Origin: Nitrosomonas marina
Lineage (GTDB): Bacteria > Pseudomonadota > Gammaproteobacteria > Burkholderiales > Nitrosomonadaceae
NCBI RefSeq assembly: GCF_900110145.1
Contig: NZ_FOCP01000003.1
Span: 124,001-188,000, forward strand
Direction of reading: 5' to 3'
DNA length: 64,000 bases
Position numbers and translations under genes: made by a program. Below are positions 1 to 64,000 of the stretch, piece after piece. The notes beneath the pieces were generated by a model. That model searched no databases and was not told where the DNA came from. It saw only the letters and a list, made by a program, of their open reading frames with translations. Position 1 is the stretch's first letter, and every line of letters begins with the position of its first letter.

Positions 1-124
1 TTCTATGCCTTAATAGAATCTTTCTTACACAATAATATTTTCATTTTTAGCATTCTAAAGAAAAATTCAAACCACAGATTTCTTGAATTAAATTCAAATA
101 ATTGTTCTGTTTAACTTATACGTC

Positions 125-346
125 GTGGAATTACTGGATATCTGCAGTAGAAAAGAGCAATACATATCCTATCGCTTGGAAAAGAAATTAACCTTTATTG
201 AAAAAATAATCTTAATTTTGAGATACTATTATTCTTCAAATAAGAGGCTAAACATCCTTTTATACAGAATAAATAAACTGGAAAACAGTTTGATGAAAGA
301 CAGCAATAGCTATACAGCCGACTTTACAATTTTTTCGGATCATTGA
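125..346 (+). CDS. Hypothetical 73-residue ORF, doubtful
   Basis: An open frame from a GTG codon to a TGA stop, rich in Lys, Ile, Leu and Tyr, which mostly reflects the AT-rich DNA. No convincing Shine-Dalgarno sequence precedes the GTG, and I recognise no motif or family. It sits alone at the window edge, upstream of the hairpin at 361-391. It may be a real accessory gene or chance. The rest of 1-606 holds only the hairpin and the inverted repeat listed separately; other short frames there have no support. Confidence 0.2.
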   Translation: MELLDICSRKEQYISYRLEKKLTFIEKIILILRYYYSSNKRLNILLYRINKLENSLMKDSNSYTADFTIFSDH

Positions 347-360
347 CGCTTCCGCCAAAT

Positions 361-391
361 AAAAAAGCCAGCAAATGAATTGCCGGCTTTT
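361..391 (-). terminator. Rho-independent terminator after ftsZ
   Basis: Positions 363-374 pair with 380-391 around a 5-base loop, with one G-T wobble. Read on the minus strand, the GC-rich stem is followed by a run of six T, then A and more T. It lies about 215 bases beyond the ftsZ stop and is the natural end of the dcw transcript. On the plus strand the T run is only four, so it may act weakly both ways. Confidence 0.75.
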
Positions 392-520
392 CAATGGAGA
401 GCATATTAGAAATCCTGTGTCGTTTGATTGCGAGATTTATGATTTCGTAATACGACACCAAAACTCTTCAAGTGTCAATAAGAAAAAATTTGTATCTGTA
501 TACATGCGTCTCAATATTAT

Positions 521-578
521 CGTTTCTGGAACAGTTAAATCGCGACTATATACTAAATATTGTGATGTTCCAGAAACG
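521..578. repeat. 13-bp perfect inverted repeat, 32-bp spacer
   Basis: CGTTTCTGGAACA at 521-533 is matched by its exact reverse complement at 566-578. The first eleven bases of the core (TTTCTGGAACA) recur at 56208-56218, just after gloB. The repeat lies between ftsZ and its terminator. It could be a transcript-end hairpin, a protein site or a remnant of a small mobile element; nothing in the sequence decides which. Confidence 0.5.
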
Positions 579-606
579 CATAAGTTTTTTATGTTACAAG
601 GTATGT

Positions 607-1755
607 TTAATCTGCCTGCCTTCTCAAGAAGGCCGGTATATCCATTGGATCAACACCTGATTGACGCATAGCGGCTACAGTTGCATCATTCCTTCTTCCA
701 GTTCTTATCACAGCGGGATCATCCGAAGTCATGAACCCTTCCCGATCATCGGTACCCGTGCGGGAGTGAACGACTGACAATGGCTTTTTGCTCTGATTAT
801 GAACATTACCCAAACCAGTCGCAACCATGGTAACACGCAGATCTTCATTCATGTTTTCATCAATGACAGTACCGATAATAATCGTTGCGTCTTCGGCTGT
901 CAGTTCTTTAATAGTACCCATCACCTCGTGAACTTCTCGCATTTTTAATGATGAGTTCGCGGTAATGTTGACCAGCACACCGCGTGCCCCGGCGAGCGAA
1001 ATGTCCTCAAGCAGCGGACTTGCTACCGCCTGTTCAGCCGCGATGCGCGCGCGATCAACACCCGTTGAAAAAGCCGAGCCCATCATGGCCATACCCATTT
1101 CAGACATAACCGTTTTAACATCTGCAAAATCAACGTTTACCAGGCCGGGGCAGTTGATTACTTCAGCGATGCCTGCAACAGCGCCATATAAAACATCGTT
1201 AGCGGCTTTGAATGCATCCAGCATGCTGATATCGTTACCAAGAACCGCCATCAGCTTGTCATTCGGTATCACGATCAATGAATCGACATGCTGTGACAAT
1301 TCTTCCATACCCAACTGTGCCGCTTTCAAGCGTTTGCCTTCAAATGCAAACGGCTTGCTGACCACAGCAACTGTAAGAATACCCATTTCCTTGGCTACTT
1401 GCGCTACAACCGGCGCGGCACCAGTACCCGTACCACCGCCCATTCCCGCAGTCACAAACAACATGTCGGAACCCTGAATCATCTCAGCGATGCGGTCTCG
1501 ATCCTCCAATGCTGCCTCGCGTCCGATATCAGGATTGGCACCAGCGCCAAGGCCCCGGGTTATCCCTGATCCTAGCTGAAGAATAATATCTGCTTTAGTA
1601 TTCTTCAATGCCTGCGCGTCAGTATTCATGCTAATGAATTCCACGCCTTTCATTTCGTTCTGGATCATATGATCGACTGCATTACATCCACAGCCGCCTA
1701 CCCCAATTACCTTGATTATTGCTTCCTGTGTTTCGTTGTTCATAATTTCAAACAT
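607..1755 (-). CDS. ftsZ: Cell division protein FtsZ
   Basis: Tubulin-like GTPase that polymerises into the Z ring at midcell and recruits the divisome. The 382-residue protein has the GTP-binding signature GGGTGTG near residues 106-112, the N-terminal glycine-rich loop near 18-25 (GVGGCGCN, with two Cys where Gly/Ser are more usual), and a C-terminal peptide ending DIPAFLRRQAD, the docking tail for FtsA and ZipA. The start at 1755 is set by AAAGGAGG six bases upstream; a second Met four codons in is less well placed. It is the last gene of the dcw operon and follows ftsA by 67 bases. No lpxC follows within the window, although lpxC often comes next in related bacteria. Confidence 0.98.
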   Translation of the reverse strand: MFEIMNNETQEAIIKVIGVGGCGCNAVDHMIQNEMKGVEFISMNTDAQALKNTKADIILQLGSGITRGLGAGANPDIGREAALEDRDRIAEMIQGSDMLFVTAGMGGGTGTGAAPVVAQVAKEMGILTVAVVSKPFAFEGKRLKAAQLGMEELSQHVDSLIVIPNDKLMAVLGNDISMLDAFKAANDVLYGAVAGIAEVINCPGLVNVDFADVKTVMSEMGMAMMGSAFSTGVDRARIAAEQAVASPLLEDISLAGARGVLVNITANSSLKMREVHEVMGTIKELTAEDATIIIGTVIDENMNEDLRVTMVATGLGNVHNQSKKPLSVVHSRTGTDDREGFMTSDDPAVIRTGRRNDATVAAMRQSGVDPMDIPAFLRRQAD

Positions 1756-1822
1756 AGCACCCCTCCTTTAGATCAGTATGACAAAAACCAATGAAAAAAC
1801 ATTAATATATAAAATTATTCAG

Positions 1823-3061
1823 CTAAAAATTTCTTTGAAACCAGCTTTTCATCCTGGAAAAAATCTGTTTTGCCGAACCACCTTGTAACCGCAAATGCTG
1901 ATGTAATCTGATGTGTTCAATACCCGTCATAATGAGCCCCACACCGGTCGAATACCTCGGCGTATGCACGACATCCTGCAAGTTCCCTTTATAATTAGGC
2001 ACCCCCAAACGCACAGGCATATGAAAGATTTCCTCGCCCAACTCCACCATGCCGCGCAAAGAAGCGCTTCCACCTGTGATCACAATACCGGATGACAATA
2101 ATTCCTCGAAGCCACTGCGCCGCAACTCGGCCTGCACCATGGTGTAGAGTTCTTCAGCACGCGGTTCTATCACTTCCGCCAACGTTTGTACGGAAAGCTG
2201 GCGCGAGCCTCTATTGCCGACGTCTGGCACTTCAATCATTTCTCGCGTATCTGCCAAACTTCTCAGTGCATAGCCGTAACGACATTTCAAATCTTCAGCG
2301 TTCTTGGTCGGTGTACGTAGCGCCATCGCGATATCGTTTGTAATCTGATCACCAGCTATTGGGATCACGGCAGTATGGCGAATAGCACCGTTAGTAAATA
2401 CTGCTATATCAGTCGTGCCACCACCAATATCAACCAAACAGACACCCAGGTCTTTCTCGTCTTCAGTAAGTACGGCCATCGCCGAAGCCAGTGGTTGCAA
2501 AATCAAATCACGCACTTCAAGTCCGCAGCGGTGTACACATTTAACAATATTTTGGGCTGCCGACACGGCCCCTGTAACAATGTGCACTTTCACCTCAAGA
2601 CGAATACCACTCATACCCACAGGCTCACGTACATCTTCCTGACCATCAATAATGAATTCTTGATTCAGGATGTGCAGAATTTGCTGGTCGGCTGGTATAT
2701 TCACGGCTTTGGCGGCTTCCATTACGCGCTCGACGTCCGCTTCGGTGACTTCCTTATCCTTGATTGGCACCATACCATCAGAATTGATCCCTTTAATATG
2801 GCTGCCGGCAATTCCGGTAAAGACTTCATTGATTTTGCAATCCGCCATTAATTCAACCTCTTCCAGCGCACGCTGAATGGCATTGACAGTCGTTTCAATA
2901 TTTGCGACCACACCTTTCTTCAAACCACGGGATGGATGACTGCCCAAACCAATAATTTCAACCCCTCCTTCCGGCAGTATTTCCGCAACAATCGCTACAA
3001 TTTTAGAGGTGCCAATATCTAGCCCGGCGATCAGATTTCTACTTTCCCTAGCTCTACCCAT
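1823..3061 (-). CDS. ftsA: Cell division protein FtsA
   Basis: Actin-like ATPase that tethers FtsZ filaments to the inner membrane. The 412 residues match the usual FtsA length. Visible family features are the N-terminal phosphate-1 motif GLDIGTSKI near residues 14-22, the second phosphate loop VDIGGGTTDIAVF near 210-222, the adenosine loop VITGGSASLRGM near 327-338, and a C-terminal amphipathic stretch rich in Lys, Phe and Trp that serves as the membrane-targeting helix. It lies between ftsQ (20-base gap) and ftsZ, the standard order, so co-transcription with both is expected. Confidence 0.98.
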   Translation of the reverse strand: MGRARESRNLIAGLDIGTSKIVAIVAEILPEGGVEIIGLGSHPSRGLKKGVVANIETTVNAIQRALEEVELMADCKINEVFTGIAGSHIKGINSDGMVPIKDKEVTEADVERVMEAAKAVNIPADQQILHILNQEFIIDGQEDVREPVGMSGIRLEVKVHIVTGAVSAAQNIVKCVHRCGLEVRDLILQPLASAMAVLTEDEKDLGVCLVDIGGGTTDIAVFTNGAIRHTAVIPIAGDQITNDIAMALRTPTKNAEDLKCRYGYALRSLADTREMIEVPDVGNRGSRQLSVQTLAEVIEPRAEELYTMVQAELRRSGFEELLSSGIVITGGSASLRGMVELGEEIFHMPVRLGVPNYKGNLQDVVHTPRYSTGVGLIMTGIEHIRLHQHLRLQGGSAKQIFSRMKSWFQRNF

Positions 3062-3081
3062 CTAGTCACATCTCCCTGATT

Positions 3082-3849
3082 TCAAGTTTCTTTCTTTAAT
3101 GTATTCTTACCTTTCAATGGTTTTTCTGCTTCGGGCATATATACTGCAAATCCATTGGTATAGCGTAAATCCACATATGCGAGCGGCTTATCCTGACTTA
3201 AGTGCGCTATGCTGTGGTTGTAGACTGAAACGTACCGCATCAACCGTTTATCAACTTCATACCTGCCTAATTCAAGAACTGTCCCCGTATTCAATTGCAA
3301 TCGCCATGCATGCCGAGAAGATAAATTGATTTCTGCGATTGATTGATGTAATGGTGCCAACACCTTATTGAAGTGTCGGTAGCGCCGTGTGATTTCCTGT
3401 GAGTTTGCTTCCATAGGCGCTGTAAAAACTGGCATCTTTACATTTGATACAACACGGAATACTTCGCCGTACGTATTTACCAGAGCATGACTACCCCAAT
3501 GAGCCAGCGCCTGATGTTCTTCTAGCCTGATATTCAACGCTAGCGGCCAGCTCCGTTCCACCCTGGCATCCCGCACCCACGGCAAACCAATGAAAGCATC
3601 GCGGACTGCAACCAAATCTACAGACAAAAAATTTCCCTGCACATGATGCTGCACAATTTTTTTGATCTGCTCACGGTTAATATGTTTGAATTCAACACGG
3701 TCAGCCTCCATTCCCTGGATATATACGGTTTTCAATGGCAAAAAACGCGGCAAACCATAGTGCTGCACTAGAAAAAAAACTACAGCTACCGCCGTCATCA
3801 GAAACAGCATATTTGACACAAAATTCAGAAATCGGTGACTATCCCACAT
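3082..3849 (-). CDS. ftsQ: Cell division protein FtsQ
   Basis: Bitopic inner-membrane divisome protein that with FtsL and FtsB couples septal peptidoglycan synthesis to the Z ring. The 255-residue product has a short cytoplasmic N terminus, one membrane helix at about 11-30, then a periplasmic POTRA domain (about 35-105, including the stretch [14 protein letters not shown]) and the beta domain of the FtsQ family. The start overlaps the end of ddlB by 11 bases, suggesting translational coupling. Sequence identity within FtsQ is always low, so the call rests on domain architecture and on position between ddlB and ftsA. Confidence 0.95.
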
Positions 3850-4756
3850 GCGACAAACTCAATATCTTCAGAACCAGCTCTTCAAAATCGATACCTGCAG
3901 CTCTAGCCGCCATGGGCACCAGGCTATGACTTGTCATACCAGGAGAGGTATTCGCTTCAAGAAAATAGAATCGGCCATCTTCACTTAAAATCAGATCAAC
4001 ACGTCCCCACCCTTCGCAGCCGATTGTCTGATAGGCAAGCAATGCTTGGGCCTGTATCAATCCTGCTTGATCTTCCGGCAAACCACTGGGGCAGAAATAA
4101 CGGGTCTTGTCAGAAATATATTTGGCTTCATAATCATACAATTCTCCTGCAACTTCTATTCTGACCAGTGGCAGCGGCATTTCGCCAAGTATTGCCGCTG
4201 TTAGTTCGGTGCCAGCGATATATTCTTCCGCGAGCACCAGTGCGTCATGCTCTGCTGCCAGGCGATATGCTGTTTCAATATCTTTGATATGGTCGATCTT
4301 GCTCAAGCCTATGGTAGATCCTTCGCGCACCGGTTTGACAATCAATGGCAATCCAAGCGCTTGTGCAACTTTTTCAAAATTACTATGCGCTGTAAGCAAC
4401 ATACTGCGCGGAGACTCAACACCTACCGCCTGCCACATCAATTTTGTACGCCATTTGTCCATAGCCAGTGCACTGGCCATTACGCCACTGCCTGTATAGG
4501 GGATACGCATCAATTCAAGCGCACCCTGAACTGTGCCATCTTCACCAAAGCGTCCGTGCAAAGCAATATAAGCCCTATCAAACTGTTCATCTTCTAACGC
4601 CGCCAATGACTTTCTTCCCGGATCGAACGGATGCGCATCCACACCACTATGACGCAGCGCTTCAAGTACAGCATGTCCACTTTGCAGTGAAACATCACGC
4701 TCAGCCGAACATCCCCCAAACAACACCGCCACTTTGCCAAAATCCTGTTCAGTCAT
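3839..4756 (-). CDS. ddlB: D-alanine--D-alanine ligase
   Basis: ATP-grasp enzyme that joins two D-Ala molecules into the dipeptide used by MurF. The 305 residues have the N-terminal [12 protein letters not shown] motif (family GG.S.ER..S), the ATP-grasp stretch [12 protein letters not shown], and the C-terminal metal and substrate loop [14 protein letters not shown]. Size and location inside the dcw cluster point to the B-type ligase. Its ATG shares one base with the murB stop codon (TAATG), a typical re-initiation arrangement, and its 3' end overlaps ftsQ by 11 bases. Confidence 0.97.
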
Positions 4757-5739
4757 TATGTTCCTCTCCCAGCTGCACCGATAATCCGTACTTCCTGTAT
4801 TAAAGCCACTCCTGTTTCCTGCTCGACCTTATCCTTGACCATCAAGATCAACCCTTCAATATCATTAGCTGATGCGTGCCCTGTATTCAGGATAAAATTC
4901 GCATGCTTGATAGAAACAATTGCGCCACCAATTTGTAAGCCCTTGAGCCCACATGACTCTATCAAACGTGCAGCATAATCACCTGGAGGATTTCTAAATA
5001 CTGAACCCGCGTTGGGCTTATTCAATGGCTGACTGCTAACCCTCAACGCCAACAGGCGCCTGATCTTTTCCCTCGACTCTGATTCATCACCTGATTTCAA
5101 CCTGATATAAGCCCCGGCAAACCATTCTGATTGATTATCGGAATCAGTTTTCAATGTCACGCTGCGGTAGTCGATTGTGTATGCATCAGGCATCCGTAAT
5201 CCAATCTCTCCACTGCGTTTAACCACTCTGACCTGCTCAACCAGCCGCCAGGTTTCTGTGCCATAACATCCTGCATTCATTGCCAATGCACCACCGATCG
5301 TTCCAGGGATACCGGCCAGAAATTCTGCGCCGGCAAGCTGATTCCTGGCTGCAAAACGCGCCACCTTTGCACAAGCTACCCCTGCGCCTGCGTAAACCAG
5401 TCCGCCGGTTTGATCACGATCCAGTATTCGCAAATCATTTAGCCGGGCATGTGCTGCAATCACGGTTCCAGACAAACCACCATCCCTCACAAGCAGATTA
5501 CTGCCCAGCCCAACCATATAAACCGGTTCATCGATTGGGAGCTTTTGCAAAAATACGCTCAAATCTTCCAGATCAACCGGTAAATAATATCTGCGCGCAT
5601 TGCCTCCTGTACGCCAGGAGGTATGGCGGCTCATCGGTTCATTGATCCGAATTTCACCAGATACACCGTATAAACTCGCCTCACTGGTTTCTGACGGGCG
5701 GCAAGTTTTTTGTCTGTACATTTGAAATACTGCGCGCAT
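4756..5739 (-). CDS. murB: UDP-N-acetylenolpyruvoylglucosamine reductase MurB
   Basis: FAD- and NADPH-dependent enzyme that reduces UDP-GlcNAc-enolpyruvate to UDP-MurNAc in the cytoplasm. The 327 residues show the N-terminal [10 protein letters not shown] motif, the FAD-binding stretch [27 protein letters not shown], the YRSVTLK region holding the conserved Arg, the catalytic-Ser loop [12 protein letters not shown] and the C-terminal QEVRIIG with the conserved Glu. The upstream murC stop lies 34 bases away and the downstream ddlB start overlaps by one base. An N-terminal extension of about 30 residues before the conserved part leaves the exact start open. Confidence 0.97.
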
Positions 5740-5773
5740 CAGCTACGCTTCCTCTAGTTTGTCTAGACACCAG

Positions 5774-7192
5774 TCATTCATTGATAATCATCAACTTCTG
5801 CTGCTTTTTTACAATTTCGGGCGCGACCTTAGCAATTGACCCAGCCCCCATCACAAGCACCAAATCACCATCTTCGGCCACATCTAAAATAGCCGCCGTC
5901 AACTCCTCTACGTTTGCGTTATATATCGGTTCAACTTTCCTCTTGACACGTACCGACCTCGTCAGAGACTTACTATCCGCTGCAACAATCGGTTCTTCGC
6001 CGGCCGAATACACTTCCGCGAGCAATAACACATCCGCCCGAGAAAGCACCTTGACGAAATCTTCAAACAAATTGCGGGTTCGTGTGTAGCGATGGGGTTG
6101 GAATGCCAATACAAGACGTCGACCGGGAAAAGCGCCTCGTGCCGCATCCAGGGTCGCTGTAATTTCAGCTGGATGATGACCATAGTCATCAATCAGTGCA
6201 AAGCTTCGCTGTCTGGACAAGCGAATCTCGCCATAATACTGGAAACGCCGCTCAACACCCTTAAAAGACGATAGTGCTCTAGTGATTGCTGCATCGGGTA
6301 CTCCAATTTCATTCGCCACAGCTATAGCTGCCAGCGCATTCTGTACATTATGCAGACCTGGCAAATTCAAATGAATCGGTAGCCTGCGTGCTGACCCGTT
6401 TACACCAATCAAAGCTGTAAAATGCATCTGACCGTTATGATGTTCAGTATCAAGGGCTCGAATCTGGGCATCTTCAGAAAACCCATATGTAGTAACCGGT
6501 TTGGTAATATCATGCATGAGGGCACGCACATTGGCGTCATCGATACACAAGATCGCCATACCGTAAAAAGGAAGATGGTGCATGAACTCGACAAAAGTTT
6601 GTTTCAGACGGTTAAAATCATGACCGTAAGTTTCCATATGATCCGCATCTACGTTGGTCACAACCGCCAGAACGGGCTGCAAATACAGGAATGAGGCATC
6701 AGATTCATCCGCCTCAACTACTATAAACTCGCCACTGCCAAGTCTCGCATGGCAACCGGCAGCTTTTAATCTACCCCCAATAACAAATGTCGGATCCATG
6801 TCTGCTTCTGCCAATATACTGGCCACCAGACTGGTCGTCGTAGTTTTGCCATGCGTTCCTGCTATCGCAATACCACGCCTTAACCGTAACAATTCAGCCA
6901 ACATCAACGCACGTGGCACGACCGGTATATTTCTTTCATGTGCTGCAATCACTTCCGGATTATCCGGTTTGACTGCCGTCGAGGTCACCACTACATCGGC
7001 ACCAGCGATCTGCTCAGCAGCATGACCAATATAAACTTTTATACCAAGGCCTTTGAGCCGCTGTGCCACCCAATTATCTGATAGGTCTGAACCGCTGATC
7101 TGGTATTTCAGATTCAGCATCACTTCAGCAATTCCGCTCATTCCGGCACCGCAGATGCCTACAAAATGAATATGTCTAACTTTATGTCTCAT
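5774..7192 (-). CDS. murC: UDP-N-acetylmuramate--L-alanine ligase MurC
   Basis: Adds L-Ala to UDP-MurNAc, the first step of stem-peptide synthesis. The 472-residue protein has the three Mur-ligase domains: an N-terminal Rossmann domain with [16 protein letters not shown], a central ATPase with the P-loop [14 protein letters not shown] and the EADESDASF metal site, and a C-terminal domain with the conserved [10 protein letters not shown] and QPHRYTRT motifs. The start overlaps the murG stop by four bases (ATGA), so translation is probably coupled. Confidence 0.98.
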
Positions 7193-8274
7193 GACGACAC
7201 CTCGTTTGGCTGAATACAGATCTGCCCAACCTGCCTGGTTGCGCCCGGCATTGACTGTTTGCGTGCCGCGTCTGCCATCGCCAGCAGCTTTTCGCGCGTA
7301 AACCCTTTCAATACATTCCTCAGATTCTCCGGACTCAAATCGATTTGCGGCATTAAAACGGCTGCCTGATGTTTACTCAAAAATCGAGCGTTAGCCGTCT
7401 GATGGTCATCTACAGCATAGGGATAGGGTACCAGTATGCTCGCAACTCCAGCCGCAGCCAATTCTGAAACCGTCAGTGCACCCGCTCTGCACAGTACCAA
7501 ATCGCAAGCAGCATATTGCGCCGCCATATCATCAATGAATTCCGTTAGCTGGGCTTTCACTCCAAGAGTCACATATTTTTCACGCAGCGCTTCCAGATTG
7601 CCTTCTCCGGCCTGATGAACGACAGTCGGCCGTTGATTCTCAGGCAACATACATAATGCTTGAGGCACGACTTTATTCAACACATGCGCTCCTCGGCTGC
7701 CACCAACCACCAATAGCCTGAGTACACCACTACGACCACTAAATCGCTGCTCCGGCGGCTCCATCCCGGCAATTTCCTCACGTACCGGATTTCCTACAAC
7801 AATTACCTTTGCCGGATCCCCTTTGATTGCTTCCGGAAAACCCAGGAGCACCTTGTCGGCCAGTTTTGCCAGTATTCTATTGGTCAAACCCGGTACGGAA
7901 TTTTGCTCATGGATAATGAGAGGTATATTCAGCAAAGAAGCCATCATTCCGCCAGGAAACGCAGGATAGCCACCCATACCCAGCACCACATCAGGTCGTA
8001 CCCTGCGCAGTATCCGCATACTTTGCATCATTGCCCGCAGCAGTCGAAACGGCAGAGTCATCCAGGTCATCGCATGCTTTCCCCGTAGGCCTGCAAAATC
8101 AATAGTTTCGATTTCATAGTTTTGTTTTGCTACCAATCTGTTTTCCATACCCGCTTTAGTACCCAGCCAAACAACCCGCCAACCAGACAACTTGAGATAA
8201 TCCGCAACAGCCAGACCAGGAAAAACATGTCCCCCTGTACCACCTGCCATTATCAAAATGGTTTGTGCCATCAT
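7189..8274 (-). CDS. murG: UDP-GlcNAc:lipid I N-acetylglucosaminyltransferase MurG
   Basis: Peripheral membrane GT-B glycosyltransferase that converts lipid I to lipid II. The 361 residues carry the family glycine-rich loops [12 protein letters not shown] near 12-23 and [10 protein letters not shown], the [12 protein letters not shown] motif, and the donor-binding region [15 protein letters not shown]. It lies between ftsW (12-base gap) and murC (4-base overlap). Two adjacent Met codons start the frame, so the start may be one codon later. Confidence 0.98.
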
Positions 8275-8286
8275 ATATGTCCGAAT

Positions 8287-9468
8287 TCACGCTGAATGCC
8301 ATGCATCGTCCCTTTGCACTCCACGTAATCGTTGCCGGTTTTCCCAATCAATCCGCATTAATATAGCCAGGGCAAAACATACCGCCGTAATGCTGCTGCC
8401 TCCAAAACTCATCAGTGGCAGCGTTAATCCCTTGGTTGGCAATACACCCATATTTACACCCATATTAATAATGGCCTGCATACCGATCCACAAACCAATA
8501 CCCTGGGCCACTAGTGCAGCAAAGTGACATTCCAGTCTGGCAGACTGACGCCCTATCGCAAAAGCACGCGCTACCAGAATCGCGAACAACGCAATTACAA
8601 CAGCCACACCCACAAAACCAAGTTCTTCAGCCAATACAGCCAGCAGGAAGTCGGTATGCGCCTCGGGCAGATAGAATAATTTTTCCACGCTGCCACCTAA
8701 TCCAACCCCAAACCATTCACCTCGCCCAAATGCAATCAAAGCATGACTGAGCTGATAGCCCTTACCGAGCGGATCAGCCCAAGGATCCATAAAACCGATT
8801 ATTCTTTCCAAGCGATAGTTGGCCACATAGATCAGCACAAACATGGCGACTGCTGACAAACTCAAAAGTCCAGCAAATATTTTTATGCTGACGCCACCCA
8901 GAAACAAAATGCCGATTGTTAACACTGTAATCACTGCAGCAGCACCAAAATCCGGTTGCTGCAACAACAAAAACCCCATAACGACAATCAACGCGAACAG
9001 CGGTAAGAAACCCTTATAAAAGCAATTCAGTTCGGCCGCTTTGCGTACTACATAATCAGACGCGTAGATAATCATAAACAACTTCATCATTTCTGAAGGC
9101 TGAAGATTCACCACATACAGCGAAATCCATCGTTGACTGCCATTGACTTCTCGCCCGACACCTGGCAACAGCACCAATATCAGCAGCAACATGCCAGCCA
9201 GTAGCAAAAAAATGGCATATTTCTGCCAGATATGAACAGGGACTTGAAAAGCCGCAGCACCAAACACTATACCTAGCAACAAATAGATCACATGACGTAC
9301 TAAATAATGCGCTGATTGATCGCTACCAAACTGTGCTTCAGCTATGGCAGCAGACGCAGAGTAGACCATCACCAATCCGATACCCAGCAAAAACAGAACA
9401 GACCATATCAAAGCCTGATCAAACTCGGGCAGACTGTAAGACGGGGTATGATTCATCCGATAAATCAT
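8287..9468 (-). CDS. ftsW: Septal peptidoglycan glycosyltransferase FtsW
   Basis: SEDS-family polytopic membrane protein that polymerises lipid II at the septum together with FtsI. The 393-residue sequence is mostly hydrophobic, with about ten membrane segments, and has the SEDS hallmarks GSQRWI with the following QPSE motif and, near the C terminus, [11 protein letters not shown] Met at residue 5 is an alternative start. It follows murD with a two-base gap and precedes murG. Confidence 0.97.
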
Positions 9469-9470
9469 CT

Positions 9471-10886
9471 CTAATGTCTCTTCTCTCCGAAATCACACAT
9501 TCTTGTTTCAAGATCCCTGACTGCTGCAACAAATACTTCCGCGCGGTGCACATAATTCCTAAACATGTCAAAACTTGCGCATGCAGGTGACAGAAGCACT
9601 ACATCATTTTTTTGTGCCAGTAAAAAACCCTTCTGGACGGCCTCTTGCATGGTAGCCGCACGCAAAACCGGCGCCTTGCAGCCATCAATAGCTTCCGCGA
9701 TCCTGTCCGCGTCGCGTCCTAACAAGATAACAGCACGTGCCTGCGCAGCAACTGCAGCATGCAATGTGGAAAAATCCTGACCCTTGCCATCACCACCGGC
9801 GATTAACACCACTTTTTGAGGCAGGCCATTAAGCGCGGCAATCGTTGCACCAACATTGGTACTTTTGGAATCATCAATAAACGTCACACCATTTAAAGAT
9901 GCCACTTTTTCCATGCGATGCGGCAAGCCTCTGAATTCCCGCAGCGAGTTTACCAAAGGATCAACAGGCACATTGAGTGCACGGCACAGTGCCAGAGCAG
10001 CCAAAGCATTAGCAGCATTGTGGGAACCATTCACACCGAGCTCAGAAACTCTCATTAACAACACATCACCTTCTGCTATCCAGTCATCACCATGATTGTG
10101 AACGATACCGAAATCCATCGGTGTCTCCGGTTCGCTTAACCCAAATGTCAATTGCCTTTTCTCCATTGACGCCATGGCCATTGAACCGGCATCATCCCGG
10201 TTCAGTACCTGTATACCTGCGCCATGCTGTTCATGTTTGAATATTCTGGCTTTTGCATTGGCATAATCTTGCATGTGCGCATAACGATCCAGATGATCTT
10301 CGCTCAGATTTAGCACAGTCGCCGCATCCGCATTAAGGTGTACCGTCAATTCCAATTGAAAGCTGGACACCTCGAGAACCCACAGATCTGGCAGCTTTCC
10401 ATTGTCAAGTCGCCTCATTAATGTATCCAGTACCGCAGGCCCTATATTTCCTGCTACTTCGACATCATACCCAGCCTGTATCAGCATGGCTCCCGCCATT
10501 GCGGTTACCGTTGTTTTTCCATTTGTTCCGGTTATTGCGATGATTCTTGAATTTACGATTCCAGATTGATTCAACGCCCATTGAAATAATGTCATGTCAC
10601 CCACAACCGGCACACCACGCGCTATAGCCTGTTGGACGAGCCGATCAGCCATCGGCACACCCGGACTCATGGCGATCAACTCAATGCCGTCAAAAATCTT
10701 TTCATCAAAAGCACCTCTGAATATTTCAACTACAGGTTTCATATTTTCAAGAACAGCTATGTTCGGGGGGCTGCAACGGCTATCCGCCACACGCACCTTT
10801 GCGTTCTGGCGAATCATCCATTTTGTTATTGACAACCCTGTTTCACCCATACCCAGTACCAGCACATGCCTTCCCTTCAGATTCAT
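9471..10886 (-). CDS. murD: UDP-N-acetylmuramoylalanine--D-glutamate ligase MurD
   Basis: Cytoplasmic ATP-dependent ligase adding D-Glu to UDP-MurNAc-L-Ala. I place the start at 10886, giving 471 residues. Here the ATG overlaps the mraY TGA as ATGA, and the protein begins [17 protein letters not shown], as expected for the family. The open frame runs a further 28 codons into mraY, but that extension has no family character. Motifs include the P-loop [14 protein letters not shown], the SSFQLE region, [10 protein letters not shown] and the C-terminal [11 protein letters not shown]. It continues the mraY-murD-ftsW order. Confidence 0.97.
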
Positions 10887-11968
10887 CTTAGCTTTAATGT
10901 CGACAAACCCACCAACACAAGAATAATGGTAATAATCCAGAACCTTACAACGACTTGATTCTCCTTCCATCCCTTTAATTCGAAATGATGATGCAGCGGC
11001 GCCATTCGAAATACACGCCGCCCGGTCAGTTTAAACGAAGCCACCTGCAACATAACTGACAGCGCTTCCATCACAAATACGCCGCCCATAATAACTAACA
11101 CAATCTCCTGTCGGACAATTACAGTAATCACACCAAGTGCCGCGCCCAGAGACAAGGCGCCGACATCCCCCATAAACACTTCTGCCGGATATGTGTTAAA
11201 CCAAAGAAATGCCAGTCCGGCACCCGCCAAGGCACCGCAAAAAACCGACAATTCTCCGGCATTCGGTATATACGGAATACCAAGATAGTTTGCAAAAACA
11301 ACATGGCCTGCCACATAAGCAAATATTGCCAAGGCACCGCCAATCATTACTGTCGGCATAATAGCCAGACCATCCAGTCCGTCTGTCAGATTGACTGCAT
11401 TACTGGTACCGACTATAACCAGATACGTCAAAACGACGAAGCCGGCCATGCCCAGCGGAATTGCGATTTCCTTGAAAAAAGGCACAATCATTGCTGTCTG
11501 TTCGGGCAATTCGGCTGTTAACGCAAGATACAATGCCACAATCAATGCAATAACTGATTGCCAGAAAAATTTGTTACGAGCTGACAACCCCTTTGGATTC
11601 CGGTAAACGACCTTACGATAATCATCAATCCAGCCGATAATGCCAAATCCCAGCGTAGTCAAAAGCACAACCCAGATATACTGATTGCCCAAGTCTGCCC
11701 ATAGCAAAGTTGTCAACACAATTGCAACGAGAATTAAAGCTCCGCCCATTGTCGGCGTGCCTGCTTTAATCAAATGTGTTTGTGGACCGTCGTCACGAAC
11801 CGATTGGCCGATTTTATAGGCTGTGAGCTTACGGATCATGATCGGTCCAATCAAGAATGAGATTGCGAGAGCGGTCAATGCCGCCAGCATAGTACGCAAG
11901 GTAATATAGCTGAAAACATTGAATGCGCGTATATCCTGAGCCAACCATTGCGAAAACTCTAGCAACAT
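10883..11968 (-). CDS. mraY: Phospho-MurNAc-pentapeptide transferase MraY
   Basis: Polytopic membrane enzyme that transfers phospho-MurNAc-pentapeptide to undecaprenyl phosphate, making lipid I. The 361 residues have about ten membrane helices and the expected polar loops: [19 protein letters not shown] with the catalytic Asp pair, [13 protein letters not shown], and the HHHFELKGW histidine loop near the C terminus. GGAG lies about eight bases before the ATG. It is separated from murF by 101 bases, one of the wider gaps in the cluster, and overlaps murD by four bases. Confidence 0.98.
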
Positions 11969-12069
11969 AACGGTTTCTCCAGTCGCACTATTTCAGGTCG
12001 TATCATCTTTGTCTGTCCGGATTGTTTCTGAATTCTTCTATTGTTTTATGAGCTCAATCACTCAATACG

Positions 12070-13482
12070 TTATTTACCTTCAGCACTGGGAAATTCCAGC
12101 CGTTTCATGATCTGCTCCATACGCATAAAACGCGACCCTTTGATCAGCATTGTCACATCCGCATCCAACAATTGTTCAGCACAATCGAGCAGCGAATTCA
12201 TGTCAGTAAAATGCTGAGCATGATGTCCGAATGCCTCACTCGTATATTTGCTCAACTCGCCTATTGTTAACAGCTTATCTAATTTGGCCAATCTCGCCTC
12301 TTTGCCGATTACGCGATGCAGATCAATCGACGGCTCACCCAACTCACCCATATCGCCAAGCACCAAAATCTTCTTCCCCTTGGCAGCAGACAATACCGCC
12401 AGGGCAGCACGAACTGATTCAGGGTTTGCGTTATAACTGTCATCAATCAGCACAGAATCGTGACGACCACGCTTTTTCTGCAGCCGCCCCTGCACACCTT
12501 TAAAAGCATGCAATCCCGCTGCAATTGATTTTTTATCTACACCAACAGCTACTGCTGCAGCGGCAGCAGCCAACGCATTACGGATATTGTGTACGCCCGG
12601 CACTTGCAAATCGATTTCAATTTCGCCGTCTGGCAAATGGAGTAAAAAATTGCTGCCACCAATATCTGACCGATATTCCGCAAAAATCTGCGGTTTAACC
12701 TTCCTATTAAGTCCAAAATCAATAACTTTTCGATCATTGGCAAGCGTGCGCCATAAAGGTGCATGTTGATCATCTGCATTAATCACAGCGGTTCCCTGAG
12801 CGTTCAAGCCCGAAAAAATCTCGCCTTTGGCCCGGGCAACCGCTTCTACTGACCCCAACCCCTGTATATGCGCCAGACCGGCGTTGGTTATGACTGCCAC
12901 ATCAGGCTTAGCCAATTGTGTCAGATAGGCAATCTCACCCATATGATTCATACCCATTTCAATCACAACGAATCGATGAAAGTCGCGAATCCGTAACAGC
13001 ATGAGGGGCATTCCGATATCATTATTCAGATTTCCTGCTGTAGCCAAAACGACTCGTTTAACCGGTGAATTATTGAACGCATCAATCAGATTGGAAGTGG
13101 ATTGATCCAAGATCAAGGCCAACATGTCCTTCACCGTTGTTTTACCGTTACTACCGGTGACCGCTATAAGCGGCACGGAAAACTGTGCACGCCAGTAAGC
13201 TGCCAATTGCCCCAAACCTATACGCGCATCGTCGACATAAATAAACGGCATCTCTGTAGATACTGAGTCTGCTTCCGTTCTCAGACTTACCATAGCAGCA
13301 ACCGCACCATTATTTTGCGCATCTTCCACAAACCGGCCCCCATCAAACCGCTTGCCGGATAAAGCAACAAAAAGATCACCTTTTTGCAAGGTCCTGCTAT
13401 CTGTACTCACCCCTGTGAACCGGACATTTTCTCCTTGCCAGCGCGCATGTAATATTTGGGCGGCTTTTTGCAATTGCATCAT
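12070..13482 (-). CDS. murF: UDP-MurNAc-tripeptide--D-Ala-D-Ala ligase MurF
   Basis: Adds the D-Ala-D-Ala dipeptide made by DdlB to the UDP-MurNAc tripeptide, finishing the cytoplasmic precursor. The 470-residue Mur ligase shows the P-loop AVTGSNGKTTVKDM, EMGMNHMGEIAYL, the central NAGLAHIQGLGS region and the C-terminal DDSYNANPESVRAAL motif, which is characteristic of MurF. The ATG overlaps the murE stop by four bases. Two Met codons at the N terminus make the start ambiguous by one codon. Confidence 0.97.
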   Translation of the reverse strand: MMQLQKAAQILHARWQGENVRFTGVSTDSRTLQKGDLFVALSGKRFDGGRFVEDAQNNGAVAAMVSLRTEADSVSTEMPFIYVDDARIGLGQLAAYWRAQFSVPLIAVTGSNGKTTVKDMLALILDQSTSNLIDAFNNSPVKRVVLATAGNLNNDIGMPLMLLRIRDFHRFVVIEMGMNHMGEIAYLTQLAKPDVAVITNAGLAHIQGLGSVEAVARAKGEIFSGLNAQGTAVINADDQHAPLWRTLANDRKVIDFGLNRKVKPQIFAEYRSDIGGSNFLLHLPDGEIEIDLQVPGVHNIRNALAAAAAAVAVGVDKKSIAAGLHAFKGVQGRLQKKRGRHDSVLIDDSYNANPESVRAALAVLSAAKGKKILVLGDMGELGEPSIDLHRVIGKEARLAKLDKLLTIGELSKYTSEAFGHHAQHFTDMNSLLDCAEQLLDADVTMLIKGSRFMRMEQIMKRLEFPSAEGK

Positions 13483-15032
13483 GCCCGCCCTCTTTTTCTG
13501 ACCGACAAATCATGCAACACTTGTTGTACAACGGCTGCATCACTTAGCGGGAATCTCTGGCCTTTGATTTCCTGAAATGCTTCATGTCCCTTGCCGGCAA
13601 CCAAGACGACATCGTTGTCTGAAGCACTACTGATTGACTGGTAAATTGCCAGTTCGCGATTGACCTCCATCTGGTAGTTTGGTTTGACCGCACCTGCAAT
13701 AATATCGTCGATGATTGCTTCAGGGTCTTCGTTACGTGGATTATCACTTGTGAAAATGACTTCATCTGCTATGCGTGTAACCACCTCGCCAATCAGTCGA
13801 CGTTTGCCTTTGTCTCTGTCTCCGCCACACCCCAGCACGCAATGCAAACGACCTGTTTTACGACTTGCTTTTCTCAATGACTTGTGCCGCAGTATATCTT
13901 GCAAAGCCATCAATACCTTTTCCAAGGCATCCGGTGTATGCGCGTAGTCTACGATGACGACCGGCCGACCATTACCGCCGAATTTTTCCATCCGCCCTGC
14001 AATTGGCTTTACGGCCTGCAGCGCACGCACTGCTTCTGGAAAGGAAGCGCCACTTGCAAGCAGCGCTGCCGCCACTGCCAGTAAATTGGCCGCATTAAAC
14101 CTGCCCACTAGTCCAACTTCCAATCTATCAAAATTATCCTGATATTCAATATCAAACGAAAGGCCTCGCAGATCGGATTTTAGATTCGAGCCGTATAACA
14201 TTTTGCATTGCTGAGTAGCAGAATTGACAATATCTTTTTGAAAACTGTATCCGATAATTTGGATGGGCTTTTGCTCAAGCTGTTGCAGCAATTCGATTCC
14301 AAGCACATCGTCAAGATTGAGCACCGCATATTTCAAGTCCGGCCAGAAAAACATCCGTGCTTTGGTTGCAGCATAAGCATCCATATCTCTATGATAATCC
14401 AGATGATCACGTGACAAATTAGTCAATACCGCAACAGCCAGCGTTGTACCGTTAAGTCTTCCCTGCTCAATCCCGTGCGAAGAAACCTCTACTGCAACAT
14501 TTTCTGCACCACGCAGCAAAAATTGCCGCAAGCATTTTTGCAAAAACACCGGATCGGGAGTGGTATTCACTGTTGCCTCCAGTTCATCCACAAAACCGTT
14601 ACCCAACGTTCCGATCACTGCTGTTTTTTTTTGCAAAACACTCATTGCCTGTGCATACCAGTGACTGCACGATGTCTTGCCATTTGTACCGGTAAAACCA
14701 ACTACGTACAATTTGCGTGATGGATGACCATATACCATGTCGGCGATCAGTCCGATTTTTTCTTTCAAGCCTGGAACAGCTAGTGAGGGCACTTTCCACA
14801 ATGGATCCCAGGCAAACCCTTGAGCTTCCCACACTACTGCACTGGCACCAGCTGATATTGCCTGCGCTATCATTTTACGTGAGTCGACTCTCCGCCCCGG
14901 ATAAGCGAGGAATATATCTCCTGGCTGAACGCACCGGCTGTCAGTTGCAAGGTTTGCAATGGGCACACCCAGTTTTTTCAGTTGATGAACATCAAATGAT
15001 CTATTCATACGTTCAAAGCCTACTGACATCAT
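13479..15032 (-). CDS. murE: UDP-MurNAc-L-Ala-D-Glu--meso-DAP ligase MurE
   Basis: Adds the third stem-peptide residue. The motif DNPRNEDP in the C-terminal domain is the signature for meso-diaminopimelate rather than lysine, so the wall is predicted to be of DAP type. The P-loop GFTGTNGKTSCS lies near residues 112-123. At 517 residues it is within the family range. The start overlaps the ftsI stop by four bases; Met residues at 2 and 9 are possible later starts. A run of nine A in the coding strand near the VLQKKTAV segment could slip, but it is in frame here. Confidence 0.97.
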   Translation of the reverse strand: MMSVGFERMNRSFDVHQLKKLGVPIANLATDSRCVQPGDIFLAYPGRRVDSRKMIAQAISAGASAVVWEAQGFAWDPLWKVPSLAVPGLKEKIGLIADMVYGHPSRKLYVVGFTGTNGKTSCSHWYAQAMSVLQKKTAVIGTLGNGFVDELEATVNTTPDPVFLQKCLRQFLLRGAENVAVEVSSHGIEQGRLNGTTLAVAVLTNLSRDHLDYHRDMDAYAATKARMFFWPDLKYAVLNLDDVLGIELLQQLEQKPIQIIGYSFQKDIVNSATQQCKMLYGSNLKSDLRGLSFDIEYQDNFDRLEVGLVGRFNAANLLAVAAALLASGASFPEAVRALQAVKPIAGRMEKFGGNGRPVVIVDYAHTPDALEKVLMALQDILRHKSLRKASRKTGRLHCVLGCGGDRDKGKRRLIGEVVTRIADEVIFTSDNPRNEDPEAIIDDIIAGAVKPNYQMEVNRELAIYQSISSASDNDVVLVAGKGHEAFQEIKGQRFPLSDAAVVQQVLHDLSVRKRGRA

Positions 15033-16771
15033 CCCTCTTGTTCTTCCGGCGAAACAGACAGATATCTCACTATATTATTTACAGCAGCATCATGCGGCAC
15101 ATTCAAAATACGCAACGCTCCTGACATCACCTGACTGAATACCGGCGCCGCTACTGCACCACCAAAATACTTTCCTGCGGAAGGTTCATCCAACATTACA
15201 GCAATAATAAGACGTGGGTTTGAAGCAGGCGCATATCCGACAAAAGAGGAAATATACTGTTTTTTTGCATACTTACCATCGATTAGTTTATGAGCCGTCC
15301 CAGTTTTACCGGCTACGCGATAACCATTTACCTGCGCAAGCGGGGCTGTACCTGCAGGTAGTGTAGCCATTTCAAGCATTTGACTGACAGCCATTGCTGT
15401 TTCCTTGGATATAACTCGCTGCCCCATCACTGGAAACTTTTGTTTTTCCAGAGTAACCGGCTTAAGTTCACCACCAGTTGTAAAAATTGTGTAAGCACGA
15501 GCCAACTGCATCAATGAAACTGAAATACCATGACCAAATGACATGGTTGCCTGCTCGACAGGCCGCCAACGGTTATAGGGACGCAACAAGCCGTTTGCTT
15601 CTCCCGGGTAACCTGTTCCAGCAGGCATACCAAAACCAACATTGTCATATATCTCCCACAATGTCTTTGATGGAAGTGACAAAGCTATCTTGACCATACC
15701 GACATTACTTGAAACCTGAATGATCTCTGCAACCGACAGCATACCTTTGTCGCTTACATCCCGAATTACGGACCTGCCAACTTTAAATGTCCCAGGAGAT
15801 GTCTGAAGCTGAGTGCCCGGATTGACATGGCCGGTTTCAATCGCCACTGCAACAGGAAAAGGTTTAAGCGTCGAACCAGGCTCAAACGTATCAGTTAGGG
15901 CTCGATTACGAATTCTTTCGCTAGTGATACTCGATCGTGAATTTGGGTTGTAAACTGGAAAATTCGTCAAGGCAAGCACTTCGCCAGTTTGCGCGTCTAA
16001 CACCACGATACTGCCTGCCTTGGCTTTATGGATTGCAACAGCTTTTTTTAATTCGCGATGCGCAATATGCTGAATTCGTCTATCGAGTGATAATGCAACA
16101 TCCCGTCCCGGTTTTGGTGCACGGATATTTTCCACATCTTCTATTATTCGCCCTTTATTGTCCTTAATTACACGACGACTACCTATTTCACCCGCAAGCA
16201 CCGCATTCCATCCACGCTCCACACCTTCCTGCCCCTGATCGTTGATATCGGTAAACCCGACAACATGCGCCGTTCCTTCCCCCTCGGGGTAATATCGCTT
16301 GAACTCTGTTTCAAACGCGATACCGGGAATTTTTAATGCATGGATTCGTTCGGCCACCTCTGGCACAATCTGTCGCTTAAGATACACAAAGCGACTTTGC
16401 TCGCGATTAATCCGTCGCCCAACCTCGGCTTCATCCATCGCGAGTAAACTTGACAATTCTCTTAATTGCGTAGCATTAATTGCAATTAATTGCGGATCAG
16501 CATACACAGAGGCAACCGGTGAGCTGATAGCCAGTATTTCTCCATTACGATCAGTAATCATGCCCCGATCCGCACTCATTTCAACAACTCGACTAAAGCG
16601 CGCCTCACCTTCCTGTTGCAAGAAATCATTTTGCATGCCCTGCAAATAAGCTGCGCGCACTAACAAACCCGCCATACCGAAAATCAACAGGCCCAATAGC
16701 ACTCTCGCACGCCCTGCGGGCATACTGACTTGCGCGACTACTGTTCGATTAATATGTCTTAGCATCATCAA
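15029..16771 (-). CDS. ftsI: Septal transpeptidase FtsI (PBP3)
   Basis: Class B penicillin-binding protein that cross-links septal peptidoglycan. The 580-residue product has one N-terminal membrane helix at about 24-44, a pedestal domain (about 60-220), then the transpeptidase with the three active-site motifs: STLK at 300-303 (nucleophile Ser300), SSN at 354-356 and KTGT at 489-492. The reading frame starts MMM, so the exact initiator is uncertain. The 5' end overlaps ftsL by 23 bases at most. It acts with FtsW, encoded downstream in the same operon. Confidence 0.97.
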   Translation of the reverse strand: MMMLRHINRTVVAQVSMPAGRARVLLGLLIFGMAGLLVRAAYLQGMQNDFLQQEGEARFSRVVEMSADRGMITDRNGEILAISSPVASVYADPQLIAINATQLRELSSLLAMDEAEVGRRINREQSRFVYLKRQIVPEVAERIHALKIPGIAFETEFKRYYPEGEGTAHVVGFTDINDQGQEGVERGWNAVLAGEIGSRRVIKDNKGRIIEDVENIRAPKPGRDVALSLDRRIQHIAHRELKKAVAIHKAKAGSIVVLDAQTGEVLALTNFPVYNPNSRSSITSERIRNRALTDTFEPGSTLKPFPVAVAIETGHVNPGTQLQTSPGTFKVGRSVIRDVSDKGMLSVAEIIQVSSNVGMVKIALSLPSKTLWEIYDNVGFGMPAGTGYPGEANGLLRPYNRWRPVEQATMSFGHGISVSLMQLARAYTIFTTGGELKPVTLEKQKFPVMGQRVISKETAMAVSQMLEMATLPAGTAPLAQVNGYRVAGKTGTAHKLIDGKYAKKQYISSFVGYAPASNPRLIIAVMLDEPSAGKYFGGAVAAPVFSQVMSGALRILNVPHDAAVNNIVRYLSVSPEEQEG

Positions 16772-17060
16772 GCACTACCCAACGCGACTCATCCACCTTT
16801 CTGGTTGAAATAATTTGAACATAATCTGCAGAAGGAACCTCCATATTCAATTGCATTCTGGCAGCATTTTCAATTTGTCTGCGCGCGATAAGTGTACTTT
16901 GCTCTAGTTGCAGCTTTCCCCATTCAATCTCCAGTTTGCGCGCAACCTTTCTTTCATTTTCCCAGGCCATGTTCCATTTGCGCGCTTCATGCTGCGCGGC
17001 AACCACGCCTAAAGCGCATATCACCAATAACGCAACCAGAACCAAATTAATTTTGAACAT
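16749..17060 (-). CDS. ftsL: Cell division protein FtsL
   Basis: Small bitopic divisome protein that forms the FtsQLB complex. At 103 residues it has a single N-terminal hydrophobic helix (about 3-21) followed by a periplasmic leucine-zipper-like coiled coil (about 25-70, with regularly spaced Leu, Ile and Val). FtsL sequences are poorly conserved, so the call rests on size, topology and position between rsmH and ftsI. It begins three bases after the rsmH stop. Confidence 0.93.
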   Translation of the reverse strand: MFKINLVLVALLVICALGVVAAQHEARKWNMAWENERKVARKLEIEWGKLQLEQSTLIARRQIENAARMQLNMEVPSADYVQIISTRKVDESRWVVLDDAKTY

Positions 17061-17063
17061 ACA

Positions 17064-18038
17064 TCACGCATCGAATTCGCGCGACACGCGCTCGGCCACA
17101 CGCATTACTGCACTTCGGGACCGGCTATTTGCCACAATTTCCTGCTGCCTTGGGCGCACTGCTTTTCCAATTACTTTAAATTGCCGATGACTGAATCGCT
17201 GCAGTTCCATTTCCCGCAAAGGTATGTTACGCGGCACCCTGTTTATTCCTGCAGACTCTCGCATAAAACGTTTAACCATTCTGTCTTCCAAAGAATGAAA
17301 GCTAATCACAACCAAACGACCGCCAACATTCAGCAGGCCCGCACTTTGCTGCAATGCTAACGACAACTCCTCAAGTTCCTGATTGATAGCGATCCGTATC
17401 GCCTGAAAAGTACGCGTCGCCGGACTCTGCTGGCCCTCCCGCTTACGCTCACGTGAGCGCACGACCGCTGTAACAATCTTGGCAAGTTGCAATGTGGTAA
17501 CAATAGGCTGCCGCGCTCTTGCCACAACAATCGCTCTTGCAATCGACCGAGCATACCGTTCTTCGCCATATTCTCTAATCACCTTTTCTAATTCAGTTTC
17601 AGAAATTGTTTCAATCCACTGCGCGGCCGTCATTCCCTTACTGACATCCATTCGCATATCCAGCGGACCATCCGCCCGTAAACTAAAACCCCTTTCAGCA
17701 TTCAATTGTGGCGAGGACATACCCAGATCCAACAAAATCCCGTCCACTTTCTGCACACCCATTTCATGCAACACCTGTCGCATTTGAGAGAAAGCAGCAT
17801 GCCGGATTTCAAATCTCGGCACGTTACATGCTGAATGCTCCTGCACCATCTGCTTTCCCGCCGCAACAGCCGCCTGATCTCTGTCTATGGCAATCAGTTG
17901 TCCATGTTGACTCAAACGCGACAAAATCAGACGGCTATGACCACCTCTTCCATAGGTTCCATCCACATAGACACCCCCCGATTTAATTGCCAACGCATCA
18001 ACGGCCTCATGCAATAAAACTGTAATATGGTCTGACAA
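17064..18038 (-). CDS. rsmH: 16S rRNA m4C1402 methyltransferase RsmH (MraW)
   Basis: S-adenosylmethionine-dependent enzyme that N4-methylates C1402 in the ribosomal P site. The 324 residues show the family opening HITVLLHEAVDAL, the SAM-binding loop DGTYGRGGHSRLIL, the DGILLDLGMSSPQL motif, and RTFQAIRIAINQEL and VISFHSLEDRMVKRF further on. It is the second gene of the dcw operon, 15 bases after mraZ, the standard position. Confidence 0.98.
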   Translation of the reverse strand: MSDHITVLLHEAVDALAIKSGGVYVDGTYGRGGHSRLILSRLSQHGQLIAIDRDQAAVAAGKQMVQEHSACNVPRFEIRHAAFSQMRQVLHEMGVQKVDGILLDLGMSSPQLNAERGFSLRADGPLDMRMDVSKGMTAAQWIETISETELEKVIREYGEERYARSIARAIVVARARQPIVTTLQLAKIVTAVVRSRERKREGQQSPATRTFQAIRIAINQELEELSLALQQSAGLLNVGGRLVVISFHSLEDRMVKRFMRESAGINRVPRNIPLREMELQRFSHRQFKVIGKAVRPRQQEIVANSRSRSAVMRVAERVSREFDA

Positions 18039-18053
18039 ATCATCACCGCCACT

Positions 18054-18500
18054 TCACAAGGAAAACCCTTCCAATTCTGGCGGCATATCATCCTCGCTGA
18101 AAGAAACTGCCTCCTCAATTTGCAGATCCCATTGCTGCTCATCCCAAAGTTCAAATTTTTCCCCCTGCCCAACCAGAACCACGTCTTTGGATAATCCCGC
18201 ATAGCGACGCAAAGGTTGCGAAATCAGTATGCGCCCGGCCCCGTCCATATCCACATCACAGGCACTACCGATCAGCAATCGCTGCATGCTTCGCACTCTC
18301 GAATTAAAACCGGAAAGCTCGCTCAATTTTTGCTCAATAGGTTCCCACACTGGTTGAGGGTAAACCAGGAGGCATTTAGACGGATCAGCGGTCACGATCA
18401 AATGTCCGGAACATTTGGAAACCAGCTCATTGCGATACCTTGCGGGTATCGCAATTCTGCCTTTTGCATCCAAACTGAGCTGCGTGACACCTCGAAACAT
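18054..18500 (-). CDS. mraZ: Transcriptional regulator MraZ
   Basis: Ring-forming DNA-binding protein with two AbrB-like SpoVT domains that represses its own dcw operon in other bacteria. The 148-residue sequence has both half-motifs: DAKGRIAIPARYR near 11-23 in the first repeat and DGAGRILISQPLR near 85-97 in the second. AGAGGG lies four bases before the ATG. As first gene of the cluster, it sits directly behind a promoter with several GTGG repeats (18548-18601), which fits autoregulation. Confidence 0.97.
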   Translation of the reverse strand: MFRGVTQLSLDAKGRIAIPARYRNELVSKCSGHLIVTADPSKCLLVYPQPVWEPIEQKLSELSGFNSRVRSMQRLLIGSACDVDMDGAGRILISQPLRRYAGLSKDVVLVGQGEKFELWDEQQWDLQIEEAVSFSEDDMPPELEGFSL

Positions 18501-18547
18501 GTCGCCCTCTGATTGTTACAGGATAAGTTAACTTGAACTACTTCTAC

Positions 18548-18601
18548 CCACTATTAACCACAATTCCACAGTTATTTCCACTTTAATCAAAAAAAAACCA
18601 C
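18548..18601 (-). promoter_or_regulatory. Probable MraZ operator: GTGG repeat array
   Basis: On the minus strand GTGG occurs five times, with plus-strand coordinates 18548-18551, 18558-18561, 18566-18569, 18578-18581 and 18598-18601. The steps are 10, 8, 12 and 20 bases, close to one helical turn. Known MraZ operators in other bacteria are direct repeats of a TGGG- or GTG-type core with about 10-bp spacing, next to mraZ. The array overlaps the promoter and the start of transcription, as expected for repression. Assignment is by motif and position only. Confidence 0.65.
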
Positions 18602-18608
18602 ACGTCAA
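18580..18608 (-). promoter_or_regulatory. Sigma-70 promoter of the dcw operon
   Basis: On the minus strand TTGACG (18603-18608) and TAAAGT (18580-18585) are separated by exactly 17 bases. The spacer holds a run of nine T, whose length could vary by slippage and change promoter strength. The start of transcription would fall near 18573, giving an mraZ leader of about 70 bases. Confidence 0.65.
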
Positions 18609-18810
18609 GAAAAAATAAAGATATTTCTATATATATGACAAAGACTTAATCAAAGTTCATTTTGAACATAGCGTTACATAAAAAACGTTAGCCAAAACCC
18701 GACCAACCACTACGCCGCACGCGAATGCTCATACTAGTCCGCGCAAAAGTAGTGATGCATCAGGCAACGAGCCATACAAAAAAAAGAATTAAAAAATAGG
18801 AGGGCCTGTT

Positions 18811-18945
18811 ATGGCATTTGGAAAAAAATCAGCGTATGAAAATCGACATGTCAGTACTCATCAGGCGCAGCAAATCGAAAAAAAACATGGTCATGTGATA
18901 AGATTAACGGAGGGCAAAAGGGGTGTAGAAAAAAACACGGCTTAA
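18811..18945 (+). CDS. Small basic ORF, 44 residues, unknown
   Basis: Reads ATG to TAA for 44 codons, beginning MAFGKKSAYENRHV and ending GVEKNTA. It is preceded by AGGAGGG six bases before the ATG, a strong ribosome site. The peptide is basic and hydrophilic (many Lys, His and Gln), with no signal peptide, membrane segment or Cys. It stands alone between the divergent dcw promoter and the efflux operon. I do not recognise a family. The ribosome site makes it a better candidate than most short frames, but expression is unproven. Confidence 0.5.
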   Translation: MAFGKKSAYENRHVSTHQAQQIEKKHGHVIRLTEGKRGVEKNTA

Positions 18946-19427
18946 AAATCCGTTTTACTTTTTATGAGAAATTATTCTGTTAATACGGTTAATACTGTAT
19001 TGATCGCCATACTGAAAATATCCTTGGCATACCGATCAATGGAACAGTCTTCACCGATGAATTACGCATATTCTTCGTGCATTTTTAAACTGCCTTGCCG
19101 GGCGACGCACTGACACGTACAGATATATCATGTATCCGCTGATAAAACGAAGTTCAATACATCAGCATATCTTTACCAGAATACACCCGATCCCGATCAA
19201 CTATTATACCGTTACATCAATACCTTCGCTGACCAAAATTGAGAAAAGAGTCAACGCTTCTAAATACTGCATTGCACCCAAGTCTAAAACTAAATTATCA
19301 CTTCGACACATCCAAGCCGCAATCTTTTACCACCCGATTTTTAACAATTGTCAGTATCTCGTTTGCAACTTGTTGTCGGTACATTTTGCTTCAGTACAAC
19401 GAAATGGCGATCTCCCAAGAGTTCAAC
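18946..19427. other. Intergenic, no supported gene
   Basis: About 480 bases between the 44-codon ORF and the efflux operon. Overlapping frames run through its second half, one of them continuous with the outer-membrane gene, but they lack family character and good ribosome sites. The operon's promoter is presumably here; I could not single out a convincing -35/-10 pair. Confidence 0.5.
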
Positions 19428-20792
19428 ATGCGTATTAACAAATTAGCGATAGAGTCATTGCCACGCCACTTGATATACCGGTTGTTGCTTTTACTAATGC
19501 TCAACTTCTTTATTGCTGCAATTTCTGTCGCGAAAAGCAATGCGCCAGGAGCTTCTGCCCGCCATCAAACCGAGACATCGAACAACCAGCACACACCAGC
19601 AGAGGAAAATGAACTCACATTAAGTCATGCAATCGAACTGGCACTGCTGCATAATCCCGAATTGGCCGCTTTTGCAAAAGAGACGCTGGCATTACATGGC
19701 CTCGTTATACAGGCAGGGCTATTACCTAACCCGGTCATACAATTAGACACCGAAGATGTCACCTCCCGCACGCATGGACCCGCAGCAAGGTTCGATTCTA
19801 TTCGCATCAGCCAGTTATTTGAAATTGGCGGAAAACGATCTGCACGCAGACTTGCCGCCCAATTGACACAGGAAAGTGCCGAGCAGGACTACGCAGCAAA
19901 ACAACTGGATCTTATAGCAAGAGTTGCCAATATTTTCCTGGAAGTGCTGGCCGGACAGGAACGAATGCAGCTTGCCTTGGCCGGACAGGAGTTGGCCAAA
20001 AAAGTAGTAACCGCCGCCTCCAAGCGCGTAAAATCTGGTAAAGCGCCACCATTGGAGAAAACACGAGCACAAGTAGCGCTTGCCACAGCAGAAATCGAGG
20101 TAGAACAGGCGCAGCGTAACCTGGTTTCATTTCGCAAACAGCTGGCATTACTCTGGGGAAATCCAGAACCGCGCTTTGAGCGGGCACTTGGCAATCTTGA
20201 ATCATTTGTAGCCGTACCCGATTTTCAGCTACTTGAAGTCCGGGTACGGCAAAATCCGCTAGCGCTTCGCAGCCTTAAGAATCTGGAACAACGCGAGGCA
20301 TTGTTCGTACTGGAAAAAGCGCGCCGCATCCCGGATGTCACCATTACTGCTGGTATCCGGCGGTACGGCCATGACATACCCAACGATACGACCGCATTGG
20401 TGGGCCTGTCGATTCCGCTCCCCTTATTTGATCGTAATCAAGGCAATCTCCTGGCAGCTCAACAGCGTGTAAACAGGGCAGCGGATGAGCAGGCAGCTGT
20501 CGATTTGCAATTAAAGGCTCTACTTGCCCAGACATACGAATCGTTAATTGCAGCAGATACACAAATCAATAAATTGCGAAACGAAATACTGCCGGGCGCC
20601 AGAGAAACTTTCAGAATGGCAAGCAGAGGTTACGAGCTGGGAAGATTTAATTTTCTTGAATTACTGGATGCTCAACGCACCCTGTTCCAGAATCAGACGC
20701 TGTATTTACAGGCTTTGGCTGATTACCAGCGATTGATTAATGAGATTGAACGGTTAATTGCCGAACCCATAGAAAATTTCAACAAACCCTGA
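19428..20792 (+). CDS. czcC: CzcC-type outer-membrane efflux protein (TolC family)
   Basis: Outer-membrane channel of a tripartite heavy-metal efflux pump. From the Met at 19428 the product is 454 residues. It begins with a signal peptide (basic start, hydrophobic core LLLLLMLNFFIAAI) and continues with two TolC-type repeats, the first opening LTLSHAIELALLHNPEL and later ISQLFEIGGKRSAR and FLELLDAQRTLF. The open frame extends to 19239, but that part shows no export signal or family sequence; an ATG at 19404 is also possible. No strong ribosome site separates the choices. It is the first gene of the czcCBA-like operon, 37 bases before the adaptor gene. Confidence 0.9.
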   Translation: MRINKLAIESLPRHLIYRLLLLLMLNFFIAAISVAKSNAPGASARHQTETSNNQHTPAEENELTLSHAIELALLHNPELAAFAKETLALHGLVIQAGLLPNPVIQLDTEDVTSRTHGPAARFDSIRISQLFEIGGKRSARRLAAQLTQESAEQDYAAKQLDLIARVANIFLEVLAGQERMQLALAGQELAKKVVTAASKRVKSGKAPPLEKTRAQVALATAEIEVEQAQRNLVSFRKQLALLWGNPEPRFERALGNLESFVAVPDFQLLEVRVRQNPLALRSLKNLEQREALFVLEKARRIPDVTITAGIRRYGHDIPNDTTALVGLSIPLPLFDRNQGNLLAAQQRVNRAADEQAAVDLQLKALLAQTYESLIAADTQINKLRNEILPGARETFRMASRGYELGRFNFLELLDAQRTLFQNQTLYLQALADYQRLINEIERLIAEPIENFNKP

Positions 20793-20829
20793 AAACAAAC
20801 TATCGCTGCATGAATTTAAGGAGCAAGCT

Positions 20830-22335
20830 GTGAGCGAAACCAATATAAAGCCGATCGTTCTCGTCATTGTCATTGGTACGATTCTGGGCACCCTAATTCT
20901 AAATCTGGAAAAATCAGATTTAGCAGAAATCGACGACCATCATGCTTTTTCCAACTCCGCTAGTGAAGATTTCGCCCATAAAGAACAAATTGGCCCCAGA
21001 GGCGGCAAGATTTTCACTACTGACAATTTCAGCGTGGAAGTAACTATTTTCGAGAAAGGTGTAGATCCGCAATTTCGTCTATATCTTTACGAAAACGATC
21101 AGCCAATTCCGCCTGACCAGGCAAATGTTGGAATTACCTTATCCAGACTGGGCCGATCTGCTCAACTTTTTTCGTTTAGGCCTGTTGGCGATTATTTACT
21201 GGGCGATCAGGTTGTCGACGAACCACACTCATTTGATATTGCGATAACTGCCGAGCGGCATGGCAAAGAATTTAATTGGGGATACAGTCAAGCGGAAGCA
21301 CGTATCGAAATGACTACGGACACATTATCCAGTACAGGCATCCGTATTGAAACCGCCGGACCCGCAACTATCCGTCCAAATCTACAGCTACCTGGCATCA
21401 TCGCATTTAATCATCACAACATCGTACGTGTCGTTCCCCGAGCGCCGGGAATAGTGCTGGAAGTACCGCGCCATCTCGGCGAACAAATCGGCGAGGGAAC
21501 TGTTCTTGCGGTTGTTGAGAGTCAATTACTCGCCGATTTGCGCAGTCAGTATCTGGCCGCACAAAAAAGAATTACTTTAGCCAACATCAATTTCGAGCGT
21601 GAAAAACAGTTATGGGAAGAAAAAATAACAGCAAAACAGGAGTATCTGACAACACAGCAATTAAAAGCAGAAGCTGAAATCGCCCTGGAACTCGCCGAGG
21701 CAAAACTACATGCCATCGGCGACAGGCCCGAAGCAGTCAGCACCTTGAAAAAACTGACACGATACGAAATTCGATCACCTATATCAGGTTTGATCACGAC
21801 CAAATCCGTCGCGCGCGGTCAGGTTATCAAAGAAGATACTGAAATTTTTACAGTGGTCGACACCTCCACAATGTACGCGGATTTGACAGTATACCCCAAA
21901 GATCTGGGCGCTATTCGACTCGGACAAAAAGCGGTTATCAAGTCAACAGCCACAAACATAACAGGAACCGGTGAAATTACGTACATCAGCGCGATGCTGA
22001 ATACTCAAACACGTACTGCAATGGCACGCATCATTCTTGACAATACTGCAGGCCTCTGGCGCGATGGCATGTTTGTTAACGGAAACATCAGTACCGAAGA
22101 AATCGAGGTGCCAGTTGCCGTCTATATGGATGGTTTACAGACACTATTCGACTGGACTGTCGTTTTTGGTCGCTATGGTGACTATTTTGAAGCGCGTCCA
22201 CTCGAACTCGGCATAAACGATGGTGAAAAAGTTGAGGTACTAAGTGGACTCCATGCTGGAGAACAGTATGCCGCAGGCAATAGTTTTGCTGTCAAGGCGG
22301 AGCTAGGCAAATCAGGTGCAGAGCATGATCATTGA
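20830..22335 (+). CDS. czcB: CzcB-type RND periplasmic adaptor
   Basis: Membrane-fusion protein linking the inner-membrane pump to the outer-membrane channel. The 501-residue protein starts with GTG, six bases after AAGGAG. It has an N-terminal membrane anchor (about 7-25), then a domain of about 120 residues (GPRGGKIF...VEVTIFEKGV) typical of metal-type CzcB adaptors. The barrel-sandwich/lipoyl (about 200-235 and 315-345) and coiled-coil regions follow, and it ends with His and Asp residues (AEHDH) that could bind metal. Multidrug adaptors lack the long N-terminal domain, so a metal substrate is favoured. Confidence 0.9.
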   Translation: MSETNIKPIVLVIVIGTILGTLILNLEKSDLAEIDDHHAFSNSASEDFAHKEQIGPRGGKIFTTDNFSVEVTIFEKGVDPQFRLYLYENDQPIPPDQANVGITLSRLGRSAQLFSFRPVGDYLLGDQVVDEPHSFDIAITAERHGKEFNWGYSQAEARIEMTTDTLSSTGIRIETAGPATIRPNLQLPGIIAFNHHNIVRVVPRAPGIVLEVPRHLGEQIGEGTVLAVVESQLLADLRSQYLAAQKRITLANINFEREKQLWEEKITAKQEYLTTQQLKAEAEIALELAEAKLHAIGDRPEAVSTLKKLTRYEIRSPISGLITTKSVARGQVIKEDTEIFTVVDTSTMYADLTVYPKDLGAIRLGQKAVIKSTATNITGTGEITYISAMLNTQTRTAMARIILDNTAGLWRDGMFVNGNISTEEIEVPVAVYMDGLQTLFDWTVVFGRYGDYFEARPLELGINDGEKVEVLSGLHAGEQYAAGNSFAVKAELGKSGAEHDH

Positions 22336-22402
22336 TTCGGGCATCATCACATTTTAGCTGGCAGCATTCGCGATCTATCATTACCAAGCAAAGGATCACA
22401 TC

Positions 22403-25400
22403 TTGTTCGAACGGATATTACAGATATCAATAAATTATCGCGGCCTAGTCATGGTAGCGGTTTTTGCCTTGATCTTACTGGGAGTTTACAGCTATCAAAA
22501 AGTACCTATTGATGCCGTACCGGACATTACCAATGTCCAAGTACAGATCAATACGGAAGCACCCGGTTATTCACCTTTGGAAGCCGAGCAAAGGATCACT
22601 TTTCCAATCGAGACTATCATGATGGGGCTTCCCGATCTCGACTATACGCGTTCAATTTCCCGTTATGGGCTCTCGCAAGTCACGGTAGTTTTCAAAGACG
22701 GAACCGATATTTATTTTGCACGCCAGCTGGTCAGCCAGCGTATACAGGAAGTCAGGAACAGGCTGCCGGTTGGAATCGAGCCTCGCATGGGACCGATCTC
22801 AACCGGCCTGGGTGAGATATTCATGTGGACTGTTGATGCACAAAAAGGTGCAAAAAAACCAGATGGCACCGACTACACTGCAACTGATCTTCGGGAAATC
22901 CAGGACTGGATAATTCGACCTCAGCTACTTACCGTCAAAGGTGTCACGGAAGTTAATTCTGTCGGCGGATACGTCAAGCAGTTTCACGTAACCCCCTACC
23001 CGGAGAAGCTTATTTCCAGGGGCCTGACTCTTAAGGATGTTGTGTCCGCTCTGGCAAAAAACAATTTGAATATCGGCGCCGGTTACATTGAGAAAAGCGG
23101 CGAACAATATTTGGTCAGGGTACCCGGACAAGTCACCAACCTTGCCGAGATCGGCGAAATTATTCTCGATAACCGGCAGGGCATTCCAATCCGTATCAAG
23201 GATGTGGCAGATGTCATTCTCGGCAAAGAGCTGCGTAACGGCGCCGCCACCCAGAACGGCAAAGAGGTTGTGCTCGGGACTGTCCATATGTTAATCGGCG
23301 AAAACAGCCAGATAGTGTCTGAAGCGGCTGCACAGAAATTGCTGGAAATCAACCGCAACCTGCCAGAAGGTATTGTGGCGACACCTGTATACAATCGCAC
23401 CACACTGGTTGACAAAACCATTCAGACTGTCGCATCCAATCTAACAGAAGGCGCTATTCTCGTTATTGTTGTACTGTTTTTATTTCTCGGCAACCTGCGC
23501 GCTGCACTGATAGCCGCGCTGGTGATTCCGTTATCCATGCTCTTCACATTAACCGGCATGGCTGCAAATAACGTCAGCGCCAACCTGATGAGCCTTGGCG
23601 CGCTGGACTTTGGCATCATAGTCGACGGCGCTATCGTTATTATTGAAAACTGCATCAGGCATCTGGCGCAAGAACAGGCGAGACTAAAACGACTTCTGAC
23701 ACTTCCCGAGCGCCTGGCAATTGTTTTTTCGGCCAGCAAAGAAACACGGCGCGCACTGCTGTTCGGTCAAACCATTATCCTGATCGTCTATATTCCTATC
23801 TTTGCCTTGTCAGGGGTAGAAGGAAAAATGTTTCACCCAATGGCCTACACTGTCGTAGCCGCCCTGCTCGGCGCAATCATTCTATCCATTACCTTTGTAC
23901 CCGCAGCAGTTGCCCTGTTTCTGACTGGCGACATACAAGATACGGAAAACAAGACCGTAAAAGGTTTTAAACAGATTTATCTACCAATGCTGCTGTGGGC
24001 ATTGCGCAACAAAGCGCTGACCATAACACTTGCAGTAACGGTTATGATTCTTTCCGCATTACTCGCTACCCGGCTTGGCAGCGAGTTCGTGCCCAGCCTG
24101 AATGAAGGTGATATTGCATTGCACGCTATCCGCATTCCTGGAACCAGTCTGTCAACCGCGATCGAAATGCAGAATGAACTGGAGAAGAAAATCAAATCGT
24201 TCGCCGAAGTTGAAAGGGTTTTTTCAAAAATTGGCACACCAGAAATCGCAACCGATCCTATGCCACCCAGCGTGGCTGACATTTTCATTATTCTGAAAGA
24301 CCAGAGCCAGTGGGAAGGCCCATACAAAACCAAAGACGCGCTTATTGCCGCCATGGAAAAAGCAGTATTCGATGTGCCCGGTAACAATTATGAATTCACG
24401 CAACCGATACAAATGCGGTTTAATGAACTGATTTCAGGCGTTCGCGCCGACGTCGCAGTAAAGATATTTGGTGACGACATGGATATCTTGCATGACGTTG
24501 GCGATAAAATTCTGGCGACCATAGAAACCATTCCGGGGGCTGCTGATGCAAAAATAGAACAGCTAACCGGTCTGCCCATGCTCTCTATTCATATGGATCG
24601 CGCAAAAATGGCACGTTATGGACTAAATGTATCGGATGTTCAGAATATTGTCACTATCGCCATTGGCGGCATGCCTACCGGCCTTATTTACGAGGGCGAC
24701 AGGCGTTTCAATCTCCTGGTACGTTTGCCCGAAGAGTTACGCGAGGATATAGAAGCGCTCAAACGGTTACCCATCGAACTGCCCAGTGCAACATTAAACC
24801 TGCAACCAGATGCGTTGCCCTCACCAGCCTATCTGACACTTGATGACGTTGTAGATTTCGAAATCATAGCAGGTCCGAACCAGATCAGCCGTGAAAATGG
24901 CAAGCGCAGGGTGGTTGTCAGCGCAAATGTCCGCGGCACCGATCTCGGCACTTTTGTACACGCGGCACAGGCACGAATCACAGAAGAAATAAAAATTCCA
25001 CCTGGATACTGGGTTGTCTGGGGCGGTCAATACGAACAACTGGTTTCAGCAACGGAACGTTTAATCATCATTGTACCCATTGCACTCGGCCTTATTTTTA
25101 TTCTACTTTATTTGATGTTTGGAAACCTGCGTGACGGGCTGCTGGTCTTCACTGGCGTACCGTTTGCATTTACAGGCGGCATCTTGGCGCTATGGCTGCG
25201 CGACATTCCATTCTCGATATCTGCGGCTGTTGGTTTTATTGCTTTATCAGGTATCGCTGTATTGAATGGGTTGGTACTGTTAACATTTATTCGCAACTTA
25301 AGAGAAAAAGGTTATACACTGGACGATGCAATTAAAACGGGCGCATTGACACGCCTGCGGCCGGTATTGATGACAGACCTGACCGATGCTATCGGATTTC

Positions 25401-25585
25401 TACCGATGGCACTGGCCATCAGTATTGGCGCAGAAGTACAGCGACCGTTAGCTACTGTCGTCATTGGCGGAACGTTTACATCAACAACGCTAACCATGCT
25501 GGTACTACCAGTATTGTACTATATAGTTTACAATAAAAGCTCGCAACCAACAGAAAATATCGGCAAAAAAGTGAACATGGGTTGA
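22403..25585 (+). CDS. czcA: CzcA-type heavy-metal RND proton antiporter
   Basis: Twelve-helix inner-membrane pump of the HME-RND family. The frame begins with TTG, seven bases after AAAGGA, and is 1060 residues long, the usual size. The fourth membrane helix reads LDFGIIVDGAIVIIEN, placing Asp402, Asp408 and Glu415 at the same numbers as the essential proton-relay residues of Cupriavidus CzcA. The DFG..VDGA pattern is that of the Zn/Co/Cd/Ni branch rather than the Cu/Ag (CusA) branch. A metal cation is therefore likely, but the exact ion cannot be read from sequence. A 10-bp inverted repeat spans its stop codon. Confidence 0.95.
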   Translation: MFERILQISINYRGLVMVAVFALILLGVYSYQKVPIDAVPDITNVQVQINTEAPGYSPLEAEQRITFPIETIMMGLPDLDYTRSISRYGLSQVTVVFKDGTDIYFARQLVSQRIQEVRNRLPVGIEPRMGPISTGLGEIFMWTVDAQKGAKKPDGTDYTATDLREIQDWIIRPQLLTVKGVTEVNSVGGYVKQFHVTPYPEKLISRGLTLKDVVSALAKNNLNIGAGYIEKSGEQYLVRVPGQVTNLAEIGEIILDNRQGIPIRIKDVADVILGKELRNGAATQNGKEVVLGTVHMLIGENSQIVSEAAAQKLLEINRNLPEGIVATPVYNRTTLVDKTIQTVASNLTEGAILVIVVLFLFLGNLRAALIAALVIPLSMLFTLTGMAANNVSANLMSLGALDFGIIVDGAIVIIENCIRHLAQEQARLKRLLTLPERLAIVFSASKETRRALLFGQTIILIVYIPIFALSGVEGKMFHPMAYTVVAALLGAIILSITFVPAAVALFLTGDIQDTENKTVKGFKQIYLPMLLWALRNKALTITLAVTVMILSALLATRLGSEFVPSLNEGDIALHAIRIPGTSLSTAIEMQNELEKKIKSFAEVERVFSKIGTPEIATDPMPPSVADIFIILKDQSQWEGPYKTKDALIAAMEKAVFDVPGNNYEFTQPIQMRFNELISGVRADVAVKIFGDDMDILHDVGDKILATIETIPGAADAKIEQLTGLPMLSIHMDRAKMARYGLNVSDVQNIVTIAIGGMPTGLIYEGDRRFNLLVRLPEELREDIEALKRLPIELPSATLNLQPDALPSPAYLTLDDVVDFEIIAGPNQISRENGKRRVVVSANVRGTDLGTFVHAAQARITEEIKIPPGYWVVWGGQYEQLVSATERLIIIVPIALGLIFILLYLMFGNLRDGLLVFTGVPFAFTGGILALWLRDIPFSISAAVGFIALSGIAVLNGLVLLTFIRNLREKGYTLDDAIKTGALTRLRPVLMTDLTDAIGFLPMALAISIGAEVQRPLATVVIGGTFTSTTLTMLVLPVLYYIVYNKSSQPTENIGKKVNMG

Positions 25586-25623
25586 TAAAGAATGTCGAAA
25601 AATTTGACACCTTTTTATCAACC
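25580..25623. repeat. Hairpin over the czcA stop codon
   Basis: GGTTGATAAA (25580-25589) and its exact reverse complement (25614-25623) enclose a 24-base loop that contains a second short palindrome. There is no T run after it, so it is more likely an mRNA 3'-end stabiliser or weak terminator than a standard rho-independent terminator. Confidence 0.45.
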
Positions 25624-25692
25624 GCTCAAGCAGAGATAACGATCAATCAGCAACTTGTTGTATTTTTGAATTAATTTATTTATCAATTAAAC

Positions 25693-25707
25693 TGGCCCGA
25701 TACTTGC
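25693..25707 (+). promoter_or_regulatory. Sigma-54 (-24/-12) type promoter
   Basis: CTGGCCCG-ATAC-TTGCT matches the sigma-54 consensus YTGGCACG-N4-TTGCW with one mismatch, and the GG (25694-25695) and GC (25706-25707) elements have the required 12-base register. Transcription would start near 25719, about 50 bases before the twin-arginine protein gene. Sigma-54 control through PrsK/PrsR is known for exosortase-A-linked protein genes in related bacteria. Confidence 0.6.
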
Positions 25708-25771
25708 TTATTTATTGATAAGACTATATTGTATCCATTGTTGATGAATATACCTATGAGATTTATCAAGC

Positions 25772-26251
25772 ATGACTGAAGAACGATCACACTTACAAAC
25801 TGACACTGCGCAGCAGCCACTTAAAGCGTCCATGAATGACACGCACAAGCGTAATAGAAGGAAATTATTAAAAGGGACAGTGGCGGTTCCGGTTGTTATG
25901 ACGCTATATAGCGGCGCGGCTTTAGCCCGTACCAGTAATATTACGGGAGAAGCGGATTCTATCGAAAATGCCGTTTTCAAAGACACAATCAATGGCCCTC
26001 AATTACTGTGTGTTTTTCCCGACCCAATGCAAACACAAATTCCTGGCGGCCCTTATGATCTCGGTCAGTTTCCTCAGGCGACACTTATTCAAGAGCCTAA
26101 GATTGATCTCACCGCAAGCGCTGAAACAGTTTTAACCAGCAAAATGCAGCAATTGGAGGAATGCCATGCCCGCGGAGGAATCATGATTTCAGCTGTTGCA
26201 TATACTTCGATCATGAGTAAAACGGGTATCAACATCAATCCGACCTGGTAG
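25772..26251 (+). CDS. Small twin-arginine leader protein, unknown
   Basis: A 159-residue protein with a Tat-like leader: KRNRRKLLKG near residues 26-35, then a hydrophobic core (VAVPVVMTLYSGAALA) ending in an Ala-x-Ala type site near residue 51. The remaining roughly 105 residues are hydrophilic, rich in Pro, Thr and Gln, with two Cys (in QLLCVF and EECHARGG), and end GININPTW. I do not recognise the mature domain. A Met at residue 21 (25832) is an equally plausible start; neither has a strong ribosome site. It follows a sigma-54-like promoter and precedes the PqqD/kinase/nucleotidyltransferase trio, so it could be their substrate (inference). A hairpin separates it from the trio. Confidence 0.7.
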   Translation: MTEERSHLQTDTAQQPLKASMNDTHKRNRRKLLKGTVAVPVVMTLYSGAALARTSNITGEADSIENAVFKDTINGPQLLCVFPDPMQTQIPGGPYDLGQFPQATLIQEPKIDLTASAETVLTSKMQQLEECHARGGIMISAVAYTSIMSKTGININPTW

Positions 26252-26349
26252 CAGGCAAAACCTGTTTACACATTCTGCCAATTTGGACTTACTTGAATAT
26301 ACGGCGATATAGTCGACTATAAGGTAGGCAAGTCTTCAGAAAACGCATC

Positions 26350-26384
26350 ATGACCGTATCTTACAGGATTGTAGATACGGTCAT
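26350..26384 (+). terminator. Hairpin after the leader protein gene
   Basis: A perfect 12-bp stem (26350-26361 with 26373-26384) around an 11-base loop, followed by an AT-rich stretch with a short T run. It probably ends or attenuates the transcript of the twin-arginine protein gene before the PqqD-like gene, allowing the two parts to be expressed at different levels. Confidence 0.6.
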
Positions 26385-26519
26385 TTAATTGATTAATTAT
26401 TTTTGTCTGCAACATTCTGCTTCCACAAGCACCTAAGCCGTTTTAACAATTGACGGTATATTGTTCCTTTGATTCAGTCTAATGATAAACTCCAGTTTTT
26501 AGATTGATTCTGCACAAGC

Positions 26520-26831
26520 ATGCACTGGCGAACAAATCATTTCGAAACATTGCTGATCGAAAACTGGAACGAAGAGTATACTGTTTTCCAGCCAGATTCC
26601 GGAAAAACTCACTTTTTAAATCAAATGAGTATGGAAATGCTCATTTACCTTGATCAAAAACCGGCCACACTGGAAGAAATCAGCGCTTATATGGCAGCGC
26701 AGTTTCAGCAACAACCAGATCATAGCTTTCAGCGAAATATAGAAAAGGTGCTTTATCATTTTGACACATTGGGACTAGTCAAAAAATCATTTGTGAGTTC
26801 TTGGCATGGTAGTCAACCAGATTCCATTTGA
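26520..26831 (+). CDS. PqqD-like protein of an HPr-rel-A type system
   Basis: A 103-residue protein with PqqD-like organisation: a winged-helix-like fold containing the stretch VFQPDSGKTHFLNQMSMEML and a helical end with TLEEISAYM. PqqD-like domains bind the leader of a peptide substrate and present it to a modifying enzyme. It overlaps the kinase gene by 26 bases and the kinase overlaps the nucleotidyltransferase, so the three form one translational unit. Together they match what is catalogued as the HPr-rel-A system, whose chemistry is not established as far as I know. The start lacks a strong ribosome site. Confidence 0.75.
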   Translation: MHWRTNHFETLLIENWNEEYTVFQPDSGKTHFLNQMSMEMLIYLDQKPATLEEISAYMAAQFQQQPDHSFQRNIEKVLYHFDTLGLVKKSFVSSWHGSQPDSI

Positions 26832-27714
26832 AGAATTCCGCATGCTAATACGCAGACAAGGACTGAGAGTTGCAATTGGCCCTTTTAATGTATGCATCCA
26901 TACGTCATACAAGCCACTGATTGAACAGCTTTATCTACTCTACAGTCATTACCGGATAGTTCAAGATGAAATCGCCGAATTTCATGTACGCATCGTGACA
27001 GAACGTTCCCTCAGGAATCCATTCAAACGCAATGTTCGTTTTCTGCTGGATGGCCAGTCTCCTTTTGAAAGTTTCCCTCAGGAACAAGCACTTGCAGCAC
27101 TGGAATGGGGCATTAATCTGGCCATAGCAGTCCGGGTCAATCACTTGCTGCTACTACATTCTGCTGTAGTTGAAAAAAACGGTCACGTAATTTTATTTCC
27201 TGCCTGGCCTGGAAGCGGCAAAACAACTTTATGTACAGTTCTGTCTTATCACGGATTTCGTCTGTTCTCTGACGAATTTGGACTCATGGACACTCAGCGG
27301 CAACTTTTTCTTCCGATTCCACGTTTAATGCCGCTTAAAAACGAATCTATAGCCGTCATCCGCAATTACCTGCCCGATATAGTTATGGGCCGGCCCATAC
27401 CCAACACGCAAAAAGGAACCGTTGCGCATGTCCGACCACCAGAAAAAAGTATTTTACTGTCGAAACATACCTGTAAAGCCAGGTGGATAATTTTTCCCAA
27501 ATGGATAGCTGATACATCGGTTAAAATTGAAGCAATTTCCGATGCCGAAGCGTTTATGATGCTGGCAAGCAATGCGTTCAATTATGAAGCACTAGGTGCG
27601 GCTGGGTTTGGCGCAGTTGCCAATCTGATTCGCAGTTGCGATTGTTTTAAACTGGTATATTCTGATTTTGACAGCGTCATGGAAGTTTTGCATCAACTGA
27701 CCAATGAAACTTGA
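26806..27714 (+). CDS. HprK-related kinase A
   Basis: A 302-residue protein related to the C-terminal kinase domain of HPr kinase/phosphorylase. The Walker A loop is at about 134-141 (WPGSGKTT), an HSA motif at 118-120 precedes it, and SDEFGLMD near 155-162 is the likely metal-binding segment. The PTS partner HPr and other PTS genes are absent nearby, so the target is probably not HPr. Comparable HprK-like kinases in some lasso-peptide clusters phosphorylate a peptide, which is the basis for proposing a peptide or protein substrate here. A Met at residue 13 is an alternative start. Confidence 0.8.
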   Translation: MVVNQIPFEEFRMLIRRQGLRVAIGPFNVCIHTSYKPLIEQLYLLYSHYRIVQDEIAEFHVRIVTERSLRNPFKRNVRFLLDGQSPFESFPQEQALAALEWGINLAIAVRVNHLLLLHSAVVEKNGHVILFPAWPGSGKTTLCTVLSYHGFRLFSDEFGLMDTQRQLFLPIPRLMPLKNESIAVIRNYLPDIVMGRPIPNTQKGTVAHVRPPEKSILLSKHTCKARWIIFPKWIADTSVKIEAISDAEAFMMLASNAFNYEALGAAGFGAVANLIRSCDCFKLVYSDFDSVMEVLHQLTNET

Positions 27715-28810
27715 TCTTCCCCTGCATTGTCAGATTTTACTCAACGGGTTAACCGACCCGGCCTGTCTCAGACGCTATTGTGACTCGGATTGGGAACTGC
27801 TGGTTCGGATGGCAAGGCGTGTAAAGCTACTCGGACGATTGGGATTACTTGTAAAGGAATATGGTATCTGGGATCAGGTTCCACCAAGAATAACTACTCA
27901 AATGGCATCGGCACTTGTTCAGGTTGAAAAACTTCAACAGCTTAACCGATGGGAATTAAACAGAGTTCTTTGGGCTTTAAATGACTTAGACACTTCGATT
28001 ATCGCGCTAAAGGGTGTCGCATACACTTTAGCAGAAATACCATACGCATCGGGACGTTTATCCATCGATCTCGATTTACTGGTCCCCCAATCGGATCTGG
28101 CTGACATTGAGTCATTACTTATGGTCAAAGGCTGGAAGCACCGCCCGCTTTCAGCCTACGATGAGCACTATTACCGCGTTTGGAGCCATGAGATTCCGCC
28201 GCTGGTACATGCCGAACGAGAAACTGAGGTCGATATTCACCATACACTGATACCCCTGACCAGTCGGCTAAAAATCAACCCAGAATTGCTGTTCGACACT
28301 GCCATTCCAGTTAATAACTCAACAATCAGACTGTTGAATCCGGTTGACATGGTCATTCATTGCGCAATAAATCTGTTTCAGAATAATGAATTAGCTAATG
28401 ATCTCAGGGATTTGCTAGACTTGCATGATTTAATGGTTTTTTTCAGTGCACGGACGATTGATTTCTGGACACAGCTAATTGATCGCTCCAACCAGCTAAA
28501 ATTAAGCAGGGCTGTGTTTTATAGTCTGCATTTCAGTCAACTGATATTCAAAACACCTGTACCAAAAAAAGTCCCTGTTCGTCTTCATGCGAGACCCGGA
28601 AGGCTGAAACTGTGGATAATGAACCGGCTGGTGCCATTAGCATTATTTCCGCAACACCCGGACAAACCGATGCTGTCCGCATCACTTGCACGACTGCTAA
28701 TGTACCTGCGCAGCCATTTGATTCGTATGCCGCTGTATATTTTAGTGCCACATCTGGCCTACAAATCAGTTCGCATGATACGATTTAAAAGCAGAAAAAG
28801 TCGTTCTTAG
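27704..28810 (+). CDS. Nucleotidyltransferase-fold protein of the HPr-rel-A type system
   Basis: A 368-residue protein of the NTP_transf_5 kind. The core motif is LKG near 102-104 followed by GRLSIDLDLLV, where Asp122 and Asp124 are the probable metal ligands; a third acidic site lies in EVDIHHTL around residue 186. The substrate is unknown. It overlaps the kinase gene by 11 bases and ends the module. In paeninodin-type lasso-peptide clusters, a related nucleotidyltransferase also accompanies an HprK-like kinase, so the pairing is meaningful. The next gene is convergent. Confidence 0.8.
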   Translation: MKLDLPLHCQILLNGLTDPACLRRYCDSDWELLVRMARRVKLLGRLGLLVKEYGIWDQVPPRITTQMASALVQVEKLQQLNRWELNRVLWALNDLDTSIIALKGVAYTLAEIPYASGRLSIDLDLLVPQSDLADIESLLMVKGWKHRPLSAYDEHYYRVWSHEIPPLVHAERETEVDIHHTLIPLTSRLKINPELLFDTAIPVNNSTIRLLNPVDMVIHCAINLFQNNELANDLRDLLDLHDLMVFFSARTIDFWTQLIDRSNQLKLSRAVFYSLHFSQLIFKTPVPKKVPVRLHARPGRLKLWIMNRLVPLALFPQHPDKPMLSASLARLLMYLRSHLIRMPLYILVPHLAYKSVRMIRFKSRKSRS

Positions 28811-28933
28811 CCCAGATAATCCGAGACTTTGTCGTACATCAAATAGTGAGCATAACTCTAGGTTGATGCAAATTAGTTTGACGAAATATTATGAGGATGC
28901 TGTTCAGCAAGCAGAAAAAAGATGAAGTATCTC

Positions 28934-31534
28934 TCAAGCAGGCACTCCTTTAAATCCTCTGGCTACACGAAAATAGACACGTCTTAGAACAACTCCATTA
29001 CTATGGATCGTACGATACTGAATTGCACCGGGTTGAATTAGCATTTGTTTCAAATTATCACCTTCACGGATTTGATCCAGATGAGTCGGCTTCATGCCAA
29101 CCTGAATAATGGGCCTACTTGTAGGTAGCTGAGATGGAAACCAGTAACTGTACATTGCGCCACTGTCGCCAAACAAATTTCTCGAACGAATATCAAGATC
29201 ACCGCGCGCATGATTGTAGAAGTACAGGCTGCTTGCAATTGACCATTTACTCATACCGACAACTATTGGCTCCATACCGGATTGCTTTCTGACTTCTTCC
29301 GCAATCTGCTCAACCGCATAGGTTGTTTCACGCCAAAAATAATGTTCTGTAAACAAATGATAAGGGATTCCAGGTACTCCCAGAACAAGATAATGCAAAG
29401 TAAATGCATACGCCAGCAGACAAATCGCGATTGTATGTTGCCATGTACGCTGCACCCAGGCAGCAAATCTGTTCACATTTTCCGTTTTGACAAGCATCCA
29501 GGCGATAGACGGCAATACCGCAAGCCAGACAGGTCCTGTCCAATGAAATTTTGGATGGTCGAATGTACTGAAAACCAGAAACACCAAAAGCGGCACACCG
29601 GTCATGACCTTTATAAACAGTTGTTTTCTGGCTACTGATTTGTATGGAAATGTATTCTGTTTTTCGCTATCAGGGTTTTGAGTAAGCGCCAGAACTGCTG
29701 CAAGAAACCCAACAGGTGTTAACAAAATGATTATGTAAATAATCAAAAAATGAACTGAAAACTGACTGCTGTTTGCCACATGTCGCGTTGATTGAAATAC
29801 AAAAGACGCCCAATCATGCTGAAAATTCCAGATTAACACTGGTGAAAAAATAAGTAGTGCAAGAATAATCGCCAGATAAAGGTGCGGCCGCGCCATTGAA
29901 CGGCGTGCCACAGGATCAATTAGCACAAAAACCAACGCGGCCAGCCCTAGTAAAATTAATGTATATTTGGATAGCATTCCGACGCCGAATGCCGCCCCTA
30001 CACCCAGCCACGCCGATGGTTGATCCGCGACAAGCGCCCGCTCCATAAAAAAGAGCGCAGCCATCCAGGCGGCTGCCAGCGGAGCATCCGGTGTCATCAA
30101 AAAGCCTGATGCAAAACCCATTGGCAACACTGAAAACAGCAACATTGCCCGAAATGCAGTTGATTTATCGTATAGATTCTGCGCGTAAGCATATAGAAAC
30201 CCCAATACCAACAGACTACACACAAATGCTCCTGCACGCACTCCAACTTCATTATCACCAAAAATGGCGGTACTCAACCAGATCAACCAAGCAACCATGG
30301 GTGGATGATCATAAAAACTCAAATCCATATGTTGAGCATATTGCCAGTAATACGCCTCATCCGGGATTAGTTGCGCAAGGCCAAGATAAATTAGGCGTAA
30401 CAGTATACAGAATCCCACGACACCGATTGCAGCAACACGCCAGCGCATATGCTGCGACGGAGAATGTTGCCCGTTTGGAAAAACGTAAAAAGCGGTACCC
30501 AGATAGTTAATCAGGGCAGTTGCAGCAATGGCGGGAAAAATTGCCAATGACGGTGACATATTCAGCATATGCACACACAACGCCAGCACTCCGCCACGCA
30601 GCAATAACGAAAGCGCACCAATCGTAAGAAAACGTATAAACGGAGCCCATTGTAAACAGTATCTATCGTTGGCACGAAAAGACCAGGTTGCGTTCATTGC
30701 ATAATTTATGCAAATCGCTACCAGAAAACTGACAATATGCGCCAGAGCGAGCCCGGTTTCGCGACCGATCATCCACTGGAACATCAGAACATCGGCCACC
30801 ATACCCAACAATCCAACTACTGTAAAACGACCCGCAGTACCTGCAGAAACCGAACCGCCTGCCAGTGTCATCAAGCGCTGTAAATAAGTCAGCTGATGAG
30901 AAAATGAAAGCTTAGAAGTGCCATGTGCCCGATCACGAAAACAGATTGGTATCTCTTTGATACGCAGATTATCGTCGTTGGCCATCAGAATCTCGAGTAG
31001 AATCTTGTAACCGTGGGCTTGTTTTGAAACGGTCGCGGCGAACTCGCGCCGAAATGCGAAAAAGCCTGAGGTCGCATCACTGACATCGCAAAAAGGGCGA
31101 GCCAGCAATCCTCCAATACGCGACAGCATATGCCTGTAAAAAGGCCATCCATGAACACCACCGCCATCAATATACCGACTGCCAATAACCACATCATATT
31201 GATCATGCAGCAAAGGTTCTACCAAAGCTTTCAACTGCTCGTGCGGATGACTTAGATCAGCGTCCATGACAACAATGATATCGCTTTGTGCCGCGTCCGT
31301 TCCGGCCAGGATCGAAGCCGTCAAATCCGGTTTACCGGATCTCTCGATCAGATGTATATTGGTATGTTTCTGCCAGTTGCGTATTTTCTCGGGGGTGCCG
31401 TCGTTTGAACTGTCGTCGACAAAAATAACTTCAAATGTACTGGATGGAATGTTTAATGCAAAAAGACGTGCTAACAGCAAATCGATATTTTCTGACTCAT
31501 TCAGTGTCGGAACAACAATCGAAAATTGAGTCAT
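28934..31534 (-). CDS. Three-domain glycosyltransferase fusion (GT2-GtrA-GT39-like)
   Basis: An 866-residue protein with three parts. Residues 1-230 are a GT2 polyprenyl-phosphate sugar synthase like DPM1 (FSIVVPTLNESENI, metal motif DAD at 91-93, GTSKLSF near 205-211). Residues about 235-355 form a GtrA-like four-helix domain. Residues about 365-866 form an ArnT/PMT-like membrane glycosyltransferase (PDEAYYW at 391-397, YDHPPMVAW), with about ten helices and a soluble C terminus. One polypeptide could therefore make a lipid-linked sugar, flip it and transfer it to a periplasmic acceptor. It sits in the position downstream of mltG where tmk and holB are often found. Substrate and acceptor are unknown. 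Confidence 0.88.
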   Translation of the reverse strand: MTQFSIVVPTLNESENIDLLLARLFALNIPSSTFEVIFVDDSSNDGTPEKIRNWQKHTNIHLIERSGKPDLTASILAGTDAAQSDIIVVMDADLSHPHEQLKALVEPLLHDQYDVVIGSRYIDGGGVHGWPFYRHMLSRIGGLLARPFCDVSDATSGFFAFRREFAATVSKQAHGYKILLEILMANDDNLRIKEIPICFRDRAHGTSKLSFSHQLTYLQRLMTLAGGSVSAGTAGRFTVVGLLGMVADVLMFQWMIGRETGLALAHIVSFLVAICINYAMNATWSFRANDRYCLQWAPFIRFLTIGALSLLLRGGVLALCVHMLNMSPSLAIFPAIAATALINYLGTAFYVFPNGQHSPSQHMRWRVAAIGVVGFCILLRLIYLGLAQLIPDEAYYWQYAQHMDLSFYDHPPMVAWLIWLSTAIFGDNEVGVRAGAFVCSLLVLGFLYAYAQNLYDKSTAFRAMLLFSVLPMGFASGFLMTPDAPLAAAWMAALFFMERALVADQPSAWLGVGAAFGVGMLSKYTLILLGLAALVFVLIDPVARRSMARPHLYLAIILALLIFSPVLIWNFQHDWASFVFQSTRHVANSSQFSVHFLIIYIIILLTPVGFLAAVLALTQNPDSEKQNTFPYKSVARKQLFIKVMTGVPLLVFLVFSTFDHPKFHWTGPVWLAVLPSIAWMLVKTENVNRFAAWVQRTWQHTIAICLLAYAFTLHYLVLGVPGIPYHLFTEHYFWRETTYAVEQIAEEVRKQSGMEPIVVGMSKWSIASSLYFYNHARGDLDIRSRNLFGDSGAMYSYWFPSQLPTSRPIIQVGMKPTHLDQIREGDNLKQMLIQPGAIQYRTIHSNGVVLRRVYFRVARGFKGVPA

Positions 31535-31577
31535 GCAAACTCACAGACTTCAGATATAAATTTTTGACTTAACATTT

Positions 31578-32585
31578 TTATTTTTTTCGCTGCCGCTGAT
31601 ACTTAACGACAGCCCGGTTGTGGTCTGCAAGGTTTGTAGAAAAAATCGATTCTCCATTACCTTTTGCAACAAAATAGAGTGAATCGGTTGTTGCCGGATT
31701 AACTGCTGCATAAATAGATGCAAGACCCGGCATTGCTATCGGAGTTGGCGGCAAACCGGAGCGTGTATAAGTATTGTAATCATGATCCGTCTGCAGATCT
31801 ATTTTACGCAAATTACCATCAAACTGGTTTCCAAGACCGTAAATCACAGTCGGGTCAGTTTGCAAACGCATACCGATACGCAACCGATTGATGAAAACGC
31901 CAGCAATCTCTGCACGATCACTGTCCAATCCGGTTTCCTTCTCGATTATAGATGCCAGAATTAGCGCTTCATATGGAGATTCCAGTGGCAATGAATCCCC
32001 CCGCATCGACCAGGCTTCCTGTAAATGTTTCTGCATAGCCCGATAGGCGCGCTGCAAAACATCTACATCCTTACTGTTTTTAATAACGTAATAGGTATCA
32101 GGAAAGAAAAGACCCTCTGCGGCATTTTCGCTGGCACCAATTAACCGCAGAATTTCTTCTTCACTCAGTCCAAGGGTTGTATTTTGTATGTTTGGGTGCT
32201 CATACAGCGCTTCCATGAACTGAGAAAATGTCCATCCTTCAATAAATCTGACTTCATTTTGCCGTATATCACCCTTAATCAGGTATTCCAGCAAGGCTAT
32301 TTGAGAAATTTCCCGTGTCAGCCGATAATCACCAGCCTTAATGGCCGACTCTTTTCCAAGCAAACGTGATAACAAAATAAAGGACCAGTTGTTCGGAAGT
32401 ATACCTTCATGAGCCAATTGGTTACTTATCTGCTTTAAATTGCTGCCTGGCTCAATTGAAAACTCATAAGGTACAACCGGCAAAGGTAAATTACGATGAT
32501 AATGATAATAAAGCCACCCCAGGGTCAGGATGGCAATAAAAACAAATCCGAAGAGAAATATAAACAGGCGTTTTAGCGAAAGCAT
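31578..32585 (-). CDS. mltG: Endolytic peptidoglycan transglycosylase MltG
   Basis: Inner-membrane lytic transglycosylase (YceG family) that cleaves nascent glycan strands. The 335 residues have an N-terminal membrane helix (about 7-26), a LysM-like subdomain with EPGSNLKQISNQL, and the catalytic region with the IIEKET motif at 213-218, followed by RLQTDPTVIYGLG and the YNTY.R.GLPPTPI.. .PG region typical of the family. It follows fabF by 17 bases, a common linkage. Confidence 0.96.
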   Translation of the reverse strand: MLSLKRLFIFLFGFVFIAILTLGWLYYHYHRNLPLPVVPYEFSIEPGSNLKQISNQLAHEGILPNNWSFILLSRLLGKESAIKAGDYRLTREISQIALLEYLIKGDIRQNEVRFIEGWTFSQFMEALYEHPNIQNTTLGLSEEEILRLIGASENAAEGLFFPDTYYVIKNSKDVDVLQRAYRAMQKHLQEAWSMRGDSLPLESPYEALILASIIEKETGLDSDRAEIAGVFINRLRIGMRLQTDPTVIYGLGNQFDGNLRKIDLQTDHDYNTYTRSGLPPTPIAMPGLASIYAAVNPATTDSLYFVAKGNGESIFSTNLADHNRAVVKYQRQRKK

Positions 32586-32602
32586 GCGCCAACGAATCTA
32601 AT

Positions 32603-33844
32603 TTACACTTTACGGAATACTAGCGTGCCATTGGTACCACCAAAACCGAAAGAATTGGACAATGCAGCCTCAATTTTCATTTCCCGCGCTTCATTGGCGA
32701 CATAATCAAGATCGCATTGCGGATCCTGATTATCGAGGTTGATTGTCGGCGGTGATATCTGATGATAAACAGCTAATGTAGAAAATATAGCTTCAATTCC
32801 CCCCGCAGCACCCAGTAAGTGTCCGGTCATTGATTTTGTCGAATTCACCGCCAGCTTCGTAGCATGTTCACCAAAACAACGTTTGACTGCGATTGTCTCT
32901 GCAATATCGCCTAAAGGCGTTGACGTTCCATGCGCATTAACATAATCAATCTCTGATGGACTCAGACGGGCATTCTTTAGTGCATTTTCCATACATCGTG
33001 ATGCACCTTCTCCGTCTTCACTGGGTGCAGTCATATGATAGGCGTCCGCACTCATACCAAATCCTGCTAGTTCTGCGTAAATAGTCGCTCCCCTGCTTTT
33101 GGCATGTTCCATTTCTTCCAGCACCAATACCCCTGCGCCTTCTCCTAACACGAAACCATCCCGTGACAGATCCCAAGGTCGACTCGCGGATTGTGGATTA
33201 TCATTACTCACTGACAACGCCTTGGCAGCCGCGAATCCGCCTATTGCCAGCGGAGTAACGCAGGATTCTGCTCCTCCGCAAATCATGATATCGACATCAT
33301 CATATTCAATCATGCGTGCAGAATTTCCAATACTGTGCGTTGCTGTTGTACATGCAGTTACAATCGCAAGATTGGGTCCTTTGTAACCATATTTTATGGA
33401 CAAATTACCCGAAATCATGTTTATGATTGTACTGGGAATAAAAAAAGGAGAGATTTTACGTGGTCCACCTTTATGATAGGCTTCATCAGTATTCTCGATC
33501 ATAGGCAAACCACCTATTCCAGAACCAATATTTACACCGATACGTTCAGCCTGCAGACCGGATATGTCTTCTATACCTGCATTTTTTATGGATTGTATTG
33601 CAGCTGCCATACCGTAATGAATGAAAACATCCATACGGCGCGCCTCTTTGACTGGTAAATATTCACTGACATCGAAACCTTCTACTTCTCCTGCAATTTG
33701 TGAGGTAAAAGCTGATGCATCAAACCGGGTAATACGGCGGATACCCGACTTACCAGCGGTTATATTTCCCCATGCTTCTGAAATTGTATTGCCAACGGGT
33801 GAGATAATACCCATCCCGGTTACAACCACCCTGCGTTTGGACAA
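32603..33844 (-). CDS. fabF: 3-oxoacyl-ACP synthase II FabF
   Basis: Condensing enzyme that elongates acyl-ACP with malonyl-ACP. The 413 residues have the catalytic Cys at 165 in VTACTTATHS and the two active-site His in NAHGTSTPLGD and KSMTGHLLGAAGG. The C terminus (SNSFGFGGTNGTLVF) is also typical. It lies 28 bases after acpP in the usual fabD-fabG-acpP-fabF order. Confidence 0.98.
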   Translation of the reverse strand: MSKRRVVVTGMGIISPVGNTISEAWGNITAGKSGIRRITRFDASAFTSQIAGEVEGFDVSEYLPVKEARRMDVFIHYGMAAAIQSIKNAGIEDISGLQAERIGVNIGSGIGGLPMIENTDEAYHKGGPRKISPFFIPSTIINMISGNLSIKYGYKGPNLAIVTACTTATHSIGNSARMIEYDDVDIMICGGAESCVTPLAIGGFAAAKALSVSNDNPQSASRPWDLSRDGFVLGEGAGVLVLEEMEHAKSRGATIYAELAGFGMSADAYHMTAPSEDGEGASRCMENALKNARLSPSEIDYVNAHGTSTPLGDIAETIAVKRCFGEHATKLAVNSTKSMTGHLLGAAGGIEAIFSTLAVYHQISPPTINLDNQDPQCDLDYVANEAREMKIEAALSNSFGFGGTNGTLVFRKV

Positions 33845-33872
33845 AATAACTCCGTTCTATTACAAATAAGTA

Positions 33873-34112
33873 TTAATTACCTGCGTTCTCAGTGACATAA
33901 TCAATTGCTTCTTGAACAGTATTGATTTTTTCAGCCTGTTCATCTGGAATTTCGCATTCAAATTCTTCTTCAAGCGCCATTACCAATTCCACTGTATCCA
34001 GTGAATCTGCTCCCAAATCGTTTACAAATGATGACTCATTCTTGACTTCCTCTTCTTTTACACCAAGTTGTTCAGCTACGATTTTTTTAATGCGCTGTTC
34101 TACGTTTTCCAT
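33873..34112 (-). CDS. acpP: Acyl carrier protein AcpP
   Basis: Small acidic carrier of growing acyl chains. It is 79 residues long, with Ser37 in the [18 protein letters not shown] helix as the 4'-phosphopantetheine attachment site. AAGGAAG precedes the ATG. The 160-base gap to fabG is the largest in the fab cluster, so acpP-fabF may have its own promoter, as in other bacteria; an AT-rich candidate lies near 34148-34176 but is weak. Confidence 0.98.
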
Positions 34113-34272
34113 TTAAATGCTTCCTTCAAAATAAGAAAAAGATTTTGATATATTAACAAATTTTAAAATTCTGCAAAACAAATATCTGGCGTGTGCCCGC
34201 GCAAGCGATCAACAACAACTTGAATATTTTTTTGCATAAAAACAGATAGTTGAGTAACATCCGAACACGTTG

Positions 34273-35010
34273 TTAATCCATATACATACCGCCATTGACG
34301 TGCAGCGTTGAACCGGTAATGTAACCAGCCTCAGAAGAGGCCAGAAAAGCAACTGCCGATGCAACCTCCTCAGTGCCTCCCAGCCTTCCTAACGGGACGT
34401 GCTGGATCAGGCTTTGTTGTTGTTCTTCACTGAGCGCCCTGGTCATATCGGTCTCGATAAAACCGGGTGCCACGCAATTGACCGTAATATTACGACTGCC
34501 AACCTCTCGCGCGAGAGATTTACTAAAACCAAACATACCCGCCTTGGCGGCTGCATAGTTTGTCTGCCCTATATTTCCAATTGCACCTACTACAGAAGAA
34601 ATATTTATAATTCGCCCATAACGCGCTTTCATCATGGAACGCAACACAGTCCTGCACAATCGATAAACAGATTTGAGATTTGTTTCCATAATTTCATCCC
34701 ATTCTTCGTCTTTCATGCGCACCAGAAGATTATCACGCGTAATCCCTGCATTGTTGACAAGAATTTCAACTTCACCAAATTTCTCACGAATAGCTTCGAA
34801 CGTGGATTTAACCTGATCAGCATCACCTACATCCAGAACGCTTCCAGCTCCCTGAATTCCCGCATTACTCAGATACTGGTCAATCGAATCCGCACCTGCC
34901 TGCGTTGTAGCCGTGCCGATTACAATGGCGCCATGCGATCCAAGCTTCTGTGCGATTGCCTGCCCTATACCGCGGCTCGCACCTGTTACTAATGCAATCC
35001 TATTTTGCAA
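34273..35010 (-). CDS. fabG: 3-oxoacyl-ACP reductase FabG
   Basis: NADPH-dependent short-chain dehydrogenase for the first reduction of the elongation cycle. I choose the TTG at 35010, giving 245 residues that begin MQNRIALVTGASRGIG, the family's normal N terminus, with GGAG seven bases upstream. A GTG at 35040 would add ten residues without family character. Motifs include TGASRGIG for cofactor binding, NNAGITRD, the catalytic Ser in NISSVVG, YAAAK with the catalytic Tyr and Lys, and NCVAPGFIETDMT. Confidence 0.95.
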   Translation of the reverse strand: MQNRIALVTGASRGIGQAIAQKLGSHGAIVIGTATTQAGADSIDQYLSNAGIQGAGSVLDVGDADQVKSTFEAIREKFGEVEILVNNAGITRDNLLVRMKDEEWDEIMETNLKSVYRLCRTVLRSMMKARYGRIINISSVVGAIGNIGQTNYAAAKAGMFGFSKSLAREVGSRNITVNCVAPGFIETDMTRALSEEQQQSLIQHVPLGRLGGTEEVASAVAFLASSEAGYITGSTLHVNGGMYMD

Positions 35011-35070
35011 ATTCTGACTCCATAAAATCCATGCTGGCACGTATTATGCCCGAATAATGCCAGTGTGTTA

Positions 35071-36009
35071 TCACGAAAGAACATCACGCCCCTGCTTGAC
35101 CGCATCACTGCTTGAAAACGACAGATGCTGTATACTACGGTCGATACGCTTGTTAAGTCCGGTTAAAACATTCCCCGGGCCGCATTCAGCAATATGTGTA
35201 ACACCTTCAGCAGCAAGTGTTTTTATCGTATCAACCCATCGTACCGGACTATAAAGTTGGCTCGTTAAAACCCCCTTGATCGTATCCACATTTTCATGTG
35301 CGCGCACATCGACATTATGAATAATTGGTATATCGGGGGAACGCATGGCTGTATGAGTTAGCTGCTGCTGCATTTTGTCCGCGGCCGGTTTCATCAGCCG
35401 GCAGTGCGACGGAATACTCATTGGCAGCATTACAGCCCGCTTTGCACCTTTTGCCTTGGCCATCTCAACACCTTTCAGCACCGCGCTCTTGTGGCCGGCG
35501 ATAACCACCTGACCTGGCGAATTATAATTGGCCGCTTCAATGGATTCCTGATTGGCTTGTTCTGTAATATCCTGGCAGATTGCTTCAATCACCGCATCTT
35601 CCAAACCCAGTATCGCGGCCATTCCACCAACGCCTTCTGGAACCGATTGTTGCATCTCACGAGCACGAAAACGCACTAACTCAAGCGCATCTGAAAAGTT
35701 AAGCGCCCCCCCTGCAACCAGTGCAGTATATTCACCTAAACTGTGGCCAGCCAGGAACGCAGGCCGGGCACCCTCCAGTACCTGCCAACATCGATATACC
35801 GCTACGCCTGCCGTTAGCATCAGCGGTTGCGTATTGACAGTCAGATTCAGTAATTCTGCCGGACCATCGCTCACCAACGACCAGAAATCCTGACTTAATA
35901 AATCGGACGCCTCGTCAAATGTTTCACGTATAACCGGTATATCTGCATAATTATTCATCATGCCGACTGACTGCGAGCCCTGACCGGGAAAAACAAATGC
36001 AAATTTCAT
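35071..36009 (-). CDS. fabD: Malonyl-CoA:ACP transacylase FabD
   Basis: Loads malonate onto ACP. From the ATG at 36009 the protein is 312 residues and starts MKFAFVFPGQGSQ, the family signature. The active-site Ser90 is in GHSLGEYTALVAGG and the catalytic His in SIPSHCRLM. The frame can also begin at a GTG (36018) that overlaps the fabH stop as GTGA. The ATG is favoured by the family start and by GGTGA five bases upstream. The order fabH-fabD-fabG-acpP-fabF is standard. Confidence 0.96.
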   Translation of the reverse strand: MKFAFVFPGQGSQSVGMMNNYADIPVIRETFDEASDLLSQDFWSLVSDGPAELLNLTVNTQPLMLTAGVAVYRCWQVLEGARPAFLAGHSLGEYTALVAGGALNFSDALELVRFRAREMQQSVPEGVGGMAAILGLEDAVIEAICQDITEQANQESIEAANYNSPGQVVIAGHKSAVLKGVEMAKAKGAKRAVMLPMSIPSHCRLMKPAADKMQQQLTHTAMRSPDIPIIHNVDVRAHENVDTIKGVLTSQLYSPVRWVDTIKTLAAEGVTHIAECGPGNVLTGLNKRIDRSIQHLSFSSSDAVKQGRDVLS

Positions 36010-36014
36010 AAATA

Positions 36015-36971
36015 TCACCAGCGAAGTAGCACCGCTCCCCAGGTAAAACCGCCGCCGACGCCCTCTAGCAGCACTAGCTGATCTTTATGGATACGTCCAT
36101 CTTTAACCGCAATATCCAATGCCAATGGTATGGACGCGGCAGATGTATTACCATGCTTATCAACTGTCACAACGACTTTATCCAACGGTATGCCCAGCTT
36201 CTGCGCAGTTGAACGTATAATACGTATATTGGCCTGATGCGGTATCAGCCAGTCGATATCTGAAGGGCTCAACTTGTTCTCCTCAACAGCTTCTCGCACC
36301 ACATCTTCCAGTACTTTGACTGCAAATTTAAAAACCGTGCCACCTTCCATGTTAATGTAAGGATTACCCTGAACAGCCCCACCTTCTATGTTGCCAGGCA
36401 CCGACAATACGTCCTTATAACTGCCACTTGCATGCAAGTGGCTCGATAAAATGCCGGGGTGCTCGCTTTGAGACAACACAACTGCACCAGCGCCATCCCC
36501 AAACAAAACACAGGTGCTGCGATCATTCCAGTCTAGTATTTTGGAATAAATCTCGGTACCAACCACCAGCGCATTTCTACATTTTCCCGAACTAATAAAC
36601 TGATCAGCAGTAGCCAGTGCATATACAAAACCACTGCACACGGCCTGCACATCAAAGGCAGGGCAGTTATCCGCACCCAGCTTATGCTGTAAAATGCAGG
36701 CTGTACTTGGAAAGACCATATCCGGCGTCGTTGTCGCCACTATTATCAGATCAATGTCACTGCTGGCAATGTTCGCAGCTTTCATGGCCTCCCGACTGGC
36801 ATACAAAGCAAGATCGCTTGCCTTCTGGTTTTTTTCCGCAATATGCCGTTGCGTAATTCCCGTGCGTGTTCGTATCCATTCATCACTTGTCTCCACCATT
36901 TTTTCCAAGTCATGATTGGTCAAAACCTTTTCGGGCAGATAGCTACCGGTTCCTGTGATTCGCGAATACAT
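36015..36971 (-). CDS. fabH: 3-oxoacyl-ACP synthase III FabH
   Basis: Initiates fatty acid synthesis by condensing acetyl-CoA with malonyl-ACP. The 318 residues carry Cys112 in [12 protein letters not shown], the His of [11 protein letters not shown] and the Asn of [13 protein letters not shown], the full catalytic triad. It lies 40 bases after plsX and overlaps the possible GTG start of fabD by four bases. Confidence 0.98.
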
Positions 36972-37011
36972 TATTTATAAATTTTACGTAACAATAAAAT
37001 ATCATTCAGGG

Positions 37012-38022
37012 TTATTGGGAAAGTTCGGCTACACGTTCGCTGATGCGACGTAACATTCCTCCGCGCACCTCATCCGAAGCTCGTTTAATCGCAGCAGTAA
37101 AAGCAATGATATCCGCAGAACCATGACTTTTAATAACGATGCCTTTCAGGCCAAGAAAACTTGCTCCGTTATACTGTCGATGATCTACTCGGCGCTTGAA
37201 TGCATTGATAGCCGGCACCGCAAAAACACCAGCCAGTTTTGTCAACAGATTACGTTTAAACTCCTCGCGCAAATAGGTTGCGAGCATCTGTGCCAGCCCC
37301 TCTGACGTTTTAAGCGTGACATTACCGACAAAACCATCACAAACGACAACATCCGTAGTTCCTTTATAAATATCATCGCCCTCTACATTACCATAAAAAT
37401 TAAGCCCGCTACTACGAAGCAGATCTGCCGCCCGTTTAACGATTTCATTACCCTTGATTTCCTCCTCGCCAATATTCAATAATCCGACACTGGGCGCAGC
37501 TTTATTTTCAACGGAAGATACTAATGAAGCGCCCATGACGCCGAACTGCAATAAATGTTCGGCTGTGCAATTAACATTGGCACCCATATCCAGCACATAT
37601 GTGTGGCCGGTTACAGTTGGCAAAATCACCGCCAATGCGGGACGATCAATTCCTGGAATCGTTTTCAAAACGAAACGCGATGTAGCAAGTAACGCACCAG
37701 TATTGCCGGCACTGATACAAGCTTGGGCCTCACCTGTTTTAACCAGATTGATTGCAACACGCATTGATGAATCTTTTTTGCTGCGCAGCGCCAGCGCAGG
37801 CGATTCGTCCATACCGACAATTTCGCTGGCCGGATGAATTTGTATGCCGCGATGATCGGAATTAATCTTTTGTACCCGCAGCTCCGATTCGATCGCTTCC
37901 GGAATACCTACCAGAATAATATTGGCTTCAGGATCGCGACGAAGGAAATTAATTGCCGAAGGTACAGTCACATGGGGGCCATGATCCCCCCCCATACAAT
38001 CGATCGCTACTGTTATATTCAA
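37012..38022 (-). CDS. plsX: Phosphate acyltransferase PlsX
   Basis: Converts acyl-ACP to acyl-phosphate for phospholipid synthesis. The 336 residues include the family stretches [12 protein letters not shown] (here [12 protein letters not shown]), [23 protein letters not shown] and [19 protein letters not shown]. It sits between rpmF and fabH, the conserved yceD-rpmF-plsX-fabH arrangement of proteobacteria. Confidence 0.98.
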
Positions 38023-38091
38023 TTTCGAAGCCTTTCTGGCCAGCTGTATATCAACACTTGAAACGGAGAAAACAGAAGATGAAGAGAAAGG

Positions 38092-38274
38092 TCAATCGTC
38101 CGACTTGGTGTTTACAACTTTTTTTCCGCGATAATAACCGTTTGGACTAATATGATGACGCAGATGCACCTCGCCAGTGCTCGGCTCTATAGCCAGGGGA
38201 GGATTCTTCAACGCATCATGCGATCGATGCATGCCGCGCTTGGATGGTGACTTTTTATTTTGTTGAACAGCCAT
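38092..38274 (-). CDS. rpmF: 50S ribosomal protein L32
   Basis: A 60-residue basic protein starting [20 protein letters not shown], as in other L32 proteins. The ATG at 38274 lies nine bases after AAAGGAG; an in-frame TTG two codons earlier is less likely. It lacks the CxxC pairs of the zinc-binding form, so it is the zinc-independent type usual in this group. It lies between yceD and plsX. Confidence 0.97.
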
Positions 38275-38308
38275 ATACAATAACTCCTTTACAAATACTC
38301 TATCGTTT

Positions 38309-38818
38309 TCAGCGTATCTTTTTCAGTGACTCCAATGCCGAAAACGGACTCTCAGAATCTGAATTTTCTGTCGCTTTATACCGCTTTGAATCATAGACAT
38401 CGCACTCGCCCTCTTTGTGGCGCGAGGAAATCGCAAGACTCAGAATAATCTCTTCTTCAATTAAATCTTGTACATCCATGTCTGCAATCGCCAATAATGC
38501 ATCAACAGTTTCATCCTCATCCGCCTGGATCAATTCTGCTTCAGTTTCGACCAACAACAGCGAAGTCTGTATCTCAAGCTGGTGAACCAGGCTGCCCAGA
38601 CAGCGCTGACAACAAAGATGCATCTCTCCATTTATCTGCAATTGCAGATATGGTTTATTGTCCCGCCCGACAATCCCATTGATCCTGTATTCGACGTCAC
38701 CGCTATTCTCATGAAGAAAATCCTGAATACGCTCTAAATCGGCGAGCTGTATTTTACCATGACGTTCTCCTGCTTTGCGTACAAAATCAAGAGCATTGAT
38801 TACAAATCGCACAGACAT
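38309..38818 (-). CDS. yceD: YceD family protein (DUF177)
   Basis: A 169-residue protein of the DUF177/YceD family, nearly always encoded just upstream of rpmF and implicated in 23S rRNA or large-subunit metabolism. A Cys pair in [11 protein letters not shown] near 89-99 is typical of the family, as are the acidic middle segment and the C-terminal Asn/Ser-Pro-Phe-x-x-Leu motif ([10 protein letters not shown]). It is divergent from maf, 41 bases away. Confidence 0.9.
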
Positions 38819-38859
38819 AAGGCGCGCATGTTATATTCTTTATCTTTAAGTGTCAAAAA

Positions 38860-39474
38860 ATGAAAATGGATGCTTCAAACAAAAAAAAAAATTCACGTAC
38901 CATTATTCTTGGATCGAGTTCTGTTTACCGCCGGGAATTACTGGAGCGATTGCAAATACCTTTTGAATCGGTCAGTCCTCAAATTGAAGAATCAATCCTG
39001 CCGGATGAGGCGCCAGAACAAACTGCCCGGCGTCTGGCTGAAGCCAAAGCTCATGCAGTAGCCAGACAATATAGACAGCAGGTTCTGGTTATCGGTTCTG
39101 ATCAGGTGGCTGTATTTAATGGAACACATCTAGGCAAACCGCTGACCTATGCAAACGCATTCAAACAATTACAGTTGATACGCGGCAATGAAGTCACCTT
39201 TTATACAGCCTTGTGCTTGCTCAACAGTCATACGAATCAACTGCAGGCCCGCGTAATTCCCTATCATGTAAAATTCCGGTATCTGAGCGATCAGCAGATT
39301 AAAAATTACCTGAGTAAAGAGCAGCCCTATCACTGTTCTGGCAGTGCCAAATCAGAGGGCCTTGGCATTGCATTAATGGAATACATGCGCGGTGACGACC
39401 CCAATGCATTGATCGGCTTGCCATTGATTGCTTTGATTGAAATGCTCAGCAATGAAGGAATAAATATTATCTGA
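38860..39474 (+). CDS. maf: Maf-like nucleoside triphosphate pyrophosphatase (YceF type)
   Basis: House-cleaning pyrophosphatase of the Maf family; the YceF subgroup hydrolyses m7GTP. The 204-residue protein has the conserved [43 protein letters not shown] with the catalytic Asp, and [10 protein letters not shown] segments. An 11-base A run (38881-38891) encodes the Lys/Asn stretch just before the conserved part; a one-base slip would destroy the product. It lies divergently from yceD, whose neighbourhood it often shares. Confidence 0.93.
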
Positions 39475-39780
39475 TCCGGTTTATCTACAGCACTTAACGT
39501 CACACAGTAACAATATAAATTATGCCGGCCAGCAAACATAGACAAAATCCCGACTTATCTATCACGATTTGTCTGCGTAGAAAATTAACTGACAGTTATC
39601 TTTCGGCACAGCAACACCAGTTTAAAGCACGAGAAGCGGCAGACAATGCGCATAAATCAAACCTTTAACATAAACAACCCTGCATTACAATTAACAACAA
39701 TTCCACTACGGATTTCTGAGTCTTGTCAGCAATATTATTCAGAGGTATAGACTCACGCCGTACTCGCTCACAATCTAACC

Positions 39781-39825
39781 AGCACATTTAGCACATTTAG
39801 CACATTTAGCACATTTAGCACATTT
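39781..39825 (+). repeat. Tandem repeat, 5 copies of a 9-bp unit
   Basis: Five perfect head-to-tail copies of AGCACATTT. The array ends 16 bases before a perfect TATAAT (39842-39847). Such repeats change copy number by replication slippage. Located in front of an exopolysaccharide operon, it could tune promoter activity, though this is inference. Confidence 0.9.
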
Positions 39826-39841
39826 GTATATATTGCCTGAT

Positions 39842-39847
39842 TATAAT
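39842..39847 (+). promoter_or_regulatory. Possible -10 box of the polysaccharide operon
   Basis: A perfect TATAAT about 140 bases before the first gene of the operon. At a 17-base spacing the -35 hexamer would fall in the last tandem repeat unit and match the consensus poorly, so an activator or another promoter may be needed. Confidence 0.35.
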
Positions 39848-39985
39848 TTAGACCGAATGCTTGACAAAATTTACGACCCTGCCTGCAACAATTAAAAATA
39901 CAAGTTTACCAAGCATGCACCAACCAAATGTAATAATTCATTTAGCACAGGCGTCTGATGGCTGGGCTGCCAGAGGAGGCGGTAA

Positions 39986-41272
39986 TTGAGAGATTTATTG
40001 ATTTTCCTGATCGTTTTTGGATTGCTGCCCTATGTATTGAAAAGGCCGCACTGGGGAATCTATCTTTGGTCATGGATCGGATATATGAACCCTCACCGAT
40101 TAGGATGGAGCTTTGCATTCTATTTCCCATTTGCACAGATTATCGGGTTGGTAACCCTGATTTCTTTTTTTGTATCATCAAAGAAACTGAAATTTTTCTG
40201 GTCGCCAACAATGGGATGGCTGATATTTTTCAATATTTGGATGCTGATATCGACTCTATTTGCCATGTACCCGGATGTTGCATGGTCTCAATGGGAAAAA
40301 ATAATAAAAATACAGTTAGTTATATTCTTGACTCTGTTTGCATTGGTCGACAGGGAAAAAATTCACATTTTTGTCTGGATCATCGTTATATCTATCGGTT
40401 TCTATGGCTTTAAAGGCGGTATTTTTACTTTGACAACAGGCGGCGGTTCGCATGTACTGGGCCCGCGGGGTGGCTTTATAGCTGGCAATACTGAGATCGG
40501 CCTGGCTCTCGTCATGATCCTGCCGCTGGTCTGGTATTTATTTTTACATTCTCAAAACAAATGGATACGTTATGGATTAGTGCTATCTATGTTCCTTATT
40601 GCAATCGGAATACTCGGAACACAGTCCCGCGGTGCATTTCTGGCGATTTCTGCCGTTTCAGCTTTCTTGTGGCTTAAAAGCTCACGCAAGATGGTAATCT
40701 TTATTGCATTGCTGATGCTGTCCCCGTTTTTTTACATGGTTATGCCTCAATCCTGGCACGATCGTATGGCAACCATACAAAATTATGAAGAGGATGGATC
40801 AGCCATGTCACGTTTGAAAGCGTGGGAGTTCGGATATGCCATGGCACTTGACCGACCTTTCACCGGTGGCGGCTATGAAAGTCATACAGTTGAAAATTAT
40901 GAGCGCTATGTTCCGCATCAGATAGAGCAGGGCATTGCCACATTTCACGATTATCATAGTATATATTTCGAGATTCTGGCAGAACATGGTTTTGTTGGTT
41001 TGTTTATTTTTTTGATGTTGTTTGTTCAATATTGGCGGACTGCGAACAAAATCATTAGAACCTGCAAGGATACCGGTCAAAACAAATGGGCACTTGATCT
41101 GGCCGCAATGCTGCAGGTTTCATTTATTGGATATGCTGTCGGAGGCGCTTTTTTGGGACTGGCTTATTTCGATCTTTTTTACCACTACCTGGCCATTTTG
41201 GTTATGACGTTAAAAATCCTGGAAGATGAAAAAAACGACCCGGCACCTACAACAGTACCCGCAACGAAATAA
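39986..41272 (+). CDS. Wzy/O-antigen-ligase-like protein, exosortase-A-associated type
   Basis: A 428-residue polytopic membrane protein with about ten to twelve hydrophobic segments. The opening (LPYVLKRPHWGIYLWSW, then NPHRLGWSFA) and the periplasmic loop with TGGGYESHT and FHDYHSIYFEIL match proteins annotated as the probable O-glycosylation ligase of exosortase-A loci. It would polymerise a lipid-linked polysaccharide repeat or transfer it. The start is a TTG-type or nearby codon; GAGGAGGC lies just upstream. It is the first gene of the operon, 149 bases before the amidotransferase. Confidence 0.85.
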   Translation: MRDLLIFLIVFGLLPYVLKRPHWGIYLWSWIGYMNPHRLGWSFAFYFPFAQIIGLVTLISFFVSSKKLKFFWSPTMGWLIFFNIWMLISTLFAMYPDVAWSQWEKIIKIQLVIFLTLFALVDREKIHIFVWIIVISIGFYGFKGGIFTLTTGGGSHVLGPRGGFIAGNTEIGLALVMILPLVWYLFLHSQNKWIRYGLVLSMFLIAIGILGTQSRGAFLAISAVSAFLWLKSSRKMVIFIALLMLSPFFYMVMPQSWHDRMATIQNYEEDGSAMSRLKAWEFGYAMALDRPFTGGGYESHTVENYERYVPHQIEQGIATFHDYHSIYFEILAEHGFVGLFIFLMLFVQYWRTANKIIRTCKDTGQNKWALDLAAMLQVSFIGYAVGGAFLGLAYFDLFYHYLAILVMTLKILEDEKNDPAPTTVPATK

Positions 41273-41421
41273 CATGAAGCACCCGTCTAGCCAAATTTAT
41301 TGCCTCTGGCGTAAAAGCCTGCATTAAGCTGTGTACAGACTTATCCAGGTGTTATAGATACAATATAAACAAACATTCAACTTTTTTCTTCTTACGATAA
41401 TACAACTCTGAGTCCATATCT

Positions 41422-43353
41422 ATGTGTGGAATTTACGGCGGCATTGCGTTACGTACCAACACTCAACTTGATGTCTCATTACTGAATCGTATGGGGCGTG
41501 TTACAGCCCATCGCGGACCTGACGATGAGGGTGTCTTTGTCACCGACCACGTTGCTATTGGCATGCGCCGCCTGTCAATTATCGACTTGTCCGGCGGACA
41601 CCAACCCTTATTTAACGAAAACAAGCGTATTGCAGCTGTATGTAACGGTGAAATTTATAATTTCCAAACGCTTAGAGAACAACTAATCAATCAAGGGCAT
41701 CGCTTCTCCACGCATTCCGACTCGGAAGTTGTAATTCATCTCTACGAACAATACGGGGAAGCGTTTCTGCACCATTTAAACGGCATGTATGCACTCGCGC
41801 TGTGGGATGCAGATAAAAAAGTTATGATAATTGCCCGTGACAGACTTGGCATAAAACCCGTGTATTATTACCTGGACGACAATGTCCTTTTGTTCTCAAC
41901 GGAAGCAAAAGCGCTGTTTCAGTTTCGGGGGTTGACACCAAAGCTGGACACTATTGCTACCGGGTTATATCTTCAACTAGGTTATGTCCCGGCACCACAT
42001 TCTATTTTTGAAGGGATAAAAAAACTACCGGTCGCTTCATATATCAAGGCGACTCAGGGCAGTTTCACAATAAATGAATACTGGCGGCCAGATTACAACC
42101 AGCGCACCTACTCTGTCAGTCAATGGAAAAGCGCGATTCGCGAACAATTGGAAGCGTCTGTCGCGTCGCAAATGGTCAGTGACGTACCGATAGGCGCGTT
42201 TCTCTCCGGTGGTATCGATTCCAGTCTGGTTGTCGGTTTGATGGCAAAGCATACTTCACAGCCGGTGAAAACCTATGCCATTGGTTTTGACATGAATGGA
42301 CCGGCACAAATTTACAACGAACTTCCCTATGCCAGACAGGTTTCCGATTTATTCGGCACAGAACACCACGAAATCATCGTTAAGCCCGACATCGTTCATT
42401 TATTGCCCAAGCTGTTATGGCACATGGATGAACCGGTTGCAGACACCGCGTTTATCACTACCTTCCTGGTTTCCGAATTCGCCAGAAAAGATGTGACGGT
42501 TATTCTTAGTGGCGTAGGGGGCGATGAATTATTTGGCGGTTATCGGCGATACCAGGGAGAATATTATAATCAGTATTACCAAAAAATACCGTCATGGGCA
42601 CGAAAAAATGTAATTCAGCCACTGGCGCGCTTGCTGCCAAGTGATCGCCACTCAAAATGGCTAAACTACAGCCGTCTTGCAAAGAGTTTTTTGCTGACAG
42701 CCGAGTTGCCTTTTGAGAAACGGTATCAGTCCTATATTGAAATCGCAGACGAGCAGTTACGCAACCAGTTACTGGCTGACATGATTGACTGGGATGCAAA
42801 CAACATCGTTTCAGATGCCTTTCATAACTGCGCTGATATTCCTGCGTTGCACAAACTCTTTGAAGTCGACCGGGTAACGCAGTTGCCTGACGATCTATTG
42901 ATGCTGACAGACAAAATGACTATGGCAACCTCACTGGAGTGCAGAGTACCATTGCTGGATCATGAACTGGTCGAACTAGCGTGCAGCATGCCACCCGAAC
43001 TCAAAATAAAAGGCGGAGAGCTTAAATATGTTTTAAAAGCATGTTTATCCGACTTGCTTCCCAGAGATATTCTATATCGTAAAAAGCGCGGTTTTGGAGC
43101 ACCGATGGGTGCCTGGATAAAAAAGGAATTGCTACCGTTATTGCAGACACTGTTAAGTCCCGACGTCATCAACGCACGTGGAATTTTTAACGCGGCAGTG
43201 GTGCAGTCATTGATAAAAGAACATCTCGACCAAAGGCATGATCACACAGACATTCTGATCGGTTTGTTGAATTTTGAAGTCTGGTCAAGATTGATGCTTG
43301 ACCAAACCCGACCAGAAGCTTTAGAAAACGAATTAAAGCAATTGATCCAATGA
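41422..43353 (+). CDS. Asparagine-synthase-like amidotransferase of an exosortase-A type locus
   Basis: A 643-residue glutamine-hydrolysing amidotransferase. Cys2 is the glutaminase nucleophile (MCGIYGG), with HRGPDDEG near 30-37 and CNGEIYN near 74-80 in the N-terminal domain. The synthetase domain has the PP-loop SGGIDSS at 262-268. In exosortase-A-linked polysaccharide loci this family probably amidates a sugar or uronic acid rather than free Asp. Its stop overlaps the next gene by four bases (ATGA). Confidence 0.9.
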   Translation: MCGIYGGIALRTNTQLDVSLLNRMGRVTAHRGPDDEGVFVTDHVAIGMRRLSIIDLSGGHQPLFNENKRIAAVCNGEIYNFQTLREQLINQGHRFSTHSDSEVVIHLYEQYGEAFLHHLNGMYALALWDADKKVMIIARDRLGIKPVYYYLDDNVLLFSTEAKALFQFRGLTPKLDTIATGLYLQLGYVPAPHSIFEGIKKLPVASYIKATQGSFTINEYWRPDYNQRTYSVSQWKSAIREQLEASVASQMVSDVPIGAFLSGGIDSSLVVGLMAKHTSQPVKTYAIGFDMNGPAQIYNELPYARQVSDLFGTEHHEIIVKPDIVHLLPKLLWHMDEPVADTAFITTFLVSEFARKDVTVILSGVGGDELFGGYRRYQGEYYNQYYQKIPSWARKNVIQPLARLLPSDRHSKWLNYSRLAKSFLLTAELPFEKRYQSYIEIADEQLRNQLLADMIDWDANNIVSDAFHNCADIPALHKLFEVDRVTQLPDDLLMLTDKMTMATSLECRVPLLDHELVELACSMPPELKIKGGELKYVLKACLSDLLPRDILYRKKRGFGAPMGAWIKKELLPLLQTLLSPDVINARGIFNAAVVQSLIKEHLDQRHDHTDILIGLLNFEVWSRLMLDQTRPEALENELKQLIQ

Positions 43354-44540
43354 AGATTTTATACATTTGCCATCGCTTTCCATATCCACCCAAGCGGGGC
43401 GGCAAGATCCGCCCATTCAATATGATCAAATACCTGTCTCAGCAGGGACACCAGGTATGGGTCGCATCGCTGGCAAGATCTCAACAGGAATTCGATGAGT
43501 GCTCTGGCATAAAGGACTACTGCCATCAATACACAATTGGCCTGGTTAATGACACGGTACAGTGGAGCCGAATGATTATAAATCTTCCAACTCCAACACC
43601 CTCTTCACTGGCCTATTTTTTTAGTCGAAAGCTAAAAAAACAAATCAATACATGGTTATCTGAAGAAAGTTTCGATTTGATCTTTGTACACTGCTCGTCC
43701 GTCGCCCAATACGTTGAACATGTCCGACAAATTCCAAAAATACTCGATTATGGTGATATGGACTCCCAAAAATGGCTGACTTACAGGAGTTTCAAACCTT
43801 TTCCTTTCAACCTGGGTTATTGGTGGGAAGGTACAAAAATGAAATTTTCCGAAAAAAACCTTGCACGAAAGTTTGACTTGACAACCTGCACAACAAAAGC
43901 TGAACTGGATACGCTTAACAGCTATGGTACCGCTTTAAAAACCGACTGGTTTCCCAACGGAGTGGATGCCGATTTTTTTCAGCCTGACGGTTCCATATAC
44001 GACCCGCACAGCATTTCGTTCATTGGCCGAATGGATTATTTCCCCAACCAACAATGCATGCTTGAGTTCTGTCACCAGACCTTGCCGCTAATCCAGGAAA
44101 AAATACCGGACACAAAGCTCTATATTGTAGGTGCTGAACCTCCCAAAAAAATAAAATTTTTAGAAAAAATAAACGGTGTAGTCGTAACCGGCAGCGTTAA
44201 GGATGTGCGTCCTTATATCTTGAAAACCGCAGCAATGGTTGCACCCCTGAATATCGCCCGAGGAACACAAAATAAAATCTTGGAGGCAATGGCAATGGGT
44301 GTCCCTGTTGTATCAAGCAAGCTGGCGGCAGGCGGTATTGACGCAATACCAGATGAACATTTTTTAACTGCAGACACGCCTGCAGAGTATGCCCAAAAAC
44401 TGATCAATCTTATGGAATCAGCGCCGTTAAGAGAAAAGTATGCCAAGGCTGGCCGGGAACGAATGCTGACCAATCATGCCTGGCAAAAAAGTATGAAAAA
44501 AATGGAATCGCTTATTTTGAATTGCGTAAACAGTAAATAG
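43350..44540 (+). CDS. Family 4-type glycosyltransferase (exosortase-A-associated sugar transferase 1)
   Basis: A 396-residue GT-B enzyme. The start MKILYICHRFPYPPKRGGKI and the segment DYGDMDSQKW are typical of the sugar transferase named for PEP-CTERM/exosortase-A loci. The donor-binding C-terminal half contains NGVDADFF, GRMDYFPNQ and the LEAMAMGVPVV region. It probably adds one sugar to the lipid-linked repeat. Translation is coupled to the amidotransferase by the four-base overlap. Confidence 0.88.
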   Translation: MKILYICHRFPYPPKRGGKIRPFNMIKYLSQQGHQVWVASLARSQQEFDECSGIKDYCHQYTIGLVNDTVQWSRMIINLPTPTPSSLAYFFSRKLKKQINTWLSEESFDLIFVHCSSVAQYVEHVRQIPKILDYGDMDSQKWLTYRSFKPFPFNLGYWWEGTKMKFSEKNLARKFDLTTCTTKAELDTLNSYGTALKTDWFPNGVDADFFQPDGSIYDPHSISFIGRMDYFPNQQCMLEFCHQTLPLIQEKIPDTKLYIVGAEPPKKIKFLEKINGVVVTGSVKDVRPYILKTAAMVAPLNIARGTQNKILEAMAMGVPVVSSKLAAGGIDAIPDEHFLTADTPAEYAQKLINLMESAPLREKYAKAGRERMLTNHAWQKSMKKMESLILNCVNSK

Positions 44541-44631
44541 CGATCCATATAATAAATTTACAGTAAAACAAACTGGCAACAATCTAGTTGCAAAGCTTCC
44601 GGAATTTGAATTCAAAAAATTAGGAGTTGGA

Positions 44632-45951
44632 ATGGATATCAGCGTATTTGGTTTGGGTTATGTTGGTGCAGTATCTCTAGCCTGTCTTGCTAAAGAAGGT
44701 CACAATGTCACAGGGGTGGATATAGACAAAACCAAGCTGGAGCTGATCCAATCGGGAAAATCCCCAGTCATTGAAACCGGCATGCCGGAGCTCGTTCAGG
44801 AGGTCGTGGCCTCAGGTCGGGTAAAGCTTTCCGAATCGACTCAGGATGCTGTATCGCAGACCCAGTTGTCTTTTGTATGTGTTGGGACACCGTCTCAATC
44901 AAATGGCAACCAGGATCAAACAGCAGTATTGCGATTAACCGAACAATTAGGTGAAGCGCTAAAATCAAAAACCGATCATCATATCATCGTTTTTCGCTCG
45001 ACCCTTCTTCCAGGCACAGTCATCAACATATTAATACCACTACTGGAAAAGTTTTCAGGCAAATCAAACGGCATTGATTTTGACGTATGCTTTCAACCCG
45101 AGTTTTTGCGTGAGGGATCATCCATCAAGGACTACTATAAGCCGCCATTTACGGTAGTCGGTCTCTCTTCTGACAAACCGAAAGCAGTTTTTGACAAATT
45201 ATTCTCAGGACTGCCGGCCGAGATCATTTACACAGACATAGCCACAGCAGAAACGATGAAATATTTCTGCAATATCTTTCATGCACTCAAAATCACCTTT
45301 GCCAATGAAGTTGCTCGTCTGTGCGAATCGATACAGGTCGACCCGCACGCGGTTATGAACCTGATCTGCAAAGATAAACAGTTGAACATCTCCAGCGCCT
45401 ACATGAAACCCGGTTTCTCGTTTGGCGGCAGTTGTCTTCCCAAAGATCTAAGAGCAATTAATTACATTGCCAAACAGAACGATGTCGACATCCCCATGCT
45501 CAGAGGTGTATTGCCTTCCAATCGAGCACATCTGGATTGTGCTTTACAGAAAATCACACAAACCGGATTAAAAAAAATCGGTTTTGTAGGGCTCAGCTTT
45601 AAATCCGGAACAGATGATCTGCGCGAAAGTCCGCTTGTGGATTTAGCCGAAAAACTGATTGGAAAGGGTTTTTCGCTGAAAATTTATGATCCTGAGGTCA
45701 ATATTTCGAAATTAATTGGTGCAAATAAATATTTTATCGAGACCAGCATTCCGCATATCGGATCATTGATGACAACAGACTATGAAAACCTGCTTTCCAC
45801 AAGTGAAATCATAGTGGTCGGCATTTCGGATCCACATCTGACAACAACACTAATTGAATCTTCCCGTAAAGAACAAATTATCTTAGACTTAGTCAATATG
45901 AAGGAAAGGGATAAACTTCGTGCAACCTATATAGGAATGTGCTGGAAATGA
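44632..45951 (+). CDS. Nucleotide-sugar 6-dehydrogenase, AlgD-like (GDP-mannose type)
   Basis: NAD-dependent four-electron dehydrogenase that makes a nucleotide-linked uronic acid. The 439 residues align by eye with AlgD along their length: GLGYVGAVSLACLAKEGHNV at the start, VGTPS near 84-88, FRSTLLPGTV near 121-130, and Cys268 in GGSCLPKDLRA, the same residue number as the catalytic Cys of AlgD. LSFKSGTDDLRESPLVDLAE is the conserved C-terminal segment. This favours GDP-mannose, giving GDP-mannuronate, over UDP-glucose, but substrate proof is lacking. AGGAG lies five bases upstream. Confidence 0.85.
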   Translation: MDISVFGLGYVGAVSLACLAKEGHNVTGVDIDKTKLELIQSGKSPVIETGMPELVQEVVASGRVKLSESTQDAVSQTQLSFVCVGTPSQSNGNQDQTAVLRLTEQLGEALKSKTDHHIIVFRSTLLPGTVINILIPLLEKFSGKSNGIDFDVCFQPEFLREGSSIKDYYKPPFTVVGLSSDKPKAVFDKLFSGLPAEIIYTDIATAETMKYFCNIFHALKITFANEVARLCESIQVDPHAVMNLICKDKQLNISSAYMKPGFSFGGSCLPKDLRAINYIAKQNDVDIPMLRGVLPSNRAHLDCALQKITQTGLKKIGFVGLSFKSGTDDLRESPLVDLAEKLIGKGFSLKIYDPEVNISKLIGANKYFIETSIPHIGSLMTTDYENLLSTSEIIVVGISDPHLTTTLIESSRKEQIILDLVNMKERDKLRATYIGMCWK

Positions 45952-46940
45952 TCAAAAGACGGTATTTTCTGCAGTTGGGTTTGTTGATTCTGGGCATAGC
46001 AACCAGTTGCGTCTATTTATTCACTATAGCAACCCCCTCGGAAGAAGCAGCACGAATACGTAATTCCCTCGTGCACCAACCTGGTCAACTCGAAGATTTT
46101 AACTGGGGGCCGTCGGCTTTTCCGGCAGATTTCAAGAATGAAACTCATACTCCGCCGCCATATTTTCAAGAATTTGTTGACTCTCTGTCCACAAGCCGAA
46201 CCATGTCCGAAATGGATAAGTTCCTGCTTGCTGCACAAAAAATCCTTGAGCGTGAGCGCTACGGTGGGCCGATCCAGTCCAATACAGAGGATGCTTTAAA
46301 GAAATTGCAGGATGAAGGTACTGGGTGGTGTTCGGACTACACCCAGGTTTTTAATGGTATCGCGCATACACTCGGTATTCCTGTCAGGGAATGGGGAATG
46401 TCCTTCGATCGTTATAACGGAAACGGACATGCCTTTAATGAGATTTATGACCAGAAACTTGACAAGTGGGTCTTTATTGACACCTATAACGCTTTTTATG
46501 TCACCAATCGTCATGGAGAACCGCTTTCTGTTTTAGAGTTTCGGCAGCTACTCAACACTGACCGACCCCAGTTGATCATCCAGAAAATTAATCAAATACA
46601 ATTCGGCTTTCAGAATGATTCGGTTGCACTGGATTATTATCAGCGCGGCATGCCCCAGTTATTCCTGATATGGGCAAATGATGTGTTCAGTTATGATTCC
46701 AATCCACTTATTCAGATAACGGGATCCTTTTCCAGAATGGCCGAACAGATAACAGGTATAATATTGGGCATTAATCAGGAGATCCGGTTATATCCTGACC
46801 CCAACAGCGCTCAACAGCAAAAAGAGTTGTTATCACTTAAACACACCGTCATCTTTATTATTTTCTTCAACGTTATATCAGGCATTCTTTTCTTAATTAT
46901 TCTAGTCCGAATGCTCAATAATCGCACAAGCCATGGATAA
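45948..46940 (+). CDS. Membrane-anchored transglutaminase-like protein
   Basis: A 330-residue protein with a hydrophobic segment at each end (about 8-27 and 297-322). The region between, predicted periplasmic, holds a transglutaminase-like Cys-His-Asp triad: Cys128 in GTGWCSDYTQ, His161 in GNGHAFNEIYD and Asp178 in WVFIDTYNAF. Proteins with this fold act as cysteine peptidases, cross-linkers or amidases. In a polysaccharide operon it may process a cell-surface protein or the glycan, which is inference. The ATG overlaps the dehydrogenase stop (ATGA); a GTG three codons earlier is an alternative. It overlaps the next gene by eight bases. Confidence 0.8.
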   Translation: MIKRRYFLQLGLLILGIATSCVYLFTIATPSEEAARIRNSLVHQPGQLEDFNWGPSAFPADFKNETHTPPPYFQEFVDSLSTSRTMSEMDKFLLAAQKILERERYGGPIQSNTEDALKKLQDEGTGWCSDYTQVFNGIAHTLGIPVREWGMSFDRYNGNGHAFNEIYDQKLDKWVFIDTYNAFYVTNRHGEPLSVLEFRQLLNTDRPQLIIQKINQIQFGFQNDSVALDYYQRGMPQLFLIWANDVFSYDSNPLIQITGSFSRMAEQITGIILGINQEIRLYPDPNSAQQQKELLSLKHTVIFIIFFNVISGILFLIILVRMLNNRTSHG

Positions 46941-48153
46941 AGAAATCAAAGTACTGCACGTGCTTGATCATTCTTTGCCCCTGCACAGCGGTTATACCTT
47001 TCGCACCCGTGCAATTTTGTCAATTCAGCACCAGATGGGTATACAAACGGCGTTAGTCACCGGCAGCAAACATTCTGAAAACAGTCGATGTATTGATGCG
47101 ATCGAAACTGTCGACGGATTGTCATTTTATCGGACTTATCCTTCATTTCTAAACAGGCTGCCGTTGCTCAATCAGCTTGATGTTGTACTGACATTAATAA
47201 AACGGATTGAGTTGGTCTTACCTATTGAGCAACCCGATGTCATCCATGCTCACTCTCCTTGCCTTAATGGCCTGGCTGCTTTACACATCGGAAAGAAATA
47301 TAATATTCCCGTACTATACGAAATGCGCGCATCATGGGAAGATGCCGCAGTCAGTCATGGCACATGCCAGGAAAATGATTTGCGCTATAAATTATCCAGA
47401 ACACTTGAAACTTATGTACTCAAACGTGCAAACCATATCACTACTATCTGTCAAGGCCTCAAAAAAGACATTCAGGTACGCGGCGTCTCCCCTGAAAAGA
47501 TTACGGTCATACCCAACGCCGTCAATACAGAGAAATTTTATCCTATTCAGGAAAAAGATTCGCTTCTGTGCCGTCAGTTAAACCTGGGCAACAAAAAAGT
47601 ACTTGGGTTTATCGGTTCATTCTATGAATACGAAGGACTGGAGTTACTGATACAAGCAGTTGCTGTCTTAAAAGATGAATGTCCGGATTTCCACGTTCTA
47701 CTGGTAGGCGGTGGCCAGGCTGAGTCCGCATTAAAAACAATGGTTTCCCGGCTTGACATTTCTGACCGCGTTTCTTTTACAGGCAGAGTCAATCATGATG
47801 AGGTTATGAAATATTACAGCATAATCGATTTACTCATTTATCCCAGACTGCCCATGCGGTTGACTGATCTGGTTACACCATTGAAACCATTGGAAGCCAT
47901 GGCAATGGGAAAACCATGCATTGCTTCTGATGTTGGCGGTCATCAGGAATTGATTATTGACCATGAAGATGGTTTATTATTCAAGGCCGGCGATTTGGAC
48001 AATCTGATTACACTGTTAAGAACCGCTTATTTTCAATCAGACTTTGCCACATTGATCAAGAACGGGATCGAAAAAGTGCGACACCAACGCAATTGGGCAA
48101 TCTGTGTCGCACCTTACCAGGCTATTTATCAATCACTGGCTGGACAACATTAA
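46933..48153 (+). CDS. Glycosyltransferase, exosortase-A-associated type (Daro_2409-like)
   Basis: A 406-residue GT-B enzyme. Its start, VLHVLDHSLPLHSGYTFRTR, and VDGLSFYRTYP are hallmarks of the exosortase-A-associated group. The N-terminal acceptor domain is followed by the GT4-type donor domain with IPNAVNTEKF, GFIGSFYEYEGLE, and PLEAMAMGKPCIASDVGG, and a conserved Glu motif. It presumably extends the repeat unit begun by the earlier transferase. Confidence 0.88.
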   Translation: MDKEIKVLHVLDHSLPLHSGYTFRTRAILSIQHQMGIQTALVTGSKHSENSRCIDAIETVDGLSFYRTYPSFLNRLPLLNQLDVVLTLIKRIELVLPIEQPDVIHAHSPCLNGLAALHIGKKYNIPVLYEMRASWEDAAVSHGTCQENDLRYKLSRTLETYVLKRANHITTICQGLKKDIQVRGVSPEKITVIPNAVNTEKFYPIQEKDSLLCRQLNLGNKKVLGFIGSFYEYEGLELLIQAVAVLKDECPDFHVLLVGGGQAESALKTMVSRLDISDRVSFTGRVNHDEVMKYYSIIDLLIYPRLPMRLTDLVTPLKPLEAMAMGKPCIASDVGGHQELIIDHEDGLLFKAGDLDNLITLLRTAYFQSDFATLIKNGIEKVRHQRNWAICVAPYQAIYQSLAGQH

Positions 48154-48180
48154 ACATCAATCTCACTAAACAAATTAGAT

Positions 48181-48942
48181 GTGAACAAACCACGCTCATT
48201 TGAAAAGCTATGGCGAAAAAGATTTGAAAATTTTGCCGAGCAGGCAGAGGATGATGCAGGTATTGCCGGATGGTCACCTACAGGTCTGGATGCACGTCTG
48301 CGCAAATTCAAGGAAATATGGCACAGTAACAGTCATTTTACGAATAAAAAAAAATGGCTTGATGCCGGCTGTGGAGCCGGTACTTATTCCAGATTTATCG
48401 TACAACAGGGCGGAGAAGTTGTTGGTTTGGATTATTCCTTACCATCTTTACAGAAAGCCAGACTAAAAGGAGAATCGTCAATTGTATGGTGCGTAGCGGA
48501 TATCAATAAAATACCGCTAAAACCGGGTTATTTCGATGGTGCGATTTGTTTTGGTGTAATACAGGCTCTGAATGATTCAAACCATGCAGTTAGCAGTCTG
48601 TCCCATGCGGTCAAACCCGGCGGATACATCTGTATAGATGCTCTCAATAGCCGGTGTCTTCCCCATATTTGGGAACAAATTAGCCGCCGGATTCAAAATA
48701 AACCGATGCATTTACGCTATGAATCAGTGGAAAATCTGCGTCATTTAATGAAAAAAAACAGTTTAGTTAATGTCCAATTACATTGGTTACCCATATTACC
48801 GGCCCGCTGGTACCGTTATCAGTGGATCATTGAAACGCGTGTTGCCAGATGGTTTTTTAACTATTTCCCTTTCTTGGGACAATTACTCAGCCATTCGTTT
48901 ATCATAAGCGGACAGCGCCAGCAGGATATACACAGTGCCTAG
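48181..48942 (+). CDS. Class I SAM-dependent methyltransferase
   Basis: A 253-residue protein, beginning at a GTG. It shows the SAM-binding motif LDAGCGAGTYSRF near residues 60-72, the acidic strand VVGLDYS, and the post-I segment VADINKIPLKPGYFDGAICFG. Together with the sugar genes around it, it probably methylates a sugar or its precursor. Its stop overlaps the deacetylase GTG by eight bases. A run of nine A sits within NKKKWLDAG. Confidence 0.8.
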   Translation: MNKPRSFEKLWRKRFENFAEQAEDDAGIAGWSPTGLDARLRKFKEIWHSNSHFTNKKKWLDAGCGAGTYSRFIVQQGGEVVGLDYSLPSLQKARLKGESSIVWCVADINKIPLKPGYFDGAICFGVIQALNDSNHAVSSLSHAVKPGGYICIDALNSRCLPHIWEQISRRIQNKPMHLRYESVENLRHLMKKNSLVNVQLHWLPILPARWYRYQWIIETRVARWFFNYFPFLGQLLSHSFIISGQRQQDIHSA

Positions 48943-49927
48943 TTTTTTAGCCCAAATGGAAACGACCTTTGTCAATACGTTCGCCTCGTTGCTTTCTCCA
49001 GCAGGAAGTCGTGCGCGGTTATCCATTGTCCTCTATCACCGGGTTCCACTGAAACCCGATGAACTGTTTCCTGGCCAGGAAGATGCACATAGCTTTGAAA
49101 CACAAATTTGTCATTTATCCCGTCATTTCAATGTACTTCCGTTACATGAGGCCATTCAAAGATTGCAGGACAAGACACTCCCGAGCCGGGCGGCCTGTAT
49201 TACTTTTGATGATGGCTACGCAAATAACGTCGAAGTTGCTTTGCCTATTCTTCAAAAATACAAGGTAGCTGCAACTTTTTTTATTGCAGCCGGTTTTATT
49301 GACGGCAGTATGATGTGGAATGACAAACTCATTGAACTCTTACGTCGTGCATCTGGCTCTGTTTTGAATTTAGATAAAATCGGACTGGGTGAGTACGAAA
49401 TCGGCACACTGGAGCAACGCCGGCAAACTGTATTAACACTGATTGAAACGTTCAAGTACATGCCGTATGCAGAGAGATCTGAACAATTAGATCGATTATG
49501 CAATTTAATACCCGAAACACTGCCAGGAAATGTTATGATGAATCCTGATCAGATCAGACAGCTACATGGCGCCGGTATGGAGATCGGCGGACATACCGTT
49601 ACCCATCCGATTCTGACGCGTCTGGAAACTTCTGCAGCATACGCCGAAATTGAACACGGCAAGACCATATTAGAAAATATCCTACAGGCGCCTGTTCGTT
49701 ATTTCGCATATCCAAATGGCAAACCTGGTCGGGATTATTTAACCGAACATGTTGACATGCTTAAAAGAATCGGCTTTGATGCAGCTGTATCAACCGCCTG
49801 GGGAACCGCAACCACAAGTACAGATATTTATCAGCTACCGAGATTTACACCCTGGAATATCAACCGCAATCGGTTCTTATTACAGATGATGCAAAACATG
49901 TTCAGATCAGTGCAGACCGTATCTTAA
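48935..49927 (+). CDS. Polysaccharide deacetylase (NodB domain)
   Basis: A 330-residue carbohydrate esterase family 4 type protein. The catalytic-base motif TFDDGY is at residues 90-95 and the metal-binding HTVTH motif lies about 130 residues later (GGHTVTHPIL). AAGFIDGSMMWND and RFFAYPNGKPG type segments (here RYFAYPNGKPG) fit the family. It would remove N- or O-acetyl groups from the exopolysaccharide. There is no clear signal peptide, so the site of action is uncertain. The start is GTG; a Met at residue 8 is possible. Confidence 0.88.
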   Translation: MPSFLAQMETTFVNTFASLLSPAGSRARLSIVLYHRVPLKPDELFPGQEDAHSFETQICHLSRHFNVLPLHEAIQRLQDKTLPSRAACITFDDGYANNVEVALPILQKYKVAATFFIAAGFIDGSMMWNDKLIELLRRASGSVLNLDKIGLGEYEIGTLEQRRQTVLTLIETFKYMPYAERSEQLDRLCNLIPETLPGNVMMNPDQIRQLHGAGMEIGGHTVTHPILTRLETSAAYAEIEHGKTILENILQAPVRYFAYPNGKPGRDYLTEHVDMLKRIGFDAAVSTAWGTATTSTDIYQLPRFTPWNINRNRFLLQMMQNMFRSVQTVS

Positions 49928-49945
49928 ACTGCTTAGTCAAACACT

Positions 49946-50227
49946 ATGCAACCAACCGTGGTCGTCAATCATCATCGCCAGACGGCAATAATAGTCACCA
50001 GAAATGGCAGTAAATATAAAATCATCAAATTAGGCAAAGGCCGTCTCACGGTAACATCAATATCGTTTAAAGAGTTGGAAACGCAGGGGTATAAAGTGAG
50101 CCAATATTCACCCAGCCAGGCCGCCCAATCCTACCTTCTACATGGCGCAGGTGTCAGTCAAAGAGCCAGAAGGTATCTTGAGAGTATCGCACACAGCAAA
50201 TTCTCGGATGTATTAACGCTGACATAA
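49946..50227 (+). CDS. Hypothetical 93-residue protein at the end of the polysaccharide operon
   Basis: A small basic protein, beginning MQPTVVVNHHRQTAI, with a beta-rich N-terminal half (alternating hydrophobic residues) and a C-terminal helix rich in Ser, Gln and Ala. No signal peptide, membrane helix or Cys. I do not recognise a family. It follows the deacetylase by 18 bases on the same strand, so it is likely the last gene of the operon. Function cannot be inferred from sequence. Confidence 0.6.
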   Translation: MQPTVVVNHHRQTAIIVTRNGSKYKIIKLGKGRLTVTSISFKELETQGYKVSQYSPSQAAQSYLLHGAGVSQRARRYLESIAHSKFSDVLTLT

Positions 50228-50366
50228 TTCATTACCATACCACGCTATCGTTTTAGCGCCTCACCAATCGCACAAGTCCAGATCCATCAACATTGTCTTT
50301 CCTATATGACAAATACAATGCAACGAATAACGATACCGACGACATAGCAACCGGCTGACTTTTTAC

Positions 50367-50396
50367 AGAAAAAAAACCGCCTGATTGGAGGCGGTT
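50367..50396 (-). terminator. Rho-independent terminator of the lipoprotein gene
   Basis: On the minus strand AACCGCCT pairs with AGGCGGTT around a six-base loop (50375-50396) and is followed by a run of T at 50367-50374 (interrupted by one base). It lies 50 bases past the lipoprotein stop. The stem is symmetrical, so it may also stop plus-strand transcription from the polysaccharide operon. Confidence 0.85.
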
Positions 50397-50445
50397 CTAT
50401 TTACCTCAACTATGTGAGGACAGATATTGGCTATTAAAGTCTGAA

Positions 50446-50643
50446 TTAATGACCTGGTTTGCTTTTACCACCGTAAGGACGTGGATCTGCACCTTCAGCC
50501 AGGCAGTTACCATTGCCGTCGATACCAAATTCACAATCCATATCTATCATATTGGGATCACCCATATCTGCGGAATCAAACAGACCACCGCAGCCGGACA
50601 GTACAAGTGCGAGTAACGCTGCTAAAAAAACTGAAAATTTCAT
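50446..50643 (-). CDS. Small lipoprotein, unknown function
   Basis: A 65-residue precursor with a lipoprotein signal: MKFSVFLAALLALVLSGCGG, with Cys at 18 as the lipidation site. The mature part is short and rich in Asp, Gly and Asn, with a second and third Cys (MDCEFG, NGNCLAEG) that may form a disulfide. AGGAG stands five bases before the ATG. It has its own terminator, so it is probably a single-gene transcript. Function unknown; the acidic repeats could bind a metal ion, but that is conjecture. Confidence 0.8.
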   Translation of the reverse strand: MKFSVFLAALLALVLSGCGGLFDSADMGDPNMIDMDCEFGIDGNGNCLAEGADPRPYGGKSKPGH

Positions 50644-50845
50644 TGCTTCTCCTAATAATTATCGAATATTTGAAAGATAGCCATAATATATTTAATCCAA
50701 AAAACTATCTGTAATTATTATTTATATTTCTTTTCTGATTAATAAAACAACAGCCAGTTCAGGAGTATATACTGAAACAAACCAAACATACAAGCGGTAC
50801 CGATGATCGTCCCACCACTGGTTCTCAAGTTACACCGCATTCTAT

Positions 50846-52279
50846 TCACACAATTTTACGCATGTTCTTCAACAAACCGATGCCAAGATATGCCATGATA
50901 ATGGCAAAGCATGGATTGAGCAGATTCAACAAGGCATACGGCGCATACTCCAGTGTCGTAACACCAAGGGTAGCAGCATAAAAAGTACCAGTAGTTGTCC
51001 AGGGAACCAGTGCCGCTGTCAGCGTCGCACCTTCCTCTACTGAACGGGACAATATCGCTTTATCGATGTCTTTTTCTTCATAGAACCCTTTGAATAACTG
51101 GCTATTCAAGATAATCGAGATATACGCTTCACCCAAAGCAAGATTACAGACAAACCCTGCCGCAATTGTAGTTGCGATCAGCGTGCCGATGCGTCTGATA
51201 AACATAATAATGTTTATCAGCATGACCCGCAAAAACCCGGCGTGATGCAAAATGCCACCCAATGCCAGTGCCATAATCGACAATAGCAGTGTCCATGCCA
51301 TACTATAAATGCCTCCGCGTCCGAGCAAGTCATCCAGATTTTCAATACCGGTTGACCCTTCAGAATTTAACCAGAGCGCGTTCAGAACATCGATACCGCT
51401 TTTCCCCTGATACACAATTGCAATCAACATGGCGATAAAAATACTGATCGACATACTGACCTCTGGTGCGTACCGCTTGATGCTCATAACAAACATGACC
51501 AATAACGGCAACAGCGTAATCGCCGGATTTAGCATATACGCATTGTTTAACGCCAACCTGACAGTTTCGTTAGCAGTTTCAATTGTCGTATCGTAGAGTT
51601 GTGCGTCTGCATACTTTAATCCAATAAAAACAAACAGACACAACACAATCATGAACGTAGGCACCGTGGTAAACAACATAGAATAGATATGGCGGTAAAG
51701 ACTTGTTTCAGCACTCATGGCGGCCAGGTTCGTTGTGTCTGAAATCGGCGACAATTTATCGCCAAATGTAGCGCCCGAGATAATCATACCGGCGACAACC
51801 GGCAATGGAATACCCATTGCGTCTCCAATACCCATCAGAACCACCCCCAGTGTACCAACGGTACCCCACGATGTACCGGTTGCCACTGACATCAGACAGC
51901 ATAAAATCAGTCCAACAGGCAAAAAAATTACAGGATTGAGGAAATCAAGTCCGTAAAACAACAAACTGGCAATCGTACCGCTTTGCATATAGCTGGCAAT
52001 TACCATGCCAATCAGCATAAAAATATACAATGCCGGCAGCGCTTTATAAATGCCATGATTCATCATCTGCCTGATCGCAAGAAAAGAGTGACCAAGCCAG
52101 GCCGCTTGCATGGCTGTCCAGACCAAAGCAAGAAATATAATCGCGTGCAAACTAGCCTCGAAAACAAACAGCCCCAGTGAAATCATTAAAAACACGCCTA
52201 TGAAGCAAATCACAGCATGAATAAATGAAGGTTTTTTTTTACCGGCAAATGCCTCGTTTAACTGCTTATCATTTTCCAT
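50846..52279 (-). CDS. nhaC: Na+/H+ antiporter NhaC
   Basis: Secondary transporter of the NhaC family, exchanging sodium and protons across the inner membrane. The 477 residues have about eleven membrane segments and the conserved polar stretches SVATGTSWGTVGTLG, SGATFGDKLSPISDTTNLA and EEGATLTAALVPWTTTG. It is a single gene; the 402-base gap upstream probably holds its promoter. A sodium/proton pump suits a bacterium that relies on ammonia oxidation, which acidifies the surroundings. Confidence 0.94.
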   Translation of the reverse strand: MENDKQLNEAFAGKKKPSFIHAVICFIGVFLMISLGLFVFEASLHAIIFLALVWTAMQAAWLGHSFLAIRQMMNHGIYKALPALYIFMLIGMVIASYMQSGTIASLLFYGLDFLNPVIFLPVGLILCCLMSVATGTSWGTVGTLGVVLMGIGDAMGIPLPVVAGMIISGATFGDKLSPISDTTNLAAMSAETSLYRHIYSMLFTTVPTFMIVLCLFVFIGLKYADAQLYDTTIETANETVRLALNNAYMLNPAITLLPLLVMFVMSIKRYAPEVSMSISIFIAMLIAIVYQGKSGIDVLNALWLNSEGSTGIENLDDLLGRGGIYSMAWTLLLSIMALALGGILHHAGFLRVMLINIIMFIRRIGTLIATTIAAGFVCNLALGEAYISIILNSQLFKGFYEEKDIDKAILSRSVEEGATLTAALVPWTTTGTFYAATLGVTTLEYAPYALLNLLNPCFAIIMAYLGIGLLKNMRKIV

Positions 52280-52681
52280 CGCTTTTTCAGGCTTTTGAAC
52301 AATATTGTTTATTCTTCATATCCGGCCAGCCGCTTCCCGAATTAAAATATTTAAACAACAAAGATCAGTTCCGATACCGTTTCAGAATCAATATCCATTT
52401 CATTCTGATTCCTGAACTCATTCCAAAAAAAAAACGGTTTAACAGTCACATTCTTCGCACCAGATAAAGCTATGCCATTAACTCTTGCTCAGGTTTGGTG
52501 GAATCTTCATAAGATTTTGATACCGCTTTAATCGTATTACTACTTTTTTACCCATTAACTATTGTCAGTTTGTTCCTTTTAATGGCAAGATTGCATTATC
52601 TTTTTATCCTGATATCCTGAAAGATCTAGTTAATCTAGTTCTAGTCAAAAGACTTTCAGTCAGGTCAATCCAGGCAATTAT
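52280..52681. other. Divergent intergenic region
   Basis: About 400 bases between the nhaC and TPR gene starts. A 7-bp inverted repeat, CTGAAAG (52618-52624) with CTTTCAG (52653-52659), and short CTAG repeats between them lie just before the TPR gene. I see no confident promoter and no supported ORF. Confidence 0.45.
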
Positions 52682-53338
52682 ATGCACTCACCACCTATGG
52701 ATACAATCAAATACATCAATCAGCCAATTGTTCGGATCTTAGCACTTCTGTTTGTGATGATCACAGGACCGGTTTTTGCCGGGCCATATTGCGGTGAAGT
52801 GGACAATACGACATTTGGACCATTTGACTACACTGACCCAACAAAGAAAGAAGAACTAAAGGTTGTCGAAACACATCACTTTGATCGTAATGTTGAGAAT
52901 CTGATCGCAGGTACGACAAGCTCAATTGGTGGAGATTTGAACTATACGCTAAGCGCCTTTCCTAACCATCACAAAGCGCTGCACACATTAAGCAGACTTG
53001 CTTTAAGAGACAAAATATCCAGACCTGAAGGAACCCGATATACTGTTTTATGCTATTTTGACCGAGCAATCCGTTTCAAGCCAAAAGATCCAGTAGTCCG
53101 CGTGATTTTTAGCAACCACCTGCTCAAACAAAACAAACTGGACATGGCTCTGGAGCAATTACAAATCGCCAACGATATAGAACCAGACAACCCCACAACT
53201 AACTATAACCTGGGATTACTCTATTTAAAAAAGAGAAACTATGAAAAGGCCCTGCTTCACGCTAAAAAAGCATACGAACAAAATTTTCCATTACCCGGCC
53301 TTAAAAACAAACTGGTTGCCGCTGGCAAATGGAAATAA
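52682..53338 (+). CDS. Secreted TPR-repeat protein
   Basis: A 218-residue protein with a signal peptide (hydrophobic core about 18-33, site near VFAGP at 30-34) followed by a segment GEVDNTTFGPFDY and a histidine-containing stretch (VETHHFD). TPR-type helices occupy about 115-200, including VRVIFSNHLLKQNKLDMALEQ and YNLGLLYLKKRNYEKALLHAKKAYE. Two Cys occur in the mature part. The product is expected in the periplasm as a protein-protein scaffold. A Met at residue 6 is an alternative start. It is a lone gene, convergent with dnaQ. Confidence 0.8.
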   Translation: MHSPPMDTIKYINQPIVRILALLFVMITGPVFAGPYCGEVDNTTFGPFDYTDPTKKEELKVVETHHFDRNVENLIAGTTSSIGGDLNYTLSAFPNHHKALHTLSRLALRDKISRPEGTRYTVLCYFDRAIRFKPKDPVVRVIFSNHLLKQNKLDMALEQLQIANDIEPDNPTTNYNLGLLYLKKRNYEKALLHAKKAYEQNFPLPGLKNKLVAAGKWK

Positions 53339-53359
53339 TCATTGATACTCAATAGAAAC

Positions 53360-54061
53360 TTAGCACTCCATATTTTTCCATATACATCGATTGTCATTTT
53401 CTTTGGCAATTTCTTCCAGCAAACGGTTATGCAGCTCTAGTTCCTGAGCGTTCGCAACTACTATTCGCAGATTCAGATTGCTGACATCATATTCAAGTTG
53501 GCTGCCGGTCTGCATATCACTGTCCAGATCCATCATCAGACTTTCCTGGCCGCGAGTCATCGCAAGATAAACTTCGGCGAGCAATTCTGCATCTAGCAAT
53601 GCTCCATGCAGCGTTCTTTTCGAATTATCTATTTTATAACGTTCACATAATGCATCAAGATTATTGCGTTTGCCCGGATGCAGATCCTTCGCCAGTTTGA
53701 GCGTATCGGTGATGCGCGCGCAATACGCATCTATAGCAGACAATCTCTCAAGACCCAACTCATGATTTAAAAAACCCACATCAAAGGGTGCATTATGTAT
53801 TACCAGTTCTGCATCATAAATAAAATCCAGGAAATCTTTGGCAATTTCCTTAAATTTTGGCTTATCTTCGAGAAATGCACGGGTTAGACCATGGACTTGC
53901 AGCGCGCCCTCGTCACTGTCGCGCCCTGGGTTGAGATAATGATGAAAATGATTCCCGGTTAGCTGCCGGTTGCTGATCTCTACTCCAGCAATTTCAACGA
54001 CCCGATGCCCAAGTTTGTATTCCAGCCCAGTAGTTTCAGTATCGAGTACAATTTGTCGCAT
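53360..54061 (-). CDS. dnaQ: DNA polymerase III epsilon subunit DnaQ
   Basis: Proofreading 3'-5' exonuclease of the replicase. The 233 residues have the DEDDh motifs: DTETTGLE near 7-14, NAPFDVGFLNHEL in the middle, and HGALLDAELLAEVY with the general-base His. The C-terminal tail that contacts the alpha subunit follows. It lies two bases after rnhA, the conserved rnhA-dnaQ linkage, here on the same strand. Confidence 0.96.
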   Translation of the reverse strand: MRQIVLDTETTGLEYKLGHRVVEIAGVEISNRQLTGNHFHHYLNPGRDSDEGALQVHGLTRAFLEDKPKFKEIAKDFLDFIYDAELVIHNAPFDVGFLNHELGLERLSAIDAYCARITDTLKLAKDLHPGKRNNLDALCERYKIDNSKRTLHGALLDAELLAEVYLAMTRGQESLMMDLDSDMQTGSQLEYDVSNLNLRIVVANAQELELHNRLLEEIAKENDNRCIWKNMEC

Positions 54062-54063
54062 GA

Positions 54064-54522
54064 TCAGGAAAACTGTTCGGCTATAACTTTATCGACACCA
54101 CGATTTGCCAACGCATCGGCACGCTCGTTACCTTCATGTCCAGCATGACCACGAACCCAGAGCCATTCCACATCATGTTTCTGCGATAATTGATCCAATA
54201 GTCTCCACAAATCCTCATTTTTGACCGGTCTATTATCAGCTGTTTTCCATTTTCGCGCTTTCCAGGCCTGCATCCATTGACTGATACCATTATGCACATA
54301 CTGTGAATCTGTGTATAAACGCACCTTGCAGGATCGTTTCAACAATTCCAGCGCTCGAATTGCAGCAAGCAGCTCCATTCGGTTATTGGTTGTGTGTTTT
54401 TCCCCTCCAAATATCTCCTGCTCGTGCGCGCCATATCTCAAAACAGCACCCCACCCGCCGATACCCGGATTTCCTTTACAGGCACCATCAGTGAATATTT
54501 TAACTACCCTATCTTCTTTCAT
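54064..54522 (-). CDS. rnhA: Ribonuclease HI
   Basis: Degrades the RNA strand of RNA-DNA hybrids. The 152 residues carry the four carboxylates of the active site in [26 protein letters not shown] and [11 protein letters not shown]. The basic protrusion typical of the bacterial type I enzyme ([23 protein letters not shown] region) is present. It lies between the methyltransferase and dnaQ genes. Confidence 0.97.
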
Positions 54523-54585
54523 TATTGTTAGATCTGTACAACAGTAGCCACAAATTCGTCACCTTATGTTTAATTTACAGATCGG

Positions 54586-55314
54586 CTATGAATTCCTTTG
54601 CTTAGTGCGCTGCGTAGCAGCAGCGATCTTCTTTTTTCCGGCCAAACTGCTTTTCCAGCTGGGTTTGATTACACGCATGCCATATTTATGCTTAACCGCG
54701 TGCAAAAAATATACGCCACCTGAAATAGGCCACCAGCGATCACCTGCATCTTCCATAAACCTGAATCGCTGACGCCAGTTATCCTGTCTGAAGGGCGGTG
54801 TATAACAACACAATTTTCCGCCTTTCATCTCAAAATTGAAAAGTTTTAACCAGTCCTTCAACCTTGGTAACGCAATAAAATCTCCATTCCATGGAAACTC
54901 TTCTTGCTCTGACACAAAAAAATTGTGTACACCCCATAAACTAAGTGGGTTAAAGCCGGAAATAACGACATGACCTTCGGGAATCAGCACACGATAAACC
55001 TCCCGTAGAATTTGATGCGGATTTTTATTAAACTCAAGAACATGGGGTACGATTACCAGATCAATCGTATCACCGGCTATTGGCAGATGATCACAGGTTG
55101 CTTTCATTGCGTTATCGCACTCAGTACCCGCTGTGAAACGTAACGGCATGCGGTTCATTCTCAAAAAATCACAGTATGGCATGCCTAACTGCATAGCGTT
55201 ATAACCAAAAATATTTGCAACTGCTTGATCAAAGTATAGAAATTCATGTTCGACAACATACTGTCCGAGGGGTGTAGCAAACCATTGCCGAGCGGTTATT
55301 GCAGTCATGCCCAT
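54586..55314 (-). CDS. SAM-dependent methyltransferase, YafS-like
   Basis: A 242-residue class I methyltransferase. The usual glycine-rich loop is poorly conserved, but VIVPHVLEFNKNPHQILREVYRVL and HVVISGFNPLSLWG are typical methyltransferase segments. Position between gloB and rnhA-dnaQ matches YafS of other proteobacteria, whose substrate is uncertain. The C terminus is strongly basic (KKKIAAATQRTKQR). It is divergent from gloB with a 93-base gap. Confidence 0.8.
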   Translation of the reverse strand: MGMTAITARQWFATPLGQYVVEHEFLYFDQAVANIFGYNAMQLGMPYCDFLRMNRMPLRFTAGTECDNAMKATCDHLPIAGDTIDLVIVPHVLEFNKNPHQILREVYRVLIPEGHVVISGFNPLSLWGVHNFFVSEQEEFPWNGDFIALPRLKDWLKLFNFEMKGGKLCCYTPPFRQDNWRQRFRFMEDAGDRWWPISGGVYFLHAVKHKYGMRVIKPSWKSSLAGKKKIAAATQRTKQRNS

Positions 55315-55407
55315 AAATTTAAACGGTTTATATAGATTAGTCAGAGCTTATATTTTAATTTAAGCTATAAGGATACTCACTCAAATTCTACATCATTAAA
55401 AACTGAC

Positions 55408-56199
55408 ATGACGACATTGCGTATTTATCCCGTACCCGCATTCAGAGATAATTATATCTGGATAGTTCACAACACAGCGTCTGCTGCAGTTATTGATCCG
55501 GGAGACGCACATCCCGTACTTGACTATCTGCAGTCGAAAAAACTGCAACTTGATGCCATATTGATCACACATCATCACAATGATCATACTGGCGGCATCC
55601 AGGCGCTGCTAGACCGGTTAGATGTGCCGGTATACGGCCCAGAGCACGAAGCGATTTCAACCGTGTCCCATCCTTTGCGTGATGAAGAAACAGTTTGTCT
55701 GCCGTCGTTATCTCTCTCGCTCTCGGTTATAGAAGTGCCTGGACATACGCGAGGACATATTGCCTATTTTGGGCTTCCGCCCGGGCCAGATCAAAAACAC
55801 ATACTATTCTGTGGAGACACGTTGTTTGCCAGTGGCTGCGGTCGATTGTTCGAAGGAACCGCCCAGCAAATGTACCATTCGCTACAAAAACTGGCAGGCC
55901 TACCTGATGACACACTGGTTTATTGTACTCACGAATATACGCTTAGCAATATCAGTTTTGCCCGAACTGCAGAACCCGATAACGTCGATCTTCAGCAACT
56001 GGAGCAACATGCCAGTCAGCTACGCTGCAACAACAAACCGACACTACCTTCAACCATAGCAATGGAAAAAGCATGCAACCCGTTTTTACGCTGCACTCGC
56101 CCTGAAATAATCAAAACTGCCAGTCTATATGCCGGAAAAAAGCTGCAGGAGCCGCTTGACGTCTTTACCGCATTACGTGAATGGAAAAATAACTTTTAA
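55408..56199 (+). CDS. gloB: Hydroxyacylglutathione hydrolase (glyoxalase II)
   Basis: Metallo-beta-lactamase-fold enzyme that hydrolyses S-lactoylglutathione, finishing methylglyoxal detoxification. The 263 residues contain the metal motif THHHNDHTGG near 52-61, the GHTRGHIAYF segment, the CGDTLFASGCGRLFEGT stretch with the bridging Asp, and the C-terminal HEYT motif with a conserved His. Length is normal. It has its own promoter region and ends before a hairpin. Confidence 0.96.
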   Translation: MTTLRIYPVPAFRDNYIWIVHNTASAAVIDPGDAHPVLDYLQSKKLQLDAILITHHHNDHTGGIQALLDRLDVPVYGPEHEAISTVSHPLRDEETVCLPSLSLSLSVIEVPGHTRGHIAYFGLPPGPDQKHILFCGDTLFASGCGRLFEGTAQQMYHSLQKLAGLPDDTLVYCTHEYTLSNISFARTAEPDNVDLQQLEQHASQLRCNNKPTLPSTIAMEKACNPFLRCTRPEIIKTASLYAGKKLQEPLDVFTALREWKNNF

Positions 56200-56228
56200 G
56201 CGTATTATTTCTGGAACAGCATATGAAA

Positions 56229-56260
56229 ACGGACTTCTGGCCGATTGACCGGAAGTCCGT
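56229..56260 (-). terminator. Hairpin terminator after cytochrome P460
   Basis: A 12-bp stem with one G-T pair (56229-56240 with 56249-56260) around an eight-base loop. On the minus strand it is followed by a short run of four T. It lies about 60 bases past the P460 stop and about 30 bases past gloB, so it probably serves the P460 gene and may serve both. Confidence 0.65.
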
Positions 56261-56318
56261 GATAAAGTGAAGGTATCAGTCTATAAATGACTGACTTCAA
56301 ACCAGATTGCTTGGGTTT

Positions 56319-56888
56319 CTATGGTTTGGCTGCACGTAATACTGGATAGCCTTGAGTGTATACCTGATCTTGCTCCGCATGTTCTTGATGACATGCTGAG
56401 CATGCCGAATCTTCCTGAATCGCGCCATGTCTTGCACCCTCAGGAAATCCAAAATAAGCCCAGTTCCCCGGGCGATCGGGATATCGTTTCTCACTTTTGA
56501 CCATAGCCGCAATGCCATTAAATTCACCTGGGAAATAACCATTTCCACTCGGAGATTCTTTTCCTCGAATGCTGACAAGTTCTTTCACTATTACAGTATT
56601 GTTACGAAACTCACCGGTTTTCTTCCAATATTCGAAGCTGCCCGGATCTATATAAACATTATGAAATTCTGGAAATGCAGCGGCGCCATCATTCATATCA
56701 TTTGGTGTAACACTTGAACCAATGAAGACCCACTCACGATAATTTCTAGGTGTATACAATTCGTTATCTTGTGTGAATCGACCGTACAACCGCTCTCCAG
56801 ATGCAACAGCTTGTGTTGTAACACTCAACATACCGGCCATTAACAGTGGAGCAATACCGCAAAATATAGTTTTCTTGAACTTTGACAT
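56319..56888 (-). CDS. Cytochrome P460
   Basis: Periplasmic haem protein of ammonia oxidisers that oxidises hydroxylamine, with nitrous oxide as a known product under anoxic conditions. The 189-residue precursor has a signal peptide ending near VAS (28-30) and a single c-type haem site, CSACH at 163-167. The stretches EFHNVYIDPGSFEYW, EFRNNTVIVKEL, SGNGYFPGEFNG and GNWAYFGFPEGA are characteristic. The lysine that cross-links the haem in this family is probably one of those in the VIVKEL or WKKTGEF segments; I cannot tell which. AAAGGG lies six bases upstream, and the gene has its own promoter and terminator. Confidence 0.95.
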   Translation of the reverse strand: MSKFKKTIFCGIAPLLMAGMLSVTTQAVASGERLYGRFTQDNELYTPRNYREWVFIGSSVTPNDMNDGAAAFPEFHNVYIDPGSFEYWKKTGEFRNNTVIVKELVSIRGKESPSGNGYFPGEFNGIAAMVKSEKRYPDRPGNWAYFGFPEGARHGAIQEDSACSACHQEHAEQDQVYTQGYPVLRAAKP

Positions 56889-56952
56889 AATAAGCCCTTT
56901 AAATGGTTAACGAAAAACCCGAAAACAGCCTGGAAAGCTATTTCCCAGCCTT

Positions 56953-56981
56953 ATGTTAAAGAGACAAGTTACACTCGTCAA
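56953..56981 (-). promoter_or_regulatory. Sigma-70 promoter of cytochrome P460
   Basis: TTGACG (56976-56981) and TAACAT (56953-56958) on the minus strand are separated by 17 bases. Transcription would begin near 56946, leaving a leader of about 58 bases before the ATG. Confidence 0.6.
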
Positions 56982-57092
56982 GAGGCAAAAAATTCAAAGT
57001 GATATCTTGAAATATGGTCATTGTATTTTTTTGTTATTCTCAAACACCTGTATTATTCTGTTACGTCGTTTGGCTTAATTACATTAACATGC

Positions 57093-58535
57093 TTATATCA
57101 AGAACAGGGTTGCAAGGCTTAAAAAAATGAAAAAACCACCACTATCGGTAACCGCAGTAATCATTACGCTGGAACCCAATGCCGGATCGCGACCAAACTT
57201 CCTTAATGTTAGCGGAATCAACACACCGAGCAATGCAGCAAGAAGCAGATTCAGCAACATCGCCAACATCATGACAAGACCCAGTTCTACGTTCTGATAA
57301 ATTGCAAATGTAAACAGACCAACCACAGCGCCCCAGATGAGGCCATTGACGACACTGACACCAATTTCCTTTCCAATCAGTTTCCAGGTACTGCCCGCCT
57401 TAATTTGCTCCAACGCAAGCGCACGAACAATCATGGTAATTGTCTGGTTACCGGAATTACCGCCTATACCGGCAATAATCGGCATGAGCGCCGCAAGCGC
57501 AACCAGCTTTTCTATAGAATCTTCAAACAAGCCAATCACACGTGATGCGACAAATGCAGTAACCAGATTGATCGCAAGCCATACCCAGCGGTTTCTTACA
57601 CTTCGCAGCACCGGCGCAAAAAGATCTTCTTCCTCTCGTAACCCAGCAAGATTCAACGCGTCATATTCAGCTTTTTCCTGTATAAAATCAATTACCGTAT
57701 TTACGGTTACTCGGCCCAGCAACTTTTTATCATGGTCGATGATAGACGCAGAAACTAGATCATAACGCTCAAATGCGTGCGCGGCATCTTGCGCCTTATC
57801 GTCCGGATGCAGCGTGATCATTTCTTTGGTCATAACATCAGCAACCAGCATTTCTGGGTCGCTAACCAATATCTTGTTGATCAACAACACCCCTTTCAAA
57901 TGTTCATTTCTGTCAACAACAAAAAGTTGATCCGTATGGTCAGGCAGTTCTTCAAGACGGCGCAAATAGCGCAATACAACCTCGAGACGCACATTTTCAC
58001 GGACCGTAATCACATCAAAGTCCATCAACGCACCCACTGCATCTTCCGGATATGACATGGCTGCACGCAACTGTTCTCGTTCAGCAATCGGAAGCGACCG
58101 AAATACATCCTCCATCACATCCTGAGGCAAATCAGGCGCAAGGTCCGCGATCTCGTCTGCATCCAATTGCTCAGCAGCTGCAACCAATTCATGCGCTCCC
58201 ATATCCGTAATCAATGTTTCCCGCACGGCGTCGGAGGCTTCTAGCAATACGTCACCATCATATTCCGGCCTGACCAGTCCCCAGACCAGTAACCTGTCCT
58301 CCAGCGGTAAAGATTCCAGAAGGTCTGCTATATCCGCCGGATGAAGTTTGTCCACCAGTCGCTGCAACTCTTCCAGATTTTCTTTCTGGATGGCCGATTC
58401 AGCAAGAGCATTACCTGTTTCACTCTGCAAATCGACAAAACCCTGCAACAACTTGTATTTATTTAGCAGTGAAATAACACGCTGTAACTGAGTATGCAGT
58501 TTCTCGTTTTCCTCGTTATTATTTTCTTCAGTCAT
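57093..58535 (-). CDS. mgtE: Magnesium transporter MgtE
   Basis: Magnesium channel/transporter. The 480 residues follow the family layout: cytoplasmic N domain with the HPADIADLLESLPLEDR stretch near 60-90, two CBS domains (about 130-260) that sense magnesium, and five C-terminal membrane helices with GIGGNSGNQ and RKFGRDPALGSSVMITAVTD. The C-terminal DSGGFFIFLSLATLF is typical. It is a single gene with a gap on both sides. Confidence 0.95.
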   Translation of the reverse strand: MTEENNNEENEKLHTQLQRVISLLNKYKLLQGFVDLQSETGNALAESAIQKENLEELQRLVDKLHPADIADLLESLPLEDRLLVWGLVRPEYDGDVLLEASDAVRETLITDMGAHELVAAAEQLDADEIADLAPDLPQDVMEDVFRSLPIAEREQLRAAMSYPEDAVGALMDFDVITVRENVRLEVVLRYLRRLEELPDHTDQLFVVDRNEHLKGVLLINKILVSDPEMLVADVMTKEMITLHPDDKAQDAAHAFERYDLVSASIIDHDKKLLGRVTVNTVIDFIQEKAEYDALNLAGLREEEDLFAPVLRSVRNRWVWLAINLVTAFVASRVIGLFEDSIEKLVALAALMPIIAGIGGNSGNQTITMIVRALALEQIKAGSTWKLIGKEIGVSVVNGLIWGAVVGLFTFAIYQNVELGLVMMLAMLLNLLLAALLGVLIPLTLRKFGRDPALGSSVMITAVTDSGGFFIFLSLATLFLI

Positions 58536-58721
58536 AGCAGGTCAATCCTTGTGTATTCTCGTAATTATCGCAAGCAAACAGAAAAACAGGTTTCAACGAA
58601 ACAAAGAGCACTTCGTTAGTCGTTATTCTTGCAATAGCATAAACGGTTTGAAGCAAGACTGACAAACGTAATAAACAGGCAAAACAATGCCTGCATGATT
58701 GAATTCTATTCAATTGAATCT

Positions 58722-59474
58722 TCAGGGTATCTTTGCCGAATGCAACCGATCGAGCAGAATATCTCGCTTTCTCAATAAATGTGGAGAGTTTTGATTCTTG
58801 TCATAAAAACGTGGATTGGTCACCATAGCCGCCAGATATGTTGCCTGCTGTTTTGTTAAAGATGCTGACGATCGACCAAAATAATGCTGTGCCGCCGCCT
58901 CTACGCCAAAAACGCCGTTACCCCACTCAATCATATTCAGATAAATCTCCAGAATACGCTGCTTGGACATTACGGTCTCAAGCATTACTGTAATAATGGC
59001 TTCTTGAAGTTTCCGCCATATGGATTTCTGCTCGGAAAGAAAAAGATTTTTAGCCAGCTGCTGGCTGATAGTCGAACCGCCAACCGTTATTTCACCTTGT
59101 GATAAATTCTTCTTCAACGCATTCCGAATTGAATCATAGTCAAAACCTTGATGCTGAAGAAACTTACTGTCCTCAGCTACAATAATTGCCCGTTTCATTT
59201 CATAAGAAATTTTCCTATAAGGCATCCATGTATGATGCAGCGATGCAACTGGGTTTTCCTCACGCAAAATTTTCAGTTGGGATTCCATAAACGCACTACT
59301 CGGCGGATTATTGTGTTTCCAGTAAAGCACATGACTCATCAACCAAAGTTGATACAAAAACAACATGTAAATCAACAGCAGAGACAACCGCCAGAGCCAG
59401 CACCTGAGTGTCTTTGTATATCCTGCTGTTCTTCCTTTAACAACTCTTTTCGTTGTTTTCTTTTTCTTCTTCAT
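58722..59474 (-). CDS. mtgA: Monofunctional peptidoglycan glycosyltransferase MtgA
   Basis: Membrane-anchored GT51 enzyme that polymerises lipid II without a transpeptidase domain. The 250 residues have a Lys-rich cytoplasmic N terminus, a membrane helix at about 30-50, and the GT51 motifs: VAEDSKFLQHQGFDYDSI with the catalytic Glu, GGSTISQQLAKNLFLS, and LEIYLNMIEWGNGVFGVE. It adds to the synthesis genes at the far end of the window (dcw) but is not linked to them. Confidence 0.95.
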   Translation of the reverse strand: MKKKKKTTKRVVKGRTAGYTKTLRCWLWRLSLLLIYMLFLYQLWLMSHVLYWKHNNPPSSAFMESQLKILREENPVASLHHTWMPYRKISYEMKRAIIVAEDSKFLQHQGFDYDSIRNALKKNLSQGEITVGGSTISQQLAKNLFLSEQKSIWRKLQEAIITVMLETVMSKQRILEIYLNMIEWGNGVFGVEAAAQHYFGRSSASLTKQQATYLAAMVTNPRFYDKNQNSPHLLRKRDILLDRLHSAKIP

Positions 59475-60152
59475 GGGTGACGTTTCAATTTACAAGCATT
59501 GTATTGAATAATGTACTTGAACAATCAGTGCAAGACATAGCCGATGACAATACATAAGATTTAAATTTTAAATGACTGTGGACCAGTTAAGATTTCCGAT
59601 GAACACATCACACCGATGGGAAACAGCCTTGATTCAATAAGAACACGAAAACTTTTACCCTTTTTGAATCGGTGGTAATCACATAGAGTTATTTTAGGCA
59701 GTCTGCAACGCTTTCACACCGGTTATAGTCTGGTTGCCAAACAACAAAGGTGAATTCACTTACTGGATTACGTTGAACATGCCTGACCATCCTGCCGTTG
59801 CAACATCATCTGACATGATTGCCTAATCAGTATAGGTAATCTATAACAAACATGATCATTTGTTTACTGGAAAAATAGTCTGCGGTGCTGGAACCGACCT
59901 GCTCTTACTACAGACATATTTGCACCAATGACGCATGGAAAAATATTCAGTAGTAACTGAATACATTGATAAAGGGGCAATGCGTCGAATTGGGAGCGGC
60001 ACAACTGCGAGAGCAATTTTTTAAACAACCATCTGATTATAAGGTTATTTCTGTTATCTTATCGTTCTTCGTCGATGTTGAAAGTAATGGTTAAAATATG
60101 AGGAGAAATACCTTAATCTAAACCACCTGCCAAGAATTAGGGCCCATTTCTG
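59475..60152. other. Intergenic, no supported gene
   Basis: About 680 bases, AT-rich, with no frame that has both a ribosome site and recognisable sequence. A 42-codon frame (59966-60094, from TTG) has protein-like composition but no Shine-Dalgarno; it could be a decayed remnant. Promoters for the flanking genes are presumably here. Confidence 0.5.
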
Positions 60153-60602
60153 CTATGTTGCTCTGCTCAAAGTAAAATTATAAACAAGATAATAACCGCC
60201 TCGTTCAACCAGAGTTATGTTGATGTTAATCGGACCGCTCGAATACGCCGCCACACCGGAGTAATTAAGCCGCTTTTCACCAAACAAGGAAAATACACTC
60301 GATATGCGTGAAAAATCCAGTTCATCAATGGAATAAAATCTGCCAAAACTGCGATAGTGATCAAGCAATTGATCCAGTTGCTCGTCTGTGATGGTCTGTT
60401 TTGCTTCCGGCGCAAGGTGCCTGAGCAAAGGCTCCTTTTCCCAGGTGGAGATTTCCGCCAGGATTTTTGCTACGGCAGGCTCTGCCGATTGGCTGTATTG
60501 TCTTTTTTCGCGGTCCGTATAAAAATACAGCATAATCACTACAGTCAGCAGAATGGCAATAATAAAACGCAATGTATGAGCTTGTTGCATAATTGAAAAC
60601 AA
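60153..60602 (-). CDS. Hypothetical membrane-anchored protein
   Basis: A 149-residue protein with one N-terminal membrane helix (about 11-27) and a soluble remainder, probably periplasmic, with a mixed alpha/beta composition and conserved-looking segments such as RSFGRFYSIDELDFSRISS and a C-terminal beta-rich NINITLVERGGYYLVYNFTL. I do not recognise a family. A Met at residue 5 is an alternative start; neither has a good ribosome site. It follows ruvB by 32 bases on the same strand and may be co-transcribed with the ruv genes. Confidence 0.7.
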   Translation of the reverse strand: MFSIMQQAHTLRFIIAILLTVVIMLYFYTDREKRQYSQSAEPAVAKILAEISTWEKEPLLRHLAPEAKQTITDEQLDQLLDHYRSFGRFYSIDELDFSRISSVFSLFGEKRLNYSGVAAYSSGPININITLVERGGYYLVYNFTLSRAT

Positions 60603-60634
60603 TTAAAATGATTAAATCGAGTAATGAACGGCTT

Positions 60635-61672
60635 TCATTCTTCCCATAACTCTCCCTGTATGCCGCTTCTGGGCAATGGCAGCCCAAAATGACGGTAAGC
60701 GATGATTGTCGCCATACGGCCCCGTGGTGTACGTTTAAGAAATCCTTGCTGAATCAAATACGGCTCCAGAACATCTTCAATGGTGTCACGTTCTTCTCCG
60801 ATAGCAGCGGCAAGATTATCAACACCGACCGGCCCACCTTCAAATTTCTCCAAAACAGACAATAGCAGCTTTCTATCCATGATATCCAGACCAGTCGAAT
60901 CGACATCCAGCATACTCAGGGCAGCATCAGCAATTTGTTTCGTCACCTGACCATTGGATTTGACTTCTGCGTAGTCACGCACACGGCGCAACAGGCGATT
61001 TGCAATACGCGGCGTGCCCCGTGAACGGCGCGCAATTTCCAAAGCACCATCCGGCGTCATCTCTACATTTATCAACCCGGCCGATCGTTCCACAATTTTA
61101 CTCAATTCATTCGCTGTATAAAATTCCAGCCGCGAAACAATACCGAAGCGATCGCGCAGCGGGTTCGTCAGCATACCGGCACGTGTAGTTGCGCCGACTA
61201 GTGTAAACGGCGGCAAATCCAGTTTGACAGATCGTGCTGCCGGGCCTTCACCGATCATAATATCCAGCTGATAATCTTCCAGCGCCGGATACAGAATTTC
61301 TTCAACCATTGGCGATAAACGGTGTATTTCATCGATAAACAACACGTCATTCGGCTCCAGGTTTGTCAGCAAAGCAGCCAGGTCACCGGGACGCTCCAGC
61401 ACGGGGCCTGATGTATGACGTAAATTGACGGTCATTTCTCTGGCGATGATATGCGCCAGCGTGGTCTTGCCGAGTCCCGGCGGGCCAAACAGCAAAACAT
61501 GATCCAACGCTTCCCGGCGTCGGCGTGCAGCCTCGATGAAAATACTCAATTGACCGCGGATTTTTTCCTGACCGACGTAATCCTCAAGCATTTTCGGACG
61601 CAATGCGCGCTCCAGAACTTCTTCTTGAGCTGAAGATGTAGTAGCTTTGATCAGTCGGTCCGTTTCAATCAT
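60635..61672 (-). CDS. ruvB: Holliday junction helicase motor RuvB
   Basis: Hexameric AAA+ ATPase that drives branch migration with RuvA. The 345 residues show the Walker A loop [12 protein letters not shown] at about 63-74, Walker [15 protein letters not shown], sensor [17 protein letters not shown], and the C-terminal winged helix with RTPRGRMAT. It follows ruvA by 11 bases in the standard ruvC-ruvA-ruvB order. Confidence 0.98.
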
Positions 61673-61683
61673 AACGCCGGAAT

Positions 61684-62268
61684 TTATTTATCTTTTGACA
61701 ATTGCTGCAAAGCACGGCGAATACCCTCAGTCACAGTCGCATCCGGTGGTATCTGCTTAATGGCCCAGTCAACTTCGCGTTCATTATAACCCAGAGACAG
61801 CAGCGCGTTCATAACGTCAAGAGTTTGGTCAGCGGTTCCAACTGCGAGAGTCAGGTCGTCAGCAGCGGCAATCAGTTTCCCTCGCAATTCCAGCAAAAGC
61901 CGTTCCGCTGTTTTTTTTCCGATTCCGGGTATTTTTACCAGCCTTGCGCTATCATCCGATTCGACAGCATGGTGCAAATCAGTGACGGTCATACCGGATA
62001 GTAATGCCAATGCAGTTCTTGCACCGACTCCTGATATTTTGACAAGCTGACGAAAAGCTTCTCGCTCTTTCTCGGTTGCAAAACCGAATAATAAATGCGC
62101 ATCATCCCGAACCATAAGATGCGTATACAGTGTCACCTGCTCACCCACCGCCGGAAGATCAAAAAAAGTGTTCATCGGTACATCAACTTCATAACCGACA
62201 CCCGCGACATCCAGTACGATTCGTGGCGGCTGCTTTGTCAGAAGAATACCCTGTAGTCTACCGATCAA
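61684..62268 (-). CDS. ruvA: Holliday junction helicase subunit RuvA
   Basis: Binds Holliday junctions as a tetramer and loads RuvB. The 194 residues begin [15 protein letters not shown] and carry the OB-fold N-terminal domain, two helix-hairpin-helix motifs ([18 protein letters not shown] and [20 protein letters not shown]) and the C-terminal RuvB-binding domain. Its start overlaps the ruvC stop by four bases. Confidence 0.97.
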
Positions 62269-62780
62269 ACCAGTCTTCCTCTTTTCATACGCAAGCCCGA
62301 TGAAAGCTTACCCAACCCTGCACCTCCATGCGCGTGGCAAATTGCGCAAGCCAGCGCATCGGCAGCATCTTTTCCGGGAATACCTGTGAGACTAAGCAAC
62401 TGTATTACCATGGACTGCACCTGGTCTTTGTGCGCATGTCCGTTTCCAACAACTGCCTGTTTAATCTGCAGTGCAGTATATTCAGACACATCAAGGTTAT
62501 GTAGCACCGCCGCACAGATTGCTGCCCCCCTGGCCTGTCCCAATAATAACGTCGACTTGGGATTGACATTGACAAACACTTGTTCAACAGCAACCTGATC
62601 GGGCCGGTATTGTGAAATAATCTCTCGCAGATTATCCATTATTAACTTAAGACGAGCCGGCAAAGTGCCTTCGTGAGTCCTTACGCACCCGCTACCGACA
62701 TACGTTAATTGATGCGCGCACCAGTCAATGACACCAAATCCTGTGGTACGCAATCCCGGATCTATACCTAGAATTCGAAT
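62265..62780 (-). CDS. ruvC: Holliday junction resolvase RuvC, probable ATT start
   Basis: Dimeric endonuclease that cuts Holliday junctions made by RuvAB. The catalytic carboxylates are the Asp of [10 protein letters not shown], the Glu of VAVEQVFV and the two Asp of [14 protein letters not shown]. No ATG, GTG, TTG or CTG stands in frame before the GIDPG segment; the first TTG (62753) would lose the first catalytic Asp. An ATT at 62780 gives MRILGIDPG and 171 residues, the normal length and N terminus, with AGGTGG four bases upstream. I therefore call the ATT start, with a sequencing error as the alternative. The order yebC-ruvC-ruvA-ruvB is standard. Confidence 0.9.
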
Positions 62781-62800
62781 ATGACCACCTGTGTTTGAAA

Positions 62801-63526
62801 TTACTCATCAAGTACCGCTGTGGTATAAACAGCCTGAACGTCATCCAGGTTTTCCAGTGCGTCAAGCAGCTTCTGCATTTTGGCCGCATCGTCACCAGTT
62901 AAAACAGTTTCATTGATAGGCTTCATTGTCACTTCTGCCAATTCAGCGATAAAACCGGCATTTTCCATTGTCTCCTTTGCAGAAACAAATTCATAAGGTG
63001 CTGTAACAACCTCAACACTTCCATCATCATTGCTGATGATATCTTCGGCCCCAGCCTCCAGCGCCGCTTCCATAAGCTTGTCTTCCGGTGTACCCGGTGC
63101 AAATATAAACTGCCCACAATGCTTGAACTGAAAAGCAACCGAACCATCAGTGCCCAGATTGCCACCGAATTTACTGAATGCATGGCGCACATCTGCAACA
63201 GTTCGCATCCGGTTATCCGTCATGCAATCGACCATCACCGCAGCACCTGAAATTCCATAACCTTCATACCGGATTTCTTCGTAATTGACGCCCTCAAGAT
63301 CGCCACTACCACGCTTTATGGCACGTTCCACATTGTCTTTGGGCATATTCTGGCCAAACGCTTTGTCCATGGCGAGACGCAATCGCGGATTACTGTTTGG
63401 ATCTCCGCCGCCCAATCGGGCAGCTACGGTTATTTCTTTAATTAAGCGTGTAAAAATTTTACCGCGTTTGGCGTCTTGTGCTGCTTTCTTATGCTTGATA
63501 TTCGCCCATTTACTATGACCTGCCAT
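62801..63526 (-). CDS. yebC: YebC/TACO1 family regulator
   Basis: A 241-residue protein of the YebC family, which acts in translation of Pro-rich stretches and in transcription in different bacteria. The family opening [18 protein letters not shown] and the segments [30 protein letters not shown] and [11 protein letters not shown] are clear. It is the gene directly upstream of ruvC in many proteobacteria. ATG spacing and length are normal. Confidence 0.96.
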
Positions 63527-63558
63527 TTATTTTACATCCTGTATTAAGAAAGTTAATC

Positions 63559-63642
63559 TTACCATTCGCCACGACCGGGAAAAAAGAAAAATACAGCGTT
63601 CAATACAGCATGAATCCAAGCTAAGAATGCAAACAGTTTCAT
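63559..63642 (-). CDS. 27-residue hydrophobic ORF after glmS
   Basis: Reads ATG to TAA for 27 codons: MKLFAFLAWIHAVLNAV, then four Phe and PGRGEW. Its ATG starts directly after the glmS stop (TAA followed at once by ATG), so ribosomes could continue without a separate binding site. The peptide forms one hydrophobic helix with a basic/acidic tail, like known small membrane proteins. No family recognised. Its tight coupling is the main support. Confidence 0.45.
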   Translation of the reverse strand: MKLFAFLAWIHAVLNAVFFFFPGRGEW

Positions 63643-64000
63643 TTATTCTACCGTTACCGCTTTAGCAAGATTTCTAGGTTTATCCACATCGGTGCCCTTG
63701 ACAAGGGCAACATGGTAAGCCAGCAATTGCAGCGGTATCGTATGTAAAATCGGACTCAAAATTCCCGCATGCTCAGCCAGTCGAATAACGTGAAGGCTAT
63801 CACTCTCTTCAATCTCAGTATCTGCGTCAGCAAAAACATATAATTCCCCGCCCCGGGCGTTTACTTCCTGCAAATTTGATTTAAGCTTTCCCAACAGCTG
63901 ATCATTTGGCGCTATGGCGACAACCGGCATATCCCTGTCTACAAGCGCCAGCGGGCCATGCTTTAATTCACCCGATGCATACGCTTCGGCGTGAATATAT
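63643..64000 (-). CDS. glmS: Glucosamine-fructose-6-phosphate aminotransferase GlmS, 3' part
   Basis: The C-terminal 118 or so residues of GlmS, cut by the window edge. It makes glucosamine-6-phosphate, the entry to UDP-GlcNAc, the precursor of the Mur pathway. The SIS-domain end is visible: [13 protein letters not shown] near the edge, then [43 protein letters not shown] at the end, the universal GlmS C terminus. The N-terminal glutaminase lies outside the window. Confidence 0.96.

Follow-up and report, generated by a model that had tools for sequence, protein, structure and literature searches.

The four-gene set and its layout

The window, the whole 64,000-nucleotide stretch of Nitrosomonas marina DNA analyzed here, carries adjacent genes for a Tat-leader protein, a PqqD-like protein, an HprK-related kinase and a nucleotidyltransferase (Table 1). 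All four lie where a sequence-only reading of this DNA had placed them, and the last three (hereafter, the trio) overlap as it described, by 26 bp between the PqqD-like and kinase genes and by 11 bp between the kinase and nucleotidyltransferase genes. Its family assignments for the trio are borne out by profile searches, in which TIGR04353, TIGR04352 and PF14907 all scored above cut-off; the leader protein matched no Pfam or NCBIfam family above cut-off. Between the leader and PqqD-like genes lie 268 bp with a hairpin that is probably incidental, since the other genus loci read have no equally stable one at that place.

Table 1. Features of the locus, in window coordinates
Feature	Coordinates	Strand	Details
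Motif 1, probable PrsR activator site (predicted)	25593..25609	+	TGTCGAAAAATTTGACA
-24/-12 (sigma-54) promoter element	25693..25707	+	TGGCCCGATACTTGC
Tat-leader protein, candidate substrate	25772..26251	+	159 aa; signal RRKLLKG...VVMTLYSGAALA
Hairpin in leader-PqqD gap	26350..26384	+	best 42-nt hairpin -19.4 kcal/mol
PqqD-like (RRE-like) peptide-binding protein (predicted)	26520..26831	+	TIGR04353, 57.7 bits (cut-off 35)
HprK-related kinase A	26806..27714	+	TIGR04352, 341.7 bits (cut-off 200); P-loop 27199-27228
NTP_transf_5 nucleotidyltransferase	27704..28810	+	PF14907, 166.2 bits (cut-off 31.2)
XrtA/PEP-CTERM-associated exopolysaccharide genes	39986..49927	+	TIGR03097, TIGR03087, TIGR04063 above cut-off; TIGR03108 below

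Pairing of the leader and kinase genes

The sequence-only reading had proposed the leader protein as the substrate of the trio, an idea that depends on the two being neighbors in other genomes. A leader gene lies close to the kinase gene in 109 of 111 loci (L001–L111, with the window's own copy as L001), so the idea survives its own test, and from these sequences we infer that the leader itself is modified. Profile searches found the leader in 105 loci, 102 of which have it upstream of the kinase on the same strand at a distance of 19–686 bp; in 4 further loci it lies 1.2–1.3 kb downstream of the kinase. Of the two loci that lack it, one ends at a contig boundary and the other has an IS1-type transposase at the leader's place. 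Four pairs of loci share the same leader and probably each represent one organism in two collections (L003/L039, L004/L053, L008/L036 and L027/L091). The profile drew on genus leaders and on leaders from 77 loci among the 105 that it later found; the remaining 28, including L001, contributed no leader of their own.

The profile matched 45 genomes, 43 of which are kinase genomes, and the other two matched solely through ORFs longer than 1000 aa; seven kinase genomes gave no leader-profile match. An automatic Tat rule flagged candidates for 82 of the 112 systems vs 74 of 1646 control ORFs, and on inspection by eye its candidates at L078, L101, L106 and L107 proved to be the wrong ORF. In 110 of the 112 systems the kinase gene has a PqqD-like ORF directly next to it.

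Conserved residues in the leader and the trio

The leader has the sequence features of a Tat-type signal and is thus predicted to be transported: a twin arginine, then a hydrophobic stretch, then an AxA-like site. Its C-terminus, GININPTW, lacks the Pro-Glu-Pro, hydrophobic and basic elements of a PEP-CTERM tail. An alignment of 36 rows, 27 of them taken from a whole-protein search (hit P0008 was excluded, as its record begins downstream of RR), has R29, R30, T44, L45, S47, S55, N56, C80, C131, S140 and S146 invariant, and across 89 leaders the signal motif T-L-x-S is kept at 85–90% per position. Mean column identity is 18% among the leader proteins (alignment A2) vs 56% for the kinase (alignment A1), and because the leaders are so diverse no single phospho-site is common to every leader type.

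HPr is the substrate of HprK kinase. In the window-type kinase, H118, the P-loop K139, and D156–E157 are invariant in 113 of 113 aligned rows, so the module idea of the sequence-only reading, which a lack of ATPase-critical residues would have weakened, passes this check. Residues 118–176 match solved HprK weakly in a profile comparison (E 0.002); the window kinase has no match to Pfam PF07475, which does appear among the precomputed domains of its relative P0149. With a threshold of E ≤ 0.001 the kinase profile matched 6681 of 7999 protein clusters scored, of which the best 120 are listed, and part of the 6681 may be other P-loop kinases. The nucleotidyltransferase keeps K103-G104, R118, D122-x-D124, D177 and H179-H180 in 98–100% of 98 rows, with its DxD and third acidic residue (D122, D124, D177) at 99–100%. 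In both enzyme alignments the window protein is counted twice and repeats are kept.

A PrsR-type promoter precedes the leader gene

Motif 1 of PEP-CTERM genes is 17 nt long, ends in TTTACA and is separated from motif 2 by a gap of 32–92 (Haft 2006, PMC1569441); the window's motif 1 ends in TTGACA, one base from TTTACA, with a gap of 83 nt to the sigma-54 site. Taken singly, neither element stands out in the window: the -24/-12 site is at chance level (1 vs 0.94 expected), and motif 1 is not significant (3 matches with at most one mismatch vs 2.8 expected). The pair occurs once in the window and in 0 of 100 shuffles, with a pattern that had been fitted beforehand to include the window copy.

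Comparison across loci is more telling. A first scoring placed the sigma-54 pattern in 26 of 85 leader upstream regions vs 1.1 expected, with 1 antisense; this set contained repeats, missed ten genus leaders (L128–L137), and had been cleared of L001 and the four loci with wrong ORFs. After identical leaders were merged and eight of the ten genus leaders regained (L132 and L136 are still absent), a weighted sigma-54 score of at least 13 was reached upstream of 47 of 89 leaders, against 1.5 in shuffles and 0 antisense. Among the 70 of these 89 regions that score at least 12 and have sufficient upstream sequence, 56 carry a TGTCGR-N5-TTTACA-like site (at least 9 of 12 query bases) 5′ of the sigma-54 site. 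Single-site shuffle p values for these 56 range from 0.000 to 0.27, and therefore the motif 1 set is significant while its individual sites are not each so.

The window's -24/-12 site gains weight because it is conserved upstream of leaders and paired with motif 1. The promoter proposed in the sequence-only reading is therefore present and conserved before leaders, albeit at chance level by itself, and its sigma-54 assignment can be narrowed: as judged from sequence, the leader promoter fits the PrsR/sigma-54 type of PEP-CTERM genes. The window genome has seven such promoter sites, four of which precede ORFs with PEP-CTERM tails, as judged by eye, and it encodes PrsR (G000:C23, 736.7 bits, cut-off 502.6).

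Co-inheritance with exosortase A and genomic neighborhood

Of 61 genus genomes, the same 18 contain the kinase, the leader and exosortase A (XrtA), and the other 43 have none of the three (Fisher p 8e-16, if genomes are treated as independent; one of the 18 XrtA genes is split). The genus search used the single window leader protein and is independent of the leader profile, and it bears out the co-occurrence of kinase and leader for which the sequence-only reading had proposed a search; the tie to exosortase A is an addition to that reading. At the order level, XrtA is found in 47 of 50 kinase genomes (none above cut-off in G005, G135 and G137) and PrsR above cut-off in 46 of 50 (none in G005, G092, G115 and G137), and the kinase is missing from 26 of the 73 genomes with XrtA. 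Genome lists for co-occurrence and for the leader profile were transcribed by hand. Adjacency and co-inheritance are also compatible with the leader being a partner and not a substrate.

Across 80 loci, single-linkage clusters of neighboring genes include those represented by PrsT (23 loci), PrsR (15), an XrtA-type export protein (12) and PrsK (11). Because one representative of each cluster was identified, the PrsR- and PrsT-like counts may take in other family members. In 14 of 80 loci a family with a trypsin-like peptidase representative (L094) sits in the neighborhood, for 12 of the 14 upstream on the same strand, so the leader may be processed. An ABC-transporter ATPase is near the system in 10 of 80 loci, half of them on the same strand. 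The window also encodes, about 13 kb off, an asparagine-synthase-like protein that scores below cut-off with both the lasso cyclase model (218 bits, cut-off 525) and the XrtA amidotransferase model (560 bits, cut-off 817).

Comparison with known systems

The closest named relative is the HPr-rel-A system of NCBIfam, with which the window system shares TIGR04352 and TIGR04353 above the curated cut-off and the same neighboring gene pair. Comparison was with the model names alone, which state no substrate, and we found no paper on the function of this system in the literature searched. Beyond what these names convey, the present analysis contributes a Tat-leader partner, a promoter of the PrsR/sigma-54 type and co-inheritance with XrtA. 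The XrtA/PEP-CTERM system and its PrsK/PrsR/PrsT regulon have the same bipartite promoter type (PMC1569441), and XrtA, PrsR, PrsK and PrsT are co-inherited with the window-type system and often neighbor it. Unlike PEP-CTERM proteins, the leader has a Tat-like signal and no PEP-CTERM tail, and a term search of Haft 2006 (PMC1569441) returned zero mentions of HPr, PqqD or nucleotidyltransferase.

The sequence-only reading had also drawn a comparison with paeninodin-type lasso peptides, and as an analogy it holds. The kinases and nucleotidyltransferase of paeninodin and pseudomycoidin (PadeK, PsmK, PsmN; PMC9266682) act on a precursor, as proposed here; PsmK and PsmN yield a phosphorylated, hexosylated peptide; the His-Lys-Asp-Asp of lasso kinases resembles the His-Lys-Asp-Glu of our kinase; and such clusters have a peptide-binding B1-type protein where the window has a PqqD-like one. 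Beyond analogy the comparison fails: no lasso cyclase or leader peptidase adjoins the trio, and in lasso-peptide clusters with a kinase the precursor is short with a C-terminal Ser, whereas the leader has 159 aa, is Tat-type and ends in Trp. The set resembles pseudomycoidin tailoring, yet it is not a lasso-peptide cluster. The PqqD-like and HprK-like pair also shows weak similarity to ScmD and ScmC of the SynChlorMet cassette, with both models below cut-off (24.4 bits against a cut-off of 100 for the PqqD-like protein, 19.9 bits against 125 for the kinase).

Proposed function and alternatives

Co-occurrence with exosortase A and the PrsR-type promoter lead us to read the four genes as accessory to the exosortase A/PEP-CTERM exopolysaccharide system, in which the trio probably modifies the leader before Tat export. 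PrsK/PrsR and sigma-54 would switch on the leader gene along with PEP-CTERM genes, and the leader would be synthesized with its twin-arginine signal. Before export, the PqqD-like protein would bind the precursor in the cytosol, probably through the conserved signal region, and hand it to the HprK-like kinase, which would phosphorylate a conserved Ser/Thr (candidates in the window are S55, S140 and S146). The nucleotidyltransferase may next add a nucleotidyl or sugar-phosphate group to the same residue, and Tat would export the modified leader to the envelope or matrix, where we infer its role to lie.

It is possible, if doubtful, that the leader is instead a partner or sensor and that the trio acts on another molecule, be it PEP-CTERM protein, sugar carrier or small molecule, with the exported leader stabilizing or reporting on the process. 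Leaders that vary while the kinase is conserved are in keeping with this, as are the four PEP-CTERM-tailed ORFs with the same promoter type. However, a peptide binder of the PqqD type beside a leader-bearing protein favors a direct substrate, and near-constant pairing despite a changing mature part is what recognition of the signal region would predict.

An improbable outcome is a RiPP-like small product, a core peptide cleaved from the leader in place of a modified protein. The trio does mirror lasso-peptide tailoring, and the sub-cut-off ScmC/ScmD matches and the recurrent trypsin-like peptidase point the same way. Yet the called leader ORFs are long (126–291 aa, with a single over-long ORF of 396 aa) and bear a Tat-like signal, the predicted structure of the window leader is confident across the mature part (block means 78–92, residues 61–159), and no lasso-type cyclase was recognized in 16 of 19 recurrent neighbor clusters, a count that covers the scanned clusters (of which L098 and L066 gave no family match) along with genes of the system itself and overlapping frames. 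Least probable is purely regulatory phosphorylation, whereby the kinase reversibly gates Tat export of the precursor, with the nucleotidyltransferase acting as a reset or lock. HprK is a bifunctional kinase/phosphorylase, and the conserved T-L-x-S of the signal would suit such a gate, but the present data hold no pointer to reversal.

Within the accessory reading that we prefer, a more specific version seems unlikely: the trio would build a phospho-sugar or nucleotidyl primer on Ser/Thr that XrtA-linked machinery extends or captures, making the leader a covalent anchor or cap for exopolysaccharide. If true, this would give the exosortase system a post-translational branch. PEP-CTERM proteins are linked to floc formation in activated-sludge bacteria (PMC9850573, PMC9012009). 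A widespread and apparently uncharacterized enzyme set gains a candidate substrate, a candidate regulator and a candidate parent system.

A Tat-leader protein accompanies the trio

The sequence-only reading had described overlapping genes for a PqqD-like protein, an HprK-related kinase and a nucleotidyltransferase, and the gene coordinates, the overlaps of 26 bp (PqqD-like gene and kinase) and 11 bp (kinase and nucleotidyltransferase), and profile searches with three curated models bear this out. The named close relatives of the Tat-leader protein are mostly from Nitrosomonas. Directly upstream of its gene lies an RND efflux set (19239–25585) with an AcrB-type pump (PF00873) and a CusB/HlyD-type fusion protein (PF16576); one ORF of the set (19239–20792), judged by reading rather than by a model, resembles an outer-membrane partner.

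Features of the window and their model matches
Feature	Position	Strand	Evidence
Tat-leader protein gene	25772–26251	+	No family over cut-off in curated models
PqqD-like gene	26520–26831	+	TIGR04353, 57.7 bits (cut-off 35)
HprK-related kinase gene	26806–27714	+	TIGR04352, 341.7 bits (cut-off 200)
Nucleotidyltransferase gene	27704–28810	+	PF14907, 166.2 bits (cut-off 31.2)
Motif 1 copy	25593–25609	+	Combined motif 1 and sigma-54 pattern
XrtA-associated exopolysaccharide genes	39986–49927	+	TIGR03097 ligase-like; glycosyltransferases TIGR03087 and TIGR04063; asparagine-synthase-like amidotransferase

We sampled 111 loci, 31 from one collection and 80 from titled records (the best 80 of 182 confirmed), the latter spanning, by their titles, beta-, gamma- and alphaproteobacteria, Magnetococcales, Malonomonas and Phycisphaeraceae. 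With the best 80 of 182 included, 110 of 112 systems have a PqqD-like ORF next to their kinase, and 102 have an adjoining nucleotidyltransferase. The proposed association of the leader protein with the trio also held: a leader profile matches at 105 of the 111 loci (31 plus the best 80 of 182), and at four further, short loci (L015, L023, L029, L030) a leader search places the protein 1.2–1.3 kb downstream of the kinase. The leader is thus a near-constant companion of the trio. In 102 of the 105 profile-found cases it precedes the kinase in the same orientation, 19–686 bp away (median 303.5); in the other three (L052, L104, L106) it lies downstream within 2 kb, once on the opposite strand. At L106 (5689–7107) one trio is followed by two different leader proteins in tandem. 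That leaves two of the 111 loci: L043 lies at a contig start, and L060, from Phycisphaeraceae, has an IS1-type transposase ORF (8816–9655) at the expected leader position. An automatic Tat rule is satisfied upstream of the kinase in 82 of 112 systems; among control ORFs from other parts of the loci it picks out 74 of 1646. The window's leader-to-PqqD gap of 268 bp is unusual against a median of 17.5 bp (68 distinct leaders).

Across 89 aligned leaders, in which conservation of the twin arginine is partly due to how the sequences were selected, the signal motif T-L-x-S is kept at 90%, 85% and 89%. The mature parts differ, commonly carrying C..SPSG..SGN.S and a second Cys; in leaders of the window's type S55, N56, C80, C131, S140 and S146 are invariant (36 rows). 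A Pfam scan of eight leaders gave no match over cut-off. Many leaders share a ‘SPGYWKNH...LN’ mature part, which is also present within ORFs of more than 1000 aa (L175, L176).

Promoter motifs upstream of the leader genes

The −24/−12 promoter proposed earlier for the leader gene gains weight from its conservation: the window's site by itself is at chance level, but of 85 regions upstream of leaders 26 contain TGGC-N7-TTGC (1.1 expected, 1 antisense), and a weighted sigma-54 score of at least 13 is reached in 47 of 89 (1.5 expected, 0 antisense). According to Haft 2006 (PMC1569441), proteobacterial PEP-CTERM genes are preceded by a 17-nt motif 1 that ends in TTTACA; after a spacer of 63 nt on average (32–92) comes a sigma-54 motif 2, and PrsR is inferred to be the activator. 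Scanning the 100 nt that precede each of 70 sigma-54 sites with TGTAAA-N5-TTTACA, we found at least 9 of 12 query bases in 56 regions vs 1 of 70 coding controls (mean best score 9.0 vs 7.3 shuffled). The recovered sites read TGTCGR-N5-TTTACA, with C at position 4, a base not asked for by the query, in 55 of 56; their gap to the sigma-54 site (mean 82 nt, s.d. 13) exceeds the mean given in PMC1569441.

The combined pattern was drafted to cover the window copy. It has a single match in the window, and 100 shuffles gave none; genome-wide it gives seven sites vs none in the reversed control. Four precede ORFs with a PEP-CTERM tail, judged by eye (L138, L142, L143, L144), and the others precede the leader, a 316-aa ORF (L141, 1787–2737) that combines a transglycosylase SLT domain with Sel1 repeats, and only a short, non-PEP-CTERM ORF (L140). 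The L141 and L140 ORFs (own genome, contig 42) are possible further regulon members.

Co-inheritance with exosortase A and PrsR

Of 61 genomes in the genus, 18 have the kinase over cut-off. The window's leader protein also has matches in 18, always on the same strand and at most 0.65 kb from the kinase, and exosortase A passes its cut-off in 17. With G314, where kinase and leader are present and exosortase A lies in two below-cut-off pieces (contig C16, 19081–19849), all three features fall in one and the same set of 18 genomes. Sub-cut-off exosortase-like matches are frequent in the remaining genomes, some match being found in 47 of 61.

At the order level (300 genomes), the kinase, XrtA and PrsR are over cut-off in 50, 73 and 71 genomes; of the 50 with the kinase, 47 also have XrtA and 46 PrsR (p values 3e-32 and 4e-31, ignoring relatedness), and 26 XrtA genomes are without the kinase. 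The leader profile matches 45 of the 300, including 43 kinase genomes; in the other two (G108, G184) the match is limited to a mature-type domain within ORFs of more than 1000 aa, one of which was read. Seven kinase genomes gave no leader match; one of them, G092, carries a leader (L031), so divergence is one cause of profile misses.

Recurrent neighbours

Among the best 80 of 182 loci, nineteen gene clusters, identified by representatives, are each present in 8 loci or more. Counted over these best 80, they include PrsT (23), PrsR (15), an XrtA-type export protein (12), PrsK (11), the TIGR03016 outer-membrane protein (11), TIGR03013 (9), TIGR03006 (9), TIGR03007 (8), an ABC-transporter ATPase (10), a PrmC-like methyltransferase (8) and a histidine kinase (8). 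Two more, represented at L098 (11 loci) and L066 (9 loci) of the best 80 of 182, gave no Pfam match. Apart from the peptidase family described next, the remaining clusters belong to the trio and the leader or consist of overlapping frames. A trypsin-like peptidase family (representative L094, 7367–8167) occurs at 14 of these 80 (best 80 of 182), about 2.6 kb ahead of the kinase and in 12 cases on its strand; its recurrence leaves room for processing of the leader protein, which this peptidase could perform. XrtA itself is on a different contig from the window.

Proposed chemistry

In line with the intact P-loop first described, kinase residues H118, G136, G138, K139, T141, D156 and E157 are kept in all 113 aligned rows. 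In the nucleotidyltransferase K103, G104, R118, D122, D124, D177, H179 and H180 are kept in 98–100% of 98 rows, and by these alignments both enzymes look active. The kinase-family profile matches solved HprK structures weakly (E 0.002), in the stretch that holds the His, the P-loop and the Asp.

Among the papers searched, none mentions HPr-rel-A or an HprK-related kinase, none joins PEP-CTERM with HPr kinase, with ‘nucleotidyltransferase family protein’ or with twin-arginine plus nucleotidyltransferase, and none pairs PqqD with exosortase or HprK; NCBIfam texts or subscription papers may already note part of these findings. As described in PMC9266682, pseudomycoidin is phosphorylated on its terminal Ser by the kinase PsmK, the attachment of one or two hexoses to this phospho-Ser requires PsmN, a nucleotidyltransferase by annotation, and lasso kinases share a His-Lys-Asp-Asp motif. 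The window's trio combines His-Lys-Asp-Glu with a nucleotidyltransferase and a PqqD-like binder beside a leader-bearing protein. By this analogy the simplest reading is that the leader precursor would be phosphorylated, then nucleotidylated or glycosylated, before Tat export. Because the mature part is predicted to be folded and no cyclase was recognised among 16 of the 19 recurrent neighbour clusters, the outcome is more likely a modified protein than a small product.
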